Positions 1 to 64,000 of a DNA stretch of 64,000 nucleotides are shown piece after piece. The stretch is taken from NCBI RefSeq assembly GCF_040822085.1, contig NZ_CP162006.1, positions 3,348,001-3,412,000 of the forward strand. Direction: 5' to 3'. The notes under the pieces were generated by a model that was not told where the DNA came from, made no database searches, and saw only the letters and a list, made by a program, of their open reading frames with translations. Origin of the DNA: Rhodoferax sp. WC2427. GTDB lineage: Bacteria; Pseudomonadota; Gammaproteobacteria; Burkholderiales; Burkholderiaceae_C. The position numbers and the translations under genes were made by a program. Every line of letters begins with the position of its first letter. Within the stretch, counting starts at the first letter, position 1.

Positions 1-1882
1 CGCGGCGGCGGCCGCCTTGCTGACCTTTGCCGAACACACCCAGGGCCGCGCCCTGTCGCACGTGCAAACCATCCGGGTGCAAAAAGGCGATGCCGGCATC
101 CACCTGCCGCTCTCCACCCGGCGCAACCTGGAGCTGACGCAAACCCTGCGCGGCGAGGACAAACCCACGCTGTTCTCGCTGCTGGACACCTGCAGCACCA
201 GCATGGGCAGCCGGGCCCTGAAGCGCTGGCTGCTGGAACCCCAGCGCGACCGCAGCGAAGCCACGCTGCGCCTGCAGGCCATTGCCACCTTGCGTGAAGC
301 CGGGCAGGGCCAGCGCCTGCGCGAGCAGCTCAAGGGTAGCGGCGATGTAGAACGCATCAGCGCCCGCATCGCGCTGCGCCAGGTGCGCCCGCGCGAGCTG
401 GTGGCCTTGCAGTACACGCTACAAAAAGCAGAGCTGCTCACGCCCTTCATACCAGCGCAAACGGCACTTTTGACCCAGATTTCTGCAGCACTGCGGCCGC
501 CCGAGGGCTGTGCGGCCCTGCTGCAAAGCGCCATCCTGGACGAACCCGCTGCCCTGGTGCGCGATGGCGGCGTGATCAACCGCGGCTTCGATGCCGAGCT
601 CGACGAACTGCGCGACATCCAGACCAACTGCGACGCGTTTTTGCTCGACCTGGAAACCCGCGAAAAAGCCCGCACCGGCATTGCCAACCTGCGGGTGCAG
701 TTCAACAAGGTGCATGGCTTCTACATCGAAGTCACCCAGGGCCAGATCGACAAGGTGCCCGCCGACTACCGCCGCCGCCAGACCTTGAAAAACGCCGAGC
801 GCTACATCACCCCCGAGCTGAAGGCCTTTGAAGACAAGGCCCTGAGTGCCCAGGAGCGCGCCCTGGCCCGCGAGAAATGGCTGTTCGAGCAGGTGCTGGA
901 TGCCCTGCAGGCCTTTGTGCCCGCCTTGGGCCAACTGGCCTACGCCCTGGCCGCGCTGGACGTGCTGTGCACCCTGGCCGAGCGCTCGCTGACCCTCAAC
1001 TGGTGCGCCCCGGTGTTCGCCAAAGAGCCCTGCATCGCCATCCAGGGCGGCCGCCACCCGGTGGTGGAGGCCCGCCTTTCTGAGCTCAGTAACGCCAGCT
1101 TCATCGCCAACGACACCGCCCTGGGCCACCGCCAGCGCATGCAGATCATCACCGGGCCCAACATGGGCGGTAAATCAACCTATATGCGCCAGGTGGCCAC
1201 CATCGTGCTGCTGGCCAGCATGGGCAGCTTTGTGCCCGCAACCGCCTGCCGCCTGGGGCCCATCGACGCCATCCACACCCGCATCGGCGCGGCCGACGAC
1301 CTGGCCAACGCGCAATCCACCTTCATGGTGGAGATGACCGAGGCCGCGCAGATTTTGCACAGCGCCACCGCCCACAGCCTGGTGCTGATGGACGAGATTG
1401 GCCGCGGCACCTCCACCTTCGACGGCCTGGCCCTGGCCAGCGGCATTGCCGCGCATTTGCACGACAAGACCCAGGCCTTCTGCCTGTTTGCCACCCACTA
1501 TTTCGAGCTGACCGAGTTCCCGGCCCAGCACCATGGCGCGGTGAACATGCATGTGAGCGCCGCCGAGTCGGGCCGCGATATCGTGTTTCTGCACGAGCTG
1601 CAGCCCGGCCCGGCCAGCCGCAGCTACGGCATCCAGGTGGCCCGCCTGGCCGGCATGCCCACCGCGGTGCTGAACCATGCGCGCCACACCCTGGCCGCGC
1701 TGGAAGACCACGCGCTGGGCCACCAGGCGCAGGTGGATCTGTTTGCGCCGCCGCCCGCCGCCGAGCCGGCTTCTGTAGGGGTGGTGGAAGCCGCCGTGGC
1801 CGCGTTGGACCCCGACACGATGAGCCCCCGCGAGGCCATGGAAGCCATCTATCAACTTAAGAAGTTGTTACAAATGTATTAA
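1..1882 (+). CDS. mutS: DNA mismatch repair protein MutS (5' end outside window)
   Basis: MutS recognises mismatches and starts methyl-directed repair with MutL. The frame is open from the first bases of the window, so the TTG at 17 is not a real start. About 626 codons are visible against roughly 860 in the family, so the mismatch-binding domain and part of the connector are missing. Visible parts are the lever and clamp region, the Walker A loop GPNMGGKST (about residue 380 of the visible part), the Walker B segment LMDEIGRGTSTFDG (about 455-470) and the helix-turn-helix C-terminus ending in SPREAMEAIYQLKKLL. The truncation comes from the window edge and not from mutation. The next gene starts about 157 bp downstream. 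Confidence 0.98.
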   Translation, partial: AAAAALLTFAEHTQGRALSHVQTIRVQKGDAGIHLPLSTRRNLELTQTLRGEDKPTLFSLLDTCSTSMGSRALKRWLLEPQRDRSEATLRLQAIATLREAGQGQRLREQLKGSGDVERISARIALRQVRPRELVALQYTLQKAELLTPFIPAQTALLTQISAALRPPEGCAALLQSAILDEPAALVRDGGVINRGFDAELDELRDIQTNCDAFLLDLETREKARTGIANLRVQFNKVHGFYIEVTQGQIDKVPADYRRRQTLKNAERYITPELKAFEDKALSAQERALAREKWLFEQVLDALQAFVPALGQLAYALAALDVLCTLAERSLTLNWCAPVFAKEPCIAIQGGRHPVVEARLSELSNASFIANDTALGHRQRMQIITGPNMGGKSTYMRQVATIVLLASMGSFVPATACRLGPIDAIHTRIGAADDLANAQSTFMVEMTEAAQILHSATAHSLVLMDEIGRGTSTFDGLALASGIAAHLHDKTQAFCLFATHYFELTEFPAQHHGAVNMHVSAAESGRDIVFLHELQPGPASRSYGIQVARLAGMPTAVLNHARHTLAALEDHALGHQAQVDLFAPPPAAEPASVGVVEAAVAALDPDTMSPREAMEAIYQLKKLLQMY

Positions 1883-2039
1883 TTTGTGTCGATAACAGGC
1901 TAGTAAATGTCGCATCGTTCTATTTGGCTCCGAACCGTTGCCCTACGATGGAACGGCGTTTTAGCCGTGAGAAGCTGATCCGGTCGCCTTCCTTGTTCCT
2001 GTCACATGAAAAGAAGCTGCTATCAATACGCTCAACAAC

Positions 2040-3602
2040 ATGAAGATTTCCACCCGCCTGACAGGCACATTTGCCATGTTGGTCGCGGCCATGCTAGCCA
2101 TCGCCGTCACAGCGGTCGTCCAGATGGGCATCATGTGGCGCAATGCCGATGAGATATCCACGCTGTGGCTGCCCAAGTCGGAATCGGTCAACAAGATGGG
2201 GGCCGAACTCGCCAGCTTCCGAATGACCGAGCTGCAGTACGTGATGAGCACCGTGGACAGCGAGGCCGCCGAGCTGGAAAAGAAGATGGTCAAGGTGCAA
2301 GCCACCTTCCAGGCCGACAGCAAAGCCTTTGCCACCAGCATCAGTGACGACAACGAGCGCAAACTGTTCGACAGCTTCACCGCCGACTGGAAAGCCTATC
2401 TGGTGATCCACGAACAGGTGGTTGCACTGGCCAAGCAGTTCCAGGCCGACCAGGGCAAACGCCTGCTCAATACCACCGCGGAAAAGCTGTTCGTCAAATC
2501 CATCGCCACGCTGGACAAGCTGGTGGACATCAGCCACAAGGGTGCGGTTGATGAAGGTGCCATGACGGTCACCACCTACAACACCGCCCGCAGCTCCATG
2601 CTGGTCATCGCCGTATTGGGCCTGGTTCTGGCGGTGGTGGCGGCTACTTTGCTGATTCGCTCTATCACCCGCCCCCTGTCGGAGGCGGTACAAGCCATTG
2701 AACGGGTCGCCAGTGGCGATCTGAGCGTGGCCATCCAGTCCACCACCAAAGATGAGGCCGGACAGCTACTGACGGCCTTGAACAACATGCAGCATGGCCT
2801 GATTGACGTGGTCAGCAAGGTGCGGCAAGGCTCGGAAAGCGTGTTCTCGGCCAGCGAAGAGATTGCCTCGGGGAATCTGGATCTGTCCAACCGCACGGAG
2901 CTCCAGGCGAGTGAACTGGAGCACACCAACGCCCATATGTCCAAGCTCAATGGCGCAGTTGCCGAGAATGCCGAAAACTCCCGCCAGGCCAATCTGCTGG
3001 CGCAAAGTGCGTCCACACTGGCGGTGCGCGGCGGGCAGGTGGTCGACCAGGTGGTGGTGACCATGAAGGGCATCACCGACAGTTCCCGCAAGATTGCCGA
3101 CATCATCAGCGTGATCGACGGCATTGCTTTCCAGACCAATATCTTGGCGTTGAATGCCGCTGTAGAGGCCGCCCGCGCCGGCGAACAAGGCCGGGGGTTT
3201 GCCGTGGTGGCCTCTGAGGTGCGTTCGCTGGCCGGCCGCAGTGCCGATGCCGCCAAGGAAATCAAGAGCCTGATCAACGCCAGCGTGGAACGCGTGGAGC
3301 ACGGCACTTCGGAAGTGGGTCTGGCGGGCAAAACGATGGCCGAATTGGTCGATGCCATCCAGAAAGTGGCCCACATCATGGGGGAGATCAGTGCCTCCAG
3401 CCGGGACCAGGCTACCGGCGTAACGCAGTTGGGAACCGCCATCTCCAGCATGGACCAGTCCACATTGCAGAACGCTGCCATGGTCGAGGAGCTCTCGGCT
3501 TCGGCCAACACCCTCAGAAACCAGGCCACCGACCTGGTGGATGCGGTGTCGGTATTCAAGGTCGGCAACGTCGGTCGCCATGCGTACCTGGCGCTACCAT
3601 AG
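2040..3602 (+). CDS. methyl-accepting chemotaxis protein
   Basis: Transmembrane chemoreceptor of 520 residues that would signal to CheA/CheW. Layout: TM1 at about residues 11-33, a periplasmic four-helix-type sensor region of about 150 residues, TM2 at about 188-208, a HAMP linker, and a cytoplasmic signalling hairpin. The hairpin tip contains [20 protein letters not shown] followed by [18 protein letters not shown], the hallmark of the family. There is no C-terminal NWETF-like pentapeptide for CheR docking. No strong ribosome-binding site is seen just before the ATG. The ligand cannot be read from the sequence. The gene stands alone between mutS and the Anbu-type gene. Confidence 0.96.
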   Translation: MKISTRLTGTFAMLVAAMLAIAVTAVVQMGIMWRNADEISTLWLPKSESVNKMGAELASFRMTELQYVMSTVDSEAAELEKKMVKVQATFQADSKAFATSISDDNERKLFDSFTADWKAYLVIHEQVVALAKQFQADQGKRLLNTTAEKLFVKSIATLDKLVDISHKGAVDEGAMTVTTYNTARSSMLVIAVLGLVLAVVAATLLIRSITRPLSEAVQAIERVASGDLSVAIQSTTKDEAGQLLTALNNMQHGLIDVVSKVRQGSESVFSASEEIASGNLDLSNRTELQASELEHTNAHMSKLNGAVAENAENSRQANLLAQSASTLAVRGGQVVDQVVVTMKGITDSSRKIADIISVIDGIAFQTNILALNAAVEAARAGEQGRGFAVVASEVRSLAGRSADAAKEIKSLINASVERVEHGTSEVGLAGKTMAELVDAIQKVAHIMGEISASSRDQATGVTQLGTAISSMDQSTLQNAAMVEELSASANTLRNQATDLVDAVSVFKVGNVGRHAYLALP

Positions 3603-3654
3603 GTCGGCGCACGCGCTGACCTAAAATCAGCCCTTTGCCAGTGAACCTGCCCCC

Positions 3655-4482
3655 ATGACCTATTGCGTAGCCATCAAACTTAATGCCGGGCTGGTTTTCC
3701 TGTCCGATTCGCGGACCAACGCCGGGCTGGACCAGATCAGCACCTTCCGCAAAATGATCGTCTACGAGAAGCCACAAGACCGCTTCATGGTGCTGCTGTC
3801 GGCGGGCAACCTGAGCATCTCGCAGTCCATCCGTGAGATCTTGCAGGTCGAGCAGGTCAAGGAAACCGAAACCAGCGAACCCATCACCATCTGGAACGCC
3901 AAGAGCATGTTCGACGCAGCCCGCGTACTGGGCTCCGCTGTGCGCCACGTGTACGACCGTGATGCAGCCTCGCTGCGCCAGGCCGGGGTGGAATTCAACG
4001 TGTCGATGATCTTTGGTGGCCAGATCAAGGGCGAAGGCATGCGCCTGTTCCAGGTGTACTCGGCCGGCAACTTCATCGAAGCCACGCCCGAAACCCCGTA
4101 CTTCCAGGTCGGCGAATCCAAATACGGCAAGCCCGTGCTGGACCGCGTGATTACCCCCACCACCCCGCTGGACGAAGCCGCCAAGTGCGCACTGGTGTCG
4201 ATGGACTCGACCCTCAAATCCAACCTGTCCGTCGGCCTGCCGCTGGACCTGGTGGTGTACGAGGCCGACAGCTTCCAGACCGACAAGGTGGTCTGCATCG
4301 ACGAGAACAACCCCTACATGAAAATGTTGCACAGCAGCTGGGGCCACAAGCTGCGCCAGGTGTTTGACAGTATCGAAGACCCGATGTGGAACGGCGAGCA
4401 CACCGAAATTCCGCTGATGGTCGAGTCAGCCCGGGGCAAGCCGCTGCGCAAGATCACCACGCCGCAAGAACGCCTGATTTAG
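3655..4482 (+). CDS. proteasome-type protease, Anbu family
   Basis: Ntn-hydrolase of the bacterial ancestral beta-subunit (Anbu, COG3484) family, 275 residues. The protein begins Met-Thr-Tyr-Cys-Val-Ala. Removal of Met would expose the catalytic Thr1, and Asp17 (LSDSRTNAG) and Lys32 (FRKM) fall where the family places its active-site residues. The fold is therefore probably proteasome-like and cytoplasmic. Anbu genes usually sit with transglutaminase-like, alpha-E and circularly permuted ATP-grasp genes. None of those is here: the neighbours are a chemoreceptor and an alpha/beta hydrolase. The substrate is unknown. Family assignment is firm, the physiological role is open. Confidence 0.9.
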   Translation: MTYCVAIKLNAGLVFLSDSRTNAGLDQISTFRKMIVYEKPQDRFMVLLSAGNLSISQSIREILQVEQVKETETSEPITIWNAKSMFDAARVLGSAVRHVYDRDAASLRQAGVEFNVSMIFGGQIKGEGMRLFQVYSAGNFIEATPETPYFQVGESKYGKPVLDRVITPTTPLDEAAKCALVSMDSTLKSNLSVGLPLDLVVYEADSFQTDKVVCIDENNPYMKMLHSSWGHKLRQVFDSIEDPMWNGEHTEIPLMVESARGKPLRKITTPQERLI

Positions 4483-4536
4483 CCTGGCGCGCGTGCGCGA
4501 CTGCGCAAAGCGGGCAAAAGTCACAGAATCGCGGTT

Positions 4537-5382
4537 ATGTCGACTTTGCCGCCCATCGTTTTCGCCCACGCCAACAGCTTTCCCGCCGCCACCTACAGCG
4601 TCATGCTGGCCAGCCTGCGGGCGCGTGGCTTTACCGTAGAGGCGATCGACCAGCTCGGCCACGACCCGCAGTACCCGGTCAGCAACAACTGGCCGCACCT
4701 GGTGCAGCAACTGGCCGACTTTGCGGCCCAGGCCGTGGCGCGGCACGGGCAACCGGCCTTTCTGGTCGGCCATTCCCTGGGCGGATTCTTGAGCCTGATG
4801 GTGGCCGCGCAGCACCCGGAACTGGCCTGCGGCGTGCTGCTGCTGGATGCGCCCATCGTCGGTGGCTGGCGTGCCACCACGCTGGGGGCCTTCAAACGGG
4901 CCCGGATGGTGGAAGTGGTGTCGCCCGGCAAGATCAGCCGCACCCGCCGCCAGCACTGGGCCGACCAGGCCGCAGCGCTGGCCCACTTTCAAGGCAAAAA
5001 GGCCTTTGCCCGCTGGGATCCGCAGGTGCTGCAGGACTACATCGCCTACGGGACCCAGGATGCCGACGGCCAGCGGGTTCTGACCTTCGACCGGGCGGTA
5101 GAGACGGCCATCTACAACGGCTTCCCCGACCACCTCGAAGGTCTGCTGCGCCGCCGCCCGTTGAAATGCCCGGTGGCTTACATTGGCGGCACCCATTCCA
5201 CCGAAATGCGCCAGATGGGCATGGGCCTGACCACCAAAATCACCAAGGGCCGCACCATGATGCTGGACGGCAGCCACCTGTTCCCGATGGAGAAGCCGCT
5301 GGCCACGGCGGCGGCCATCGAAGCGGCCTTGCGAAACATCAGCGCGCCAGCAGCGGCCCCAGAGCCTGCAGGCCCGCAATAA
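4537..5382 (+). CDS. alpha/beta hydrolase
   Basis: Soluble alpha/beta-fold hydrolase of 281 residues. The nucleophile elbow is GHSLGG with Ser80. A late His at about 247 in LDGSHLFPMEKP suits the catalytic base. The opening VFAHANSFPAATY resembles the HG-type oxyanion-hole region of this superfamily. The substrate is unknown; an esterase or C-C hydrolase role is possible. It lies 54 bp after the Anbu-type gene on the same strand and could be co-transcribed. Its 3' end overlaps the convergent HAD phosphatase gene by 44 bp. Confidence 0.88.
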   Translation: MSTLPPIVFAHANSFPAATYSVMLASLRARGFTVEAIDQLGHDPQYPVSNNWPHLVQQLADFAAQAVARHGQPAFLVGHSLGGFLSLMVAAQHPELACGVLLLDAPIVGGWRATTLGAFKRARMVEVVSPGKISRTRRQHWADQAAALAHFQGKKAFARWDPQVLQDYIAYGTQDADGQRVLTFDRAVETAIYNGFPDHLEGLLRRRPLKCPVAYIGGTHSTEMRQMGMGLTTKITKGRTMMLDGSHLFPMEKPLATAAAIEAALRNISAPAAAPEPAGPQ

Positions 5383-5989
5383 ACGTCACCCGCTCGGCCA
5401 CCTCGGGCGCCAGGCCCTCTTGCGGGTGCAGGCTGAACACCTGCATGCCCGCAGCCAAACCGGCCAGCAGACCGGGCAGGCTGTCTTCCACCACCGCGCA
5501 ATGGGCCGGTGCCACGCCCAGGGCCTGGGCTGCATGCAGAAACAAGCCGGGGTGGGGCTTGAAGTGGCCGACCTCGTAGGCGCAAAAAATACGCTCGCCC
5601 AGCAAGGGACGCAGGCCGGTCAGGCCCAGGGTCAGCTCGACCTTTTCGCGCGGGCCGTTGGTGGCGACGCAAAACGGGATGTGCAAACCTTGCAGCAAGG
5701 CCAGCGCGCCCGGCAAAGGCTCCAGTCCCTGGCGAAAGCGGATCTCGGACTGCTGGCGCACCTGCGCCGTCAGGGCGGCTTCAAATCCCGGTGCCTGGGC
5801 GGGCAACTGGGCCGTGATCCAGGCGATGCAGTCGGCCATGCGCGCGCCGCGAAACCGCTGGTGGGCCTCGGCGCGGGTGACCTGTACGCCATGGGCGACG
5901 GCCAGGGCGTGCAACACATCCATGCCGGGCTCCTCGCTGTCGACCAGCGTGCCGTCGGCATCAAAAATGACGGCCTGGATGGCGGCCAT
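5339..5989 (-). CDS. HAD-superfamily phosphatase (subfamily IA)
   Basis: Predicted cytoplasmic phosphatase or phosphosugar mutase of about 216 residues. Motif I is FDADGTLVDS (nucleophile and acid Asp near residues 10 and 12). A Thr-containing motif II lies in CVATNGPRE, the motif III Lys in GHFKPHPGLF, and the metal-binding Asp in VVEDSLPGLLAG. A longer frame continues upstream, but the start used here ([10 protein letters not shown]) sits in a TGATG overlap with the stop of uppP and gives the normal family length, so translation is probably coupled to uppP. The substrate is unknown; beta-phosphoglucomutase-like and phosphoglycolate-like enzymes look similar. Confidence 0.9.
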   Translation of the reverse strand: MAAIQAVIFDADGTLVDSEEPGMDVLHALAVAHGVQVTRAEAHQRFRGARMADCIAWITAQLPAQAPGFEAALTAQVRQQSEIRFRQGLEPLPGALALLQGLHIPFCVATNGPREKVELTLGLTGLRPLLGERIFCAYEVGHFKPHPGLFLHAAQALGVAPAHCAVVEDSLPGLLAGLAAGMQVFSLHPQEGLAPEVAERVTFIAGLQALGPLLAR

Positions 5990-6813
5990 CAGTCCGCCCA
6001 GACCACGGTGCCGGTGTACCAGGTGGCCAGCACCACCAGACCGAAAGCGATGCGGTACCAGGCAAACACCACAAAGTCGTGGGTGGAGATGTAGCGCAGC
6101 AGCCAGCGGATACACAGCCAGGCGCTCAGGAAGCTGACCACAAAGCCTACGGCGAACAGCGGAAAGTCGGCCATGGACAACAAAGCGCGTTCTTTCCACA
6201 GGCTGTAGCTCCCGGCAGCGATCAGCGTGGGGATGGCCAAAAAGAAGCTGAAATCGGTGGCCGCCTTGCGCGACAGGCCCAGCAACATGCCACCGATGAT
6301 GGTGGAGCCAGAGCGGCTGGTGCCGGGGATCATGCCCAGGCACTGCACCAGGCCGACCTTGAGGGCATCCAGGCCACTCATGTCGTCGATCTCCTGGATG
6401 CGCACCACCGGCTTGGCACGGCGCTCCACCCACCAGATGATCACGCCGCCAACGATGAAGGCCGCGGCCACCACCGGCGCATTGAACAGATAGGCCTTGA
6501 TGGCTTTATAGACAAAGAACCCCACCAGGGCCGCAGGCAGGAAGCCAATCGCCACGTTGAACACAAAGCGGCGTGCGCGGGCGCTGCTGCTGAAGCCGCT
6601 GATGGCCCCGGCAATGCGCTGCCAGTAGACGATGATCACGGCCAGGATGGCGCCGGTCTGGATGGCGATGTCGAATACTTTGGATTTGTCGTCCGTCATG
6701 CCCAAAAGCGAGCCGGTCAGAATCAAATGCCCCGTGCTGGACACCGGCAAAAACTCGGTCAGGCCCTCGACGATGCCCATGATGGCGGCCTTGATCAGCA
6801 AAATGGTATCCAC
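5989..6813 (-). CDS. uppP: undecaprenyl-diphosphatase
   Basis: Integral membrane UppP/BacA phosphatase of 274 residues that recycles undecaprenyl pyrophosphate to the monophosphate carrier for peptidoglycan and other envelope polymers. The two family signatures are clear: [15 protein letters not shown] near residues 16-31 and [13 protein letters not shown] near 160-175. About eight hydrophobic segments follow the family pattern. Translation appears to start at GTG (complement of 6811-6813), preceded in the mRNA by a GGGGAGAG ribosome-binding site. The stop overlaps the HAD gene start by one base (TGATG), so the two are probably one operon. Confidence 0.97.
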
Positions 6814-6960
6814 ACGCTCTCCCCAATAAATAATGTGGGGTGATTATCACTGGGCAACCCATTACGTTCGTAAAGCCCCTAGCGCGCTGCCCGCGGTTGT
6901 CAACACCGGCAAACCCGTAGCCGCGGCACAGGCCCATCAGGCCTTTCAAATTTCAAGAGA

Positions 6961-7013
6961 AAATAGCTCCCAGCGCTTATGCAATAAGCGCAAGCAGCTA
7001 TTTTTTCAGTAGC
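6961..7013. repeat. palindromic intergenic repeat, copy 1 (terminator-like)
   Basis: Nested palindrome. The inner arms are GCGCTTAT (6973-6980) and ATAAGCGC (6984-6991), separated by GCA. The outer arms are AAATAGCT (6961-6968) and AGCTATTT (6996-7003), followed by a T run. It lies just past the 3' end of the protease gene and could act as its terminator. Related copies occur at seven other places in this window, always between genes. Confidence 0.85.
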
Positions 7014-7019
7014 AATCCA

Positions 7020-8540
7020 TCAGGGACAGCTACCCGAAGGGGCCAGCCAGCGGCCCAGGGCCGCGTTGTAGGCCACATCAAACCGCCCATAGGCGTTGCT
7101 GCCAGACGGGTTGCTGCAACTGGAACTGCCGCCGTATAACTGGCCCACCAGGTAGTGGCCGCTGCCAATCGACGCGAACAGCGGTGCACCGCTGCTGCCC
7201 GTCTCGGTGGAGCCGCTGGTGAACTGGGCGTTGACGAAATTGCCAGCGGCCTGGCTGGTGGCACTGCAGCTGAAGTCCAGCGAATTCGCGCTGAGCGAGG
7301 TGCAGCTCAAAAAGGATTTGATCGCCCCGGTGCTGATGGACTGCCAGCTGCCCTGCGGGAAGTGCAGGCTCGCCGCGGCGGCGCCCAGCGTGGGGGTTGC
7401 CACCGACCAGCCCGCAAACACCGCCCCGGTGGGTGGACTGTCGGCCAGGCGCATGAACGAGGTGTCGGTGCTGGCGCTGGCGTAGAGCAGGGTGGCGCCG
7501 CCGATGCGGGTGGTGGCTTTGGCATCCAGCGTGGGGCCTGCGCAGCTGGTGGCGCGGTAGAACCACCAGGTCTCCAGCGTCGACGCTTCTGACTGGGTTG
7601 AAATGCAGTGGTTGGCACCCAAGAAATACGGCGTGCCGCTGCCGCTGGCATCGTTAACCAGCGTGCCGGTGCACACGAAGGCAATGCCGCTCTTGACGAA
7701 GCTCATGCGGGCCACGGAATTGCTCTCGGTGGCGTAGCTGGGGTCGCAGGCGGTATCGACTTCGCAACTGCCCACCGCAGCCTTGGCCACGTTGCCAGCC
7801 TTGGCAACGGTGAGTGGGCTGCTGAACAAATGCGAAACGCTGGGAATGGCGATTTCCACCCCGGCGGTAGACACCTGCGCAGGCAGCTCGATCTCCAGCG
7901 TGGCCTCGGCGCCCTCCACCATGGGGGCCCAGTAGGTGCGGCCCGCATCGCTGGTGTCGCCCGCCGCGCGGTTGCGCGCAAGGTTGTCCAGCACGTCCTG
8001 TGCGGCAATGGTGTAGGCCTTGGCCGCGCCCTGGGCGTAGACGCGCAGCGTCGCCGAGGCAGGCAGGCTTTTCACCAGCACACCCAGCCGCAGGCCGACG
8101 GCCAACCCTGAATCAATGCTGATGGCGGCCACCTGGCCACCCGTCGCCGTAGCCTGCCACTGCAGCAGGGCACGGGTCGCGGCAACCGTGCCGGTGGCGG
8201 CCACATCGCGCGGCAAACCGATCTGTTGGGGCACGCCTTGTTGCGCCAGCAGAGGCTTCACCGCCGCCACCTTGGCCTGGGCCAGGTCGCCCAAAGCAAT
8301 GGCACGGGCCGACACAGGCTGCACCAGGCGCGGCTGCAAGGCCGAAGCCGAGGTACCCGCCGTCTGCCGCAGCGACTCGGCCTGCACCGGCGTTTCCACG
8401 CTAGCGGACTTGGCCGTGACGTTGCCCCCTGCCGGGCACACCGCTGCACTGCCCCCCCCATCGCCACCGCTGCCACCGCCACAACCCGCCACCACACCCG
8501 CCACCGCCAGCAGGCCCAGCCTGTTCCATGTGTGTCCCAT
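7020..8540 (-). CDS. lysyl-endopeptidase-like trypsin-fold serine protease, lipoprotein
   Basis: Secreted serine protease of about 506 residues. An N-terminal signal with lipobox VAGC (Cys about 20) is followed by a Gly-rich linker, a roughly 230-residue propeptide-like region, and a Cys-rich catalytic domain. The triad fits His311 (LGANHC), Asp359 (STDTSFMRL) and Ser450 (GSSGAPLF), the arrangement of Achromobacter lysyl endopeptidase. The frame opens at 8546, but AGGAG (complement of 8547-8551) abuts that ATG and stands 6 nt from the second ATG, so 8540 is preferred. It lies 33 bp downstream of macB on the same strand. Lys specificity is not proven. The protein may be anchored to a membrane by its lipid. 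Confidence 0.88.
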   Translation of the reverse strand: MGHTWNRLGLLAVAGVVAGCGGGSGGDGGGSAAVCPAGGNVTAKSASVETPVQAESLRQTAGTSASALQPRLVQPVSARAIALGDLAQAKVAAVKPLLAQQGVPQQIGLPRDVAATGTVAATRALLQWQATATGGQVAAISIDSGLAVGLRLGVLVKSLPASATLRVYAQGAAKAYTIAAQDVLDNLARNRAAGDTSDAGRTYWAPMVEGAEATLEIELPAQVSTAGVEIAIPSVSHLFSSPLTVAKAGNVAKAAVGSCEVDTACDPSYATESNSVARMSFVKSGIAFVCTGTLVNDASGSGTPYFLGANHCISTQSEASTLETWWFYRATSCAGPTLDAKATTRIGGATLLYASASTDTSFMRLADSPPTGAVFAGWSVATPTLGAAAASLHFPQGSWQSISTGAIKSFLSCTSLSANSLDFSCSATSQAAGNFVNAQFTSGSTETGSSGAPLFASIGSGHYLVGQLYGGSSSCSNPSGSNAYGRFDVAYNAALGRWLAPSGSCP

Positions 8541-8573
8541 ACCCATCTCCTGAAATTGAGCCCAATGTACCCG

Positions 8574-10541
8574 TCATGCAAACCGCAAAGCCGCAATGGG
8601 CTGTAACTTGGATGCCCGGCGCGCCGGGTAAAACCCAAAAAACACCCCCACCGCAGCAGAAAACCCTACCGCCAATGCAATCGACGAAATCGTCATGCTG
8701 ACCTGCCAGCCCGCCGTGCGCCCCACCGCCCAGGTGGCCAGCGCCCCCACCAGTACGCCTACCGCGCCGCCCAGCACACTGAGGCTGACGGCCTCGATCA
8801 AGAACTGCCCCAAGATATCGCGCCCGCGTGCCCCTACCGCCATGCGCAGCCCGATCTCGCGGGTGCGCTCGGTCACGCTGACCAGCATGATATTCATGAT
8901 GCCGATGCCGCCAATCAGCAGGCTGATGCCCGCCACGGCGGCCAGCAGCAGGGTCATGGTGCGGCTGGACTGCTCCTGCGCCTCCAGGATCTCGCTCAGG
9001 TTGCGGATGGTGAAGGTGTCGTCGGCGCTGGCCTCGACCTTGAAGCGCTGGCGCAACAGCTCGCGGATGTTGTCCTCGGCCACCTGCATGCTCTGGCCTT
9101 CGCGCACCTTCACGTTGATGGCCCAGACGCGCTTGACATTGCCCGGCGACCCGCCCTGCAGCCGGTTGCGGTAGGTGGAAATGGGCAGCACCAGAATGTC
9201 GTCCTGGTCCTGGCCCATGGAGTTTTGTCCCTTGCGGGCCAGCACGCCGACGATCTTCACCGGCACGGTGCGCACCCGCACGGTCTGGTCGATGGGGTCG
9301 GCATCGCCAAACAACTCCTGCGCCACGGTTCGGCCGATCAGGGCCACCTTGGCCGAGCCCTGCACCTCGGCCTCCTCAAACGCCCGGCCCGCCTCCAAAG
9401 GCCATTCGCGCGCTTCCAGGTAGTCGTTGTTGGTGCCAAAGATGGTGGTGCTCCAGTTGGCGTTGTTGGCCACCACCTGGGCGGTGGTGCGCGAGGACGG
9501 TGCGGCCACCTGCACCTCGGGCACCTCGACCTGTATGGCGGTGGCGTCTTCTTCGGTCAGGCGGCTGCGGGTCTGCGCGCCCTGGCGCACGCCCGCCGCC
9601 GTGGCCCCGCCCGGCAGCACCAGCATGATGTTGGAACCCAGGCCCTTCATCTGCTCCTGCACCCGGTCGGTAGCGCCCTGCCCCACCGCCACCATGGTGA
9701 TGACGGCTGCCACACCGATGATGATGCCCAGCATGGTCAGCAGGCTGCGCAGTGCATTCGACGCCAGCGCCCGCCAGGCACTGCGCAGCGCGGCCATGCC
9801 GTTCATGCGCGCATGGCCTCTGACTTCCTCCCTCCCCTCCCGGGGGAGGGCCGGGGTGGGGGCCGCCCCCGAATCTTCCTCTATCTGCCCGTCCTTGAAG
9901 ACGATCTTGCGCCGCGCCCAGGCCGCAATATCCGCCTCGTGCGTCACCAGCACCACGGTGATGCCCTGGGCGTTCAGCTCGGCCAGCAAATGCATGATCT
10001 CGTCCGAGGTCTGGCTGTCCAGCGCGCCGGTGGGCTCGTCGGCCAGGATCAGCTGGGGCTGGTTCACCAGGGCCCGGGCAATCGCCACCCGCTGCTGCTG
10101 CCCGCCCGAGAGTTCGGCCGGTGTGTGGTCCAGCCGGTCGCCCAAACCCACGCGCTGCAAGGCGGCGGTGGCCCGGGCCCGGCGGGCCTCTGCCGCCACC
10201 CCGGCGTAGACCAGCGGCAGCTCCACGTTCTCCAACGCACTGGCGCGCGGCAGCAGATTGAACTGCTGGAACACAAAGCCAATGCGGCGGTTACGCACCA
10301 GGGCCAGCGCGTCGGCGTCCAGGCCCTGCACCGCCTCGCCCGCCAGGGTGTAGCTACCGCTGCTGGGGGTATCCAGGCCACCCAGAATATTCATCAGCGT
10401 GGACTTGCCCGAGCCCGAGGTGCCCATGATGGCCACGAAGTCGCCGTCGGCAATTTCCAGCGACACGCCGCGCAGGGCGTGCACCACGTCGCTGCCCATG
10501 GCGTAACGCTTGGTCAGTGCCTGGGCGTGAACTACGGGCAT
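8574..10541 (-). CDS. macB: MacB-type ABC transporter, fused ATPase and permease
   Basis: Inner-membrane exporter of about 655 residues. The N-terminal ATPase has Walker [10 protein letters not shown], signature LSGGQQQR and Walker [13 protein letters not shown]. The permease has TM1 in [20 protein letters not shown], a large periplasmic MacB_PCD domain and three C-terminal FtsX-type membrane segments. MacB couples cytoplasmic ATP hydrolysis to extrusion of substrates through MacA and an outer-membrane channel; no channel gene is nearby. The frame extends to 10712 but the start is set at [13 protein letters not shown], where ATG overlaps the glycosyltransferase stop (TGATG). The ATPase-permease linker includes a peptide encoded by a G/C-rich palindrome (9825-9862). 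Exported substrate is unknown. Confidence 0.93.
9825..9862. repeat. G/C-rich REP-like palindrome inside macB
   Basis: C-rich then G-rich palindrome with arms CTCCC/GGGAG flanked by further CCCTCC and GGAGGG runs. It is read in frame and encodes [12 protein letters not shown] in the linker between the MacB ATPase and permease. A similar palindrome is intergenic at 49176-49212. Peptides of this type are a familiar mark of REP-like elements that sit in coding frames in proteobacteria. Confidence 0.7.
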
Positions 10542-11440
10542 CAGCCTTGCCCCCTGTGCACCCGGCGCACCTGGTGCACCGCCAGGCAGCGCAGCAGCGA
10601 ACCCAGGACCGAGCCCGTCCACAGCAGGCGCGAGGGCGTGGGGGCCTGGGCGTACAGCGTGCGCACATCCGGCGGCAAAGATTCCGGCAGCCGCAGCCGC
10701 AGCCACTGCCACACCATTTCATACTGCACACCGCGCTGGGCGTAACGCCACAGGCGGCGGGCGTAGGTGCGGTAGTCGCGCAGCCGCCAGGGGCTGAGCG
10801 AGCGGAACGCGAACCCGGCCTCGGGCGCAAACACCACGTAGCCGCTGGCATCCAGCGCCATGGCGGTGGGTTGCAGATCCCGGCCCGCCCACAGGGACAC
10901 CAACCAGTCCTCACCCACCAAGCCCTGCGGCAGGCGGATGCCACGCTGGCGCAGGGTCTGCACAAAGCTGCCCCGCAACGCGTACAGCCCGCCCGCCAAC
11001 GTACCCTGGCTCAGCATTCGCTGGCTCCAGCCCTCGCGGTCGCGGCCGGTGGTGGGCAGGCCGCCCACGGCATGGGCCGCAGGCACCTGCTCCAGCCGCC
11101 GGGCCAGCGCCTGCAGGGCGCCGGGGGCAAGCTGCACGTCGCCGTCCACAAACACATGCAGGGTGGCCGTGGCGGCCACAGCGTGCACATATTCGTTCCA
11201 GGCGTGGGCCTTGTCGGCCAACGCGATCTCGACCACGCGCAGATGGGGCGACGCTGCCGCCAAATCACGCACCACCTGCGCCGTGCCGTCCTGGCAGCCG
11301 TTGGCCAGCACCACCACCTCGACCGCCATGCCGTGGGCAGCCGCCTCAATGCTGCGCAGGGTGGCGGCGATACGCGGGGCCTCGTTGTGGGCAAATACCG
11401 CGATGGACCAGGTGGCAGCCATGGATGCGGGGGCGGTCAT
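10541..11440 (-). CDS. family 2 glycosyltransferase
   Basis: Predicted nucleotide-sugar glycosyltransferase of about 299 residues with a GT-A fold: [13 protein letters not shown] near the N-terminus, the NG motif in [12 protein letters not shown], and a DxD metal/nucleotide site VDGDV (Asp99, Asp101). A WxxR-like acceptor region [12 protein letters not shown] follows. No clear membrane segment is visible. The start overlaps the macA stop (TGATG) and its stop overlaps the macB start (TGATG), so it is translationally coupled inside the macA-macB pair. That placement suggests it modifies or helps make the exported molecule, which is inference. A second ATG at residue 7 is a possible alternative start. 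Confidence 0.88.
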
Positions 11441-12744
11441 CAGAACGGCAGCCGGGGGGCGCTGGCGCTGGGCGCACCGGCCAGCGGGTTGCCGGTGACC
11501 ACGGGGGTGCCATCCCGCAAGGCCGCGTCGGGGCTGAGCAACTCGGTGCTGCTGCCGTCGGTGATACCCAGGCACACGTTGGTGGCCACGGGCTTGCCAG
11601 CAGCGTCCAGCAGGTAGATCCGGCCCCGCCGTGCGGAATTTATAGAAATAGTGCCGTTTGTGCAGGTGGGATTGGCGGGAGCAGCTACGTTATTTGTAGC
11701 ATTGGCAATGCGCATGCGCAAGGCGGCGTTGGGTACTTTCAGCACATCCTGGCGCGTGTCGGTGACGATGCGCACATTGGCCGTCATGCCCGGCAACAGG
11801 CGGCCATCGGTGTTGGCAAAGCGCAGCACGGCCACATAGGTGACCACATTTGCCACGTTCAGCGCGGCCTTGCGCACCTGGCGCACCTCGGCCTCGAAAG
11901 TCTGGCCGGGAAAGGCATCGACGCTGAAATTGGCCTTTTGGCCCAGGCGGATGCGGCCCACGTCGCTCTCGTCGATGCTGGCCTCGACCTGCATGTCGTG
12001 CAGGTTTTGCGCAATCACAAACAGCTCGGGGGCCTGCAGGCTGGCGGCCACGGTCTGGCCGCGCTCGATGGTGCGCTTGATGACGATGCCATTGACCGGC
12101 GAGGTGATGCGGGTGCGGCCCAGGTCGATGCGGGCCTGGCCCAGCATGGCTTCGCGCTGCGCCACATTGGCCATGGCCGTGGTGATCTGCGCCTGGGTCA
12201 CGTTGGCCTGGGCCTGCGCCAGCTTGAGCAGTTCGCCGCTGGTGTTGACCAGGGCGCGGGTGCGGTCCACCTCGCTCTGGGCGATAAATTGCTTGTCGGC
12301 CAGGTCGCGCTTGCGGTCGAAGTCGCGCTGGGCCTCGGCCAGGTCCACCTGGGCTTTGGAGATGGCGGCCCGGCCGGCCGCCGCGTTGGCCTGGGCGGTG
12401 AGCACCGCCGCCCGCGCCGCGTCCACATCGGCCTGGGCCGAGCGCACGCGGTACTCAAAGGTCTCCGGGTCCAGCATGGCGATGAGCTGACCGGCCTGGA
12501 CCTCGTCGTTGAAGTCGGCGTAGAGCTCCTTGATCTGCCCCGACACCTGGGTGCCCACCGACACCTGGGTCACCGGGTTCACCGCCCCGCTGGCCGCCAC
12601 CGTGGCCAGCAACGGCCCGCGCGCCAAAGCGCCGGTGCGGTACACGGGCTGGTCTGCCGCCCGGTTCTGGCTCCACCACCAAGCACTGCCGCCCACGGCC
12701 ACCACCACCGCCAGTCCCCCCAGCCATTGATTCATTTTTCGCAT
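11440..12744 (-). CDS. macA: MacA-type periplasmic adaptor (HlyD/RND family)
   Basis: Periplasmic membrane-fusion protein of 434 residues that would link MacB to an outer-membrane channel. N-terminal membrane anchor at about residues 7-26 (WLGGLAVVVAVGGSAWWW), lipoyl half-motifs around GTQVSGQIKELYADFNDEV and RITSPVNGIVIKRTIERGQ, a long coiled-coil hairpin between them, then beta-barrel and membrane-proximal domains. A stretch encoded around 11630-11710 (NATNNVAAPANPTCTNGTIS) uses AT-rich codons unlike its neighbours and may be an inserted loop. It lies 61 bp downstream of the NlpC gene and its stop overlaps the glycosyltransferase start. Confidence 0.92.
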   Translation of the reverse strand: MRKMNQWLGGLAVVVAVGGSAWWWSQNRAADQPVYRTGALARGPLLATVAASGAVNPVTQVSVGTQVSGQIKELYADFNDEVQAGQLIAMLDPETFEYRVRSAQADVDAARAAVLTAQANAAAGRAAISKAQVDLAEAQRDFDRKRDLADKQFIAQSEVDRTRALVNTSGELLKLAQAQANVTQAQITTAMANVAQREAMLGQARIDLGRTRITSPVNGIVIKRTIERGQTVAASLQAPELFVIAQNLHDMQVEASIDESDVGRIRLGQKANFSVDAFPGQTFEAEVRQVRKAALNVANVVTYVAVLRFANTDGRLLPGMTANVRIVTDTRQDVLKVPNAALRMRIANATNNVAAPANPTCTNGTISINSARRGRIYLLDAAGKPVATNVCLGITDGSSTELLSPDAALRDGTPVVTGNPLAGAPSASAPRLPF

Positions 12745-12805
12745 GGACGCGATTGTAGGAACGGGCGGTTACAGAATTTCGCGTGGGGTTACCCGCTGGC
12801 GGGCA

Positions 12806-13297
12806 TCAAGGCCGTCGAAACGAAACCGCTTGCCTGGCCCAGTACGCCGATGCCAGCAGGTCCAGCCGCACCACCCCGCCCGCCGATGGCGCGTGCACAA
12901 ACCGGCCTTCGCCCACGTAGATACCCGCGTGGGTGGCCGCGCCGCGCGGGGCGAACACCACCAGGTCACCGGTGCGTACGGCATCAGACGGCACGGCCTG
13001 GCCCCAGTTCACCAGGGAGGCGACGGTGCGTGGTGCCGCCAGGCCTGCCTGGGTCTGGTACACATAGCCAATCAGGCCGCTGCAGTCGAACCCCGACGCG
13101 GGCGTGTTGCCCCCGTAGCGGTACGGCGTGCCGACCAGGCTGATGGCGTACAGGGTCACGTCGCTGGCCTCGTTTGCCGACAGGCGGGACGGGCCCAGGG
13201 GAGCGGCCAGGGACGGGCGCGAAGGCGGCGCGGTAGAGCAGCCTGCCAGGGCAAGCAGCAAAACCAGAGCAGCGGTGGGTAAGCGCAGGATGTGCAT
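12806..13297 (-). CDS. NlpC/P60 family lipoprotein, cell-wall endopeptidase
   Basis: Predicted peptidoglycan peptide hydrolase of 163 residues, exported and lipidated: signal peptide with lipobox LAGC (Cys20). The C40 peptidase domain shows the catalytic Cys72 in GFDCSG and His123 in THAGIYVG, with a further His135 in FVHAPS that fits the third catalytic position. The family cuts the D-Glu to diaminopimelate bond in stem peptides. It lies 13 bp after the sensor kinase gene and 61 bp before macA, all on the minus strand. It could open the wall for the adjacent exporter, but a housekeeping role is equally possible. Confidence 0.93.
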   Translation of the reverse strand: MHILRLPTAALVLLLALAGCSTAPPSRPSLAAPLGPSRLSANEASDVTLYAISLVGTPYRYGGNTPASGFDCSGLIGYVYQTQAGLAAPRTVASLVNWGQAVPSDAVRTGDLVVFAPRGAATHAGIYVGEGRFVHAPSAGGVVRLDLLASAYWARQAVSFRRP

Positions 13298-13310
13298 TCA
13301 GTGGAGTGGA

Positions 13311-16463
<3,153 letters not shown>

Positions 16464-16481
16464 ATCCCGCCCCTGGCTGCT

Positions 16482-17213
16482 TCATTCGGCGGGTTTCAGC
16501 GGCGGAATGCCCAGCTCGGCTAGCTTGTCAAGAAAGATCTTTTTGACAAGCCCTTCTTTTTGCATGCCCAGCAGGGCGGCATTGATGCGGGGCACCAGCG
16601 TGGCGTGCTTTTTGTTCAGGTGGAAATACAGCGGCTCGGTGGCCCAGGCGTGCAGCCCACGGTAAAACTTGCGCGGGCTTTGGCGGGCAAGTTCCGGCTC
16701 TGCAGCGAGGTAGACCAGCATCGCCACCTCAAACCGCCCATTGGCCAACATCTCGAACGCGGTGCGCACATCCTTGGCGTCCGTGACGTCCATCCCCTGG
16801 CTGTATTTCGGCAGCATCAATATGGTCCGCGTCAATCCAACTTTGCGGTGGCGTAATTCGGCGCGCGGCAGGTTGGCCACCTTTTCGTCCATGCTGTAGA
16901 TGGCCAGGTCGGCCCAGACCACCGGGGTGGGCACCGCCACCACATCGGTATACGTCTTGGCCGCATCGGCGATGCGCATCACGTCCCCGTCCAGGCTGCC
17001 GTCGTTGGCTAGGATCATGGAGCGCGACAGGGGAACGCGCTGGAACTCGCACTGCAGGCCACTGCGCTTGAACGCCTCTTTCACCACGCTCTCGGCAATA
17101 TCGGATAACGGCGAAGGGGAATCCGTGCGGCCAATCTGCAATACCTGTTGGACCTGTTGGACCTGCTGGGCCAGGCCGGGCATAGCCGCCAGCACCAGCA
17201 ATGCGGCCCCCAC
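16482..17213 (-). CDS. periplasmic solute-binding protein, family 3-like
   Basis: Small binding protein of about 243 residues similar to amino-acid-type (SBP_bac_3) receptors: after a hydrophobic N-terminus (GAALLVLAAMPGLAQ) comes a two-lobe pattern with FKRSGLQCEFQRVP and later KKHATLVPRINAALLGMQKEG. No transporter genes accompany it; the next gene, 18 bp on, is a hybrid sensor kinase, so it more likely serves as a sensor accessory. The start is doubtful. The GTG used here gives a signal sequence without a basic n-region, while the same frame continues upstream through RRRLRH with no ATG, GTG or TTG before the stop. A small frameshift or unusual start is possible. Confidence 0.8.
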   Translation of the reverse strand: MGAALLVLAAMPGLAQQVQQVQQVLQIGRTDSPSPLSDIAESVVKEAFKRSGLQCEFQRVPLSRSMILANDGSLDGDVMRIADAAKTYTDVVAVPTPVVWADLAIYSMDEKVANLPRAELRHRKVGLTRTILMLPKYSQGMDVTDAKDVRTAFEMLANGRFEVAMLVYLAAEPELARQSPRKFYRGLHAWATEPLYFHLNKKHATLVPRINAALLGMQKEGLVKKIFLDKLAELGIPPLKPAE

Positions 17214-17340
17214 CCCATGGCGCAGCCTGCGGCGGGCAAAAAGAGAAAGTTCATCGCATACACCATGGTCGCAAAGTTGGAGCTTGGCAGATGCTATACA
17301 AACTTACAAAAAACAACAAATACCGATTTACTCGAAATTT

Positions 17341-17400
17341 ATAAAAAAATAGCCACTTGCGTCCATCCAATGGGCGTAAGCAGCTATAAAAACAGAAGCA
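17341..17400. repeat. palindromic intergenic repeat, copy 2
   Basis: AT-rich member of the dispersed family, with AAAAAATAGCCACTTGCG and the near-complementary GGGCGTAAGCAGCTAT flanking a CCATCCAATGG centre. It lies between the binding-protein gene and the antiporter gene, directly past the antiporter 3' end, where it may act as a terminator. The rest of the gap (17214-17340) shows no gene or clear signal. Confidence 0.75.
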
Positions 17401-17403
17401 AAT

Positions 17404-18657
17404 TCAGATCAAAAACATGAGCCCGGCTACCACTGTGGGCAGGGCCGCACCGGCCAGCAGGCCCAGCGCACCGATCGACTCGTCGTTGAAACCCTTGCGC
17501 AACAGCGCCACCCCGGCCGGGTTGGGCGCGTTGGCGATCACCGTCAAGCCGCCACCGGCCACGGCACCGGCGACCAGCATGTACTTGGCCGGGTCGCTGA
17601 TGCCCTCGATCAGGGAGCCCAGGTAGGTCAGCGCCGCGTTGTCGGTCAGCGCCGTCAGGCCCAGCGCGCCGAAAAATAGCGCAGTCGGGGCCAGGCTGGA
17701 GACGATGGGTTGCAGCCACCACTGCTGCATGCCGCCCAGCACCACCAGACCGGCCAGAAAGAAGCCAACCAACAGCCCCTCTTTCAGAATCAGCGGACTC
17801 TGATGCCGTTGGTAGGCTTCCGTGTAGCCGATGAAGAACAAGAACAGCCCGATAAACACCACAGGATGGTGGGCAAACACCACCACCCCGGCCAGAAACG
17901 CCAGGTGGATCAGGCTTACCAGCAGCGGCACAGGCCGGGGCGCCGTCGGCTTGGCAGCGGCCGTGGCCTTGAGGTGGGTGCGCAACAGAAATACCAACAC
18001 GCTGGCGTTGACCAGCACGGCGATGCAGGCGCGCCAGCCAAAGGTCGTGGCCATGAAGGCGCTGTCCCAGCCCCAGACCGAAGCCACCATCAGCACCGGC
18101 GGCGCAGCATACGAGGTCAGCGTGCCGCCAATCGAGACATTGACGAACAGCACACCCAAGGCGGCGTACTTGAGCCACTCGGGCAGACCGGGGCGGAACA
18201 CCAGCGGGGCCAGGATCAGCGCAGCCAGGGTCATGGCCGCCGGTTCGGTGATGAGTGAACCCAGCAGAGGCACCAGAGCCAACCCCAGCCAGGCCATGAC
18301 CAGAGGGGTGGGCAGCGGCACCACACGGGCCACGCCTGTGAGCCACTGCTGAACCAGTTCCAGCACCGGGCGCGAGGCGGCCACCACCATCACCACAAAA
18401 ACAAACAGCGGCTCGGTGTACTGGCGCGACTCGGCATAGGCCAGCGCTTCGGCCCCGCTGCCCAGCAGTGCCATTACCACCACCAGCACCAGGGCCCACA
18501 GGCCAAACACCACCTCCACCTCGCCCAGGATGTGGAACAGGCCGGCGTGGCGCGGGTGCCGATGGGCCAGCGCTTCAAACCATTTGGCGGCAAAGGTATG
18601 CAGCAGGGCCAGTCCAAACAGGACGGCGGCGGCGATGTGGATGGAAGTGGGCTGCAT
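17404..18657 (-). CDS. putative Na+/H+ antiporter
   Basis: Integral membrane protein of 417 residues with about eleven to twelve hydrophobic segments. It matches the pattern of the bacterial 'putative Na+/H+ antiporter' family (PF07399-like), including TALTDNAALTYLGSLIEGI and the half-repeat VNVSIGGTLTSYAAPPVLM, which resemble ion-coupled transporter re-entrant motifs. The expected role is cation/proton exchange at the inner membrane, but the ion and direction are not determined. It is a single gene, divergent from the acyltransferase gene across about 270 bp. Confidence 0.82.
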   Translation of the reverse strand: MQPTSIHIAAAVLFGLALLHTFAAKWFEALAHRHPRHAGLFHILGEVEVVFGLWALVLVVVMALLGSGAEALAYAESRQYTEPLFVFVVMVVAASRPVLELVQQWLTGVARVVPLPTPLVMAWLGLALVPLLGSLITEPAAMTLAALILAPLVFRPGLPEWLKYAALGVLFVNVSIGGTLTSYAAPPVLMVASVWGWDSAFMATTFGWRACIAVLVNASVLVFLLRTHLKATAAAKPTAPRPVPLLVSLIHLAFLAGVVVFAHHPVVFIGLFLFFIGYTEAYQRHQSPLILKEGLLVGFFLAGLVVLGGMQQWWLQPIVSSLAPTALFFGALGLTALTDNAALTYLGSLIEGISDPAKYMLVAGAVAGGGLTVIANAPNPAGVALLRKGFNDESIGALGLLAGAALPTVVAGLMFLI

Positions 18658-18675
18658 GAGTGTGACGAAAGGTAA

Positions 18676-18760
18676 TAACTAATTGCCATTGTCAGGTACG
18701 AAAGTCCCAAGCTGGCACTTATTCCTATTGCCGACGGGGTTTTTAGATTGGCAATAGTTA
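18676..18760. promoter_or_regulatory. long-spaced inverted repeat in a divergent promoter region
   Basis: TAACTAATTGCCA (18676-18688) and TGGCAATAGTTA (18749-18760) are inverted copies with one base of difference in length. They sit in the AT-rich 270 bp gap between the divergent antiporter and acyltransferase genes. This could be a paired operator for either gene. Nothing else in the gap looks like a gene. Confidence 0.4.
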
Positions 18761-18926
18761 ATCACAAATAACAACATTTGCTAACAGCCTGAACGCCAAT
18801 CCAACCAAAAATCACCGTTGCACACCCAGCCGCCTACGCCATCAGGAACGCTGGAATAGGTCCAAGGCCACGCACGATTTGCCACGTTTCACGCTCCACG
18901 ACCAACAATGCTCCGGCAACAATGCA

Positions 18927-20024
18927 ATGACAATAAGAAGATCCAAAACACTGGACGTCTTCCGGGGTTTGCTGTTTGTACTCATGGCGAGTACCCATGC
19001 GATGTCGCTGACTGGAATAGACCGGTCGCACTGGCTGTTCGGCGACCTGTGGCTTCCCAATGGCTGGGCCACCGTGGTGTATGTGGTCTTGTCGGGTTAT
19101 GGCATCGGGTGGATATTCTCGGCTCGCCATCCTCCCGCACGGCACCAGGCCTTATTGCACCGCCGCAGCGCGGTTATTTTGGCGGTGATGCTGCTGTCCA
19201 ACAGTTTTTTTGCCATCGCCAAACTGGCCCAGGCGGGCGACCTGTCACCGGTCTTGACCTGGGCTTGGTGGATCGGCTTCATCACCCTCACAACGCCTTG
19301 GTCCATCTCCGGCGTGCTGCTGCCCACGGTGCTGGTCTTGCTATGCGCGCCGCTGCTGATTCGGTGCTGCGGTCACTGGCCATGGCAGACCTTGGCAGCA
19401 CTGCTCCTGGCCCAGATCGCTGCGAATCTGGCCGGGCAGTTTGCAGTGGCATCGGGCGCTACCGGTGGCTGGGCGGTCCGCTTCTTTTTGCTCGAAGGTC
19501 TGGGCGGCTTTCCCGTGCTGCCTTTCCTGCTGAACGGTTGCATAGGGTGCTGGCTGGGTATCTATCGCCACCAAAACGAACCGCTGTGGCTGTACGGCAT
19601 TGCCCTGCTGTTGCTGCTGCAGCTGGCGGTGTACGGGTCCACTTTTGCGCCACCAGCGGTGTACTGGAGTGTCTTTCGCAACACGGTGGGGCCGGCCGGT
19701 AAATTCGCCTGGCTTTTTCTGTGTGCGGGTCTGCTGGCGCGCTCGGGTTATAGGCCCCTGGTGGTGCCGATGGCACTGATTGGCAAGTTCGCGTTGACCA
19801 CCTTTGTGATGCACCGCATTTTTCTCCAGTTGCTAGAGACCACGCTCAATGGCCAGCAGCCGGAGACACTGCCCGCAGAGCTGCGCTATGCCATGCTCTG
19901 GATCGGCACCCTGTCCCTCACCTGGGTCCTGTGTGGGTTTTTGCAGCGCCACTACAACCGGGTCGCATCCCCGCGGCTCGCGCAAAACAAGGTTTCCGGC
20001 AAAGACGACTACTTCACCCAGTGA
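18927..20024 (+). CDS. membrane acyltransferase-like protein (OpgC/acyltransferase-3-like)
   Basis: Integral membrane protein of about 365 residues with about ten hydrophobic segments. The start RRSKTLDVFRGLLFVLMASTHA resembles the first transmembrane helix of acyltransferase-3/OpgC proteins, which O-acylate glucans or other envelope glycans (the LDxxRG-type motif with a downstream His). The frame opens at 18879, but the second ATG at 18927 puts this motif close to the N-terminus and is preferred; no strong ribosome-binding site distinguishes them. The acceptor is unknown. The 3' end overlaps the convergent REC-EAL gene by 11 bp. Confidence 0.75.
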   Translation: MTIRRSKTLDVFRGLLFVLMASTHAMSLTGIDRSHWLFGDLWLPNGWATVVYVVLSGYGIGWIFSARHPPARHQALLHRRSAVILAVMLLSNSFFAIAKLAQAGDLSPVLTWAWWIGFITLTTPWSISGVLLPTVLVLLCAPLLIRCCGHWPWQTLAALLLAQIAANLAGQFAVASGATGGWAVRFFLLEGLGGFPVLPFLLNGCIGCWLGIYRHQNEPLWLYGIALLLLLQLAVYGSTFAPPAVYWSVFRNTVGPAGKFAWLFLCAGLLARSGYRPLVVPMALIGKFALTTFVMHRIFLQLLETTLNGQQPETLPAELRYAMLWIGTLSLTWVLCGFLQRHYNRVASPRLAQNKVSGKDDYFTQ

Positions 20025-23000
20025 GCCGCGCAGGCAACAGGAACTTTTGCTCAAACACATCGGCGGGCACTGGCCGGCTGAACAGAAAGCCCTGCATTTC
20101 GTCGCAGCCCATCAGGCGCAGCAGCCGCGACTGCTCCTCGGTTTCCACGCCCTCGGCCACCACCTTGAGCTTGAACGCGTGGGCCAGATTGATGATGGTG
20201 GACACCAGCGACAGCCCGCGCGGGCCGGTGACCATATCCACCACGAAGGTGCGGTCGATCTTCAGCGTGTCTACCGGCAGGCGCGACAACTGGCCTAGCG
20301 ACGAGTAGCCGGTGCCGAAGTCGTCGATGGCAATGGTCAGCCCCATGGCGCGGATGGCCAGCAAGGTGGCGCTGCTGCGCTGCACGTCTTCCATGATCAG
20401 GCTCTCGGTGATCTCCAGTTCCAGGCTCTGCGCCGCCTGGGGGTCGGTACCAATCACCTGTTCCAGGGCGGAGACGAAGTTGCGGTGGCGCAGCTGCAGC
20501 GGCGACACGTTGACAGCGATCCGCACCGGCTCCAGTCCGGCCGCACGCCAACGCTGGTAGTCCTCCTGCGCCTTGCGCAAGGCCCACAGGCCGACTTCGT
20601 AAATCAGCCCGGTCTCTTCCAGAATGGGAATGAAATGCCCCGGCGGCACCAGGCCGTTTTTGGGGTCGTTCCAGCGGATCAGCGCCTCTGCACTGGTGAC
20701 TTTGCCCGTGCCCAGGTCCACCTTGGGCTGGTAATGCAGCACAAACTGCTCCAGGTCCAGGGCAGTACGCAGGCGGCTTTCCAGGTCGAGCGCAGCGGCC
20801 ACCCGGGTGTCCATTTCGGGGGCATAGAACATCAGGTGCTCGGCCGAGCCTTTGGCCCGTTTCAGGGCCGACTCGGCATTGCGCAACAGGGTTTCGGCAT
20901 CTTCGCCGTCCAGCGGGTACAGCACCACGCCAATCTTGCCGGCAATGCGCAGATCCGAGCCCTGCAACCGGTAAGGGTGGGCAAAACAGTCGCGCAATAG
21001 CTGCTCCAGCTCCAGCGCCACACTTCCCACGTCGCGCGGCCCCAGCAAGAGCACGCCAAAGCAGTTGACCCCCACGCGCGCCGCCGCCTCCAGCGGCACG
21101 CCGCCAACGCGAATGCGTTGTGCCAATTGGTTGAGCAAATCGTCACCCGCCGCCCGACCCAAGGTGTCGTTGATGGCCCGAAAGCGCTCGATATCGATCA
21201 AAGCCAACGCCAGACTGCTGCGGCCACCGTCAAACATGCGTACATGCTGGCCTACTTGCTCCAGAAACAGGGTGCGGTTGGGCAGTCCGGTGACTTCGTC
21301 GTAGTAGGCCAGATAAGTGAGCTTGTCGGCCTTTTCGATGTGGTCGAGCGCAAAGCCGATGTCGCTGGCCAGCTCGGACAACAGCGCCAACTCCTCGTCG
21401 TCAAAAAACCCGGTCTCGTCGGCATACAAGGCAAATACCCCCACCACCGTCTCATTGACCAGCAAGGGCAACACCGCCATGGCGCAGATCCCCTGGTCCA
21501 TGTGCGCCTTCAGGTACTGGCTGCCGGAGAATTCCTTCATGTCGTTGAGCACCATGGGCTTCTTGGCCTTGATGGCCCGCACGGTCATGGAATTCGCATG
21601 CTTTGCGCCATCTTGCAGGGAAAAACTGTCCTGGATATAGGCCAAAAACTCGCGCTCCACATTCGACGAAGCGATGGGCAGGATCTGCAGCGCATCCCAA
21701 TCGGTCAGGCCGATCCAGGCCATCTTGAACTGGCCCAGCTCCACGGCAATCCGGCAGGCCTCCTGGAACAGCTCTTCATGGTTGCGCACACGGACAATCA
21801 AGGCGTTGATACCGCTGAGTACGGCGTACACACGGTTGAGCCGCTTGATGCGCCGCTCAGCCGACCGCTGGTCGGTAATGTCCTCCCCGATGCTGGCAAT
21901 GCCCACCACCTCGCCCGCTACCGAATGCAACAGGGTGTGGTTCCAGCGGATCAACCGGAGGGCTCCCTGGCGCGTCTGGATTTCACTTTCAAAATGGGCC
22001 ATGCCCGGCTGGTTGGCCAGCAAGGCGGCAAACCGTGCGCGTCCGGCGTCTGCCGCATGCGGCAGGAAAATACCGAAGAACTCACGGCCCATGACTTCTG
22101 CCCGCTGCCAGCCCGTCAGCCGCAGCAGGTAGTCGTTGGAATAGGTGACCTGCCCTTCGCGGTCCAACATCATCGCCACCAGTTCCAGGTGACCCAGCAT
22201 GTCGTTGAAGCGTCGGTTGCTTTCCACCAGCGCTTCGGCAGCACGCTTGCGCTCGACCACTTCGGCCTGCAGTTTCTCGGCCTGCCCCCGCACCTCTTTG
22301 TAGAGGCTGCCGTTTTCAAAGATGCGGCCGACTTGCGCCGCCAGAATGGTCACGATCTGCTCGTCTTCATCGCTGAAATCCACCGCACCCAGCTTGTCCA
22401 CCAGGCACATCCAGCCGTAGGTGTGCGACAAGGACACCACCGGCACCACCAGGCTGGCATACAGCGGAGGATAGCCCGGCGGCAGCCCTACCGACGCGGG
22501 GTTACCGTCGGCACAGCGGATGCGGCGGGAGCGGCGTTGGGCACGCACTTCGCCCAGCAAACCATGGTCGATGTCGGGACGCTGCAGCTTGGTCAGTACC
22601 GCGGCATCGATGCCACTGGTGAAAAATACGGGCTCGGGCTGGCCCTTCCCTTGCACGCACAGCAACACGTACTTGGCTCCCATCAGGTCGCGCGCCCCCC
22701 GGCAGACCTTGCCAAGCAGCACCACCGGGTCGTGCTCCGAGGCCAGATGCAAATTCAGATCGGTCAAGGCCGCCAGGCGCCGGTTGGTGGCGCGCAGGTC
22801 GTCCAGTTTCTCCGACAACTTGTCGCTCATCAGCCGCATGTGGGCGCGGTCAAACTCCAGCGTGTCGGGCACGGTCAAAGCTTGGGCCACAGGGATGTGC
22901 GCCAGAGACTGGGCAATCGCCAGCAAAATTTCTTCGGGCTCACAGGGCTTGACCAGCACCCGCGACACACCACAGCTCTTGGCCAGGTTACGGGCCTCGC

Positions 23001-23262
23001 GCTCCCGGTAGTGCGCGCTGTAGAAGATCACCTCGGTGGCCGCACACAGCGGGTCGGCACGCAGCTGGCGCACAAACTCGTAGCCATCCATGGTGGGCAT
23101 CAGGATGTCGGAGATCACCAGGTCCGGGCGCGTTGCGCGCACCATTGCCAGGCCCTGGGCGCCGTCAGCGGCTTCCAATGGCTGGTGGCCACCATGGCGG
23201 ATCAACGCGACGAGCAACTCGCGGTTTTCTGCCAGATCATCAACAACCAATATTTTCGCCAT
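20014..23262 (-). CDS. REC-GAF-PAS-GAF-GGDEF-EAL protein, likely c-di-GMP phosphodiesterase
   Basis: Cytoplasmic signalling protein of 1082 residues: receiver with Asp52 (SDILMP), GAF about 165-315, PAS about 350-470, GAF about 485-645, GGDEF domain about 650-815, EAL about 830-1075. The diguanylate cyclase active-site motif is GVNCF (residues 731-735) instead of GGDEF, so cyclase activity should be lost. The EAL domain looks intact: EAL at 859-861, NVSPLQLR, ITESLI and [10 protein letters not shown]. The likely output is c-di-GMP hydrolysis controlled by phosphorylation of the receiver. It is the last gene of a three-gene operon, 17 bp after the single-domain receiver gene. Confidence 0.94.
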   Translation of the reverse strand: MAKILVVDDLAENRELLVALIRHGGHQPLEAADGAQGLAMVRATRPDLVISDILMPTMDGYEFVRQLRADPLCAATEVIFYSAHYREREARNLAKSCGVSRVLVKPCEPEEILLAIAQSLAHIPVAQALTVPDTLEFDRAHMRLMSDKLSEKLDDLRATNRRLAALTDLNLHLASEHDPVVLLGKVCRGARDLMGAKYVLLCVQGKGQPEPVFFTSGIDAAVLTKLQRPDIDHGLLGEVRAQRRSRRIRCADGNPASVGLPPGYPPLYASLVVPVVSLSHTYGWMCLVDKLGAVDFSDEDEQIVTILAAQVGRIFENGSLYKEVRGQAEKLQAEVVERKRAAEALVESNRRFNDMLGHLELVAMMLDREGQVTYSNDYLLRLTGWQRAEVMGREFFGIFLPHAADAGRARFAALLANQPGMAHFESEIQTRQGALRLIRWNHTLLHSVAGEVVGIASIGEDITDQRSAERRIKRLNRVYAVLSGINALIVRVRNHEELFQEACRIAVELGQFKMAWIGLTDWDALQILPIASSNVEREFLAYIQDSFSLQDGAKHANSMTVRAIKAKKPMVLNDMKEFSGSQYLKAHMDQGICAMAVLPLLVNETVVGVFALYADETGFFDDEELALLSELASDIGFALDHIEKADKLTYLAYYDEVTGLPNRTLFLEQVGQHVRMFDGGRSSLALALIDIERFRAINDTLGRAAGDDLLNQLAQRIRVGGVPLEAAARVGVNCFGVLLLGPRDVGSVALELEQLLRDCFAHPYRLQGSDLRIAGKIGVVLYPLDGEDAETLLRNAESALKRAKGSAEHLMFYAPEMDTRVAAALDLESRLRTALDLEQFVLHYQPKVDLGTGKVTSAEALIRWNDPKNGLVPPGHFIPILEETGLIYEVGLWALRKAQEDYQRWRAAGLEPVRIAVNVSPLQLRHRNFVSALEQVIGTDPQAAQSLELEITESLIMEDVQRSSATLLAIRAMGLTIAIDDFGTGYSSLGQLSRLPVDTLKIDRTFVVDMVTGPRGLSLVSTIINLAHAFKLKVVAEGVETEEQSRLLRLMGCDEMQGFLFSRPVPADVFEQKFLLPARLTG

Positions 23263-23279
23263 GGACCATTCCGTAGAAG

Positions 23280-23678
23280 TTATGCGCCTGGCGGGCTGGG
23301 AGCCCGAAGCCCAGGCGGTAGGAAGGCCGCGATTTGCTCTACAAAAGTCTCGGGAGTAATGGGTTTGGTCAGGTAGTTGTCAAAGCCTGCGGCCAGCGCA
23401 ATATCGCGGTCGCCGGGCATGGAAAAGGCGGTCACGGCAATCACCGGTACCACGCGCCACAGCGGGTTGGCGTGCAAACGCTGTACCACTTCATAGCCAT
23501 TGAGCACCGGCATCTGCAAGTCACAGAGCACCAGGTCAGGGTGTTCACGCAAGGCTATTTCGACACCCGCGCCACCATCTGCCGCTTCCAGCATGGTATA
23601 GCCCTGGCGGTCCAGCAGGTAGCGCACCAGTTCACGGCTGAACTCGTCGTCTTCGATCACCAGAATATGTGCGGGCAT
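23280..23678 (-). CDS. single-domain response regulator
   Basis: Stand-alone receiver of 132 residues: acidic pocket IEDDEF near residues 8-13, phospho-acceptor Asp in LCDLQMP, switch Thr in AVTAFS and conserved Lys in LTKPITPE. It has no output domain and would act through protein contacts or as a phosphate relay or sink. It lies 3 bp downstream of the PAS histidine kinase gene and 17 bp before the REC-EAL gene, so all three are probably one signalling chain. Confidence 0.93.
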   Translation of the reverse strand: MPAHILVIEDDEFSRELVRYLLDRQGYTMLEAADGGAGVEIALREHPDLVLCDLQMPVLNGYEVVQRLHANPLWRVVPVIAVTAFSMPGDRDIALAAGFDNYLTKPITPETFVEQIAAFLPPGLRAPSPPGA

Positions 23679-23681
23679 AGG

Positions 23682-25526
23682 CTACTCCAGCGGGAGCTCC
23701 AGGGTAAAAATGCTGCCTTGCCCATGCACGCTGCGCACGGTGATGTTCCCACCCAGCTCCACGGCCAGTTTGCGGCTAAGGTGCAAGCCCAGGCCGGTGC
23801 CTTCGAATCGGCGCCGGTCAGCCGCCTCGACCCTTGAAAACGCCTCGAACAAGCGGCCCTGGTCGGCTGCGGGTATGCCGGGGCCGGTGTCTTCCACGCT
23901 GATGCGCAGTGCCTGGCCGTCCGCAGTCGGGCAGGTTTCCAGTTGCAGGCACACCCGCCCGTGCTCGGTGAACTTGATGGCGTTGCCCAGCAGATTGATG
24001 ACGATCTGGCTAACCGCCCGGCGGTCGGTTTGCAATACCAGCGCATTCGGGGCCAGCCGCAGCGCCAGTTCCAGCCCCTTGTTTTCGGCCTCGGGGCGCA
24101 GCGTGGCGGCCAGCTCCACCAGCAATGCCTGGCAATCCACCGCTTCGCGCGTCGGGTCAAACTTGTTGGCGCCCAACTTGGCCAGATCAAGCAGGTCGTT
24201 GATCAAGGACAACAGGTGGCGGGCGCTGGTCTGGACGATGCGCAGTTGCTTGTCCTGCTCTTCGTTGAGCGGGCCGGGCAATTGCATGCGCAGCGTACCG
24301 GTGAAGCCGATGATGGAGTTCAACGGTGTGCGCAACTCGTGCGACATGCTGGCAAAAAAACGGTCCTTGACCAGCGCAGCGCTTTCCAGCTCGCGGTTCT
24401 TATTGTGCAAGGTCTGCTCAAAGCGTTTGCGCTCGGTCACATCGCGGATGGCACTGGACACAAACAGACCGTCTTCCGTCTCCAGCGGGCTCAGGCTGAT
24501 CTCGACCGGAAACTCCGAGCCGTCCTTGCGCTGCCCAAACAGATCCAGTCCCGCCCCCATCGACCGGGCGCGCGGCTGCGAAAAGAAGCCGCCGCGGTTG
24601 CCCGGGTGCTGGTGGCGAAAACGCTCAGGCACCAGAATTTCAATCTTCTCGCCCAACAACTCTTCGCGGCTCCAGCCAAACAGCTTCACCGCCTGTGAAT
24701 TGACCAGCACCATGGTGCCGTCGCGGTTGACGATCACCATCGCGTCCGGGGCCGACTCCAGCAGGTCCTTGAACTTCTGGTCGGCCTTCTTGCGGTCGGT
24801 GATGTCGCGGATGGCGCTCATCACCATGGTGCCCTCTTCGGTAGCAATGGGGCTGAGGCTGATTTCCACCGGAAACTCTTCGCCGCCCTTGCGCAGACCA
24901 AACAGCTCCAGGCCGGCCCCCATGGTGCGGGTGCGCGGCTGCTCCAGAAAATGGCTGCGGTGGCCCAGGTGGGCACTGCGAAAGCGCTTGGGCAGCAGCA
25001 CCTCGATCGGCTGTCCCAGCAGCTCCGCCCGCCCATGTCCAAAGACCTTTTCCGCCTGGGAGTTGACCAGCACAATGCGCCCGGTCACGTTGACCATCAC
25101 GATGGCATCCGGCGTGGACTCCAGCAAATCATGGAAACGGGCTTCCACCAGCTTGGCATCGCGCAGCACCTTCAGGTGGGTCACGTCCTTTTGGTTGGAG
25201 AGAAAGTACGCCAAATGGCCATTGGCATCGTTGACCACCTTGGTCGAAATGCTGGTGTGCACCAAAGTGCCGTCTTTGCGGCGGCGCACGGCCTCGTACA
25301 CCACCATGCCCAGGCGCAAAACCTCGGCCTGGGCCTGCAACTCCTCGTCGGCGCGGTCTCTAGGAATGATCAGGTCGAATACCGACTGCCCCACCGCCTC
25401 GCTCTCGCTGTAGCCAAAAATGGTTTCGGCCGCCGGGTTCCAGTTCAAGACCTGTCCGGTTGGCGAAATGGCCAACAGCGCATCCGGGTTGAGTGCCCAG
25501 AGCGTATCGGTGGAGGCCGGGGTCAT
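23682..25526 (-). CDS. multi-PAS histidine kinase
   Basis: Soluble sensor kinase of about 614 residues. Three PAS modules follow one another (about residues 10-120, 135-250 and 260-370). The second and third share near-duplicate phrases such as FPVEISLSP and RARSMGAGLDLFG/RTRTMGAGLELFG, which points to internal duplication. HisKA carries the phospho-acceptor His in SMSHELRTPLNSIIGF, and HATPase_c has NLLGNAIKF, DTGPGIP and GTGLGLHLS. No membrane segment is seen. The frame extends to 25682, but the start MTPASTDTLWALNPD puts the first PAS near the N-terminus and avoids an odd Cys-containing leader. First gene of the operon with the receiver and REC-EAL genes. Confidence 0.93.
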   Translation of the reverse strand: MTPASTDTLWALNPDALLAISPTGQVLNWNPAAETIFGYSESEAVGQSVFDLIIPRDRADEELQAQAEVLRLGMVVYEAVRRRKDGTLVHTSISTKVVNDANGHLAYFLSNQKDVTHLKVLRDAKLVEARFHDLLESTPDAIVMVNVTGRIVLVNSQAEKVFGHGRAELLGQPIEVLLPKRFRSAHLGHRSHFLEQPRTRTMGAGLELFGLRKGGEEFPVEISLSPIATEEGTMVMSAIRDITDRKKADQKFKDLLESAPDAMVIVNRDGTMVLVNSQAVKLFGWSREELLGEKIEILVPERFRHQHPGNRGGFFSQPRARSMGAGLDLFGQRKDGSEFPVEISLSPLETEDGLFVSSAIRDVTERKRFEQTLHNKNRELESAALVKDRFFASMSHELRTPLNSIIGFTGTLRMQLPGPLNEEQDKQLRIVQTSARHLLSLINDLLDLAKLGANKFDPTREAVDCQALLVELAATLRPEAENKGLELALRLAPNALVLQTDRRAVSQIVINLLGNAIKFTEHGRVCLQLETCPTADGQALRISVEDTGPGIPAADQGRLFEAFSRVEAADRRRFEGTGLGLHLSRKLAVELGGNITVRSVHGQGSIFTLELPLE

Positions 25527-25792
25527 CCAGCCGCCCTTCGCAAGCAGTCCAAACGGGTCAGCACGGGGCTCCGCAGCATTGCATGCGTGTGTGACAAGAG
25601 AGTTTCGTGCAAATGCATCAACATCTCCGAAATGTAACAAGTAGTTACCAGTATACCCATATGGCCCCAGGACACCCCTCACAGGCAGGACGCAGTCCCA
25701 AGGTATGTCTTCATACTAGTCCACAAAAACTCCATTCAAAAAATGAATACCCGTACGGTACACCCTCTTAGTGTGCACAAGCTAATCCTGCC

Positions 25793-25838
25793 CCAGCGCT
25801 TATTCCATCAGCACGAGAAGCTACAACTTTAGTAGCAA
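25793..25838. repeat. palindromic intergenic repeat, copy 3
   Basis: Member of the dispersed family (CAGCGCTTATTCCATCAGCA and then AGCTAC...GTAGC). It lies directly past the 3' end of the decayed XRE-cupin copy. A matching copy follows the intact gene at 28112-28160, so the repeat seems to have been duplicated with the gene. The rest of the 25527-25839 gap has two short dyads (GTATG/CATAC at 25703-25716 and ATTCA/TGAAT near 25734-25748) and no gene. Confidence 0.75.
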
Positions 25839-25839
25839 A

Positions 25840-26187
25840 TCACAAATACGGCGGCGTGCAGGCCGAAACAATTTCCACCACGCTGTCGCCGGTATTGCGA
25901 AAGCGGTGCGGCAGGCTGCTGTCAAACAGGTAGGCATCGCCCGCCTTCAACACGCGTACCTGGTCACCCACGGTGAGCTCGATTTCGCCGCTGAGCACAA
26001 TGCCGCCCTCGTGCGACTCGTGTTCCAGCATGGTCAAGGGCACGCGACCCAGAATTTTGCGTAGCGAGGCCACCGAAGGTCGGCGTTTGTTCTGCTCGGT
26101 GGCCGACAACGGGCTGGACGGCATGCCTGCCGCCAACTGGGTACCGTCCGAATTTTTGCAGCCAGCTAAGACGATGCATTCACCCAT
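25840..26187 (-). pseudogene. decayed copy of the XRE-cupin regulator gene
   Basis: 115-codon frame whose last 60 or so residues (HEGGIVLSGEIELTVGDQV to CTPPYL) are almost identical to the C-terminal cupin of the intact gene at 28162-28752. Upstream, EQNK and PSVASLRKIL also match, but a segment of exactly 213 bp (71 codons) is missing between two CATG sites, and the first helices of the DNA-binding domain are lost. The reading frame survives the deletion, so a small cupin protein may still be made, but it cannot bind DNA as an XRE regulator. It lies 13 bp past the end of the marR gene on the same strand. Confidence 0.8.
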
Positions 26188-26200
26188 TGAATCGTCGGCA

Positions 26201-26689
26201 TTACAACTCTGCCAGCGGAATACCTCCGGCTTGCTCGTCGGCCTTCAACAGCACGATCAACTCTGCCAGGTCCTGGTCCAGCCGCTGCAGACTGGCGCTG
26301 GGCAGCTTGCCCAGCGCCAAAGGCAACACACCCGCAAACGGACCCGGCACCTGGGCCAGCACCGCCAGTCCTGCGGGCAGTATCTGCAGTTGCACGTGGC
26401 GCCGATCCTCCGGCACTTTGACCGTACGGATCAGCTCTTTGCGCAGCAAGGCTTTGACCAGATTGCTGGCGGTACTTTGGTGGATGTCCATACTGTTGGC
26501 CAGCCCGCCCATGCCGATGGCGGGATGGTCTCTGACCACGCTCAGCGCCCACACCTGCGCGCTGCCCAGGCCGACCTGGCTTTCCACTTGCTGGAAATGG
26601 CTGCGCACTGCGTTGAACACCACCCGAAAACGCCGCAACACCTGGGCGGTAGTGGCGGAGGTCTCAGAAGCATCGGGTGACGGCAGCAT
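26201..26689 (-). CDS. MarR family transcriptional regulator
   Basis: Predicted dimeric winged-helix regulator of about 162 residues. The recognition region is GLANSMDIHQSTASNLVKALLRKELI, followed by the wing VKVPEDRRHVQLQILPAG, the usual MarR layout. The frame opens at 26731, but the start MLPSPDAS is preferred because it gives the normal length and leaves the operator-like palindrome outside the gene. It is divergent from clcB, with an 18 bp palindrome (26727-26744) and a repeated 10-mer in the shared region. The ligand is unknown; control of itself and of clcB is likely from position. Confidence 0.9.
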   Translation of the reverse strand: MLPSPDASETSATTAQVLRRFRVVFNAVRSHFQQVESQVGLGSAQVWALSVVRDHPAIGMGGLANSMDIHQSTASNLVKALLRKELIRTVKVPEDRRHVQLQILPAGLAVLAQVPGPFAGVLPLALGKLPSASLQRLDQDLAELIVLLKADEQAGGIPLAEL

Positions 26690-26709
26690 GGTTGGATGAT
26701 AGAGCCAGG

Positions 26710-26757
26710 TACACCCTACAATCCAATACATTGCAGCAAATGTAATTTACACCCTAC
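26710..26757. promoter_or_regulatory. MarR-type operator candidate between marR and clcB
   Basis: Perfect inverted repeat TACATT-GCAGCA-AATGTA at 26727-26744, flanked on both sides by the direct repeat TACACCCTAC (26710-26719 and 26748-26757). It lies in the short divergent region upstream of both genes. MarR proteins usually bind 16-20 bp palindromes of this kind. Confidence 0.6.
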
Positions 26758-26769
26758 CGAGTCCAAGCC

Positions 26770-28095
26770 ATGCAGCCGCATCCCCGCGTTTTCACTGCCT
26801 TCCAGCAAGAAGTGGCCGACTGGCGTTTGTGGGCCGGGCGCACCGTGGTGCTGGGGTTTGCAGCGATAGCGGGCTTGACGGTGGTGGCGTTTACCTGGTT
26901 GACGGAACATGCCCTGCACCTGTTTTCTGTGCTGGACGCGCAGGCCTGGTGGGCGCCTCTGCTGTGGACACCGGCTTGCACCGCAGCCATCGTCTGGCTG
27001 ACACGGCGGTTTGCGCCCGGCGCCGCTGGCTCGGGCATTCCGCAGGTGATGGCCGCACTGACCCCCGAAGTGCCGCCTGCTGCCCGCGGCCTGTTTGTGT
27101 CCTTGCGCCTGGCGCTGGCCAAGGCGTTGCTGACGGCCTGGGGCCTGCTGGCCGGTTTGTCGCTGGGGCGCGAAGGCCCATCGGTGCAGATTGCCGCCGG
27201 GGTGATGCACCACGCGCGCCGTTGGCTGCCCAAGGACTCGCGGGTATCGGAACACGGCCTGCTGCTGGCCGGAGGCGCCGCCGGCATTGCTGCGGCGTTC
27301 AACACTCCGTTGGGCGGCGTGATGTTTGCCATTGAAGAGCTGTCGCGTCGGCCCGAGCAGCGTAGCAGTGGACTGCTGCTGGCGGCCATCGTGCTCAGCG
27401 GTTTGATGGCCGTGTCGGTATACGGCAATACCACCTATTTTGGGGTGATACGCATCGACAATTTAAGTGTGGCGCTGCTGCTGCCGGGCCTGCTGGTTAC
27501 CGTGTGCTGCGGGCTGGCGGGCGGGCTGTTTGCGCGGCTGCTGGTGGTGTCGCTGTCTGGCAGCTCGGCCGATGTGTTCACCCGCTTTCGCCAGTCTGCA
27601 CCCGTGCGGTTTGCGGCGGCTTGCGGGCTGGCCGTGGCGGTGCTGGGGGTGGTGAGCCAGAGCGACACCTACGGCAGTGGCTACGGCCATACCCGCGCCA
27701 TGCTGGAGGGCCACGGCGACACGGCACCGCTGTACGTGTTGCTGAAGTTCATTGCCACCTGGATCACCACCTGGGCAGGGGTGCCCGCAGGCATTTTCGC
27801 GCCCTCCCTGGCGATTGGCGGGGCCCTGGGCAACGACATTGCGTTGCTGACCGGGTACGTCAACGCGCCCACGCTGATTGCTTTGGGCATGGCGGGCTTT
27901 CTGGCCGCCGTGACCCAAGCCCCTATGACATCGTTCATCATCGTGATGGAAATGGTGGACGGCCATGGCCTAGTGCTGAGCCTGATGGCCAGCGCCCTGG
28001 TGGCCAGCGGCGTATCACGCTTGGTGAGTGCGCCGCTGTATGCGTCACTGTCAGCGTTGCAGTTACGACGCCTGCCGCCCGAAACGCCACCATGA
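26770..28095 (+). CDS. clcB: CLC-type chloride channel/antiporter
   Basis: Integral membrane CLC protein of 441 residues. The selectivity-filter motifs are all present: GSGIPQVMAAL, GREGPSVQ (gating Glu about 135), GGAAGIAAAFNTPLGGVMFAIEEL and GVPAGIFAPSLAIGGALG. Both Glu of the IEE segment (about 189-190) remain, so the proton-pathway glutamate is present and Cl-/H+ exchange is more likely than simple channel flow. There is no C-terminal CBS domain. The divergent marR is its probable regulator. The clcB symbol rests on overall similarity; clcA-like is also possible. Confidence 0.92.
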   Translation: MQPHPRVFTAFQQEVADWRLWAGRTVVLGFAAIAGLTVVAFTWLTEHALHLFSVLDAQAWWAPLLWTPACTAAIVWLTRRFAPGAAGSGIPQVMAALTPEVPPAARGLFVSLRLALAKALLTAWGLLAGLSLGREGPSVQIAAGVMHHARRWLPKDSRVSEHGLLLAGGAAGIAAAFNTPLGGVMFAIEELSRRPEQRSSGLLLAAIVLSGLMAVSVYGNTTYFGVIRIDNLSVALLLPGLLVTVCCGLAGGLFARLLVVSLSGSSADVFTRFRQSAPVRFAAACGLAVAVLGVVSQSDTYGSGYGHTRAMLEGHGDTAPLYVLLKFIATWITTWAGVPAGIFAPSLAIGGALGNDIALLTGYVNAPTLIALGMAGFLAAVTQAPMTSFIIVMEMVDGHGLVLSLMASALVASGVSRLVSAPLYASLSALQLRRLPPETPP

Positions 28096-28111
28096 TTCCA
28101 CGCGTTTCAGG

Positions 28112-28160
28112 CCCCCAGCGCCTGACGGTACTGCATTAGCAGCTATTCATTCAATAGCAA
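28112..28160. repeat. palindromic intergenic repeat, copy 4
   Basis: Shorter or degraded member of the family (CCCAGCGCCTGACGGTACTG, then TAGCAGCTATTCATTCAATAGC), located between the 3' ends of clcB and the intact XRE-cupin gene. It corresponds in position to copy 3 behind the decayed regulator copy. Confidence 0.7.
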
Positions 28161-28161
28161 A

Positions 28162-28752
28162 CTACAAATACGGCGGCGTACAGGCCGAGACGATCTCGAC
28201 CACGCTGTCGCCGGTATTGCGAAAGCGGTGCGGCAGGCTGCTGTCAAACAGGTAGGCATCGCCCGCCTTCAACACGCGTACCTGGTCGCCCACGGTGAGC
28301 TCGATTTCGCCGCTGAGCACAATGCCCCCCTCGTGCGAGTCGTGCTCCAGCATGTCCACGCCGGTGTCGGCCCCGGGCGCGTAGCGTTCTTGCAGGATTT
28401 GCAGGTTGTGGGCGCGGGCGTTGCCCACTTGGCGCAGCGTCAGGGTGCGGTCGCCGCTGGCACCGGGGGCGTGGCGCGTCAGGCGGGAGGTCAAATCCAC
28501 CAGGTCGGCCGGGCTGTGGAACACGGCATCGGCCTGGGGCTGGTCGGGCTCGAAAAACTCGGCCATGGTCAGCGGCACGCCACTCAAAATCTTGCGCAGC
28601 GAGGCCACCGAGGGGCTGCTCTTGTTCTGCTCGATGGTCGAAATCTGGCTGGACGGCACGCCCGCCCGCTCCGCCAGCTGCCGCTGCGACCAGCCCGCCG
28701 CCATGCGCACCTGGCGCAAGCGGCTCCCCACATCAAACGGACCATCCCGCAT
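28162..28752 (-). CDS. XRE-family regulator with C-terminal cupin
   Basis: Transcription factor of about 196 residues: helix-turn-helix at about 10-64 (RLRQVRMAAGWSQRQLAER, then PSSQISTIEQNKSSPSVASL) and a cupin at about 120-190 (HEGGIVLSGEIELTVGDQV, DSSLPHRFRN) that would bind a small effector. PuuR and related amino-acid or polyamine regulators share this design. The start MRDGPFDVGSRL is chosen because it begins the HTH at the usual place; the longer frame runs through the divergent davB promoter. It is divergent from davB-davA, so control of lysine catabolism is likely. A decayed copy lies at 25840-26187. Confidence 0.9.
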   Translation of the reverse strand: MRDGPFDVGSRLRQVRMAAGWSQRQLAERAGVPSSQISTIEQNKSSPSVASLRKILSGVPLTMAEFFEPDQPQADAVFHSPADLVDLTSRLTRHAPGASGDRTLTLRQVGNARAHNLQILQERYAPGADTGVDMLEHDSHEGGIVLSGEIELTVGDQVRVLKAGDAYLFDSSLPHRFRNTGDSVVEIVSACTPPYL

Positions 28753-28769
28753 AAATAATTTCCCCAAAC

Positions 28770-28792
28770 GCTCAATATTTTGAGCAAAATAT
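28770..28792. promoter_or_regulatory. overlapping palindromes between the XRE-cupin gene and davB
   Basis: Two perfect inverted repeats overlap: GCTCAA-TATT-TTGAGC (28770-28785) and ATATTTTG-AG-CAAAATAT (28775-28792). They lie in the 70 bp divergent region, 18 bp from the regulator start and about 30 bp from the davB start. This is a strong operator candidate for the XRE-cupin protein. Confidence 0.7.
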
Positions 28793-28822
28793 ACACCTAT
28801 ACCGATCACTTGCGAATTTTCC

Positions 28823-30505
28823 ATGCCACTCGACCACACCGCCGCGCCGGCCAACAAAGCACCCGTCACCATTTTCGGCCCCGACTTTCCGTTTCCGTTC
28901 GACGACTGGATCGCCCACCCCGCCGGGCTAGGCAGCCTGCCCGCCCAGCACCATGGGGCCGAGGTGGCCATCGTCGGCGCGGGCATGGCCGGCATGGTGG
29001 CCGCCTATGAGCTGATGAAGCTGGGCTTCAAACCCGTGGTGTACGAGGCCTCCAAGATGGGCGGGCGCCTGCGCTCGCAGCCGTTCGAGGGCGGCCAGGG
29101 CGTGATCGCCGAGCTGGGCGGCATGCGCTTCCCGGTGTCCAGCACCGCGTTCTACCACTATGTCAACGCGTTGGGCCTGCAAAGCCAGCCTTTCCCCAAC
29201 CCGCTCACGCCCGCCAGCGGCAGCACCGTGGTCGATCTGGAAGGCCAGACCTACTACGCCGAAAAGCTCGCCGACCTGCCCCCCATGTTCAAAGAGGTGG
29301 CCGATGCCTGGGCCCGCGCGCTGGAAGACGGTGCCCAATTCGAGGCGGTGCAAGACGCCATCCGCAGCCGCGATGTGCCCGCGCTGAAGGCGCTGTGGAA
29401 CAAACTGGTCCCGCTGTGGGACGACCGCACCTTCTACGACTTTGTGGCCACCTCCAAGGCGTTTGCCGGGTTGTCGTTCCAGCACCGCGAAGTCTTCGGC
29501 CAGGTGGGCTTTGGCACCGGCGGCTGGGACTCGGACTTCCCCAACTCCATGCTGGAAATCTTGCGCGTGGTGATGACCAACTGCGACGACGAGCAGCGCC
29601 TGATTGTGGGCGGGGCCGACCAGGTGCCGCTGGGCCTGTGGCAGCACGCGCCCGCGCATTGCGTCCACTGGCCTGCAGGCACCACCCTGGCCAGCCTGCA
29701 CGGCGGCGCACCGCGCGCGGGCGTGGCGGCCATCCAGCGGCAAGACGATGACCAGATTGCCGTCACCGACCGCTGGGGCGACACGCGCAGCTATGCCGCC
29801 GTGCTCACCACCTGCCAAAGCTGGCTGTTAACCACCCAGATCGCCTGCGACGAATCGCTGTTTTCGCAAAAAATGTGGATGGCACTGGACCGCACCCGCT
29901 ACATGCAGTCCAGCAAAACCTTCGTCATGGTGGACCGCCCGTTCTGGAAAGACAAACACCCCCTCACCGGACGCGACACCCTGAGCATGACGCTGACCGA
30001 CCGCCTCACCCGCGGCACCTATCTGTTCGACAACGGCCCCGGCAAACCGGGCGTGATCTGCCTGTCGTACGCATGGATGGGCGACGCGCTGAAAATGCTG
30101 CCCCAGCCCCCCGAAAAGCGCGTCAAGCTGGCGCTGGATGCCTTGAAAAAAATCTACCCGCAGGTGGACATTGCCCGCCACATCATCGGCGACCCCATCA
30201 CCGTCTCGTGGGAGGCCGACCCGCACTTCCTGGGCGCGTTCAAGGGTGCGCTGCCCGGCCACTACCGCTACAACCAGCGCATGTTTGCCCACTTCATGCA
30301 AGACGACAAACCCGCCAGCGAACGCGGCATCTTCATCGCAGGCGACGACGTGTCCTGGACCCCCGCCTGGGTGGAGGGCGCGGTGCAGACATCGCTGAAC
30401 GCGGTGTGGGGCATCCTGCACCACTTCGGTGGCGCAACCCACGCCGAGAACCCCGGCCCCGGCGATGTGTTCAAAGAGATCGGCCCCATGGAGCTGCCGG
30501 AATGA
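28823..30505 (+). CDS. davB: L-lysine 2-monooxygenase (flavin monoamine oxidase family)
   Basis: FAD enzyme of 560 residues that oxidatively decarboxylates L-lysine to 5-aminovaleramide, the first step of the delta-aminovalerate route. The N-terminal dinucleotide fold is VAIVGAGMAGMVAAYELMK (about 48-66), followed by YEASKMGGRLRS and ELGGMRFP. The C-terminal FAD motif is GIFIAGDDVSWTPAWVEGAV. Length and many phrases agree closely with the Pseudomonas putida DavB sequence as I remember it. The amidase gene downstream overlaps by four bases, which supports the assignment over tryptophan monooxygenase or a general amino-acid oxidase. Confidence 0.9.
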   Translation: MPLDHTAAPANKAPVTIFGPDFPFPFDDWIAHPAGLGSLPAQHHGAEVAIVGAGMAGMVAAYELMKLGFKPVVYEASKMGGRLRSQPFEGGQGVIAELGGMRFPVSSTAFYHYVNALGLQSQPFPNPLTPASGSTVVDLEGQTYYAEKLADLPPMFKEVADAWARALEDGAQFEAVQDAIRSRDVPALKALWNKLVPLWDDRTFYDFVATSKAFAGLSFQHREVFGQVGFGTGGWDSDFPNSMLEILRVVMTNCDDEQRLIVGGADQVPLGLWQHAPAHCVHWPAGTTLASLHGGAPRAGVAAIQRQDDDQIAVTDRWGDTRSYAAVLTTCQSWLLTTQIACDESLFSQKMWMALDRTRYMQSSKTFVMVDRPFWKDKHPLTGRDTLSMTLTDRLTRGTYLFDNGPGKPGVICLSYAWMGDALKMLPQPPEKRVKLALDALKKIYPQVDIARHIIGDPITVSWEADPHFLGAFKGALPGHYRYNQRMFAHFMQDDKPASERGIFIAGDDVSWTPAWVEGAVQTSLNAVWGILHHFGGATHAENPGPGDVFKEIGPMELPE

Positions 30506-31314
30506 GCGACCTGCCGAACGATCTACGTTTGGCGCTGCTGCAGTGCCCGTCGCTGCCGCTGGACGTGCCCGCCAACCTGGCCCGGCTGGAGCGGTTCGCC
30601 GCCCAGGCCGCCGCTGCCGGGGCGCAGTTGCTGGTCACACCCGAGATGTTTTTGACCGGCTACAACATCGGCGGCCCCGCTGCCGCCGCACTGGCCGAGC
30701 CTTCTGACGGCCCGCGCGCCCAGGCCGTGGCGGCCATCGCCCGCCAGCACCAGATCGGCATCGTCTTCGGCCACCCCGAGCACAACGGTGGCGCGGTGTT
30801 TAACGCCGCCCAGTGCATCGATGCCCAAGGCTACACGCTGGGCCGCTACCGCAAGACCCAGCTCTTCGGCGACCTGGACCGCGGCATGTTCAGCCCCGGC
30901 CCCGGCGACGAGCCGCTGTTTGATTTGCACGGCTGGCGGCTCGGCCTGCTGGTCTGCTATGACGTGGAATTCCCCGAAAACACCCGCCGCCTGGCCCTAC
31001 AGGGTGCCGACCTGATCGTGGTGCCCACCGCCAACATGGAAGGCTTCGATTTCGTCGCCCAGCACCTGGTGCCCACGCGGGCCTACGAAAACCAGCTGTA
31101 CCTGGCCTATGCCAACTTCTGCGGCCCTGAGGGCGGTCTGGCCTACAACGGACTCAGCTGCGTGGCAGCACCGAACGGGGCGGGCCTGGTACAGGCCGGG
31201 CGCGGGGCCGAGTTGCTGCTGGCGGATGTGACGCGGGCCGGTTTGGCGGCGGGACGGGCCATGAATGGGCATCTGGCGCTGTGCCGGGCCCCGGGGCACA
31301 CGCTATCTAAATAA
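30502..31314 (+). CDS. davA: 5-aminopentanamidase (nitrilase-superfamily amidase)
   Basis: Carbon-nitrogen hydrolase of 270 residues that would convert 5-aminovaleramide to 5-aminovalerate. The Glu-Lys-Cys triad is visible: Glu48 (VTPEMF), Lys118 (YRKTQLFG) and Cys152 (LLVCYDVEFPE). The start codon overlaps the davB stop (ATGA), so translation is coupled. A longer frame upstream is a shadow of davB. The later pathway genes for 5-aminovalerate (transaminase, semialdehyde dehydrogenase) are not in this window. Other aliphatic amides cannot be excluded from sequence alone. Confidence 0.9.
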   Translation: MSDLPNDLRLALLQCPSLPLDVPANLARLERFAAQAAAAGAQLLVTPEMFLTGYNIGGPAAAALAEPSDGPRAQAVAAIARQHQIGIVFGHPEHNGGAVFNAAQCIDAQGYTLGRYRKTQLFGDLDRGMFSPGPGDEPLFDLHGWRLGLLVCYDVEFPENTRRLALQGADLIVVPTANMEGFDFVAQHLVPTRAYENQLYLAYANFCGPEGGLAYNGLSCVAAPNGAGLVQAGRGAELLLADVTRAGLAAGRAMNGHLALCRAPGHTLSK

Positions 31315-31360
31315 TAGCTTCTCATGCTTATAGAATAAGCGCTGGAGGCACTTTTTATCC
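31310..31360. repeat. palindromic intergenic repeat, copy 5
   Basis: Family member with GCTTAT (31326-31331) and ATAAGC (31335-31340) around a 3 nt loop, then GCACTTTTTATCC. It begins inside the last codons of davA and probably ends the davBA transcript. It is the left flank of the four-gene cluster; copy 6 is the right flank. The remaining gap up to 31526 holds an ATGAGCC/GGCTCAT dyad (31473-31479 and 31504-31510) and no other signal. Confidence 0.8.
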
Positions 31361-31526
31361 AAACTCTGGTCTGCGCCAGCTGGGTCCGCATTCGTCCACA
31401 AAACTAGGGACGTCTGCCCCGCCCCACCGCACCAGGCCAATTGACGCAGCCCCCAGCCCCGCCTAACCTCGCATGAGCCTGTAGAGCCAAAAACGCGCTT
31501 ACTGGCTCATCCGTGAAGGAAACCGC

Positions 31527-34500
31527 ATGGCTGGCACCGCTGACACCGTTTTTTTGCGCGCATTTTTGTGGCTGCAGGGCAGCGTGGCCGCACTGCAAAC
31601 CGACATCCAGCCGCCCGCGCTGGCCACGCCGCTGGCCGACGCGCTGCGCACCCGGCTCGGGCTGGCACTGGACCAGACCGCCGCCACCATCAACCCCGAC
31701 ACTTTCCACGCCAGCAATGCCGAGGCCCAGTCGCTGGCCACCGCGGCCATGGTGGTGGGCGAAACGCTGGCGGCGTTGAAAACCGTGGGCGAGCTGCTGG
31801 CCCACCTAGGCGACGGCGGCGTGGGGCTGGGGGATTTGTCCAAGGTCATCCAGCAGATCCACCGCATCACCTCGGCCAGCCCCGGCCAGCCCCCCAGCGC
31901 GTATGCGATTGCCAAGCTGCTGCTGATCGTCAGCGGCGATGCCGACCAGCCCGCCAGCGACCCGCCCGCCAAGCTGCTGGTCTACCGCCTGCTGGGCAAA
32001 ACTGCCGCCAACCCGCCCACCCCCGCCGCCTTTGCCGAAGCACAGATGACGCTGGGCCTGGTGGTGATGGCCATCGGCACCCTGCTGGACCGCGCCTTTG
32101 CCGCGCCCAACCTGGACGACGCCAAAGGCTGGCTGGTGCCCCGGGGTCCGGGCATCGACCTGCCGCCACTGGTGGCCAGCCGCGCCTTCCAGCTGGCCGG
32201 GGGCGCCAACGGCAGCCTGGACCTGCTGCTGGGCTACGACCTGCCCCAGCACCTGCTGTACGCCGAGCTCACCTCCACCCTGCGTGCCAGCCCCGGTGCC
32301 GGGCAGGACTTTGCGCTGGAGCTCAAGGCCGACGGCAAGGTCACGCTGCAGGTCGACCTGCCGGTGCTGACCAACCCGCTCCCCGCCCTGGCCGCGCCGG
32401 TACTCACCGGCACCTCGGCCATCGGCCTGCTGTTTAGCCGCAACCAGCCGCTGGTGCTGGGCAACGCGGCACAAACCCACTTCACCATCGGCAAGATGAG
32501 CGGCGGCTTCACCCTGGACAACCTGCAGCCCAAGGTGGAATTTGACCTGGCCGAGAGCGTGCTGTCGCTCAAGGTGGGCGACGACCCCTTCCTGGGCGCG
32601 GTGCTGGGCGAGTCTGTCGAGGTGGCGCTGACCTTCGGGCTGATTGCCGACATGGCGGGCGGCCTCCGGCTCAAGGACGGCACCGGCCTCAAGGCCACCA
32701 TCCCGCTGGAGCGCATCCCCAACAGCCCGGTACAGATCCCGTTCCTCAGTTTCGAGCTGAAGAAGGCAGACAACCTGGACAAAATCGAAGTCGAGCTGTC
32801 GGGCTCGTTCCAGGTGGAGATCGGACCGTTCGCGGGCTCCATCGACCGGCTGGGCACCCTGCTCCGGCTGGACGACCTGCTGGCCGGCACCACCGCGCCG
32901 CGCTTTGACCTGAAGCCCCCCTCGGGCGCGGGCCTGGCCATCGACGCGGGCATCGTCAAGGGCGGCGGCTTTTTGCTGTTCGACCCCGACCGGGGCGAGT
33001 ACGGCGGCATTCTGGACATCCGCATCGGCGTGATCGGGGTCAAGGCGATCGGCCTACTCAGCACCAAGAATCCCGGCGGCTGGTCGCTGCTGCTGATCAT
33101 CACCGCGCAGTTGCCGCCCATCCAGCTGGGTTTTGGCTTCACGCTCACCGGCATTGGCGGGCTGCTGGGCGTGCAGCACACGGTGAGTGTGGACACCTTG
33201 TCGCAGGGCCTGACCAGTGGCTCGCTGGACAGCTTTTTGTTTCCGCAAAACCCGGTGGCCAACGCGCCGCAGATCATCAACCAGCTGCGCACCATCTTCC
33301 CGTTCAAGGCCGGGGGCTTTGTCATCGGGCCGATGCTGGAGCTGGGCTGGGGCACGCCCAGCCTGGTAATCGCACGGGTGGGCGTGCTCATCGAAGCCAG
33401 CCAGATCGTGTTTGTGGGCCAGGTGATCGTGCAACTGCCGCCGCTGGTGGACAAGTCGCTGGCCATCCTGCGGCTGCAGGTGGACTTTGCGGGCGGCATT
33501 GTGTTCGACCCGCTGAAAATCTGGTTCGACGGCGTGCTGCGCGACTCGCGGGTGGTGTTCATCGCACTCACGGGGCAGTTTGCGTTCCGCGCCATTTTTG
33601 GCGACCGGCCCAGCTTTTTGATCAGTGCCGGCGGCTTCCACCCGCGCTTTACCGACCTGCCGCCCGGCCTGCCCAGCCCGTTCCAGCGCATCGGGGCGGA
33701 TTTGTCGATCGGCCCGGTGGGCATGCAGTTCCGAGGCTACTTTGCCGTGACCTCGGCCACGGTGCAAACCGGCTCGTCGATGCGCATCTGGGCCGACATC
33801 GGCATCGCCAGCATCGAAGGCGGGTTTGCGTTCGATGCCATCGTCTACATCGTGCCGCGCTTCCGCTTCGAGGTGGACCTGCACGTCTGGGCCAGCGTGG
33901 AGGTGTTTGACCTGGACTTTGCCAGCATCGACATCTACGGCCTGTTTGCCGGGCCGGGCCGCTGGCACATTGTGGGCCGGGCTGAAATCCACACGCCCTG
34001 GCCGCTGCCCGACTTCAGCTTCCATGTGGACGAGAGCTGGGGCGAAGACCGTGCCACCACGGTGCGCAAGCTGTCGCTGGCCACCGAGCTCAAGGCCGAG
34101 CTGCAAAAGCCCGGCAACTGGTCGGCCCAGTTGCCGCAAGAGGGCGATGCCTTTGCCAGCTTCGCCAAGCTGCCCGCCAGTGCCGGGATTCTGGCCCACC
34201 CCAACGCGGTGCTGCAGTTTGTGCAAAAACGCATGCCGCTGAACAAAAAGCTGGCCAAGCTGGGTACCGACGGCATCGAAGGCAGTGGCGACGCGCTGCA
34301 AATCAGCATCGGCGAGATCCGCTTCGGCGCAGAGACCACGCCGGTGGACAAAAAGCTCAACGACCAGTTCTCGGCCGCCCAGTTCCTGGAGCTGAGCGAG
34401 GACGAAACCTTCAGCCGCCCGTCGTTCGACAGTTTCGAGGCGGGCTTCCAGGTGGGCCAGCACAAGTACCAGTTTGGCCGCACCGCCAAGGACCTGTTCG

Positions 34501-34841
34501 ACTACGAAGAGGTCAACCTGTCCACACCCAAAACCGCCGCCAGCTCCCGCCTGGCGCTCGGTGCGCTGGTGGAAGTGGGGCATGCCCGCTGGGCCACCTC
34601 GCTGGGTGCGGCGGCGCGCTCGGAGCTGCGCCGCCCGGCCCGGCTGCAGCCCGCCACCGAGGTCAAGATCGCCGTCAACCCGGCCCCGCTGCACACCATA
34701 GACAGCGCCACCGGCACTTTGGCCAGCACACCGCTGGCTGGGGCCGCCGCGCAGTCGTACTGGGCCGCGCACGATTTGGTGGGGGCCAGCAGCAAGGCGC
34801 TGCAGATCGTCGAATCGTTTGAAACCGTACAGGCGTTTTAG
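31527..34841 (+). CDS. large DUF6603-like protein, first gene of an uncharacterised four-gene cluster
   Basis: 1104-residue protein of unknown function. The central half (about 330-870) is rich in Gly and alternating hydrophobic residues, with phrases such as LGFGFTLTGIGGLLGVQHTV and GGFHPRFTDLPPG that I associate with the DUF6603 family; the pattern predicts extended beta structure. The N-terminal 200 residues look helical. No signal peptide or clear transmembrane helix is seen. A good ribosome-binding site (GAAGGA) precedes the ATG. The stop is 9 bp from the next gene. I know of no characterised member. A structural or lipid-contacting role is only a guess from its beta-rich, hydrophobic pattern. 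Confidence 0.75.
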   Translation: MAGTADTVFLRAFLWLQGSVAALQTDIQPPALATPLADALRTRLGLALDQTAATINPDTFHASNAEAQSLATAAMVVGETLAALKTVGELLAHLGDGGVGLGDLSKVIQQIHRITSASPGQPPSAYAIAKLLLIVSGDADQPASDPPAKLLVYRLLGKTAANPPTPAAFAEAQMTLGLVVMAIGTLLDRAFAAPNLDDAKGWLVPRGPGIDLPPLVASRAFQLAGGANGSLDLLLGYDLPQHLLYAELTSTLRASPGAGQDFALELKADGKVTLQVDLPVLTNPLPALAAPVLTGTSAIGLLFSRNQPLVLGNAAQTHFTIGKMSGGFTLDNLQPKVEFDLAESVLSLKVGDDPFLGAVLGESVEVALTFGLIADMAGGLRLKDGTGLKATIPLERIPNSPVQIPFLSFELKKADNLDKIEVELSGSFQVEIGPFAGSIDRLGTLLRLDDLLAGTTAPRFDLKPPSGAGLAIDAGIVKGGGFLLFDPDRGEYGGILDIRIGVIGVKAIGLLSTKNPGGWSLLLIITAQLPPIQLGFGFTLTGIGGLLGVQHTVSVDTLSQGLTSGSLDSFLFPQNPVANAPQIINQLRTIFPFKAGGFVIGPMLELGWGTPSLVIARVGVLIEASQIVFVGQVIVQLPPLVDKSLAILRLQVDFAGGIVFDPLKIWFDGVLRDSRVVFIALTGQFAFRAIFGDRPSFLISAGGFHPRFTDLPPGLPSPFQRIGADLSIGPVGMQFRGYFAVTSATVQTGSSMRIWADIGIASIEGGFAFDAIVYIVPRFRFEVDLHVWASVEVFDLDFASIDIYGLFAGPGRWHIVGRAEIHTPWPLPDFSFHVDESWGEDRATTVRKLSLATELKAELQKPGNWSAQLPQEGDAFASFAKLPASAGILAHPNAVLQFVQKRMPLNKKLAKLGTDGIEGSGDALQISIGEIRFGAETTPVDKKLNDQFSAAQFLELSEDETFSRPSFDSFEAGFQVGQHKYQFGRTAKDLFDYEEVNLSTPKTAASSRLALGALVEVGHARWATSLGAAARSELRRPARLQPATEVKIAVNPAPLHTIDSATGTLASTPLAGAAAQSYWAAHDLVGASSKALQIVESFETVQAF

Positions 34842-34850
34842 GACATTCCC

Positions 34851-37800
34851 ATGGCCACCTCCACCCAAGTTGCCTACCAGTTCATGCCCTGGGTCCGCCG
34901 GGGTTTGAGTGTGGCGCTGACCGCCAGCGACACCCTGGGCGCAGGCCCGCTGCTTCCGGCGCGCGCCACCGCCCAGGTCAACGTAGGCCTGGCTGCGCCG
35001 CACGCGGGCACGCCCATCGACCCGCTGGCACTGCAACTGCACGGCCCCGGCGATGTGGTGGCCATCGACACCCGGCTGGTGCTGCGCACCGACCCCAAGC
35101 CGCACGCGCGCAACTTCGAGCCCAACTACCTGGCCATCGTGGACTTCGACCCGCCCGACTTCCCGTGGATGCTGACCCCCGCCCTGGCCCATGCCGACGA
35201 CCGCCTGCGCCCCTGGCTGGTGCTGCTGGTGCTGGAAAAATCCAAGGTGGGCACGCCCAAGATGCCGCCCCAGGGCCCGCTGCCCACAGTGCGCATTGCC
35301 GCCGCCGACGTGGCCACCGAGCTGCCGCCGCTGGGCGAATCCTGGTCCTGGGCGCACGCGCAGGTGGTCAGCCACAAGGACGACAAGCCCGGCATCCAGG
35401 CCGATCTGCAAGCCGACCCGACCCGCAACGCCTCGCGCCTGGTCAGCCCGCGCCGCCTGCTGCCGCTGACCGATTACGTGGCCTGCGTGGTGCCCGCGTT
35501 CGAGCCGGGGCGCTTGCGCGGCCTGGGCCAGGCCGAGGCCCAGCCCGCCGCCATGGCCACCCTGGGCCCGGCCTGGGACGTACAGCAACGCAAGGATGTG
35601 CTGCTGCCGGTGTACTACCACTGGGAGTTTTCCACCGGGCCGGGCGGCGACTTTGAATCGCTGGCGCGGCGGCTCAAGACACCCACCGCCTACGCGGGCA
35701 ACGCCGAGGTGGCCGCCCTGCTCAGCCGCGTGGGCACCGCACCGATGGGCGTGGACCCGGTGCTGACCGGCTTTGTGCAGGGTGCGGTGGCCACCATGGA
35801 AGGCGCGCTGGTGCCCATCCGCTACACCCCCGGTACGGCACCCGACCCGACGCAGGCCGACAGCCTGGCGCTGATCGTCAACACCCCGCAGGCCAACGTG
35901 GCCGACCCGGTGGCCGACGGCCCCACCAATGCCGCCGGGCGGCGCATCGAGGTCAAGCCGCAGATGGTCGGTGGCTGGCATGCCAAAAAGCACCAGGTGG
36001 CGGTGGACGAGGCCGCCACCCACTGGGTGGCCGGGCTGAACCTGAACCCGCGCTACCGCGGGGCCGCAGGCTATGGGGCCGAGGTGGTGCGGCAAAACCA
36101 GGAAATCTTCATGGACGCCGCCTGGGGCCAGATCGGCCGCATCCAGGAGGCCGAAATGCGCTTCAACCTGACCCGGCTGGCCATCGAGGCGCAGCGGGCC
36201 CTGAAGGCCAAGCATTTCGACACCCTGCCGCCCGAACGGTTGCTGCAGGTGATGGGGCCCGCGCTGGGCCGCATCGAGGCCCGGGCGGTCAACGGTACGG
36301 CCTACCGCATCGGCAGTGCGGCCGGTTCGGTGGCCGGGCAGATCGCCCGCAGCAGCCTGCCCGTCGCGCTGGCCGACACCACCATGCGCCGCGCCACCAC
36401 GCCCCAGCGGCGCAGCCTGCGCATGGCCGCACGGCTCAACGCCAACCTGCCCGCGCTGGCCGGGCAGACCCAACGCTACCTGGGGGCCATGGCTGCCGCC
36501 ACCCAGCGCAGCGCCGCCTTCACCGTGAACGCATTTTTGCCCGATGGCATCGTCAGCAGCAAGATGCTGGATGCCATGGATCTGGAGGGTGCCGCCGACC
36601 GCCTGCTGGACCTGCGCGGCCTGGGGCTGGGCCAGACCACGGTGGGCCAGGCACGGGCACTGCAGACCGCCGGCAAGGGGGCCGCCATGGCGCTGGCCAA
36701 ACGTGGCATGCCCGGGCTGCAGATCCGTGCGGGCCAGCACCTGGGCGTGTTCACCGACCTGCATGTGGAGCGCTTCAGCCAGTTGGCCAGCGCCATGCCC
36801 ACGGTGCAGTCCACCGACTGGGGCGTGGTGGCCAGCACCATCGAGTCGCTGGGCCACCGGGGGGTGGAGGGGGTGTTGGTCGAGGCGCGTGCCGCAGGCA
36901 ACAACCAGCAATCCAGCCTGCAGTTCAGCACCCTGAAGCTGGATGCCCGCAGCGGCAACCTGCGCCTGAACCGCGCCCTGGTGCGCGAGTTCGACAGCGC
37001 CCGCCGCGACACCACGCCCGCCGCCCGCAAGGGCGCGACAGCCCGCGCCTTGGCCGGTACCACCCTGGGCAGCCTGCGCATTGCCGACAGCCGCAAGTTC
37101 AGCACCGCGGGCGTGTTTGCCGCGCTGCCGATCAATGCGGTGCAATCGGTGGTGCTGGATGCCGAGAAGCCCCACTTCAGCGTCAACACCGGGTTCGAGA
37201 TCGTCGGTTCGCTGGCCGCCCCGCACGACCTGGCCGTGGCCACGCTGACCCTGCCACCCGCACTGCGCCAGCGCGCGGTGCTGAACCGCTATGCCGTCGC
37301 CACCCGCGGTAGCCAGCAGCTGTGGACCGACGGCTTCGCGCAAAGCCAGGTGCAGGTGCAAGCCGTGGATTTCAGCCTGGTGGCCGCCCGCAGCGCCATC
37401 ACCGTGGCCACCCAGCCCGACACCACGCTGCGCGCGCGGCTGGCCAGCACGGTGTCGGTGGCACACCTGGCTGCCACCGAGGGCAACGCCTTTGTGTCGG
37501 CCTATTTGTCCACCACCGATGCCTTCGCCCGCCAACGCTTCATGGTGCCCGCGCTGTTCGACCGGGTGATGGCCTGGCCCACGCTGCCAGAGCCGCTGTA
37601 CCAGCGCCTGTCTACCTGGAACAAAAACGCCTTTATGCCGGGGGTGGATGGCATTCCGCAAGACCTGGTGATGCTGGCCAAGGTAAACCAGCATTTCATC
37701 GACAGCTTCATGGCCGGGGCCAACTGCGAGATGAACCGCGAGCTGCTGTGGCGCGGCTTTCCCACCGACCTGCGCGGCACCCCGTTCCAGCGCTTCTGGG

Positions 37801-38510
37801 ACCGCAGCAGCATCGGCCCCGCGCCCACCTACACCTACACCCCGCTGGACGACATCCAGCCCCTCCACCAGTGGGGCGCGCAGCCACTGGGCCTGCGCAG
37901 CGACGCCATCAGCCCGTTCATCCGGCGCACCAACGGCGAGCGTATCAACCCGGTGGTGCTGCTGGTGCGCGGCCAGTTGCTGCGCCGCTACCCCAACACC
38001 GCTGTCTACGCCTGGAAGAAGACCCCGGGAGCCGACACCCTGCTGAAAGACGCGCAAGGCCTGCCGCCCGACGGCGCGCTGGCCACGCCACGCTTTAGCG
38101 GCACGATTGGCGACGACATCAGCTTCTTTGGCTTTGACATCGACGACGAAAAGGCCGCCGACTGGTGCTTTGTGCTGGAAGAGCAAATGACCGAGCCGCG
38201 CTTTGGCTTCGATGTGGATGAACCCGCCCCCGGCCAGGCCCGCACCGGCCCACCCCGGCGCAACGCCTTGCGCACCGCCATGGCCACGCCGCTGCACAGC
38301 CAGTACAACGCCTACAAGGCCTTGTCGTGGAGCAACCTGGCCGTGCCCCCCGGTGGCTTTGTCACGCTGGCCGGCCTGCGCCAGGCTCCGCCACCGGCAT
38401 TTGCGAGCTTCCCCATGCTGACGGCCCAGGCCAACGCCGCAGAAATCGCCCGCGCCCTGCTGCAACAACCGTTCCGCGCCTACTTTGTGGGCGCCGACCT
38501 AGTTACCTGA
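34851..38510 (+). CDS. uncharacterised 1219-residue protein, second gene of the cluster
   Basis: Unknown function. No signal peptide, membrane helix or nucleotide-binding motif is visible. The N-terminal third has an ordered domain (NYLAIVDFDPPDFPWMLTP, LRPWLVLLVLEK). The centre (about 440-640) is rich in Ala, Arg and Thr and may be helical. The C-terminal third is strongly conserved in character, with Trp- and Arg-rich phrases such as LLWRGFPTDLRGTPFQRFWD, SPFIRRTNGERINPVVLLVR and YPNTAVYAWKKTPG. It is 9 bp after the DUF6603-like gene and 22 bp before the next, so all are probably one transcript. A component of the same complex is the simplest reading. Confidence 0.7.
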   Translation: MATSTQVAYQFMPWVRRGLSVALTASDTLGAGPLLPARATAQVNVGLAAPHAGTPIDPLALQLHGPGDVVAIDTRLVLRTDPKPHARNFEPNYLAIVDFDPPDFPWMLTPALAHADDRLRPWLVLLVLEKSKVGTPKMPPQGPLPTVRIAAADVATELPPLGESWSWAHAQVVSHKDDKPGIQADLQADPTRNASRLVSPRRLLPLTDYVACVVPAFEPGRLRGLGQAEAQPAAMATLGPAWDVQQRKDVLLPVYYHWEFSTGPGGDFESLARRLKTPTAYAGNAEVAALLSRVGTAPMGVDPVLTGFVQGAVATMEGALVPIRYTPGTAPDPTQADSLALIVNTPQANVADPVADGPTNAAGRRIEVKPQMVGGWHAKKHQVAVDEAATHWVAGLNLNPRYRGAAGYGAEVVRQNQEIFMDAAWGQIGRIQEAEMRFNLTRLAIEAQRALKAKHFDTLPPERLLQVMGPALGRIEARAVNGTAYRIGSAAGSVAGQIARSSLPVALADTTMRRATTPQRRSLRMAARLNANLPALAGQTQRYLGAMAAATQRSAAFTVNAFLPDGIVSSKMLDAMDLEGAADRLLDLRGLGLGQTTVGQARALQTAGKGAAMALAKRGMPGLQIRAGQHLGVFTDLHVERFSQLASAMPTVQSTDWGVVASTIESLGHRGVEGVLVEARAAGNNQQSSLQFSTLKLDARSGNLRLNRALVREFDSARRDTTPAARKGATARALAGTTLGSLRIADSRKFSTAGVFAALPINAVQSVVLDAEKPHFSVNTGFEIVGSLAAPHDLAVATLTLPPALRQRAVLNRYAVATRGSQQLWTDGFAQSQVQVQAVDFSLVAARSAITVATQPDTTLRARLASTVSVAHLAATEGNAFVSAYLSTTDAFARQRFMVPALFDRVMAWPTLPEPLYQRLSTWNKNAFMPGVDGIPQDLVMLAKVNQHFIDSFMAGANCEMNRELLWRGFPTDLRGTPFQRFWDRSSIGPAPTYTYTPLDDIQPLHQWGAQPLGLRSDAISPFIRRTNGERINPVVLLVRGQLLRRYPNTAVYAWKKTPGADTLLKDAQGLPPDGALATPRFSGTIGDDISFFGFDIDDEKAADWCFVLEEQMTEPRFGFDVDEPAPGQARTGPPRRNALRTAMATPLHSQYNAYKALSWSNLAVPPGGFVTLAGLRQAPPPAFASFPMLTAQANAAEIARALLQQPFRAYFVGADLVT

Positions 38511-38532
38511 ATTCCCCGTTAAGGACGCCGCC

Positions 38533-41500
38533 ATGCCCGCACTGAACCTGAATCTGGACGCACTGCAGGCCGCCCGCGCCGAGCTGGTGCGCCAGCGCGA
38601 TGCCCAGCGCAGTGCCACCCTGGCCTGGCAGCAGGCCCAAGCCGCACTCGATACCCTGGCCCGCACCGGTGCCAGCGCCGATGCGTTGCAAGCGCAGGCC
38701 CAGCAGGTGGCCGACCTGCGCCGTACCGCCCAGGCGGCCCTGCAAGGCACGGCACAGCGCCTGCAAGGCATCCAGAACCTGTCGCAAGACCTGCTGGCCC
38801 ACCTGCAACTGCCGCAGGACAACCCGGCCCCGCTGGTCGAGGCCCTGGATGCCGCCCACCCGGTGGCCCTGCTGCCGGTGGCGGTGCAGACCCGCTACAC
38901 CGCCGATGCCAGCGAACTGATGGTGCGCATTTATCCCGATGCCATCCACAGCTTTGGCCACGAGCCGGGCCTGAGCGAAGCCGAAACCGCCGAGGGCAAA
39001 CGCTACTGGGCAGAGCGCTTTGCCACCCCGAGCGACACCGAGTCGCCCTGGCTGCAGATCGCCCGCATCTACACCCCGGCCCGTGCCGCCTGGATTGTGC
39101 GCAGCACCACGCCCACCAACTTTGACCAGCTGGGCCGCCGCATCGACGATGCCGACGCGGTGCTGGTCAGCCCCGAGTTTGACGACGCGGCCATTCCCCA
39201 AGCCAGCCGGGTCGGTGCCACCGTCTACGCCACCGCCCTGCCCGACCGCTTTGTGGTGGTGGGCCAAAGCCGGGGCCGCGAGGTGTTCCGCGTCTGGGGC
39301 CAGCCGGTGGCCGACCTGCTGCCGATGAACCCGGCGTTCGACCCGCTCACCGCCACCGACGAAGCCGAGGCCGAGAAAGACCCCTTTGGTGGCGACCGCG
39401 CCTGGCTGGTGGACTTCCCCGCCGCCGTGAAGGCGGGCATGGCCATCCGCGTCACTGCCAACGATATGCGCAACGGGGCTACGCTGTCCGACCCCATCGA
39501 CCGCCTGGTGGTGCTGGGCGTGGACTGGACGCAGACCCCCGACTCCGCCGCCACCCTGCTGGCCAGCCTGCTGGACAACCACCAGCACAGCGCCGGGCTC
39601 AAGCTGGTGGCCCAGGGCACACCCACCAACAACACCAGCACCACCCGCGCCGCTTTTGCCGCCAACGGGGCCGACCTGCTGGCCGACATGGACCCGCAAA
39701 CCACCAGCCAGCGCTCGGCAGACGGGGCTTTTGAGCTGGCCACTGCCGGGGGCCGCCTGCAAGGCCTGCTGGGCCTGCCGGTGGAGGTGTTTGACGCAGG
39801 CACGGTGCCCGGCGCCACGCTGCGCGAATCGGCCAGCGCAGGCCACATGGTCAACGCGCTGTGGAGCGCCACCCTGGGCTACACCCTGCGCTACTTCTGG
39901 AACCCGCGCGACACGGCGCAGGCGCTGATCAGCGACGCGGCGGTGGAGCAGCTGCGCGCCTGGTCGGTCCGCTACCTGCGCCCCGGCGGTCCGCTGTCCA
40001 CCCTGCGCGTGGGCCAGCAGCCCTACGGCATCCTGCCCATCTGCGCGCGCGATTTCGTGCCCAGCCCGCGTTCCGCATTGGAGCGCGAACTCACCGAGGC
40101 GCTGGACTGGCTGCGTCCGCACTGGGACAGCGTGGTCTACAAGGTGCCCACACTGCGCAACCCCAGCGCCGAGAGCCTGCACCAGGTGCTATCCATGCAA
40201 CCCTGGGCCTGCGCCAAGCGCTACAACGAAGTCATCGGCCCGGCCACCACCCAGAACAACCCGGCGTTTGCCGAGTTGGTGCAGTTCCAGGGCGCGTTTT
40301 TGCGTGGCCTGATGGGCCAGTTGCTCAGCCGCAAGAGCGCCGCGGTGCAGGTGCCCTACCTGTCGCTGTGCGCCATGCGGCCCAAGCAGAATTCGCTGGA
40401 TGCCGTGCCCTGGGTGCAGCGCGACCCCGACAACATGCCCCGCGAACGCGAGGGCGCGGCCCTGCTGCAGCCCAACTACATCGCCACCCTGCACAACCAC
40501 CTGGGCGACCCGGTCAGCGACCTGCGCGCGCGCATCGTGCCCATGCAAAACGGCAACTCGCTGCTGGAAGCCATGCTGGCCTTTGCCGCCGACGAAGAAA
40601 TCCTCAAATCGGGCCACGCGCTGTTCTACGCGCATGTGCAAAACAGCGCCAGCGTCAGCCCGCTGGTGAAAAGCCAGTTCCAGCGCATGGGCCTGGCCGA
40701 GTACGTCGGCGTGGCCACCAGCACCCTGGTGGGCGACCAGGTGGAAGTCAACACTGCCCGCAGCATGATGGGCGTGCGGCTGGAGGGCACCACCGCCAAC
40801 CGCTCCGTGGAGGGGCACATCGCCCAGTACCTGGGCCAGTCGGCCACCTTGTGGCCCGAGCAGATGCAAAACATCGCCAGCTTCAAGGACAGCCTGGCGT
40901 TTTTGCAAGACTGCAACGCAGGCGAGCTGCAGCAGGCCTTTCGCACCACGCTGGACCTGTACGCCCACCGGCTGGATGCCTGGATCACCGCCCTGGCCAC
41001 GCACCGGCTCGACACCCTGCGCGCGGCCCGGCCCCAGGGCCTGCACCTGGGCGCATTTGGCGTGGTGGAAGACTTGCTGCCCGATGTGGTGCGCCGCAGG
41101 CAGTTGCCGCCCGGCCAAAGCCAGGCGTTGGACAGCCTGGGCTACATCCATGCGCCTTCGGTACAGCAAGCCACCGCCGCCGCCGTGCTGCGCAGCGGCT
41201 TTCTGGCCAACGGGCAAGCCCCCGGCCAGGCGTTTGACATCGACCTGCGCTCCCAGCGGGTGCAGCGCGCCAAGCAGCTGCTGGAGGGCATCGCCAACGG
41301 CCAGTCCATGGCCGCCCTGCTGGGCTACCGCTTCGAGCGCGGCATGACGCACAGCGCGGGCCAGGCGCTGGCCCAGTACATCCTGGAGTGCCGCCAGGCC
41401 TACCCGCTGCGCCCCGCCGGGGCCAGCCCGCAGGACGAAGCCAGCGAGAGCATTGCCGCCCGCGACGTGGTGGACGGCGTGCGCCTGATGGATGCCTACC

Positions 41501-43512
41501 GCACCGCCCGCGCCGCGGGCACGGCCTTCAAAGTGCCGGGCGTGCCCGACGCGCTGCTGCTGCCCCACGCCGAGATCGCCGTGCTGATCGACGACCTGCT
41601 GGAGCAGATGGACGCGGTGTCCGACCTGCTGGTGTCCGAGAGCGTGTACCAGATGGTCAGCGGCAACCTGGACGGCGCCGGGGCCGCCATGATGACCCTG
41701 GACAAGCAAACCCGCCCACCCGAGCCCCGTGTGGCCGACACCCCGCACAGCACCCGCGGCTACACCCAGCGGCTGGTGGTGGCGCTGGAATCCGCAGACC
41801 CCGGCCCCTGGGCGGTGGAGGGCGAGCTGACCGCCCGCATGGAGCCGCGCCTGAACGCCTGGCTGGCCCGGCTGCTGGGCGACCCTGGCCGCTACCAGTT
41901 CCAGGCCCAGGTATTCAGCCCGCCCACCGGGGATAACGGCGACTGGGTCGTGACCGACACCGTGCTCACCGCTGGCATCGCCGAGCTTGGCCTGTCACCA
42001 CTGGCGCTGGTGCTGCACAGCGAAGCCCAGCAAGGCGCGGGCCAAAGCGGCGTGCAGGAGCGCCTGGGGCAGCTGATGGGCAACAAGCTGCGGGCACAAC
42101 TGGGTGCCGCCGCCGACGGCCTGGCCGTGGTGCTGCAGGCCGACGCGCCCGAGGCCGGGCAAATCGGGCTGGTCGCCTTCGAGTCACTGGCCTGGGTGCT
42201 GCGCCGCCTGCTGGCTAAAACCCGCCCGTTGCGTCGCATGGACATGGTGCAAGCCCGCGACGGCGTGGAGAGCGCCGCCACCCAGGACGATGGCGAAGCC
42301 GCCGGGGTGGACCTGGCCGAGCTGGAAGTACGTTGTCAGGATGCCGAACGCCAGGCCGATGCCGTGCTGGCCCTGCTGGCCGATGCCAGCGCCGCCGCGC
42401 CGGAAGACCTGGATACCCTGGATCCGCTGGATCCCGCCACCCCCGCACTGCTGGCGCAAACCCACACCGCCCTGGCCGCCGCCTATGCCCTGGGCTGGCG
42501 CAGCGCCGCAGGCCATACCCCGGTGGCCGCAGGCGACGGCCAGGGCCAGCCGCTGAGCGATGACGACACGGCAGCCCGTGCCGTAGGCCGCGCCCGCGCC
42601 TTGCTGCTGGAAATCGGCGGCCGCACCACGGCAGCCCGCACCGCGCCGGTGTCCGACGGGCGCGGCGGGCAACTCCAAGCCTTGTTGGACCGCATCCACG
42701 CGGTGATGGGCAAGGATTTTCCGGTGCTGCCGCTGTTCACCCTGGGCGCATTTGCCGCAGATGCCGCCGCCAGCCTGGGCGACCGCGACATGCTGCTGGG
42801 CAAGGCCGCGCTGGGCAACGACGACGCGGCCATTGCGGGCTGGTTGCCCAAGCTGGCCTGCGTGCGCGAAGCCAGCGCCCTGCTGGCCGACACCCTGCTG
42901 GCGGCAGAGGCGCTGGGCGAAGACAGCGGCTACCTGGACGACCCGCTGGACTTCCAGCTGCTGCAGTTCCCGCGCAACCCGTTAAACCACTGGGCCGCCC
43001 TGCCCCCCGCGCCCAAGCAAAAGCTGCAGGACCTGCGCGGCGTGGTGGCGATTGCGGCGCACGCCCCCGGCGGCCTGCGGGCGCTGGATGCGGCCAGCAC
43101 CCTGTCGGGCCTGTTTGTCGATGAATGGATGGAAACCATCCCCTCCGACACCGAGACCACTGGCGTGGGCTTCCATTTCGACGCACCCGGGGCCCGCCCG
43201 CCGCAGAGCATCTTGCTGGCCGTGCCCGCCGACCCCGCCGCCGACCACTGGACACTCGAGAGCCTGCTGGACACCGTCAATGAAGCCATGGCCCTGGCCC
43301 AGCTGCGCGCCGTGCGCCCACAGGACCTGGAAGGCCTGGGCCTGCTGCTGCCGGGCATCTTTTTGTCCAACAACTTCAAGCAGGACGTGCCCTCCATCGA
43401 CTTCGCCAGCATGGTCAGCAAGAACCTGTACGCCCTGCGCGCCGCCAGCGGTGTGGCCAACGGCAAAGCCACCATGGCCGCAGGCACCGCCCAGTTCGCC
43501 ACCAAATCCTGA
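38533..43512 (+). CDS. uncharacterised 1659-residue protein, third gene of the cluster
   Basis: The largest protein in the window; function unknown. Residues 1-100 are Ala/Gln/Arg-rich and probably coiled coil. A region about 150-300 carries ARIYTPARAAWIVRSTTPTN. The middle (about 440-560) has RYFWNPRDTAQALI, LRVGQQPYGILPICARDF and YLSLCAMRPKQNSLDAV. The C-terminus returns to helical, Ala-rich sequence ending in LLLPGIFLSNNFKQDVPSIDF. There is no signal peptide, membrane helix, Walker motif or obvious catalytic motif. The ribosome-binding site is AAGGA, and the stop overlaps the GAGGA site of the next gene, 9 bp away. A cytoplasmic scaffold is plausible from size and the coiled coil, but unproven. 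Confidence 0.7.
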   Translation: MPALNLNLDALQAARAELVRQRDAQRSATLAWQQAQAALDTLARTGASADALQAQAQQVADLRRTAQAALQGTAQRLQGIQNLSQDLLAHLQLPQDNPAPLVEALDAAHPVALLPVAVQTRYTADASELMVRIYPDAIHSFGHEPGLSEAETAEGKRYWAERFATPSDTESPWLQIARIYTPARAAWIVRSTTPTNFDQLGRRIDDADAVLVSPEFDDAAIPQASRVGATVYATALPDRFVVVGQSRGREVFRVWGQPVADLLPMNPAFDPLTATDEAEAEKDPFGGDRAWLVDFPAAVKAGMAIRVTANDMRNGATLSDPIDRLVVLGVDWTQTPDSAATLLASLLDNHQHSAGLKLVAQGTPTNNTSTTRAAFAANGADLLADMDPQTTSQRSADGAFELATAGGRLQGLLGLPVEVFDAGTVPGATLRESASAGHMVNALWSATLGYTLRYFWNPRDTAQALISDAAVEQLRAWSVRYLRPGGPLSTLRVGQQPYGILPICARDFVPSPRSALERELTEALDWLRPHWDSVVYKVPTLRNPSAESLHQVLSMQPWACAKRYNEVIGPATTQNNPAFAELVQFQGAFLRGLMGQLLSRKSAAVQVPYLSLCAMRPKQNSLDAVPWVQRDPDNMPREREGAALLQPNYIATLHNHLGDPVSDLRARIVPMQNGNSLLEAMLAFAADEEILKSGHALFYAHVQNSASVSPLVKSQFQRMGLAEYVGVATSTLVGDQVEVNTARSMMGVRLEGTTANRSVEGHIAQYLGQSATLWPEQMQNIASFKDSLAFLQDCNAGELQQAFRTTLDLYAHRLDAWITALATHRLDTLRAARPQGLHLGAFGVVEDLLPDVVRRRQLPPGQSQALDSLGYIHAPSVQQATAAAVLRSGFLANGQAPGQAFDIDLRSQRVQRAKQLLEGIANGQSMAALLGYRFERGMTHSAGQALAQYILECRQAYPLRPAGASPQDEASESIAARDVVDGVRLMDAYRTARAAGTAFKVPGVPDALLLPHAEIAVLIDDLLEQMDAVSDLLVSESVYQMVSGNLDGAGAAMMTLDKQTRPPEPRVADTPHSTRGYTQRLVVALESADPGPWAVEGELTARMEPRLNAWLARLLGDPGRYQFQAQVFSPPTGDNGDWVVTDTVLTAGIAELGLSPLALVLHSEAQQGAGQSGVQERLGQLMGNKLRAQLGAAADGLAVVLQADAPEAGQIGLVAFESLAWVLRRLLAKTRPLRRMDMVQARDGVESAATQDDGEAAGVDLAELEVRCQDAERQADAVLALLADASAAAPEDLDTLDPLDPATPALLAQTHTALAAAYALGWRSAAGHTPVAAGDGQGQPLSDDDTAARAVGRARALLLEIGGRTTAARTAPVSDGRGGQLQALLDRIHAVMGKDFPVLPLFTLGAFAADAAASLGDRDMLLGKAALGNDDAAIAGWLPKLACVREASALLADTLLAAEALGEDSGYLDDPLDFQLLQFPRNPLNHWAALPPAPKQKLQDLRGVVAIAAHAPGGLRALDAASTLSGLFVDEWMETIPSDTETTGVGFHFDAPGARPPQSILLAVPADPAADHWTLESLLDTVNEAMALAQLRAVRPQDLEGLGLLLPGIFLSNNFKQDVPSIDFASMVSKNLYALRAASGVANGKATMAAGTAQFATKS

Positions 43513-43521
43513 GGAACCGCC

Positions 43522-45456
43522 ATGCCCATCTCCCTTACCGCCGCACGCATCTCGGTGGTCTCGGCGCTGATTGCGCAGCCCGAGCCCTCGCACACCACCT
43601 GGTCGCGGCTGGAGCCGCTGCCCACCAGCGACGACGTGGCCGACAGCCTGCAGGCCCGCATTGCCGACCCGCTGTGGATGCTGGCGCGGCAATGGCAGTT
43701 CAACGAGTTCCAGGGCGAGGACGCGGGCAGCCCCATCGCCGCCGCGCTGGCGGTGGCGGGCCTGCCCGTGAGCAGCCTGCTGCCCCGCGCCGATGCGCTG
43801 GACGGCACCCCCCTGCCGCCCGGTGCCGCGCCGCTGGAGGCGCTGGTGGAACACGAGCAGGTGTTCCAGGTCCACCCCAAGCTCAACGCCCAGGCGGGCC
43901 AGCAACTGATGCGCAGCCTGCGCGCCGCCGGGCTGGGCACTCTGGCCCAGGCGCTGCGCAAGCAGTTCCCCGCGCCCCTGCCCGCCCCCGATGATGCCGC
44001 CGCCGACAACGCCGGGTTTGTGTGGCACACCCTGCTGGACCAGCGCGCCATCCACGCCCAAGCGCTGGCCCAGGCCTTCGGCGCCCTGCCCGACCGCGCG
44101 GCCGAAGAGGCGTTTGGCAGCATCGCGGGGGCCAGCATCGCGCAGATGGATGCCTTTTTGGCACTGCTGCACCACTGGGTGGACTGGCTGGCGGAGTTTG
44201 CGCTGGACGGCACCGCGCCCGGGGCCAGCCCCTACTGGAAGCCCGAGCGGCTGGAGTACAGCTTTGCCCTGGGGGCCCAGGGCGATGGCGCACCGGTGCG
44301 CCTGGTGGCCGACGAGTACACCGACGGGCGGCTGGACTGGCACAGCTTTACCCTGGGTGCCGCCCACGCCGACGCAGGCGGGCCGGACCAGACCGTGTCG
44401 TACCCGACCCAGCCGCCCAAACACCTGCCCTTGCCCACCACTGCCCGCTACCCCGGTATGCCCGCCGACCGGTACTGGGAATTTGAAGATGGCCGCGTCA
44501 ACTTCGGCATGTTGGGCGCCGCCAAGAGCGACCTGGCCCGGCTGGCCGTGCTGGAGTACGCGCTGGTGTTCAGCAACGACTGGTTCACCCTGCCGCTGAC
44601 CCTGCCGACGAACGCGCTGTACACCGTGCAGAAGCTGGACGTGCGCGACAACTTCGGCATCACCCTGGCCATCCCAGCAGCGGGCTGGAACATGTTTGAG
44701 CTCAGCCTGCAGCCCGGCGCGCCGCAGCGGCTGGACAACACGCTCTACCTCTGCCCTGCCCTGCACAGCCTGGAGGGCCCGCCGCTGGAGCACGTGATGC
44801 TGGTGCGCGACGAGATGGCCAACATGGTCTGGGGTATTGAGAAGCGGGTTCAGGGCAGCTCCGGCGAGCCCATCGACCGCAAGTTCGAAAGCACCCGCCT
44901 GTCCACCACCCAGACCCTGCGGCCCACGGTAATAGCCGACGCGCCGCCCGCCAGCGCCGGTGCCCTGCTGCAGTACACCCTGCAAACCCCAGTGGCAGCG
45001 CACTGGGTGCCGTTCCTGCCGGTCAAGAAGCAGGGGGCCGACGTGCTGCACTGGAGCATCCAGCTGCAGCGCGGCGTGGTCACCCACCACTACCAGACCA
45101 CACCCGCACGCATGGCCGAGCCGGTCAACGCCAGCTACAGCGCCTTCATCCAGCGCCTGCGCGACAACGCCTTTGTAGAAACCACCGGTGCGCTGGGCAC
45201 CGAAGACCACCAGCTCGAAGGCTTCATGTTCCACCCCCGCGGCAGCCTGCTGCGGCAAGACCCCAACGTGGACGTGAAAACCGACTTCCTGCGCATCGCC
45301 GAAGAAGAGGTACCCCGCGACGGCATCAGCCTGCAGCGCCGCTTCAACTACGCCCGCGACAGCCAGGGTCGCGCCCTGCTATGGATAGGCCGCAACAAGC
45401 TGGTGGGACGCGGCGAAGGCGCCAGTGGCTTGAAGTTTGATGTGGTGAAGGCGTGA
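43522..45456 (+). CDS. uncharacterised 644-residue protein, fourth gene of the cluster
   Basis: Unknown function. Near the N-terminus is ADPLWMLARQWQFNEFQGED, followed by AGSP. I have seen this phrase in hypothetical proteins of distant bacteria but cannot attach a function. The C-terminal half contains RDEMANMVWGIEKRVQGSSG and ends in RRFNYARDSQGRALLWIGRNK. No signal peptide, membrane helix or known catalytic motif is visible. It is the last of the four tightly spaced genes; two hairpins and a repeat copy follow before the metallopeptidase gene. It is judged real by base composition, ribosome-binding site and cluster spacing. Confidence 0.75.
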   Translation: MPISLTAARISVVSALIAQPEPSHTTWSRLEPLPTSDDVADSLQARIADPLWMLARQWQFNEFQGEDAGSPIAAALAVAGLPVSSLLPRADALDGTPLPPGAAPLEALVEHEQVFQVHPKLNAQAGQQLMRSLRAAGLGTLAQALRKQFPAPLPAPDDAAADNAGFVWHTLLDQRAIHAQALAQAFGALPDRAAEEAFGSIAGASIAQMDAFLALLHHWVDWLAEFALDGTAPGASPYWKPERLEYSFALGAQGDGAPVRLVADEYTDGRLDWHSFTLGAAHADAGGPDQTVSYPTQPPKHLPLPTTARYPGMPADRYWEFEDGRVNFGMLGAAKSDLARLAVLEYALVFSNDWFTLPLTLPTNALYTVQKLDVRDNFGITLAIPAAGWNMFELSLQPGAPQRLDNTLYLCPALHSLEGPPLEHVMLVRDEMANMVWGIEKRVQGSSGEPIDRKFESTRLSTTQTLRPTVIADAPPASAGALLQYTLQTPVAAHWVPFLPVKKQGADVLHWSIQLQRGVVTHHYQTTPARMAEPVNASYSAFIQRLRDNAFVETTGALGTEDHQLEGFMFHPRGSLLRQDPNVDVKTDFLRIAEEEVPRDGISLQRRFNYARDSQGRALLWIGRNKLVGRGEGASGLKFDVVKA

Positions 45457-45485
45457 CCGCTATGCAATTTGCAGTAAATCTTGCA

Positions 45486-45545
45486 AGAAAAATAGGCCGC
45501 TAGCGCCCATTCCATCAGCACGACAAGCTACTAAAAATAGAGCTA
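45486..45545. repeat. palindromic intergenic repeat, copy 6
   Basis: Family member (AAAAATAGGCCGCTAGCGCC, then AAGCTACTAAAAATAGAGCT) just past the last gene of the four-gene cluster. With copy 5 it brackets the cluster. It may serve as a terminator. Confidence 0.75.
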
Positions 45546-45585
45546 AATGTGCTGCAATGTGCCGGGTGACACCGCCACGGTGGAC

Positions 45586-45604
45586 GGGGCCGAAATGCGG
45601 CCCC
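45586..45604 (+). terminator. hairpin after the four-gene cluster
   Basis: Perfect stem GGGGCCG/CGGCCCC (45586-45592 and 45598-45604) with a five-base loop, 130 bp past the last cluster gene. No T run follows, so a role as an intrinsic terminator is uncertain; it may instead be a regulatory dyad for the metallopeptidase gene. Confidence 0.4.
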
Positions 45605-45618
45605 AGGCGGGCACAGCT

Positions 45619-45640
45619 ACATCCTCCAAAGTGAGGATGT
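45619..45640. promoter_or_regulatory. palindrome upstream of the metallopeptidase gene
   Basis: Perfect inverted repeat ACATCCTC-CAAAGT-GAGGATGT about 100 bp upstream of the metallopeptidase start. Its symmetry and position fit an operator. No regulator gene is adjacent. Confidence 0.45.
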
Positions 45641-45737
45641 GGAGTGGCGGATTGCATCCTAAAGTGATCTAGCGCCAAGGGTTTTTGCCACGGCGCGCCA
45701 TGCCGCCCCTCTGCAACCCACTCACTGAAAGGCTTGT

Positions 45738-46823
45738 ATGACTGCCCCCGCCACCACCACTCCAGACAACTACGGCCTCCGCTACTGCACACAACCGCTG
45801 CAACGGCCCCGCGTGTTCGCACCCGATGTGTCGGCAGGCCGCGTGAGGGCCATCACCAACTCCGACAAGAAATGGGCCGCAGGTACCCAACTGACCTACT
45901 ACTGCTTCCAAACGGGCGATGCCGTTCCCACGGCCTGGCAAGGCTCGGCCGCCGACCGGGCCGCAGTGGATGCGGCCTTTGAAAAATGGTTTGACCTGGA
46001 CATTGCCATCTCTTTTCGGCGTGTGACCCGGCCTGAGGATGCGCAGGTGCGGATTGGCTTTGAGCCTGCAGGTGGCTCCTGGTCGTATGTCGGCCGCGAC
46101 GTGGCCAACGTGCGCGACCCGCTGGAGCGCACCATGAATTTTGGTTGGCCCCTGACCACCCCCTATGGCGGTGACACCGCGCTACACGAAATCGGCCATA
46201 CGCTGGGGCTGGAGCATGAACACCAGAACCCGTTCTCCGGCATCGTCTGGAACGAAGCGGCGGTGCGCAGCTACTTCCGGGGTGGGCCCAACTTTTGGCA
46301 GGACGATGCGATCAACCACAACATTCTGAACAAAATCAACCCAGACGACGTCAAAGGCACCAAGTGGGACCCCGACTCGGTCATGGAATACCACTTCGGC
46401 CCAGGGTTGATACAGGAACCGGCGGGCTACCGCGAGGGACTCACACCGCGCGGCGGGTTGTCCGAATTTGACACGGCCTGGATCCGGGTGGCCTACCCCG
46501 CAGCGGCGGTCGCCAACATCCCCCAGCTGCAGGTCGCCATGTCGCTCAAACTGGACCTGCAAGCAGGGCAAACGCGGGTGTTCAGCTTCCAGCCTCCGCG
46601 CACCCGCACCTACCGCATCGGCACCTTTGGTGACTCCGACACCGTGTTGGTGCTGTTTGAAGTGACGCCCAGCGGCAATGTCCAGATTGGTGGCGACGAC
46701 GACAGCGGCGTAGACCGCAACGCCCTGCTCCGGATGCGCCTGAGCACCGGCCGCACCTACCAGATCGGGATCCGCCTGTTCTACGCGGAAACCGCCAGCG
46801 AAACGTCACTGATGGTCTGGTGA
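45738..46823 (+). CDS. astacin-like (M12A) zinc metallopeptidase
   Basis: Predicted zinc endopeptidase of 361 residues. The zinc site is LHEIGHTLGLEHEH (His150, Glu151, His154, His160), and the Met-turn is SVMEY (about 214-218), as in astacins. A C-terminal beta domain from about 265 (LQAGQTRVFSFQPPRTRTYR to the end) resembles pre-peptidase C-terminal sandwiches. Astacins are normally secreted, yet this protein starts MTAPATTTPDNYGL with no signal peptide or obvious propeptide, so it acts in the cytoplasm or leaves by another route. A GAAAGG ribosome-binding site supports the start. It follows the four-gene cluster by 281 bp and may belong to the same functional unit. Confidence 0.9.
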   Translation: MTAPATTTPDNYGLRYCTQPLQRPRVFAPDVSAGRVRAITNSDKKWAAGTQLTYYCFQTGDAVPTAWQGSAADRAAVDAAFEKWFDLDIAISFRRVTRPEDAQVRIGFEPAGGSWSYVGRDVANVRDPLERTMNFGWPLTTPYGGDTALHEIGHTLGLEHEHQNPFSGIVWNEAAVRSYFRGGPNFWQDDAINHNILNKINPDDVKGTKWDPDSVMEYHFGPGLIQEPAGYREGLTPRGGLSEFDTAWIRVAYPAAAVANIPQLQVAMSLKLDLQAGQTRVFSFQPPRTRTYRIGTFGDSDTVLVLFEVTPSGNVQIGGDDDSGVDRNALLRMRLSTGRTYQIGIRLFYAETASETSLMVW

Positions 46824-46836
46824 CGGCGTTCGTCGC

Positions 46837-47964
46837 TCACACCACCCGCAGCCAAAACCAGTATGCCGCCAGCGCCACCAGCAGCCACGAGCCGCCACGG
46901 ACCACCGCGCTGGCGTACCAGGGCTGGCGCACCACTACCTGCGACAGCAGCACCCAGGCGGCGACAGCGGTCAGTTGGCCAGCTTCCACGCCCAGGTTGA
47001 AGCCGGCCAGCGCCCAGGGCAGCAACCCAGCGGGGGCGGCGGCTTCGATCAGCAGGCCCGCGAAGCCGTAGCCGTGCACCAGGCCGAACACCAGGGCCAG
47101 GCGCTCGGGGCGCAGTACCCGCACGGGGTAGATGTTGAGCAGCGCGGTGAAGGCGATGGATGCGGCAATGGCGGGCTCGACCCAGCGCGGCGACGCTTCG
47201 GTCCAACCGAAGGTGGCCAGTGCCAGGGTGATGGAGTGGCCCACGGTAAAGGCCGTGACGGTGCGCAGCAGCGACCACCAGGGGCTGCGGCCCGCCACCG
47301 GTGCGCCCTGCCCTGCGGCCCGGCCCAGGCGCAACTGCAGCGGTAGCACCAGGGCCAGCAGGAAGGCCATGTGGTCGTAGCCCTGCAGCAGGTGGTGCAT
47401 GCCGAGCTGCAGGTAGTCCCACAGCGTTGCGGCAATGCCATGGATCGCGCGGGGCGGGGCGGCCACGGCCTGGCGCAAGGCCAGCGGCAGCGCCTGCTGG
47501 GGTGCGGCGGTGGCCAGCAGGTCATGGCCGTCGAGGTGGCCGGTGACGATCAGGCGGTGGTTGCTGTCCTCTGCCTTGAACAAGGTGTAGCGCAGGTCCA
47601 GGGCCGTGCCGGGCGGGCAGGCGGCGGGGCTGGTGGCGCGCAGGTAGGCGCCGTCGCTGCGGGCCTCCAGGCCGTCAAACGTCCAGTGCAGTGTGCAGCC
47701 GGGGCCTGCACCGACCAGGCCGGTGTGGCTTTGCAGCAGGGCCAGCGCGGCGGGGGTGGCGGCCTGCACTTCGGCCCAGGTGACCTGGCCGTCGGCATTG
47801 GCATCGACCGGGATGAGCAGGTCCAGGTCCTTCAGGGCCACGGCGAGCTGCAGGGTCAGCGCGCTGCCTTGCTGGCGCACGTCCAGGTAGGCATCGCTGC
47901 CCTTGTGGGCCCAGGCGGGAGCGCTGAGGCACAGCGCGCACAAGATGGAGAGCAGGCGTTTCAT
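46837..47964 (-). CDS. HupE/UreJ-type membrane protein with EF-hand-like loop
   Basis: Membrane protein of about 375 residues. Signal peptide ends at AWA-HKG. A periplasmic region of about 150 residues includes DANADGQVTWAE, which fits a calcium-binding EF-hand loop. The C-terminal HupE/UreJ_2 domain has six or seven helices with His-rich motifs MHHLLQGYDHMAF and VFGLVHGYGFAG. HupE and UreJ proteins move nickel or cobalt, but this variant is common outside nickel loci and its substrate is open. The start ATG overlaps the stop of the TPR gene (ATGA), making it the last gene of the DUF4331 operon. The long upstream frame is a shadow of the TPR gene. Confidence 0.88.
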   Translation of the reverse strand: MKRLLSILCALCLSAPAWAHKGSDAYLDVRQQGSALTLQLAVALKDLDLLIPVDANADGQVTWAEVQAATPAALALLQSHTGLVGAGPGCTLHWTFDGLEARSDGAYLRATSPAACPPGTALDLRYTLFKAEDSNHRLIVTGHLDGHDLLATAAPQQALPLALRQAVAAPPRAIHGIAATLWDYLQLGMHHLLQGYDHMAFLLALVLPLQLRLGRAAGQGAPVAGRSPWWSLLRTVTAFTVGHSITLALATFGWTEASPRWVEPAIAASIAFTALLNIYPVRVLRPERLALVFGLVHGYGFAGLLIEAAAPAGLLPWALAGFNLGVEAGQLTAVAAWVLLSQVVVRQPWYASAVVRGGSWLLVALAAYWFWLRVV

Positions 47965-49091
47965 GGGCGGCTCCGCGCGTCGACGATGCCGACTTGCTGC
48001 ATGTCTTTTTGCAACTGCTGCACCGCCGCCGTGTCTTGGGCCTGGCGGGCGCTTTGCAGGGCCACCCACCAGTCGATGGGTTCGCGCTGCAGCTCCAGGT
48101 TGCGGCGGGCGATTTGCAGCGCACCGGGCGCGTCGTCGTCCAGCCACAGGGCGACCAGGGCTTGCTCGCGGCTGTGCAGGCTCAGGTCGTCGCCGCGGCG
48201 GGCGAGCTCGGCGTTCCATTCCCCCAGGGTGGCGCGCAGGGTTTTCCATTCGGGGTTGTTCAGGCGGCGCAGGGCGGTGGCCTGGCGCAGCAGCACAGCG
48301 TCGGTTTGGGGCAGCGGCTGCAGCACGGCCAGGGCCTGGGCGGTGTGGCCGGTGCGCAGCAGCAGGTCGCTCAGGGCGATGCTGGTGTAGAGGTCGGGTG
48401 CCGCCTGCAGGCTGCGCTGGTAGGCGGTGCGGGCAGCGGCATCCCGGCCAGCGCGTTCTTCGCTCTCGGCCAGCAGGGACTGTAGCCAGCTGGTCTGTGC
48501 AGGATCTTGCGTGGCGGCCAGCAGCCGGGTAAAGCCTGTGCGGGCGGCGGCGCTCTGGCCTTGCAGCGACTGGGTTTCCAGCTGGCAGGCCAGGGCGTAG
48601 AGGTTTTGCCCGGCGCGGGCCACGGCTTCGCAGGCACGCAGGGCCTGGTCGTAGCGGCCCGACAGGCGCTCCAACGCGGCCAGGTTCAGCCAGCCCTGGG
48701 CGTGCTGGGGGGCACGGTGCACGGCGGCTTGCAGGAGGCTGCGTGCGGCCTTGAAATCGTGGCGGCCCTGCTGCACCGTGGCTTGCAGGATGGCCATGTC
48801 CACCGGTGCGTCCGGCTTGTCCCACCAGGGGGCCAGCACGGCCTGGGCACGGCCCCAGTAGCGGGTGTCGCCGGTCTGGCGGGCGGTGGCGATGTGGGCG
48901 CGGGCCTGGGCGGCGGCGGCAGCCGGGTCGGCGGTGGCGGTGGCGGTGGCCATGGCGGCGGGGCGCACGCGGGTGATGGTAGGCAGGCGCTCGACCACTT
49001 CGTCGCCCCGGCTGGGGTGCAGCGCGGTGGCGGCATGGGCCGGGGCGCACAACAGCAGGCAGGCGAGCCAGAAGATGGGGGGGATGCGCAT
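47961..49091 (-). CDS. exported tetratricopeptide-repeat protein
   Basis: Periplasmic protein of about 376 residues. Signal peptide MRIPPIFWLACLLLCAPAHA, then an Ala/Thr-rich linker and at least five TPR-like helical pairs (for example AQGWLNLAALERLSGRYDQALRAC and PDLYTSIALSDLLLRTGHTAQALAVL). TPRs serve as protein-binding scaffolds. The frame extends upstream to 49424, but that part is a shadow of the lipoprotein gene and of a repeat, so the start at the signal peptide is used. Its stop overlaps the HupE-like gene. Partners are likely the DUF4331 protein and the HupE-like protein encoded beside it. Confidence 0.88.
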   Translation of the reverse strand: MRIPPIFWLACLLLCAPAHAATALHPSRGDEVVERLPTITRVRPAAMATATATADPAAAAAQARAHIATARQTGDTRYWGRAQAVLAPWWDKPDAPVDMAILQATVQQGRHDFKAARSLLQAAVHRAPQHAQGWLNLAALERLSGRYDQALRACEAVARAGQNLYALACQLETQSLQGQSAAARTGFTRLLAATQDPAQTSWLQSLLAESEERAGRDAAARTAYQRSLQAAPDLYTSIALSDLLLRTGHTAQALAVLQPLPQTDAVLLRQATALRRLNNPEWKTLRATLGEWNAELARRGDDLSLHSREQALVALWLDDDAPGALQIARRNLELQREPIDWWVALQSARQAQDTAAVQQLQKDMQQVGIVDARSRP

Positions 49092-49107
49092 GGTGGGAAA
49101 ATTTGGG

Positions 49108-49171
49108 TTGCTATTGAATAAGTAGCTGCTTGCGCTGATGGAATAAGCGGTAGGGGCCGATTTCTTGTAAA
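49108..49171. repeat. palindromic intergenic repeat, copy 7
   Basis: Family member (TTGCTATTGAATAAGTAGCTGC, here split by its central CGCTGATGGAATAAGCG, then GGGGCCGATTTCTTG) between the lipoprotein gene and the TPR gene. It lies inside an apparent operon, so it may process or attenuate the transcript. Confidence 0.75.
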
Positions 49172-49175
49172 TCCT

Positions 49176-49212
49176 GCCCCTCCCCAACCCTCCCCCGCAG
49201 GGGAGGGGGGGA
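49176..49212. repeat. G/C-rich REP-like palindrome, intergenic copy
   Basis: CCTCCCC (49189-49195) and GGGGAGG (49200-49206) with a CGCA loop, extended by C-rich and G-rich runs. It lies directly past the lipoprotein stop. It resembles the palindrome that is read in frame in macB (9825-9862). Confidence 0.75.
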
Positions 49213-49218
49213 GACAGG

Positions 49219-49482
49219 TCAGATGTCCGCGGGGTCGTCCGATTCGCTGGTGGCCAGTTTGGTGTCGGCCAGGACCACCGGGTCACGGCTGTCGCTGGTG
49301 TTGGCGATCTGGGCCTTGGAGAAGGCGACCACATCGTCCACCCGGGTTTCCACGCCCACCGGAACTTCGGTGGTTCCAGCCACGAACTGGTCGGCCACGG
49401 GGCCATCCCCTCCCCCGCCGCCACAGGCCGCCAGCATGCCCACGGCGACCGCGGTGGGTGCTATCCATTTGAAGTGCAACAT
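49219..49482 (-). CDS. small predicted lipoprotein
   Basis: 87-residue exported protein with a signal peptide and lipobox LAAC (Cys20), followed by a Gly-rich stretch and a short acidic tail (VDDVVAFSKAQIANTSDSRD). I do not recognise a family. It lies 14 bp after the DUF4331 gene and before the TPR gene on the same strand, so it is probably part of that operon. Small lipoproteins at this position might anchor or chaperone the DUF4331 protein, which is inference. Confidence 0.75.
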   Translation of the reverse strand: MLHFKWIAPTAVAVGMLAACGGGGGDGPVADQFVAGTTEVPVGVETRVDDVVAFSKAQIANTSDSRDPVVLADTKLATSESDDPADI

Positions 49483-49496
49483 GGTGCGGGTCCTTA

Positions 49497-51122
49497 TCAG
49501 TTAGAGCCAGAGTTAGGCGTGTTGAGGTAGGGGAAACGCGTGAGGAAGGGCACGGTGGCCTGGTCCACGCCGTCGTGGATATTGGCCGACTGGGCACCCA
49601 GCGGCACGCTGGAGGCTTTGCAGGCCGAGGTCAGGCTGGGCACGCCGGGTACGCCATTCAGGCCCAGGCTGTTGTTGTCGCCGTTGATGACGCACAGGCC
49701 GCCGAGCATGGCCACCAGGGCGATGTCCACCACGTCGTCCTTGGGGCGGCGGCCGTTGGGGAAGCCCGCCAGGTCCACCGCTTGCGACAGGTTGGCCGTG
49801 CCGCCTACGCGCAGTACCTCACCGGCCACGCCCAGGCGGTTTTGCAGGGCAAACGGCACGGGGGTGATGGCAGTGTTCAGGCGCAGCACCTCGGACGGGG
49901 TGGCCTTGGCGGGCTTGTTCACGCCGGTGATGCCGGTCAGGAACACGGTGGCCAGGTCGGTACGCGGCAGGTTGGTGGGTGCCACGGCGGTGGGGCTACC
50001 AGCCAGCACCAGGCCCAGCAAGGCGGGCAGCGTGGGGTTGGTCACGTAGGTCAGGAACTGGCCGTCGTTCTCGGGCTTGGAAGCGTTGAATTTGTCTTTG
50101 TCGGGCAGGCCGATCACCACCTCGTTCACCAGGGGGTTGCCCAGGCGCGACACCTGCACCCAGGCACCACCGGCTTTTTCGCTGGCCTGGTGGCCCGACG
50201 GCGGCTTGCCGTTGAGCAGCCGGGCCTGGCGCAGGCTGGCCGTGGTCCACCCGCCAATGACCGGCTCTGCGCCCGCTGTCAAACAGCCTTTGTTGACTTC
50301 CAGCGCGATGGTGGTGATGTTGGTCTTTTGCACCACGGCCTGGCCGCCCATGCCGACCGCGTCCTTGTTGGCCGGGTCGAGCAGGAAGCCGACGGGGGCA
50401 TTGACCAGGTCAAAGATCGGGCCCAGATTGACGGCAAAACCGTCCTGGCGCTGGCCGACGAAGACCTTGCCATCGTCCATGCCAGCGGGGCAGCCTGGCA
50501 CCTTGATGCTGAAGACGTGCTTTTGGGCATAGGCCTCGTAGGCCGCCGCACCGCCCAGGGTTTTCGCACCGATGTAGTCCACCGGCTTCTCAAAGGTGGC
50601 GCCGCCGCTGGCCTTGGTGACAGCAGACACGGTGCCTTTGCGCCGGTCGCCACGCACCACGTTGACGGTGTAGGTCTCGTTGACATTGAGGTTGGCATCG
50701 TTGACGTTGGCCACGGCACCGGCCTGGACCAGCGGAATCGCCACGTTGGCGGTGCCAATGGGCAGGGCCACGTTGTTGAGCTTGTTGTTGAACTTGAACT
50801 GGAAGGTCAGGTGTTCCTTGCCGTCGCCCACGTTGTCGATGTGGATCTCGTACAGCGCGTTCGGGTCCATGGCAAAGTAGTTGGGGCCGCCGTACGGGGC
50901 CTGCAGGGGCTGGTAGTTGGCGATCATGGTGACGAAGTCGGAGCGGCCACCGCTGCCGTTGTTGGCCACGCCCTCGTAGCTGCGGAACATGTAGAAGTCG
51001 GTGCCGTCCACCTTCGGGCTGGTGGTGATGAACGGCGCCTCGCGGTGGCTGGACGCGAATGCCGCGCCGGTCAGCGCGAGCAGCAAACACGCTGCGGTGA
51101 TGGGGTTGCGTTTGAATTGCAT
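49497..51122 (-). CDS. exported DUF4331 protein
   Basis: Secreted protein of about 541 residues. Signal peptide (KRNPITAACLLLALTGAAFA), then the family opening SSHREAPFITTSPKVDGTDF, which is the best-known DUF4331 signature. Function is unknown; the family is exported and often encoded beside TPR and HupE-like genes, as here. The frame begins at 51164, but AGGAG lies at the right distance before the ATG at 51122 and the signal peptide starts there, so that start is used. A 19 bp inverted repeat (51153-51171) lies just upstream and may be its control site. Confidence 0.93.
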   Translation of the reverse strand: MQFKRNPITAACLLLALTGAAFASSHREAPFITTSPKVDGTDFYMFRSYEGVANNGSGGRSDFVTMIANYQPLQAPYGGPNYFAMDPNALYEIHIDNVGDGKEHLTFQFKFNNKLNNVALPIGTANVAIPLVQAGAVANVNDANLNVNETYTVNVVRGDRRKGTVSAVTKASGGATFEKPVDYIGAKTLGGAAAYEAYAQKHVFSIKVPGCPAGMDDGKVFVGQRQDGFAVNLGPIFDLVNAPVGFLLDPANKDAVGMGGQAVVQKTNITTIALEVNKGCLTAGAEPVIGGWTTASLRQARLLNGKPPSGHQASEKAGGAWVQVSRLGNPLVNEVVIGLPDKDKFNASKPENDGQFLTYVTNPTLPALLGLVLAGSPTAVAPTNLPRTDLATVFLTGITGVNKPAKATPSEVLRLNTAITPVPFALQNRLGVAGEVLRVGGTANLSQAVDLAGFPNGRRPKDDVVDIALVAMLGGLCVINGDNNSLGLNGVPGVPSLTSACKASSVPLGAQSANIHDGVDQATVPFLTRFPYLNTPNSGSN

Positions 51123-51152
51123 GGTGATCTCCTGGGGGTCATGTCCATTGGT

Positions 51153-51171
51153 GCCAATAAACACTATTGGC
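51153..51171. promoter_or_regulatory. inverted repeat upstream of the DUF4331 operon
   Basis: Perfect arms GCCAATA and TATTGGC (51153-51159 and 51165-51171) with a five-base spacer, 31-49 bp upstream of the DUF4331 start codon. The position fits a repressor or activator site. No regulator gene is adjacent. Confidence 0.5.
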
Positions 51172-51261
51172 TCTTGGGATACGCAGGCGGCTTTACCGTG
51201 GATTCACAAACCGGCACTATTTCTCGCAATCAGTCTGCATGCAGCGACTATCTGCTTCACC

Positions 51262-51310
51262 TTTGATAGCTGCTCATGCTTATGGAATAAGCGCAATATG
51301 CCTATTTCAT
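51262..51310. repeat. palindromic intergenic repeat, copy 8
   Basis: Family member (TGATAGCTGCTCATGCTTAT, then GGAATAAGCGCAATATGCCT). It lies in the 397 bp gap between the divergent DUF4331 operon and the Aer-like gene. Beyond this repeat, the inverted repeat at 51153 and the FNR box at 51403, I see nothing else in the gap. Confidence 0.75.
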
Positions 51311-51402
51311 GGAAAAAATATTTCACCACCCTGGATGGCCAAGCGCTCAACCATCGGGCCCGAAAACTGCGGCAGTCTTGTTACAAAATTTTTGAACCTG
51401 TC

Positions 51403-51416
51403 TTGATATGTATCAA
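51403..51416. promoter_or_regulatory. FNR/ANR-type box upstream of the Aer-like gene
   Basis: TTGAT-ATGT-ATCAA is a perfect match to the FNR consensus TTGAT-N4-ATCAA. Its centre is about 110 bp upstream of the Aer-like start codon. It suggests that expression of the receptor and the downstream GGDEF-EAL gene responds to oxygen. FNR control is known for energy-taxis and anaerobic genes in proteobacteria; the promoter itself is not clearly readable. Confidence 0.65.
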
Positions 51417-51519
51417 GCTCGCCACATACAGTGGGGCTTTGAGCTTGAAAGCTGCTGGCCGCACGGGCCTAATCGCAGCCTGTTACCAAATGTAGTTACC
51501 GCTGCACCGAAGGAGCCCT

Positions 51520-53079
51520 ATGCGATCCAACCTGCCCGTCACCACGCAAGAGTACGAGTACCCATCCAACGAGATGCTGGTGTCCACCACCGACACCCGG
51601 GGCCACATCACCCACTGCAACAGTGCGTTCGTGCAGGTCAGCGGCTTTAGCTACGACGAACTGGTGGGCCAGCCACACAACCTGATCCGCCACCCCGACA
51701 TGCCGCCCGAGGCCTACAAGGACATGTGGAGCACCATCGGCCGTGGCCGCCCCTGGACCGGCATGGTGAAAAACCGGCGCAAAGACGGCAGCTTCTACTG
51801 GGTCGAGGCCAACGTCACCCCCATCATGGAAGGCGGCAAGCCGCGCGGCTACATGTCGGTGCGCACCAAGCCCACCCGCCAGCAGGTGCAGGATGCCGAC
51901 GCGCTGTACGCCCGCATGCGCAGTGAGCGCGCGGCCAACCGCCCGACCTTTCAACTGCGTGGCGGCACCGTGCGCCCGCTGGGCTGGCGCGGCGCGCTGG
52001 CCCGTCTGGCCCACGTTGGCATGACCCAACGCTACATGCTGGTGCTGGCGGCCATGGTGGGCGTGGGCGTATTGCCGATGCTGCTGGGCGTAACGGGCCA
52101 GTTGGGCGTGCTGCTGCAAGTGGGGCTGCAACTGGTCTGTGCGGCGGTGATGGTGCTGTGGTTCAAGACCCATGTGACAGACGTGGTGCTGGAGGCCGAA
52201 CGCTTTGCCAGCGACCTGTCGGGCTGCAACCTGAACACCGCTATTTCGCTGAACTACCCGGCCCCGCTGGGCTCGCTGGTGCGCTGCCTGTGGCAGATCC
52301 AGATCAATATGCGGGCAGTGATCGGCGATGTGAACACCGAAATCCATGGCTTCACCCAGGTCGCCGCCGAAATCGCCTCGGGCAGCCTGGACCTGTCGGA
52401 GCGCACCGAATCCCAGGCCAGCAGCCTGCAGCAAACCGCCGCCAGCATGGAGCAACTGTCCGGCACGGTCCAGCAAACCGCCGAAACCGCCTTGCAGGTG
52501 GCGCAGCAAAGCGACAAAAGCACCCACGTGGCGACCCGGGGCGGCGAGGCGGTGCACCAGGTGGGCCTGGCGATGCAAAACATCGACAAGTCGTCTAAAA
52601 AGGTGCAAGAGATCATCGGCGTGATCGAGGGCATTGCCTTCCAAACCAACATCCTGGCGCTCAACGCCGCCGTGGAAGCGGCCCGCGCGGGCGAACAGGG
52701 GCGCGGTTTTGCGGTGGTGGCTTCCGAGGTGCGGTCCCTGGCGCAGCGTAGCGCCGGGGCGGCCCGCGAGATCCGCACGCTGATTGCCGAATCGGCCGAG
52801 CAGATCGCGGCGGGCAGCCACCAAATGGCGGACGCGGGGCGCACCATCGACGAGGTGGTAACTTCGGTCAAAGAGGTAGGCGCACTGATCCGCCAGATCA
52901 CCCAGGCCACCGTGGAGCAATCAGACGGCATTGCCCAGGTGAACGAAGCGGTGAACCAACTGGATGCCGTAACCCAGCAAAACGCGGCGCTGGTCGAAGA
53001 ATCCGCAGCCTCCGCCGAGGGGCTGAGCGGCAGCAGTCTGGCGCTGGCGCGGTCCGTGCAAGTGTTCGTCCTGGCGTGA
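51520..53079 (+). CDS. Aer-like PAS chemoreceptor (energy or redox taxis)
   Basis: Chemoreceptor of 519 residues. N-terminal PAS at about 18-120 ([35 protein letters not shown], the Aer-type phrase), then two adjacent membrane helices at about 168-212, a HAMP-like segment, and a signalling hairpin with [20 protein letters not shown]. Aer senses redox state through FAD in the PAS domain. There is no periplasmic sensor domain. An AAGGAG site precedes the ATG. A perfect FNR box lies upstream, and the next gene (GGDEF-EAL) overlaps by four bases, so energy sensing and c-di-GMP turnover are probably coupled. Confidence 0.94.
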
Positions 53080-55271
53080 TCCGTCCGGGTATGTTGCCAG
53101 ACGACACGGGCCTGTCGGCCTTGCCAGAGCGGCCCTGCAAACCGCTGCTGCGCGCAACCAACCTGGCCGAGGCGCTGCAAACCATGGCGACCTGCCAGTT
53201 CGAGCCCGCGCTGAACTCGCTGGGCAGCCAGATCGCCATCATCGACCAGCAAGGAACCATCACCTACGTCAACCAGGACTGGATCGAATTCGGCGTCCAC
53301 AACGGCACCGCTGCCGACTACCCGTGGGTCGGCAGCGACTATCTGGAAGCCTCCAAAGGCTTCAGCGCCGTCGAGTCGGAGCAAGAGGCCTCTTTGGTGG
53401 ATGGCATCCGCAAGGTGCTGAGCGGCTTGGCGCCCACGTTTGACTGCGAATACTCTTGCCACAGCCCCGACGAGAGGCGCTGGTTTGTCATGCGGGTCGT
53501 GCCTTTGCACACCCACCCCGGGCTGTACGTGGTGTCCCACCACAACATCACACGGCGCAAGGAGCAACTGCTGGCAGGCCAGGCGGCCCTGGAAGAATCG
53601 GCCCTGCACAGCCAGGCGGTTCTGGACAATATGGTCGATGGCGTCGTCACCATCGATATGCGCGGACGCATCCAGTCCTTCAACCAGGCCGCCAGCCGGA
53701 TGTTCCAATACACACCGGCCGAAGTGCTGGAGCGCAATGTCTCCATGCTGATGCCGGAGCCACACCGCGGCCACCACGACGGCTACCTGCTGCACTTCCA
53801 GCACACCGGCGAAGCCCGCGTTATCGGCAAGCCGCGCGAGGTCGAAGGTGTGCGCAAGAATGGTGAAGTGTTTCCGATGAGCCTGTCGGTCTCGCAGATC
53901 ATGCGCTCCGGGCAGCCCACTTTCATCGGCATCGTACGTGACATCACCCAGCGCCGACTGCACGACGAAGAAATCCGCCGACTGGCCTTCTATGACCCGC
54001 TGACCAGGCTACCCAACCGCCGCCTGCTGATGGACCGTTTGCACCAGGCCATGGCCAGTTCTTGCCGCAGCCTGCACCATGGTGCGGTGATGTTCCTGGA
54101 CCTGGACCATTTCAAACAGCTCAACGACGGCTGGGGCCATGATGTGGGTGACGAGCTGCTGCAACAGGTCGCCGCCCGCCTGAACGCCTGCGTGCGCGAG
54201 GCCGACACCGTGGCCCGCCTCGGCGGCGACGAATTTGTGGTGTTGCTGGAAGCCTTGAGTCCGCTGTCCTCCGAAGCGGCCACCCAGGCCGAGGCTATTG
54301 CCAACAAGATCCTCTACACGCTGGGGCAGAGCTACAAACTGCGCGGCCAGATGTACGACAGCACCCCCAGTATCGGCATCGTGCTGTTCGCCCAGGACCG
54401 GGACAGCATGGAGGATTTGCTGAAAAAGGCCGATGTCGCCATGTACCAGGCCAAATCGGCGGGCCGCAACACGGCCCGCTTCTACGACCCGGCGATGCAG
54501 GCCGTGGCCATGGCGCGTACCGAGCTGGAACGCGACCTGCGCCATGGTTTGAGTACCCAGCAGTTTGTGCTGCACTACCAGATCCAGGTGGACAGCAAGG
54601 GTGTACCCACCGGCGCCGAAGCCCTGGTGCGCTGGCAGCACCCGCTGCGCGGGCGCGTCTCTCCGGGCGACTTCATCCCGCTGGCCGAAGAAACCGGCCT
54701 GATCCTGCCCCTGGGCCAATGGGTGCTGGAAACCGCCTGCACCCAACTGCAGGCCTGGGCCCAAAACCCCACCACCGACCACTGGAGCATGGCCGTCAAC
54801 GTCAGCGCCTGGCAGTTCGCCCAGGTCGACTTTGTGGCCCACGTGACGGCAGCGCTGGCCAAAACCGGTGCCCGACCGCACCTGCTCAAGCTGGAGCTCA
54901 CCGAGAGCATGCTGGTCAACGACGTGGACGACGTGATCGCCAAGATGAACGCCATCAAGGCCTATGGCGTGAACTTTTCGCTGGACGACTTCGGCACCGG
55001 CTACTCGTCGCTGTCGCACCTCAAAAGCCTGCCGCTGGACCAGCTGAAAATTGACCAGTCTTTTGTGCGCGACGTGCTGACCGACCCCAGCGATGCCGTC
55101 ATCGCCCGCACCATCGTGGCTCTGGGCCATAGCCTGGGCCTGAAAGTCATCGCCGAAGGCGTGGAAACCGCCGAGCAACGCCACTTTCTGGCCGGTATTG
55201 GCTGCGACGCGTTCCAGGGCTACTACTTTGGACGGCCCGAGCCCGCAGACATGCTGGCGCAGCGGACCTGA
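53076..55271 (+). CDS. PAS-PAS-GGDEF-EAL bifunctional c-di-GMP protein
   Basis: Cytoplasmic protein of 731 residues: PAS-like domain about 45-155, second PAS about 180-292, GGDEF about 300-460 with intact GGDEF (383-387) and EAL about 480-725 with intact EAL (515-517), [14 protein letters not shown] and [10 protein letters not shown]. Both synthesis and breakdown of c-di-GMP are possible from the motifs. Translation probably starts at GTG in a GTGA overlap with the Aer-like stop; an ATG at 53091 is an alternative. It is co-transcribed with the Aer-like receptor, which suggests taxis and c-di-GMP are tuned together. Confidence 0.94.
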
Positions 55272-55273
55272 TC

Positions 55274-55511
55274 AACCTAGATCCGGCAGTTGAACCCGCC
55301 CGAGGGTGCTGTGATCGGCATGCCAGATTAGGCGCGACAACAACGCGGGCTACTGCCCGCTAGGCGGAGCAACGACATATGGCGTGGCGAGCGCAGTGCC
55401 CTCGGGTGGGTAGCGTTCTCACCCAAGAGGTGATGGCCATAAATCGCCACAAACCTAAGCCCAGAGTGGCCTACCAGACCAGCACAAGCGGTCAACTGCC
55501 GGATCTAGGTT
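55274..55511. mobile_element. MITE-like element with 20 bp perfect terminal inverted repeats
   Basis: AACCTAGATCCGGCAGTTGA at 55274-55293 is repeated exactly, inverted, at 55492-55511. The 238 bp between and including them carries no credible gene. This is the shape of a non-autonomous insertion element or an internally deleted IS. The left end is 2 bp past the EAL gene stop and the right end meets the first base of the LacI-gene stop codon. I cannot see a convincing target duplication. No transposase gene is in the window. Confidence 0.65.
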
Positions 55512-56572
55512 CAGGCTGCCGCCGTACTGGCCCGCTCGATCAGTTGGTAGGGCAGCTTGCGGCTGCTGGGCTCGGGGCCATCGGCCAGAGATTGCAAAAT
55601 CGCCTTGGCCGCCACCCGGCCAATGTCGGCCGTGGGCGGTCGCACCGTGGACAGGGGCGGCTCCAGCTGGCGTCCAATGGGAAAGTCGCCAAAACCCAGC
55701 AGCGCCAGTTGCCCAGGCACGGCGATCCCCTGGCGGACAGCCTGCATCAGGGCCCCGCAGGCCAGATGGTCGGTGGCAAAGGCCACCGCCGTCACCCGCG
55801 CGCCCTTGGCCGCCAGTATCTTGGGCAGCACTGCCCGGCCCGCGTCAAACGCATCGCCCATGGCCGCGCGCAGCACCGTGGCACGGGCACCCTGGGCCTG
55901 CACCGCGGCCACAAAGCCTTCGCCGCGCTCGTGGGCCCGAAAGTCTTCGGCCACACCGCTGTCCACATAGGCCAGCGAGGTATGGCCCAAGGCCAGCAGG
56001 TGCCGGGCCATGGCCTCGCCCACCGCAAAGTGGTCAAAGCCAATCTGCGCAAAACCGTCTGCATCGGCCCGCGTGGTGGGGTGGTCCCAGATTTCCACCA
56101 CCGGGATACCGGCGGACTGGGCATCGCGCAGCAAACGCAAGGCTCCGAGCGTGTGGTGGCGGCCCGTAACCACAATGGCCGCCGGGGCCCAGCCGGTGAG
56201 CACCCGCAACTGCTCTTCTTCCCGCTCCTGGGAATAGCCGGTGGACAGCAGCAACAGCTCGTAGGCACTTTCACGCAGACCCTCGGTCAAGCCCTGGATG
56301 GTCTCGGCAAAGATGGAATGGCCCACGTTGGGGATCAGCGCCGCCACCAGCCGTGACGCGCCGCTGGCCAGTTGCCCGGCCTGCTGGTTGGGCACGTAAC
56401 CGGTCTGCTCTATCGCCTCGCGGATCCGCAGGGCGGTGGCTTCGGCCACCAGGGTGGGCTGGCGGATGTAACGCGAAACGGTAATACGGGTCACGCCCGC
56501 GGCATCTGCCACATCGTGCAGCGTAGGCCGCCCATGGCCGCGCCGCTGGCGCTTGATCGGGTCCGGGTTCAT
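55511..56572 (-). CDS. LacI-family transcriptional regulator
   Basis: Regulator of 353 residues. N-terminal LacI helix-turn-helix and hinge (TLHDVADAAGVTRITVSRYI, then TGYVPNQQAGQLASGASR), followed by a periplasmic-binding-protein-like effector domain with IPNVGHSIFAETIQGL near its start. It probably represses the divergent sugar-acid operon. The palindrome TGTTACCGGTAACA at 56626-56639 in the shared region resembles operators of GntR-type LacI members. The stop codon begins at the outer base of the MITE-like element, so the C-terminus may have been trimmed or altered by insertion, though the length is normal. Confidence 0.93.
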   Translation of the reverse strand: MNPDPIKRQRRGHGRPTLHDVADAAGVTRITVSRYIRQPTLVAEATALRIREAIEQTGYVPNQQAGQLASGASRLVAALIPNVGHSIFAETIQGLTEGLRESAYELLLLSTGYSQEREEEQLRVLTGWAPAAIVVTGRHHTLGALRLLRDAQSAGIPVVEIWDHPTTRADADGFAQIGFDHFAVGEAMARHLLALGHTSLAYVDSGVAEDFRAHERGEGFVAAVQAQGARATVLRAAMGDAFDAGRAVLPKILAAKGARVTAVAFATDHLACGALMQAVRQGIAVPGQLALLGFGDFPIGRQLEPPLSTVRPPTADIGRVAAKAILQSLADGPEPSSRKLPYQLIERASTAAA

Positions 56573-56625
56573 TTTTGATGTGCGCTAGGGTTTTTGCTAA
56601 TGCACGAAGTTTCCACTGCCGTTAA

Positions 56626-56639
56626 TGTTACCGGTAACA
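56626..56639. promoter_or_regulatory. LacI/GntR-type operator
   Basis: TGTTACCGGTAACA is a perfect 14 bp palindrome with the central CG typical of LacI-family sites. It lies between the divergent LacI gene and the dehydratase gene, 38 bp upstream of the dehydratase start, where binding would block transcription. Confidence 0.75.
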
Positions 56640-56676
56640 GTCAAACCGATCATCCCATTTCCGAAAGCCCTTATCC

Positions 56677-58413
56677 ATGACCCAATCCCTCGCAGATTTG
56701 CGCAGCCGCCGGTGGTTCGCCGCGGGCGACATGCGTGGCTTTGCGCACCGCCAGCGCATCCAGCAAATGGGCCTGCGCCGCGAAGATGTGCTGGAGCGCC
56801 CCATCATCGGCATCATCAATACCTGGAGCGACCTGTCGCCCTGCCACGCGCACCTGCGTGAACGCGCCGAGAGCGTCAAGCGCGGCGTGCTGATGGCCGG
56901 CGGCATGCCATTCGAGCTGCCCGCCATGAGCCTGGGCGAGGTGATGGTCAAGCCCACCACCATGCTGTACCGCAACTTTCTGGCCATGGAAGTGGAAGAG
57001 TTGCTGCGCTCGCTGCCGCTGGACGGTGTGGTGCTGCTGGCCGGGTGCGACAAAACCACCCCCGGCACGGTGATGGGGGCTATCAGCGCGGGCCTGCCCA
57101 TGCTGTTCTGCGCCGCCGGGCCCATGATCAGCGACCGCTACCTCAAACGCGGCGAGCCCACCCGTGCCGTGGGCGCAGGCACCCATACCCGCATGTTCTG
57201 GGACGAATACCAGGCAGGCCATATCAGCGAAGAGGAATGGGTGGGCCTGGAGGCCAAGATGACCCGCGCGCCCGGTACCTGCAACACCATGGGCACGGCC
57301 AGCACCATGACCTCCATCATCGAAGCGCTGGGGCTGGCCTTGCCGGGCTCCACCTCTATCCCCGCGATGGATGCGGGCCACAGCCGCATGGCCGCCGACT
57401 GCGGCACGCGCATCGTGCAAATGGTGTGGGACGACCTGACCCCGGCCAAGATCCTGACCAAGGGCTCGTTTCAAAATGCCACTGTGGCGCAGATGGCGCT
57501 GGGCGGCTCCACCAACGCCGCCGTGCACCTGATCGCATTGGCCCGCCGCGCCGGAGTCAACCTGCAACTGGAAGACCTGGATGCCATCGGCCAGAAAGTG
57601 CCGGTGCTGGCCAACCTGTACCCCAGCGGCGACAAGCTGATGGAGGACTTCCACTACGCCGGTGGCATGCCCGCCCTGTTGAACCGGGTGCGCGCCCATT
57701 TGTCGCTGGACGAAATGACCGTCACCGGCCACAGCCTGGCCGAGAACATTGCAGGCCGCGACAGCCTGGACGACAGCGTCGTGCGCCCGCTGGACAACCC
57801 GGTCAGCCCTTCTGGCGCGCTGGCGGTGCTGCGCGGCAACCTGGCCCCGGATGGCGCGGTGATGAAGCCCAGCGCCGCCAGCCCGAAATTCTTCCACCAC
57901 CGTGGCCGCGCCCTGGTGTTCGACTCGCCCGCCGAGATGAACCAGCGCTGTGCCGACCCGGATCTCGACTGCGACGAGAACACCGTGCTGGTGCTGCGCA
58001 ATGCCGGGCCGGTGGGCGCACCCGGCATGCCCGAATGGGGGGGCCTGCCCATTCCCAAGAAGCTGCTGGCCCAAGGCGTGCGCGACATGGTGCGCATCTC
58101 CGACGCCCGCATGAGCGGCACCCACTACGGCAGCTGCATCCTGCACGTCAGCCCCGAGGCGGCGGTGGGCGGCCCGCTGTCGCTGGTACGCGACGGTGAC
58201 GAAATACGGGTCGATCTGACCACCCGCAAGCTCGAACTGCTGGTGGATGAAGCCGAACTGGCCGTACGCCATGCCGCGCGGGTGCCACCACCGCGCACCT
58301 ACCAGCGCGGCTACATCCGCCTCTACCAGGAGCATGTAACCCAGGCCCATGAGGGCTGCGACTTCGACTTCCTCCAAGGCACGGCACCCACGCCGCAACC
58401 TCCCATTTACTAA
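56677..58413 (+). CDS. sugar-acid dehydratase, IlvD/Edd family
   Basis: Fe-S dehydratase of 578 residues that would convert an aldonate to a 2-keto-3-deoxy acid. Cys56 (SPCHAHL), Cys124 (LAGCDKTTPG) and Cys202 (GTCNTMGTAST) are at the positions where pentonate and hexonate dehydratases of this family hold their cluster; MDAGHSRMAADCG and the C-terminal DARMSGTHYGSCILHVSPE are also typical. Length fits L-arabonate/D-xylonate-type enzymes better than IlvD itself. It heads the operon with an aldolase and an ABC importer, so catabolism and not branched-chain amino-acid synthesis is expected. The exact aldonate is not determined. Confidence 0.88.
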   Translation: MTQSLADLRSRRWFAAGDMRGFAHRQRIQQMGLRREDVLERPIIGIINTWSDLSPCHAHLRERAESVKRGVLMAGGMPFELPAMSLGEVMVKPTTMLYRNFLAMEVEELLRSLPLDGVVLLAGCDKTTPGTVMGAISAGLPMLFCAAGPMISDRYLKRGEPTRAVGAGTHTRMFWDEYQAGHISEEEWVGLEAKMTRAPGTCNTMGTASTMTSIIEALGLALPGSTSIPAMDAGHSRMAADCGTRIVQMVWDDLTPAKILTKGSFQNATVAQMALGGSTNAAVHLIALARRAGVNLQLEDLDAIGQKVPVLANLYPSGDKLMEDFHYAGGMPALLNRVRAHLSLDEMTVTGHSLAENIAGRDSLDDSVVRPLDNPVSPSGALAVLRGNLAPDGAVMKPSAASPKFFHHRGRALVFDSPAEMNQRCADPDLDCDENTVLVLRNAGPVGAPGMPEWGGLPIPKKLLAQGVRDMVRISDARMSGTHYGSCILHVSPEAAVGGPLSLVRDGDEIRVDLTTRKLELLVDEAELAVRHAARVPPPRTYQRGYIRLYQEHVTQAHEGCDFDFLQGTAPTPQPPIY

Positions 58414-58422
58414 AGGTCCCCC

Positions 58423-59220
58423 ATGAACCCTTTCAAGCAACTTCTGCAAACCACCGGTGCCGCCACGCCGGTCGGTACCTGGATCATGTCGGCCAGCCCC
58501 CTCGTCGCCGAGGCCATGGGCCACGCCGGATTCGACTGGGGTGTGGTCGACATGGAACACACGCCGCTGGACCTGATGGACCTGGTGCACATGCTGCAAG
58601 CGGTCTCGGGCACCCCCTTGCTGCCGGTGGTGCGCGTGCCCTGGAACGACACCGTGAACATCAAGCGCGTGCTGGACGCCGGTGCCACCACCCTGCTGGT
58701 GCCCTTTGTACAAAACGCCGAGCAAGCCCGTGCGGCCGTAGCCGCTACCCGCTACCCGCCCGAAGGCTGCCGTGGCATGGCGGGCATGAGCCGGGCCTCC
58801 AAGTTCGGCACCACGCCCCAGTACCTGACCACCGCCAACGCGCAGATGACGGTGATCCTGCAGCTGGAAACCACCGAGGCCATAGCCCAGCTGGAGGCCA
58901 TTGCCGCGGTACCGGGCGTCGATGCGCTTTTCATCGGCCCGGGCGACCTGTCGGCCACCATGGGCCATGTGGGGCAGCTCACCCACCCCGAGGTCCTGGC
59001 CGTCACGGCCGATGCCGTGGCCCGCGCCAAGGCCCTAGGCATGCCCATTGGCACCGTGGGCGGCACCACCGAGGTGGTGGCGCAGTACCGCGCCATCGGT
59101 TTCGACTTTGTCGCCATTGCCTCCGACCTGGGCCTGCTGATGCGCAGCGCCCAGGCCGCGCTGGCAACCGTACGCAACACGGGCGCAAGCCCAATCACCC
59201 CTACCAACGGAGGCTACTGA
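58423..59220 (+). CDS. HpcH/HpaI family aldolase
   Basis: Class II (divalent-metal) aldolase of 265 residues that would split a 2-keto-3-deoxy acid to pyruvate and an aldehyde. Family marks are GTWIMSASPLVAEAMGHAGF, FDWGVVDMEHTP (catalytic His about 46), VVRVPWND, GATTLLVPFVQNAEQA, and LFIGPGDLSATMG with metal-ligand Asp. It is next to the dehydratase, giving a non-phosphorylating aldonate route: dehydration then aldol cleavage. RhmA, GarL and HpaI are the nearest known kinds. Its stop overlaps the ABC ATPase start (TGATG). Confidence 0.9.
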   Translation: MNPFKQLLQTTGAATPVGTWIMSASPLVAEAMGHAGFDWGVVDMEHTPLDLMDLVHMLQAVSGTPLLPVVRVPWNDTVNIKRVLDAGATTLLVPFVQNAEQARAAVAATRYPPEGCRGMAGMSRASKFGTTPQYLTTANAQMTVILQLETTEAIAQLEAIAAVPGVDALFIGPGDLSATMGHVGQLTHPEVLAVTADAVARAKALGMPIGTVGGTTEVVAQYRAIGFDFVAIASDLGLLMRSAQAALATVRNTGASPITPTNGGY

Positions 59221-60287
59221 TGGCTGCTGTAGAACTACGCCGCGTCGTCAAAACATACGACGGCAAACACACCATCATCCACGGCCTGGACCTGGACATC
59301 CGAGAGGGCGAATTCTGCGTCTTCGTGGGCCCATCCGGCTGCGGCAAAAGCACGCTGCTGCGCATGATCGCCGGGTTGGAAACCATCACCAGCGGCGAGG
59401 TGCGCATCGGCGGCGAGGTGGTCAACGACAAGCCCCCGCGCGCCCGCGATATCGCCATGGTGTTCCAGGACTACGCGCTGTACCCGCACAAGACGCTGTA
59501 CGACAACATGGCCTTTGGCCTGCGGCTGCGCAAAACGCCCGAGGACGAAATCAAGCGCCGGGTGATGGATGCCGCCAAACTGCTGCGCATCGACCACATG
59601 CTGGACCGCCGCCCCGCCGCCTTGTCAGGGGGCCAGCGCCAGCGCGTGGCCATCGGCCGGGCCATCGTGCGCAAGCCTGCGGTGTTCTTGTTCGACGAAC
59701 CGCTGTCCAACCTGGATGCGCAGCTGCGCCAGGAGATGCGCACCGAGATCAAGCGCCTGCACCAGCGCCTGGGTGCCACCATGATCTACGTGACCCACGA
59801 CCAGGTGGAGGCCATGACCCTGGCCGACCGCATTGCCGTGCTGAGCGCCGGGCACAAGATGCAGTACGACACGCCCGATGCCATCTACAACCGGCCCGCC
59901 GCGCTGTTCGTGGCGGGCTTTACCGGTGCGCCGCCGATGAACCTGATCGATGCCAGCCTGGCCCACGGCGTGGCCGATGTGGGCAACAGCGTGCAGATCA
60001 CCCTGCCGCCCCGCTTGGCGGCCCACGGCGGCGCATGCAAGCTGGGCGTGCGCCCGGAGAACCTGCGCCTGGCCCCCCAGGCGGGTGACATCGTGCTGCC
60101 CGCCAGCGTATCCCTGCTGGAGCCACTGGGATCGGAAACGCTGGTGTCGTTCAAGGTGGGCAGCTCGGAGCTGATTGCCCGGGTGTCGGCCTCGTTCCGC
60201 GAAGCACCGGGCACCCAGCTGGCCGTGCACGTACACCCCGACCACCTGCACCTGTTCAATCCGCAAAACGGCGCAGCGCTGAACTGA
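59220..60287 (+). CDS. CUT1-type ABC importer ATPase (UgpC/MsmK-like)
   Basis: ATPase of 355 residues for a carbohydrate importer. Walker A GPSGCGKST (about 36-44), Q loop VFQDYALYPHKT, signature LSGGQRQR, Walker B VFLFDEPLSNLD, switch His in YVTHDQVEAM, and a C-terminal TOBE/OB region of about 120 residues that is typical of MalK/UgpC proteins. The start is coupled to the aldolase stop. It is followed by the binding protein and two permeases, so the importer is complete. The sugar or sugar acid carried is not determined; the neighbouring dehydratase suggests an aldonate or its glycoside. Confidence 0.96.
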   Translation: MAAVELRRVVKTYDGKHTIIHGLDLDIREGEFCVFVGPSGCGKSTLLRMIAGLETITSGEVRIGGEVVNDKPPRARDIAMVFQDYALYPHKTLYDNMAFGLRLRKTPEDEIKRRVMDAAKLLRIDHMLDRRPAALSGGQRQRVAIGRAIVRKPAVFLFDEPLSNLDAQLRQEMRTEIKRLHQRLGATMIYVTHDQVEAMTLADRIAVLSAGHKMQYDTPDAIYNRPAALFVAGFTGAPPMNLIDASLAHGVADVGNSVQITLPPRLAAHGGACKLGVRPENLRLAPQAGDIVLPASVSLLEPLGSETLVSFKVGSSELIARVSASFREAPGTQLAVHVHPDHLHLFNPQNGAALN

Positions 60288-60313
60288 GCCACTAAAACCC
60301 CAAGGAGACACTC

Positions 60314-61585
60314 ATGCACACACGCAACACCTTTCTCGGACTGCTGGGCTCGGCCCTGCTGGTCAGCGGTTTGGCCACCGGCAGCGCCCTGGCCGACACC
60401 AAAATCCGCGCCTTCGCGGGCGGGTCCGGGCAGCGCCCCGACCTGATGCGCAAGCTGTTCGACCAGTACCAGGCCAAGAACCCCGGTGTCACCATCGATA
60501 TGGAAACCGGCGGTGCCACTTCGGAGCTGCAACGCCAGTACCTGGGCACCGTGCTCAACGCCAAGGACCCGTCCATCGACGTGTTCATGATCGACATCGT
60601 GAACCCCGCGCAGTATGCCGGTGCGGGCTGGATCGAGCCGCTGAACAGCTATATGGGCGATACCGCCACGGCGATGAAACCCTACCTGCCCGCCTACGCG
60701 TCGGCCAACGTGATCGACGGCAAGATCGTGGCCATGCCTGCGTTTGCCGACGCCATGTTCATGTACTACCGGCGCGACCTGCTCGAAAAACACAAGATCG
60801 CCGAGCCCAAGACCTGGGACGAGTTGGCCGCCGCCGCCACCAAGATCCAGAAGGCCGAGGGCGATGCCAACCTGCAAGGCCTGTCGATCCAGGGCGCACC
60901 GATCGAAGGCGCGGTCTGCACCTTCCTGCTGCCTTACTGGAGCCAGGGCCACGAGTTCAACGACGCCGCAGGCAAGCTCACCTTGGACAAAGCCGCCGCC
61001 GCCAAGGGCCTGAACCAGTGGCTGACCATGGTGGACCAGGGTGTCGTCAAGAAGAACGTAGCCGAAGTCAAAACGCCCGACACGGTGAACGAGTTCAAGG
61101 CCGGCCAGGTGGTGTTTGCCGTCAACTGGGGCTTTGCCTGGGACCGTTTCAAAGACGATGCCGACAGCAAGGTGGTGGGCAAGGTCGGTGTGATGCCCTT
61201 GCCCGCGGTGGCGGGTGGCAAGAGCGCCACTTGCATCGGCGGCTGGCAATGGGCCCTGAGCGCGTTCAGCAAAAACAAGCCCGAGGCGGCCAAGCTGATC
61301 AAGTTCCTGTCCAGCCCCGAAGCCAGCAAGTTCCTGGCGGTGCAGGGCTCACTGCTGCCCACCGCACTGGGGGTCTACCAGGATGCCGACGTGGTGAAAG
61401 CTGTGCCCTGGTTCAAGGATGCCGCTGCCGTCGTGGCCGCGGGCCGCAGCCGCCCGCAGTCGAAAGACTATGGCCAGGTCAGCGACATCATCCGCACCAC
61501 CACCAGCGCCGTGCTGGCCCGCACCAAGAAGCCCGACGAAGGTGTGGCCGAGATCGACTCGCGCCTGCGCCGGGTCATGCGGTGA
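60314..61585 (+). CDS. ABC importer solute-binding protein, family 1
   Basis: Periplasmic binding protein of 423 residues. Sec signal about 1-27, cleaved near ALA-DTK, followed by the SBP_bac_1 pattern: QRPDLMRKLFDQYQAKNPGV, DVFMIDIVNPAQYAGAGWIE, VDGKIVAMPAFADAMFMYYR (here IDGKIVAMPA) and GGWQWALSAFSKNKPEAAKL. An AAGGAG site precedes the ATG by about 6 bp. It captures the substrate for the two permeases encoded next. Confidence 0.95.
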   Translation: MHTRNTFLGLLGSALLVSGLATGSALADTKIRAFAGGSGQRPDLMRKLFDQYQAKNPGVTIDMETGGATSELQRQYLGTVLNAKDPSIDVFMIDIVNPAQYAGAGWIEPLNSYMGDTATAMKPYLPAYASANVIDGKIVAMPAFADAMFMYYRRDLLEKHKIAEPKTWDELAAAATKIQKAEGDANLQGLSIQGAPIEGAVCTFLLPYWSQGHEFNDAAGKLTLDKAAAAKGLNQWLTMVDQGVVKKNVAEVKTPDTVNEFKAGQVVFAVNWGFAWDRFKDDADSKVVGKVGVMPLPAVAGGKSATCIGGWQWALSAFSKNKPEAAKLIKFLSSPEASKFLAVQGSLLPTALGVYQDADVVKAVPWFKDAAAVVAAGRSRPQSKDYGQVSDIIRTTTSAVLARTKKPDEGVAEIDSRLRRVMR

Positions 61586-61619
61586 TGGCTGCGCTGATGC
61601 ACCCCAAAGAGAACCTACC

Positions 61620-62510
61620 GTGGCACTGATCAACCGTCTGCGCGACCCCAGCGACAAGACGCTGGCGGTCATGATGCTGGCTCCGGCCTTCCTGCTACTC
61701 GCACTGATCGTGGTCTACCCGATTGGCAGGCTGATCTGGAACAGCTTTTTTGACCTGCGACTCTCCGGCGGCGGCGATGCGAAATTCGTCGGGCTGGACA
61801 ACTACGCCCTGGTCCTGCAAGACCCGGACTTCTGGAACGCCACAAAAAACACGGTGCTGATTACCCTGATCACCGTGCCCGGTGCGCTGGTAGTGGGCCT
61901 GGGCCTGGCGATGCTGGCCAACCTGCCGTTCAAGCGGCAATGGCCAGTGCGCCTGGCGCTGCTGCTGCCCTGGGCCTTGCCCCTGGCTTTTTGCGGTTTG
62001 ATCTTCGCGTGGTTCTTCCACTCGGAGTACGGCGTGGTCAACGATGTGATGCGCCGTGCAGGCCAGCAGGCGCCGCGCATGTGGCTGCTGGAGCCGACCT
62101 GGGCCTTCGCAGCCATCTGCATCACCATTGTCTGGAAGACCAGTTCCTTCATGGCGCTGATCCTGCTGGCGGGCTTGCAGATGATCCCCAAGTCGCTGTA
62201 CGAAGCGGCCGAGGTGGACGGCGCGTCCAAACTGCAGCAGTTCTGGCAGATCACCATCCCGATGCTGATGCCGTCCATCATTGTGGCGTTGATCTTCCGC
62301 ACTATCACCGCGCTGCAGACCTTCGACATTCCCTACACGATGACCAAGGGCGGGCCCGGCAATTCCACCGAAACACTGGCCATGCTGATCCACAAGACCA
62401 CAATCGACTACCTGGACGTGGGCTATGGCTCCACCCTGGCGGTGTTCATGTTCGTACTGTCCCTGTGCGTCACCGGTGTCTACCTCAAACGGATTGGAAA
62501 CAACGCATGA
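61620..62510 (+). CDS. ABC importer permease 1 (MalF-like)
   Basis: Inner-membrane permease of about 296 residues with six helices. The EAA loop that contacts the ATPase is EAAEVDGASKLQQFWQITIP. The frame runs upstream to 61419, but that part overlaps the binding-protein gene; GTG at 61620 follows an AAGAGA ribosome-binding site and gives the normal MalF-type start, so it is used. The stop overlaps the start of permease 2 (ATGA). Confidence 0.93.
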   Translation: MALINRLRDPSDKTLAVMMLAPAFLLLALIVVYPIGRLIWNSFFDLRLSGGGDAKFVGLDNYALVLQDPDFWNATKNTVLITLITVPGALVVGLGLAMLANLPFKRQWPVRLALLLPWALPLAFCGLIFAWFFHSEYGVVNDVMRRAGQQAPRMWLLEPTWAFAAICITIVWKTSSFMALILLAGLQMIPKSLYEAAEVDGASKLQQFWQITIPMLMPSIIVALIFRTITALQTFDIPYTMTKGGPGNSTETLAMLIHKTTIDYLDVGYGSTLAVFMFVLSLCVTGVYLKRIGNNA

Positions 62511-63337
62511 ACACGCTATTTGAAGGGCGCTCGCTGCGCTTCATTGCCGCCACCATGGTGGTGCTCAACGGCTTCTTTCCGGCCGTGTGGATTCTGCTGA
62601 CCTCGCTGAAAACCGAGGGCGAGTTGGTGCACAAGCCCATCACCTACCTGCCGCACGAGCTGGTGCTGAGCAACTACGTGCAGGCCTTTGCCGACCAGCC
62701 GCTGCTGAAGTACCTGGGCAACAGCCTGGCAGTGGCCGGCATGTCCACCCTGGTGTCGCTGGTGGTGGCCGCGTTTGCGGCCTACGCCATCGCCCGGCTG
62801 AACATGAAGTACCGGCAACTGGTGCTGACCTGCATCGTCGCCTCCAGCATGTTCCCGCTGGTCACGCTGCTGGTGCCCATCTTCGAGACCATGCGCAACC
62901 TCAACCTGCTCAACACCTACACCGCCCTGGTGCTGCCCTACACGGTGCTGAGCCTGCCGGTGTGCACCCTGGTGCTGGTGAGCTTCTTCCAGAGCATCCC
63001 CAAGGACCTGGAAAACGCCGCCATGATCGACGGCTGCACCCGCATGGGCGCGCTGTGGCGGGTGGTGGTGCCCCTGGCCGCTCCGGGCGTTTTTACCGCG
63101 GGCATTCTGGCCTTTGTGAACGCCTGGGACGAGTTCCTGCTGGCCTTGTCGCTGAACGCCAGCGCCTCCATGCGCACCCTGCCGGTCGGCATTTCGCTGT
63201 ACCAGGGGGAATTCACGTTTCCCTGGCCCGTGATCTCCGCCGCCTTGGTGGTGGCCATCGTCCCCATTGCGGTACTGATTGCAGCCTTCCAGGAACGCGT
63301 GGTCGGCGGCCTGACCCAGGGCGGCCTCAAAGGCTAA
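62507..63337 (+). CDS. ABC importer permease 2 (MalG-like)
   Basis: Inner-membrane permease of 276 residues with six helices. It begins MNTLFEGRSLRFIAATMVVL and has the EAA loop ENAAMIDGCTRMGALWRVVVP. The start lies in an ATGA overlap with permease 1. The longer frame upstream is a shadow of permease 1. It completes the ATPase-SBP-two-permease importer set. Confidence 0.94.
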   Translation: MNTLFEGRSLRFIAATMVVLNGFFPAVWILLTSLKTEGELVHKPITYLPHELVLSNYVQAFADQPLLKYLGNSLAVAGMSTLVSLVVAAFAAYAIARLNMKYRQLVLTCIVASSMFPLVTLLVPIFETMRNLNLLNTYTALVLPYTVLSLPVCTLVLVSFFQSIPKDLENAAMIDGCTRMGALWRVVVPLAAPGVFTAGILAFVNAWDEFLLALSLNASASMRTLPVGISLYQGEFTFPWPVISAALVVAIVPIAVLIAAFQERVVGGLTQGGLKG

Positions 63338-63377
63338 GCCCCTTCCATTGATTTCCAACCCACTGAAAGAAGACCCC

Positions 63378-64000
63378 ATGCACTCCACTTCCAAACTGTC
63401 CATGCTGGCCGCTGGCGCACTGGCCTTTACGTCCTGCGCCATGGCGCAAAACGTCACGATGTACGGCCGCGTCGATGTCGGCCTGCAGAACATCAGCAAT
63501 GGAACCACCCGCACCGGTGTGGACAGCGGCACCTACACCGCATCGCGCCTGGGCTTTCGCGGCACGGAGGACCTGGGTGGCGGACTGTCGGCCCTGTTCT
63601 TCATGGAAATGGGCATCAACGTCGACAAGGGCGAAGCTGCGGGCGGCTCACGCCTGTTCAACCGGGGCTCGTATGTGGGGCTGTCCAGCGCCAGCGCGGG
63701 CACCGTCACGCTGGGCCGCCAGTACGTACCGATCTTCTGGCCCTTCCTGTTTGCCGACGACGCAGGGCCGCTGCGCCTGCACGGCTACAGCGTGGTGCAA
63801 TCCATCCAGCGCAGCAATTTGTTCAAGGCGAACAGCAGTGCGCTGAACACGCCCGTTGCCAACGGCGGCCTGGCATCGGCCAGCAGCGGCATCTACAGCG
63901 TAGGGATCACGTCGGGGTTTGAAAACAACCTGATCGTCTACAAGACACCCACCATGGGCGGTCTTACCGTGAGCGCCGCCTACGGCGCCCCCGAAGGCTA
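63378..64000 (+). CDS. Gram-negative general porin, 3' end outside window
   Basis: Outer-membrane beta-barrel porin of the Burkholderiales type (Porin_4-like). Signal peptide MHSTSKLSMLAAGALAFTSCAMA, then AQNVTMYGRVDVGLQNIS, the typical first strand, with further alternating strands (SRLGFRGTEDLGGGLSALFF, VGLSSASAGTVTLGRQY). About 207 residues are visible against roughly 340-380 for the family, cut by the window edge. It follows permease 2 by 40 bp on the same strand and probably lets the operon's substrate enter the periplasm. Confidence 0.93.
   Translation, partial: MHSTSKLSMLAAGALAFTSCAMAQNVTMYGRVDVGLQNISNGTTRTGVDSGTYTASRLGFRGTEDLGGGLSALFFMEMGINVDKGEAAGGSRLFNRGSYVGLSSASAGTVTLGRQYVPIFWPFLFADDAGPLRLHGYSVVQSIQRSNLFKANSSALNTPVANGGLASASSGIYSVGITSGFENNLIVYKTPTMGGLTVSAAYGAPEG

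Follow-up and report, generated by a model that had tools for sequence, protein, structure and literature searches.

A recurrent four-gene module of giant leaderless proteins in Rhodoferax sp. WC2427, possibly a carrier for exchangeable extracellular enzymes

Four adjacent genes, P1 to P4, in a window of 64,000 nucleotides from Rhodoferax sp. WC2427 (the whole stretch of DNA analysed) constitute one recurrent, co-inherited module that is found in distant organisms. As these genes travel together in order and an interchangeable gene for a toxin-like enzyme is often attached to them, they may encode a device that exports enzymes. The explanation placed first here, which we advance tentatively, is that P1–P4 make up the constant part of a multi-protein carrier that lacks leader sequences and serves bacteria and haloarchaea in handling exchangeable hydrolases or toxins with an extracellular action. 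As a carrier or delivery system, the module may be new and not previously recognised, its parts being currently annotated as 'hypothetical protein'.

P1 (31527–34841, plus strand) encodes a DUF6603 protein of 1104 residues, and it is followed on the same strand by P2 (34851–38510, 1219 residues), P3 (38533–43512, 1659 residues) and P4 (43522–45456, 644 residues), with intergenic gaps of 9, 22 and 9 bp. The ORF coordinates agree exactly with the positions, sizes and gaps given by the first-pass annotation, and its statements that only the first gene resembles a named family and that signal peptides and membrane helices are lacking also stood, as searches of Pfam, NCBIfam, PHROGs and PDB sequences with P2–P4 found nothing at E-values of 1 or below, and a crude hydropathy test found neither feature in P1–P4 (highest 19-residue Kyte–Doolittle mean of 1.86). 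The matched composition that it had described holds only roughly, with a GC content of 67–72% in 2-kb windows between 32 and 44 kb and of 60–70% in the rest of the window. Comparison with a sister-species genome (G007, locus L099) gave dN/dS values of 0.164 for P1, 0.099 for P2, 0.103 for P3 and 0.078 for P4, so that the four frames are real and under purifying selection. A long antisense ORF (33054–38468, 1804 residues) was rejected as a gene, being a GC-rich mirror frame; the codon-position pattern of the region fits the plus-strand frames.

The recurrence of the module was assessed in a scan keyed on P2, which counts synteny only where P2 was hit and in which 80 of 188 loci were kept. P1-P2-P3-P4 are complete, ordered and on one strand in 66 of these 80. 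Contig ends cut 12 of the 14 incomplete loci, and the two remaining exceptions are L071, where P3 was not found and the frames are split, and L096, where P1 is placed after P4. The plasmid analysis supports the same co-inherited four-family unit at 10 of 11 loci. The rows of the P4 tree cover 14 phyla, including haloarchaea, and Streptomyces and Neobacillus are among the other hosts. The guess that the set recurs in distant bacteria was therefore right and extends to archaea; the co-occurrence check proposed with it, once run, left the idea of a common system standing, and the candidacy as an undescribed system agrees with the fact that no paper on DUF6603 or PF20248 was found in PMC. Even with another function, four large conserved families that are nearly always together would be a target for structural and genetic work.

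The chief new finding, absent from the first-pass annotation, is that in many relatives the gene beside the module is a swappable one, predicted to be mostly hydrolytic or toxin-like. A gene directly upstream of P1 could be classified in 51 of 79 loci, where a few members of the slot classes were scanned against Pfam and the classes were then extended with purpose-built profiles. PhoD-like phosphatases are the commonest (29 of the 79 loci, three of them at a distance of 764–860 bp), followed by WHR-domain proteases (5), pore-type proteins (4), M64 peptidases (4), a haloarchaeal family of 410–430 residues (3), phospholipase D (3), DUF2515 (2) and a beta-lactamase-like protein (1). The 45 rows labelled on the P4 tree fall into eight cargo classes and need 13 changes of class, where the minimum possible is seven, and a WHR-protease locus from an Alphaproteobacterium and an M64 locus from an Actinomycete form a sister pair (support of 99 in a quick tree). 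One C-terminal domain, WHR, is common to slot subtilases and to slot proteins that look trypsin-like, and all eight strong copies of it in the five genomes or plasmids searched lie at most about 3.5 kb upstream of the sole DUF6603 gene. As the neighbour can be swapped and each class predicts a different activity, the function of the module is testable.

PhoD and the proteases would equally suit nutrient scavenging, and this weakens the carrier model. In that sense, P1–P4 could be the scaffold of a surface or extracellular complex, cellulosome-like in principle, that keeps phosphatases, proteases and lipases attached to polymers or to detritus. We regard such a complex as unlikely, even though the predominance of PhoD, a PA14 domain in one P4 relative and the named hosts, which we take to be mostly environmental genera, speak for it. 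The pore-type slot proteins resemble the T6SS effector family BTH_I2691 over its C-terminal part, a likeness unsuited to feeding. These matches belong to relatives of the module, not to the window, and are partial, with best E-values per record between 3.6e-12 and 1.4e-6, all under the family cut-off; one of the four pore-type loci, L014, has an E-value of only 0.0046, and its identical second copy reaches 1.4e-6. Four of 14 control genomes also match the family at E ≤ 1, none of them over the cut-off. Signal peptides, moreover, were not found by a crude test of the N-terminus: none of 53 slot proteins and none of 290 chassis proteins had a hydrophobic one. The scavenging complex is favoured, on the other side, by the result that no multi-helix membrane protein of immunity type lies directly upstream of the pore-type genes, a search that soluble immunity proteins would escape; together with the 28 of 79 loci in which no slot gene was classified, this result also weakens the carrier model.

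P1 is the only subunit with a named family. It matches DUF6603 (PF20248) with 382 bits over residues 401–959 (gathering cut-off 27), which makes it a clear member of a family that itself has no stated function. Its N-terminus is helical (about residues 7–190) and long beta strands follow at residues 215–838 (32169–34040, plus strand), the region identified by strand-face analysis as an amphipathic sheet. The two faces of the 31 strands taken (mean of 12 residues) differ by a mean of 2.81 Kyte–Doolittle units, and shuffling within strands lowers this difference to 1.48 ± 0.19, with none of 1000 shuffles reaching the observed value. P1 is thus a giant amphipathic beta-sheet. The fold matches of P1 are distant (rmsd of about 10 Å), which weakens the carrier model; an ApoB-type lipid-binding beta belt and a porin barrel are candidate folds. 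It is rather improbable, in our judgement, that the module forms a particle for lipids or other hydrophobic cargo, with P1 as an apolipoprotein B-like belt wrapping the lipid, P2–P4 giving shape or coat, and the adjacent enzymes processing the cargo.

DUF6603 also occurs beyond the P1–P4 module. Nine of 398 sampled Pseudomonadota genomes contain it, and in eight of the nine it resides in a protein of 1513–3390 residues with other partners and no P4 hit, although divergent P4s may escape this search because at most three candidates per genome were scored among the matches listed. These genomes hold a second type of DUF6603 module, with other partners, which the first-pass annotation did not include.

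The remaining subunits are conserved in parts. The N-terminal (about residues 1–520) and C-terminal (about 850–1219) parts of P2 are conserved and its middle is variable; 46 P2 relatives gave no match at all in Pfam, and FG-GAP repeats are present in three other P2s, long actinobacterial ones that are not among the 46. Among 24 P3 relatives scanned, Big_6, Big_13 and Decapeptide appear in single relatives and FG-GAP_3 in two. The AlphaFold2 model of P4 is confident (pLDDT 82.9, pTM 0.80), yet it found no convincing fold match among PDB structures. Of three long P4 relatives scanned, the one with PA14 also has a sub-threshold F5/8-C match, and two carry lamin-tail domains, one of them over the cut-off. 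Adhesion-type domains (PA14, lamin-tail, FG-GAP, Big_6) are therefore found in some chassis relatives.

The assembly, release and target of the proposed carrier are inferred. P2–P4 would assemble into a body bearing exchangeable surface-binding domains, and the huge amphipathic beta-sheet of P1 would wrap the cargo or touch a membrane or lipid. The particle would leave the cell without the Sec or Tat route, for instance by lysis, and would then deliver its enzyme to the cells or surfaces that it targets.

Tc toxin complexes consist of a few giant leaderless subunits with an enzyme cargo and binding domains. The module resembles them in its large leaderless subunits and in the FG-GAP repeats of actinobacterial P2; its enzyme, however, is a separate gene, and no Tc, SpvB or Rhs domain was matched by Pfam, at the sequence level, in the window's P1–P4 or in the 46 P2 relatives. 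Polymorphic toxin systems have a conserved carrier and many alternative toxin-like enzymes, as described in the available text of PMC3482391. The module shares this plan, but its variable part is a neighbouring separate gene and not a fused C-terminal cassette, and an immunity gene is not evident beside its pore-type genes in the membrane-protein search. Type VI secretion and extracellular contractile injection systems have a similar outline, a conserved body with exchangeable effector-like neighbours in bacteria and haloarchaea, whereas P1–P4 contain no relative of sheath, tube, baseplate or spike proteins detectable in Pfam, NCBIfam or PHROGs; the hosts of the module, with Streptomyces, Neobacillus and haloarchaea among them, are a further difference.

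A degenerate or divergent derivative of a phage tail or contractile injection system, with proteins drifted past recognition, would account for the effector-like neighbours in relatives and for hosts in both domains, which contractile injection systems likewise have (PMC11566945, available text). It is nevertheless very improbable, as PHROGs holds no match for P1–P4 or P5 (a downstream gene discussed below), a pattern scan of viral contigs found no relative of P4 or P2, and nothing in phage records matches P1. A bolder version of the carrier, doubtful though possible, is that P1–P4 are an undescribed, phage-unrelated delivery particle of bacteria and archaea, of which the DUF6603/P2-like modules elsewhere in Pseudomonadota would be a second branch. 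Four leaderless subunits with exchangeable surface-binding domains would then deliver a swappable enzyme or pore-forming payload, and the WHR domain would be the docking signal on some cargo. If the carrier model is right, a delivery or enzyme-display machine would span at least 14 phyla, and its sequences show no relationship, as far as detected, to secretion systems or phage tails already known.

The carrier model is also weakened by the window's own lineage, in whose subclade (10 other tree rows) no slot gene was recognised, and by the absence of P5 at the same place in the sister species. The upstream ORF is absent, by the chosen criterion, in four of the ten subclade loci; the other six have unrelated upstream genes or frames whose composition is not clearly coding. 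Among these genes, PDB matches identify RNase E and a histidine kinase, and inspection by eye a flavin oxidoreductase and a LysR-type regulator. The window's gene upstream of P1 is a carbon-nitrogen hydrolase. As the slot gene is missing in this lineage, the cargo may be P5, may be encoded elsewhere or may be unneeded. P5 (45738–46823, plus strand, 361 residues, leaderless) is the only candidate in the window and could, tentatively, be this cargo. It is a predicted metzincin, with the zinc motif HExxHxxGxxH in its own-genome copy (L001) and matches to Peptidase_M10 (28.1 bits, cut-off 24) and Astacin (27 bits, cut-off 22.5). It also scores 336.5 bits over nearly the full model of NF050131 (SCO6992/AbsR1), under the curated cut-off of 650; in the available text of PMC9705864, SCO6992 is described as a beta-glucuronidase that lacks protease activity. 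Myroilysin is matched by P5 over about 185 residues (E = 1.6e-22).

The module at window 31527-45456 (+) was described in the first-pass annotation as four open reading frames for proteins of 1104, 1219, 1659 and 644 residues, separated by gaps of 9, 22 and 9 bp, only the first of them resembling a named family. ORF re-examination bore out the frames, lengths and gaps, and the family statement held as well: P1 matches DUF6603 (PF20248), and no model of Pfam, NCBIfam or PHROGs matched P2, P3 or P4 up to E=1. Compared with the sister-species genome G007, dN/dS is low for P1 to P4 (0.164, 0.099, 0.103 and 0.078, respectively), and therefore they are real proteins under constraint. DUF6603 and P4 each occur in a single copy in the 4.78 Mb single-contig genome of the window, and P4 was found in 5 of 149 relatives' genomes searched, four of which (own genome counted) belong to the window's genus, represented by eight members in that search; the module is thus a patchy gene set among relatives. 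An antisense frame of 1804 aa at window 33054-38468 (-) is a GC-rich mirror of P1-P2, and codon-position divergence ruled it out as a gene. The genes adjoining the module at window 28162-31314, encoding an HTH-cupin regulator, a flavin amine oxidase and a carbon-nitrogen hydrolase, look like an amine-catabolism-like set unrelated to it.

Relatives of P4 number at least 1508 proteins among the 7999 best candidates scored, and 14 plasmid records from Streptomyces, Rhizobium, Gemmatirosa, Paraburkholderia, Nocardia and haloarchaea carry a match. Ten of the 11 plasmid loci first fetched have relatives of P1, P2, P3 and P4 in that order, the other (L007) having P4 alone; P2 and/or P3 are broken into several ORFs in the plasmid loci L009, L012 and L014. 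On a Nocardia plasmid fetched later, DUF6603 (by annotation), P2, P3 and P4 are followed directly by a gene annotated as S8 peptidase. In a scan of genomes that started from the P2 alignment, 188 relatives were confirmed and 80 of them kept. The four genes are ordered on one strand in 66 of these loci and cut by a contig end in 12; in L071 the frames are split and P3 is not recognisable, and in L096 (Leptolyngbya) the order is P2-P3-P4, a PhoD-type gene and then P1. With starts chosen by script, median gaps for P1-P2, P2-P3 and P3-P4 are 8, 6 and 4 bp, and 57/70, 35/69 and 59/67 gaps, respectively, are at most 60 bp. A quick P4 tree (69 rows) covers 14 phyla, haloarchaea among them. Some of its well-supported sister pairs unite different phyla (Planotetraspora and Rubellimicrobium, 100; Rhizobiales and Microtetraspora, 99), which suggests cross-phylum transfer. 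Four of 78 P2 proteins (L056, L058, L063, L089) have strongly hydrophobic segments at about residues 534-647.

DUF6603 was found in 9 of 398 Pseudomonadota genomes, in which P4 matched only in the window's own, few P4 candidates being scored per genome. In the other eight, the DUF6603 proteins are 1513-3390 aa long and belong to a second module type (L101-L108, e.g. L102:6670-17268 and L104:3241-19900); in six, an adjoining gene is weakly but significantly similar to the N-terminal part of P2 (hmmsearch E 4.9e-12 to 9.5e-5), and therefore a wider DUF6603 and P2-like theme may exist, with the module of the window as one of its branches. Among the further large partners tested in these eight, no match to P3 or P4 went below E 0.048. 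A weak metallo-beta-lactamase match lies upstream in L102.

In relatives, a co-directional gene often precedes P1. This slot was counted at 79 loci with a usable P1 start (69 from the genome scan and 10 plasmid loci), leaving out L074 (same record as L013), L046 and L059 (short upstream DNA) and loci without a full P1; 51 were classified, 15 have an unclassified ORF and 13 have none. The classes are PhoD-like (29 loci, three of them 764-860 bp away), WHR protease (5), pore-type (4), M64 (4), a haloarchaeal family of 410-430 aa (3), PLD (3), DUF2515 (2) and beta-lactamase-like (1), Pfam matching PhoD in 8/8 scanned seeds (six over the cut-off) and also, below the cut-off, in L067, M64 in L055, S8 in L089, PLD in L076, DUF2515 in L043 and Beta-lactamase2 in L048, and the remaining members being classed by purpose-built profiles or by hand. 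The Pfam scan matched nothing in the upstream proteins of L058, L015:7567-9069, L065, L078, L029 and L053. The PhoD-like gene of L051 is a fragment, 93% identical to that of L054. Tandem M64-like genes directly precede the module in L055, L064 and L072, and two Streptomyces loci (L079:6024-7097 and L094:6005-7078) have in common an unclassified 357 aa ORF of coding-like composition upstream of P1, ferritin-like by eye. Downstream genes are less regular; they include a PLD protein (L085) and an M36-like peptidase (L046), along with unrelated neighbours such as a chemoreceptor or an AMP-binding enzyme.

Two protease kinds found in the slot, subtilases (L089, L015, L063) and proteins trypsin-like by eye (L058, L012, L063, L015), have in common a C-terminal region that spans roughly 100-130 residues and whose core carries W-H-R and G-P. 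A profile built from seven copies turned up an eighth, outside the seed, in L012. The five whole genomes or plasmids searched contain eight strong copies (E at most 1.8e-26), each no more than about 3.5 kb upstream of the sole DUF6603 gene present there; a single further match, elsewhere, is weak (E 0.0044). This WHR domain appears to serve docking or sorting for the module. WHR-type slot proteases also occur in L058, L063 and L089, three of the loci with hydrophobic P2 segments.

The four upstream proteins of the pore-type class (L008, L014, L065, L093) contain a strongly hydrophobic segment. The C-terminal part of the T6SS effector family BTH_I2691 is matched by L008 (E 3.6e-12), L093 (2.9e-10), L065 (1.5e-8) and two copies on a Halobellus plasmid (1.4e-6, and 0.0046 for L014). 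None reaches the cut-off that the family sets for the whole protein, and matches at E<=1 also came from 4 of the 14 control genomes. The stronger Halobellus match sits upstream of a second module on that plasmid; since the same accession stands on both, the two are one case duplicated. That second module (L110, NZ_CP134947 225000-248206) has an identical pore-type protein upstream and a different chassis (P1-P4).

Co-inheritance, gene order, the slot, the common protease domain, domain gain and the failure to detect an export signal are the observed basis for reading P1-P4 as a leaderless carrier whose cargo is an exchangeable hydrolase or toxin, a proposal to which we give slightly less than an even chance. 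The four proteins would assemble together, the carrier would be loaded with cargo, and once released it would reach a target. Against the carrier reading count the immunity gene, of which none was seen, and the window's own subclade, in which no slot gene was recognised. None of the three family libraries against which the window's proteins were run contains P2, P3 or P4, DUF6603 has no stated function, and no paper came up in PMC for DUF6603 or PF20248.

On the P4 tree this subclade comprises the window and ten other rows. Four of the ten other loci have no upstream ORF by the criterion used; elsewhere the upstream gene encodes RNase E (L027), a histidine kinase (L022) or, identified by eye, a flavin oxidoreductase (L026) or LysR-type regulator (L029), and the frames of L024 and L035 are not clearly coding in composition. 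In the window, the upstream gene encodes the carbon-nitrogen hydrolase and ends 212 bp before P1, and in G007 other genes intervene upstream of P1. The sole candidate cargo in the window is the leaderless metzincin-like protein P5 (361 aa, window 45738-46823 (+)), encoded downstream of P4, the place of the S8 peptidase in Nocardia. P5 is a full-length relative of SCO6992/AbsR1, reported in PMC9705864 as a beta-glucuronidase without protease activity. It is missing from the G007 locus compared, where its place (L099 16910-17830) is taken by small genes that by eye resemble a nucleotidyltransferase/HEPN pair.
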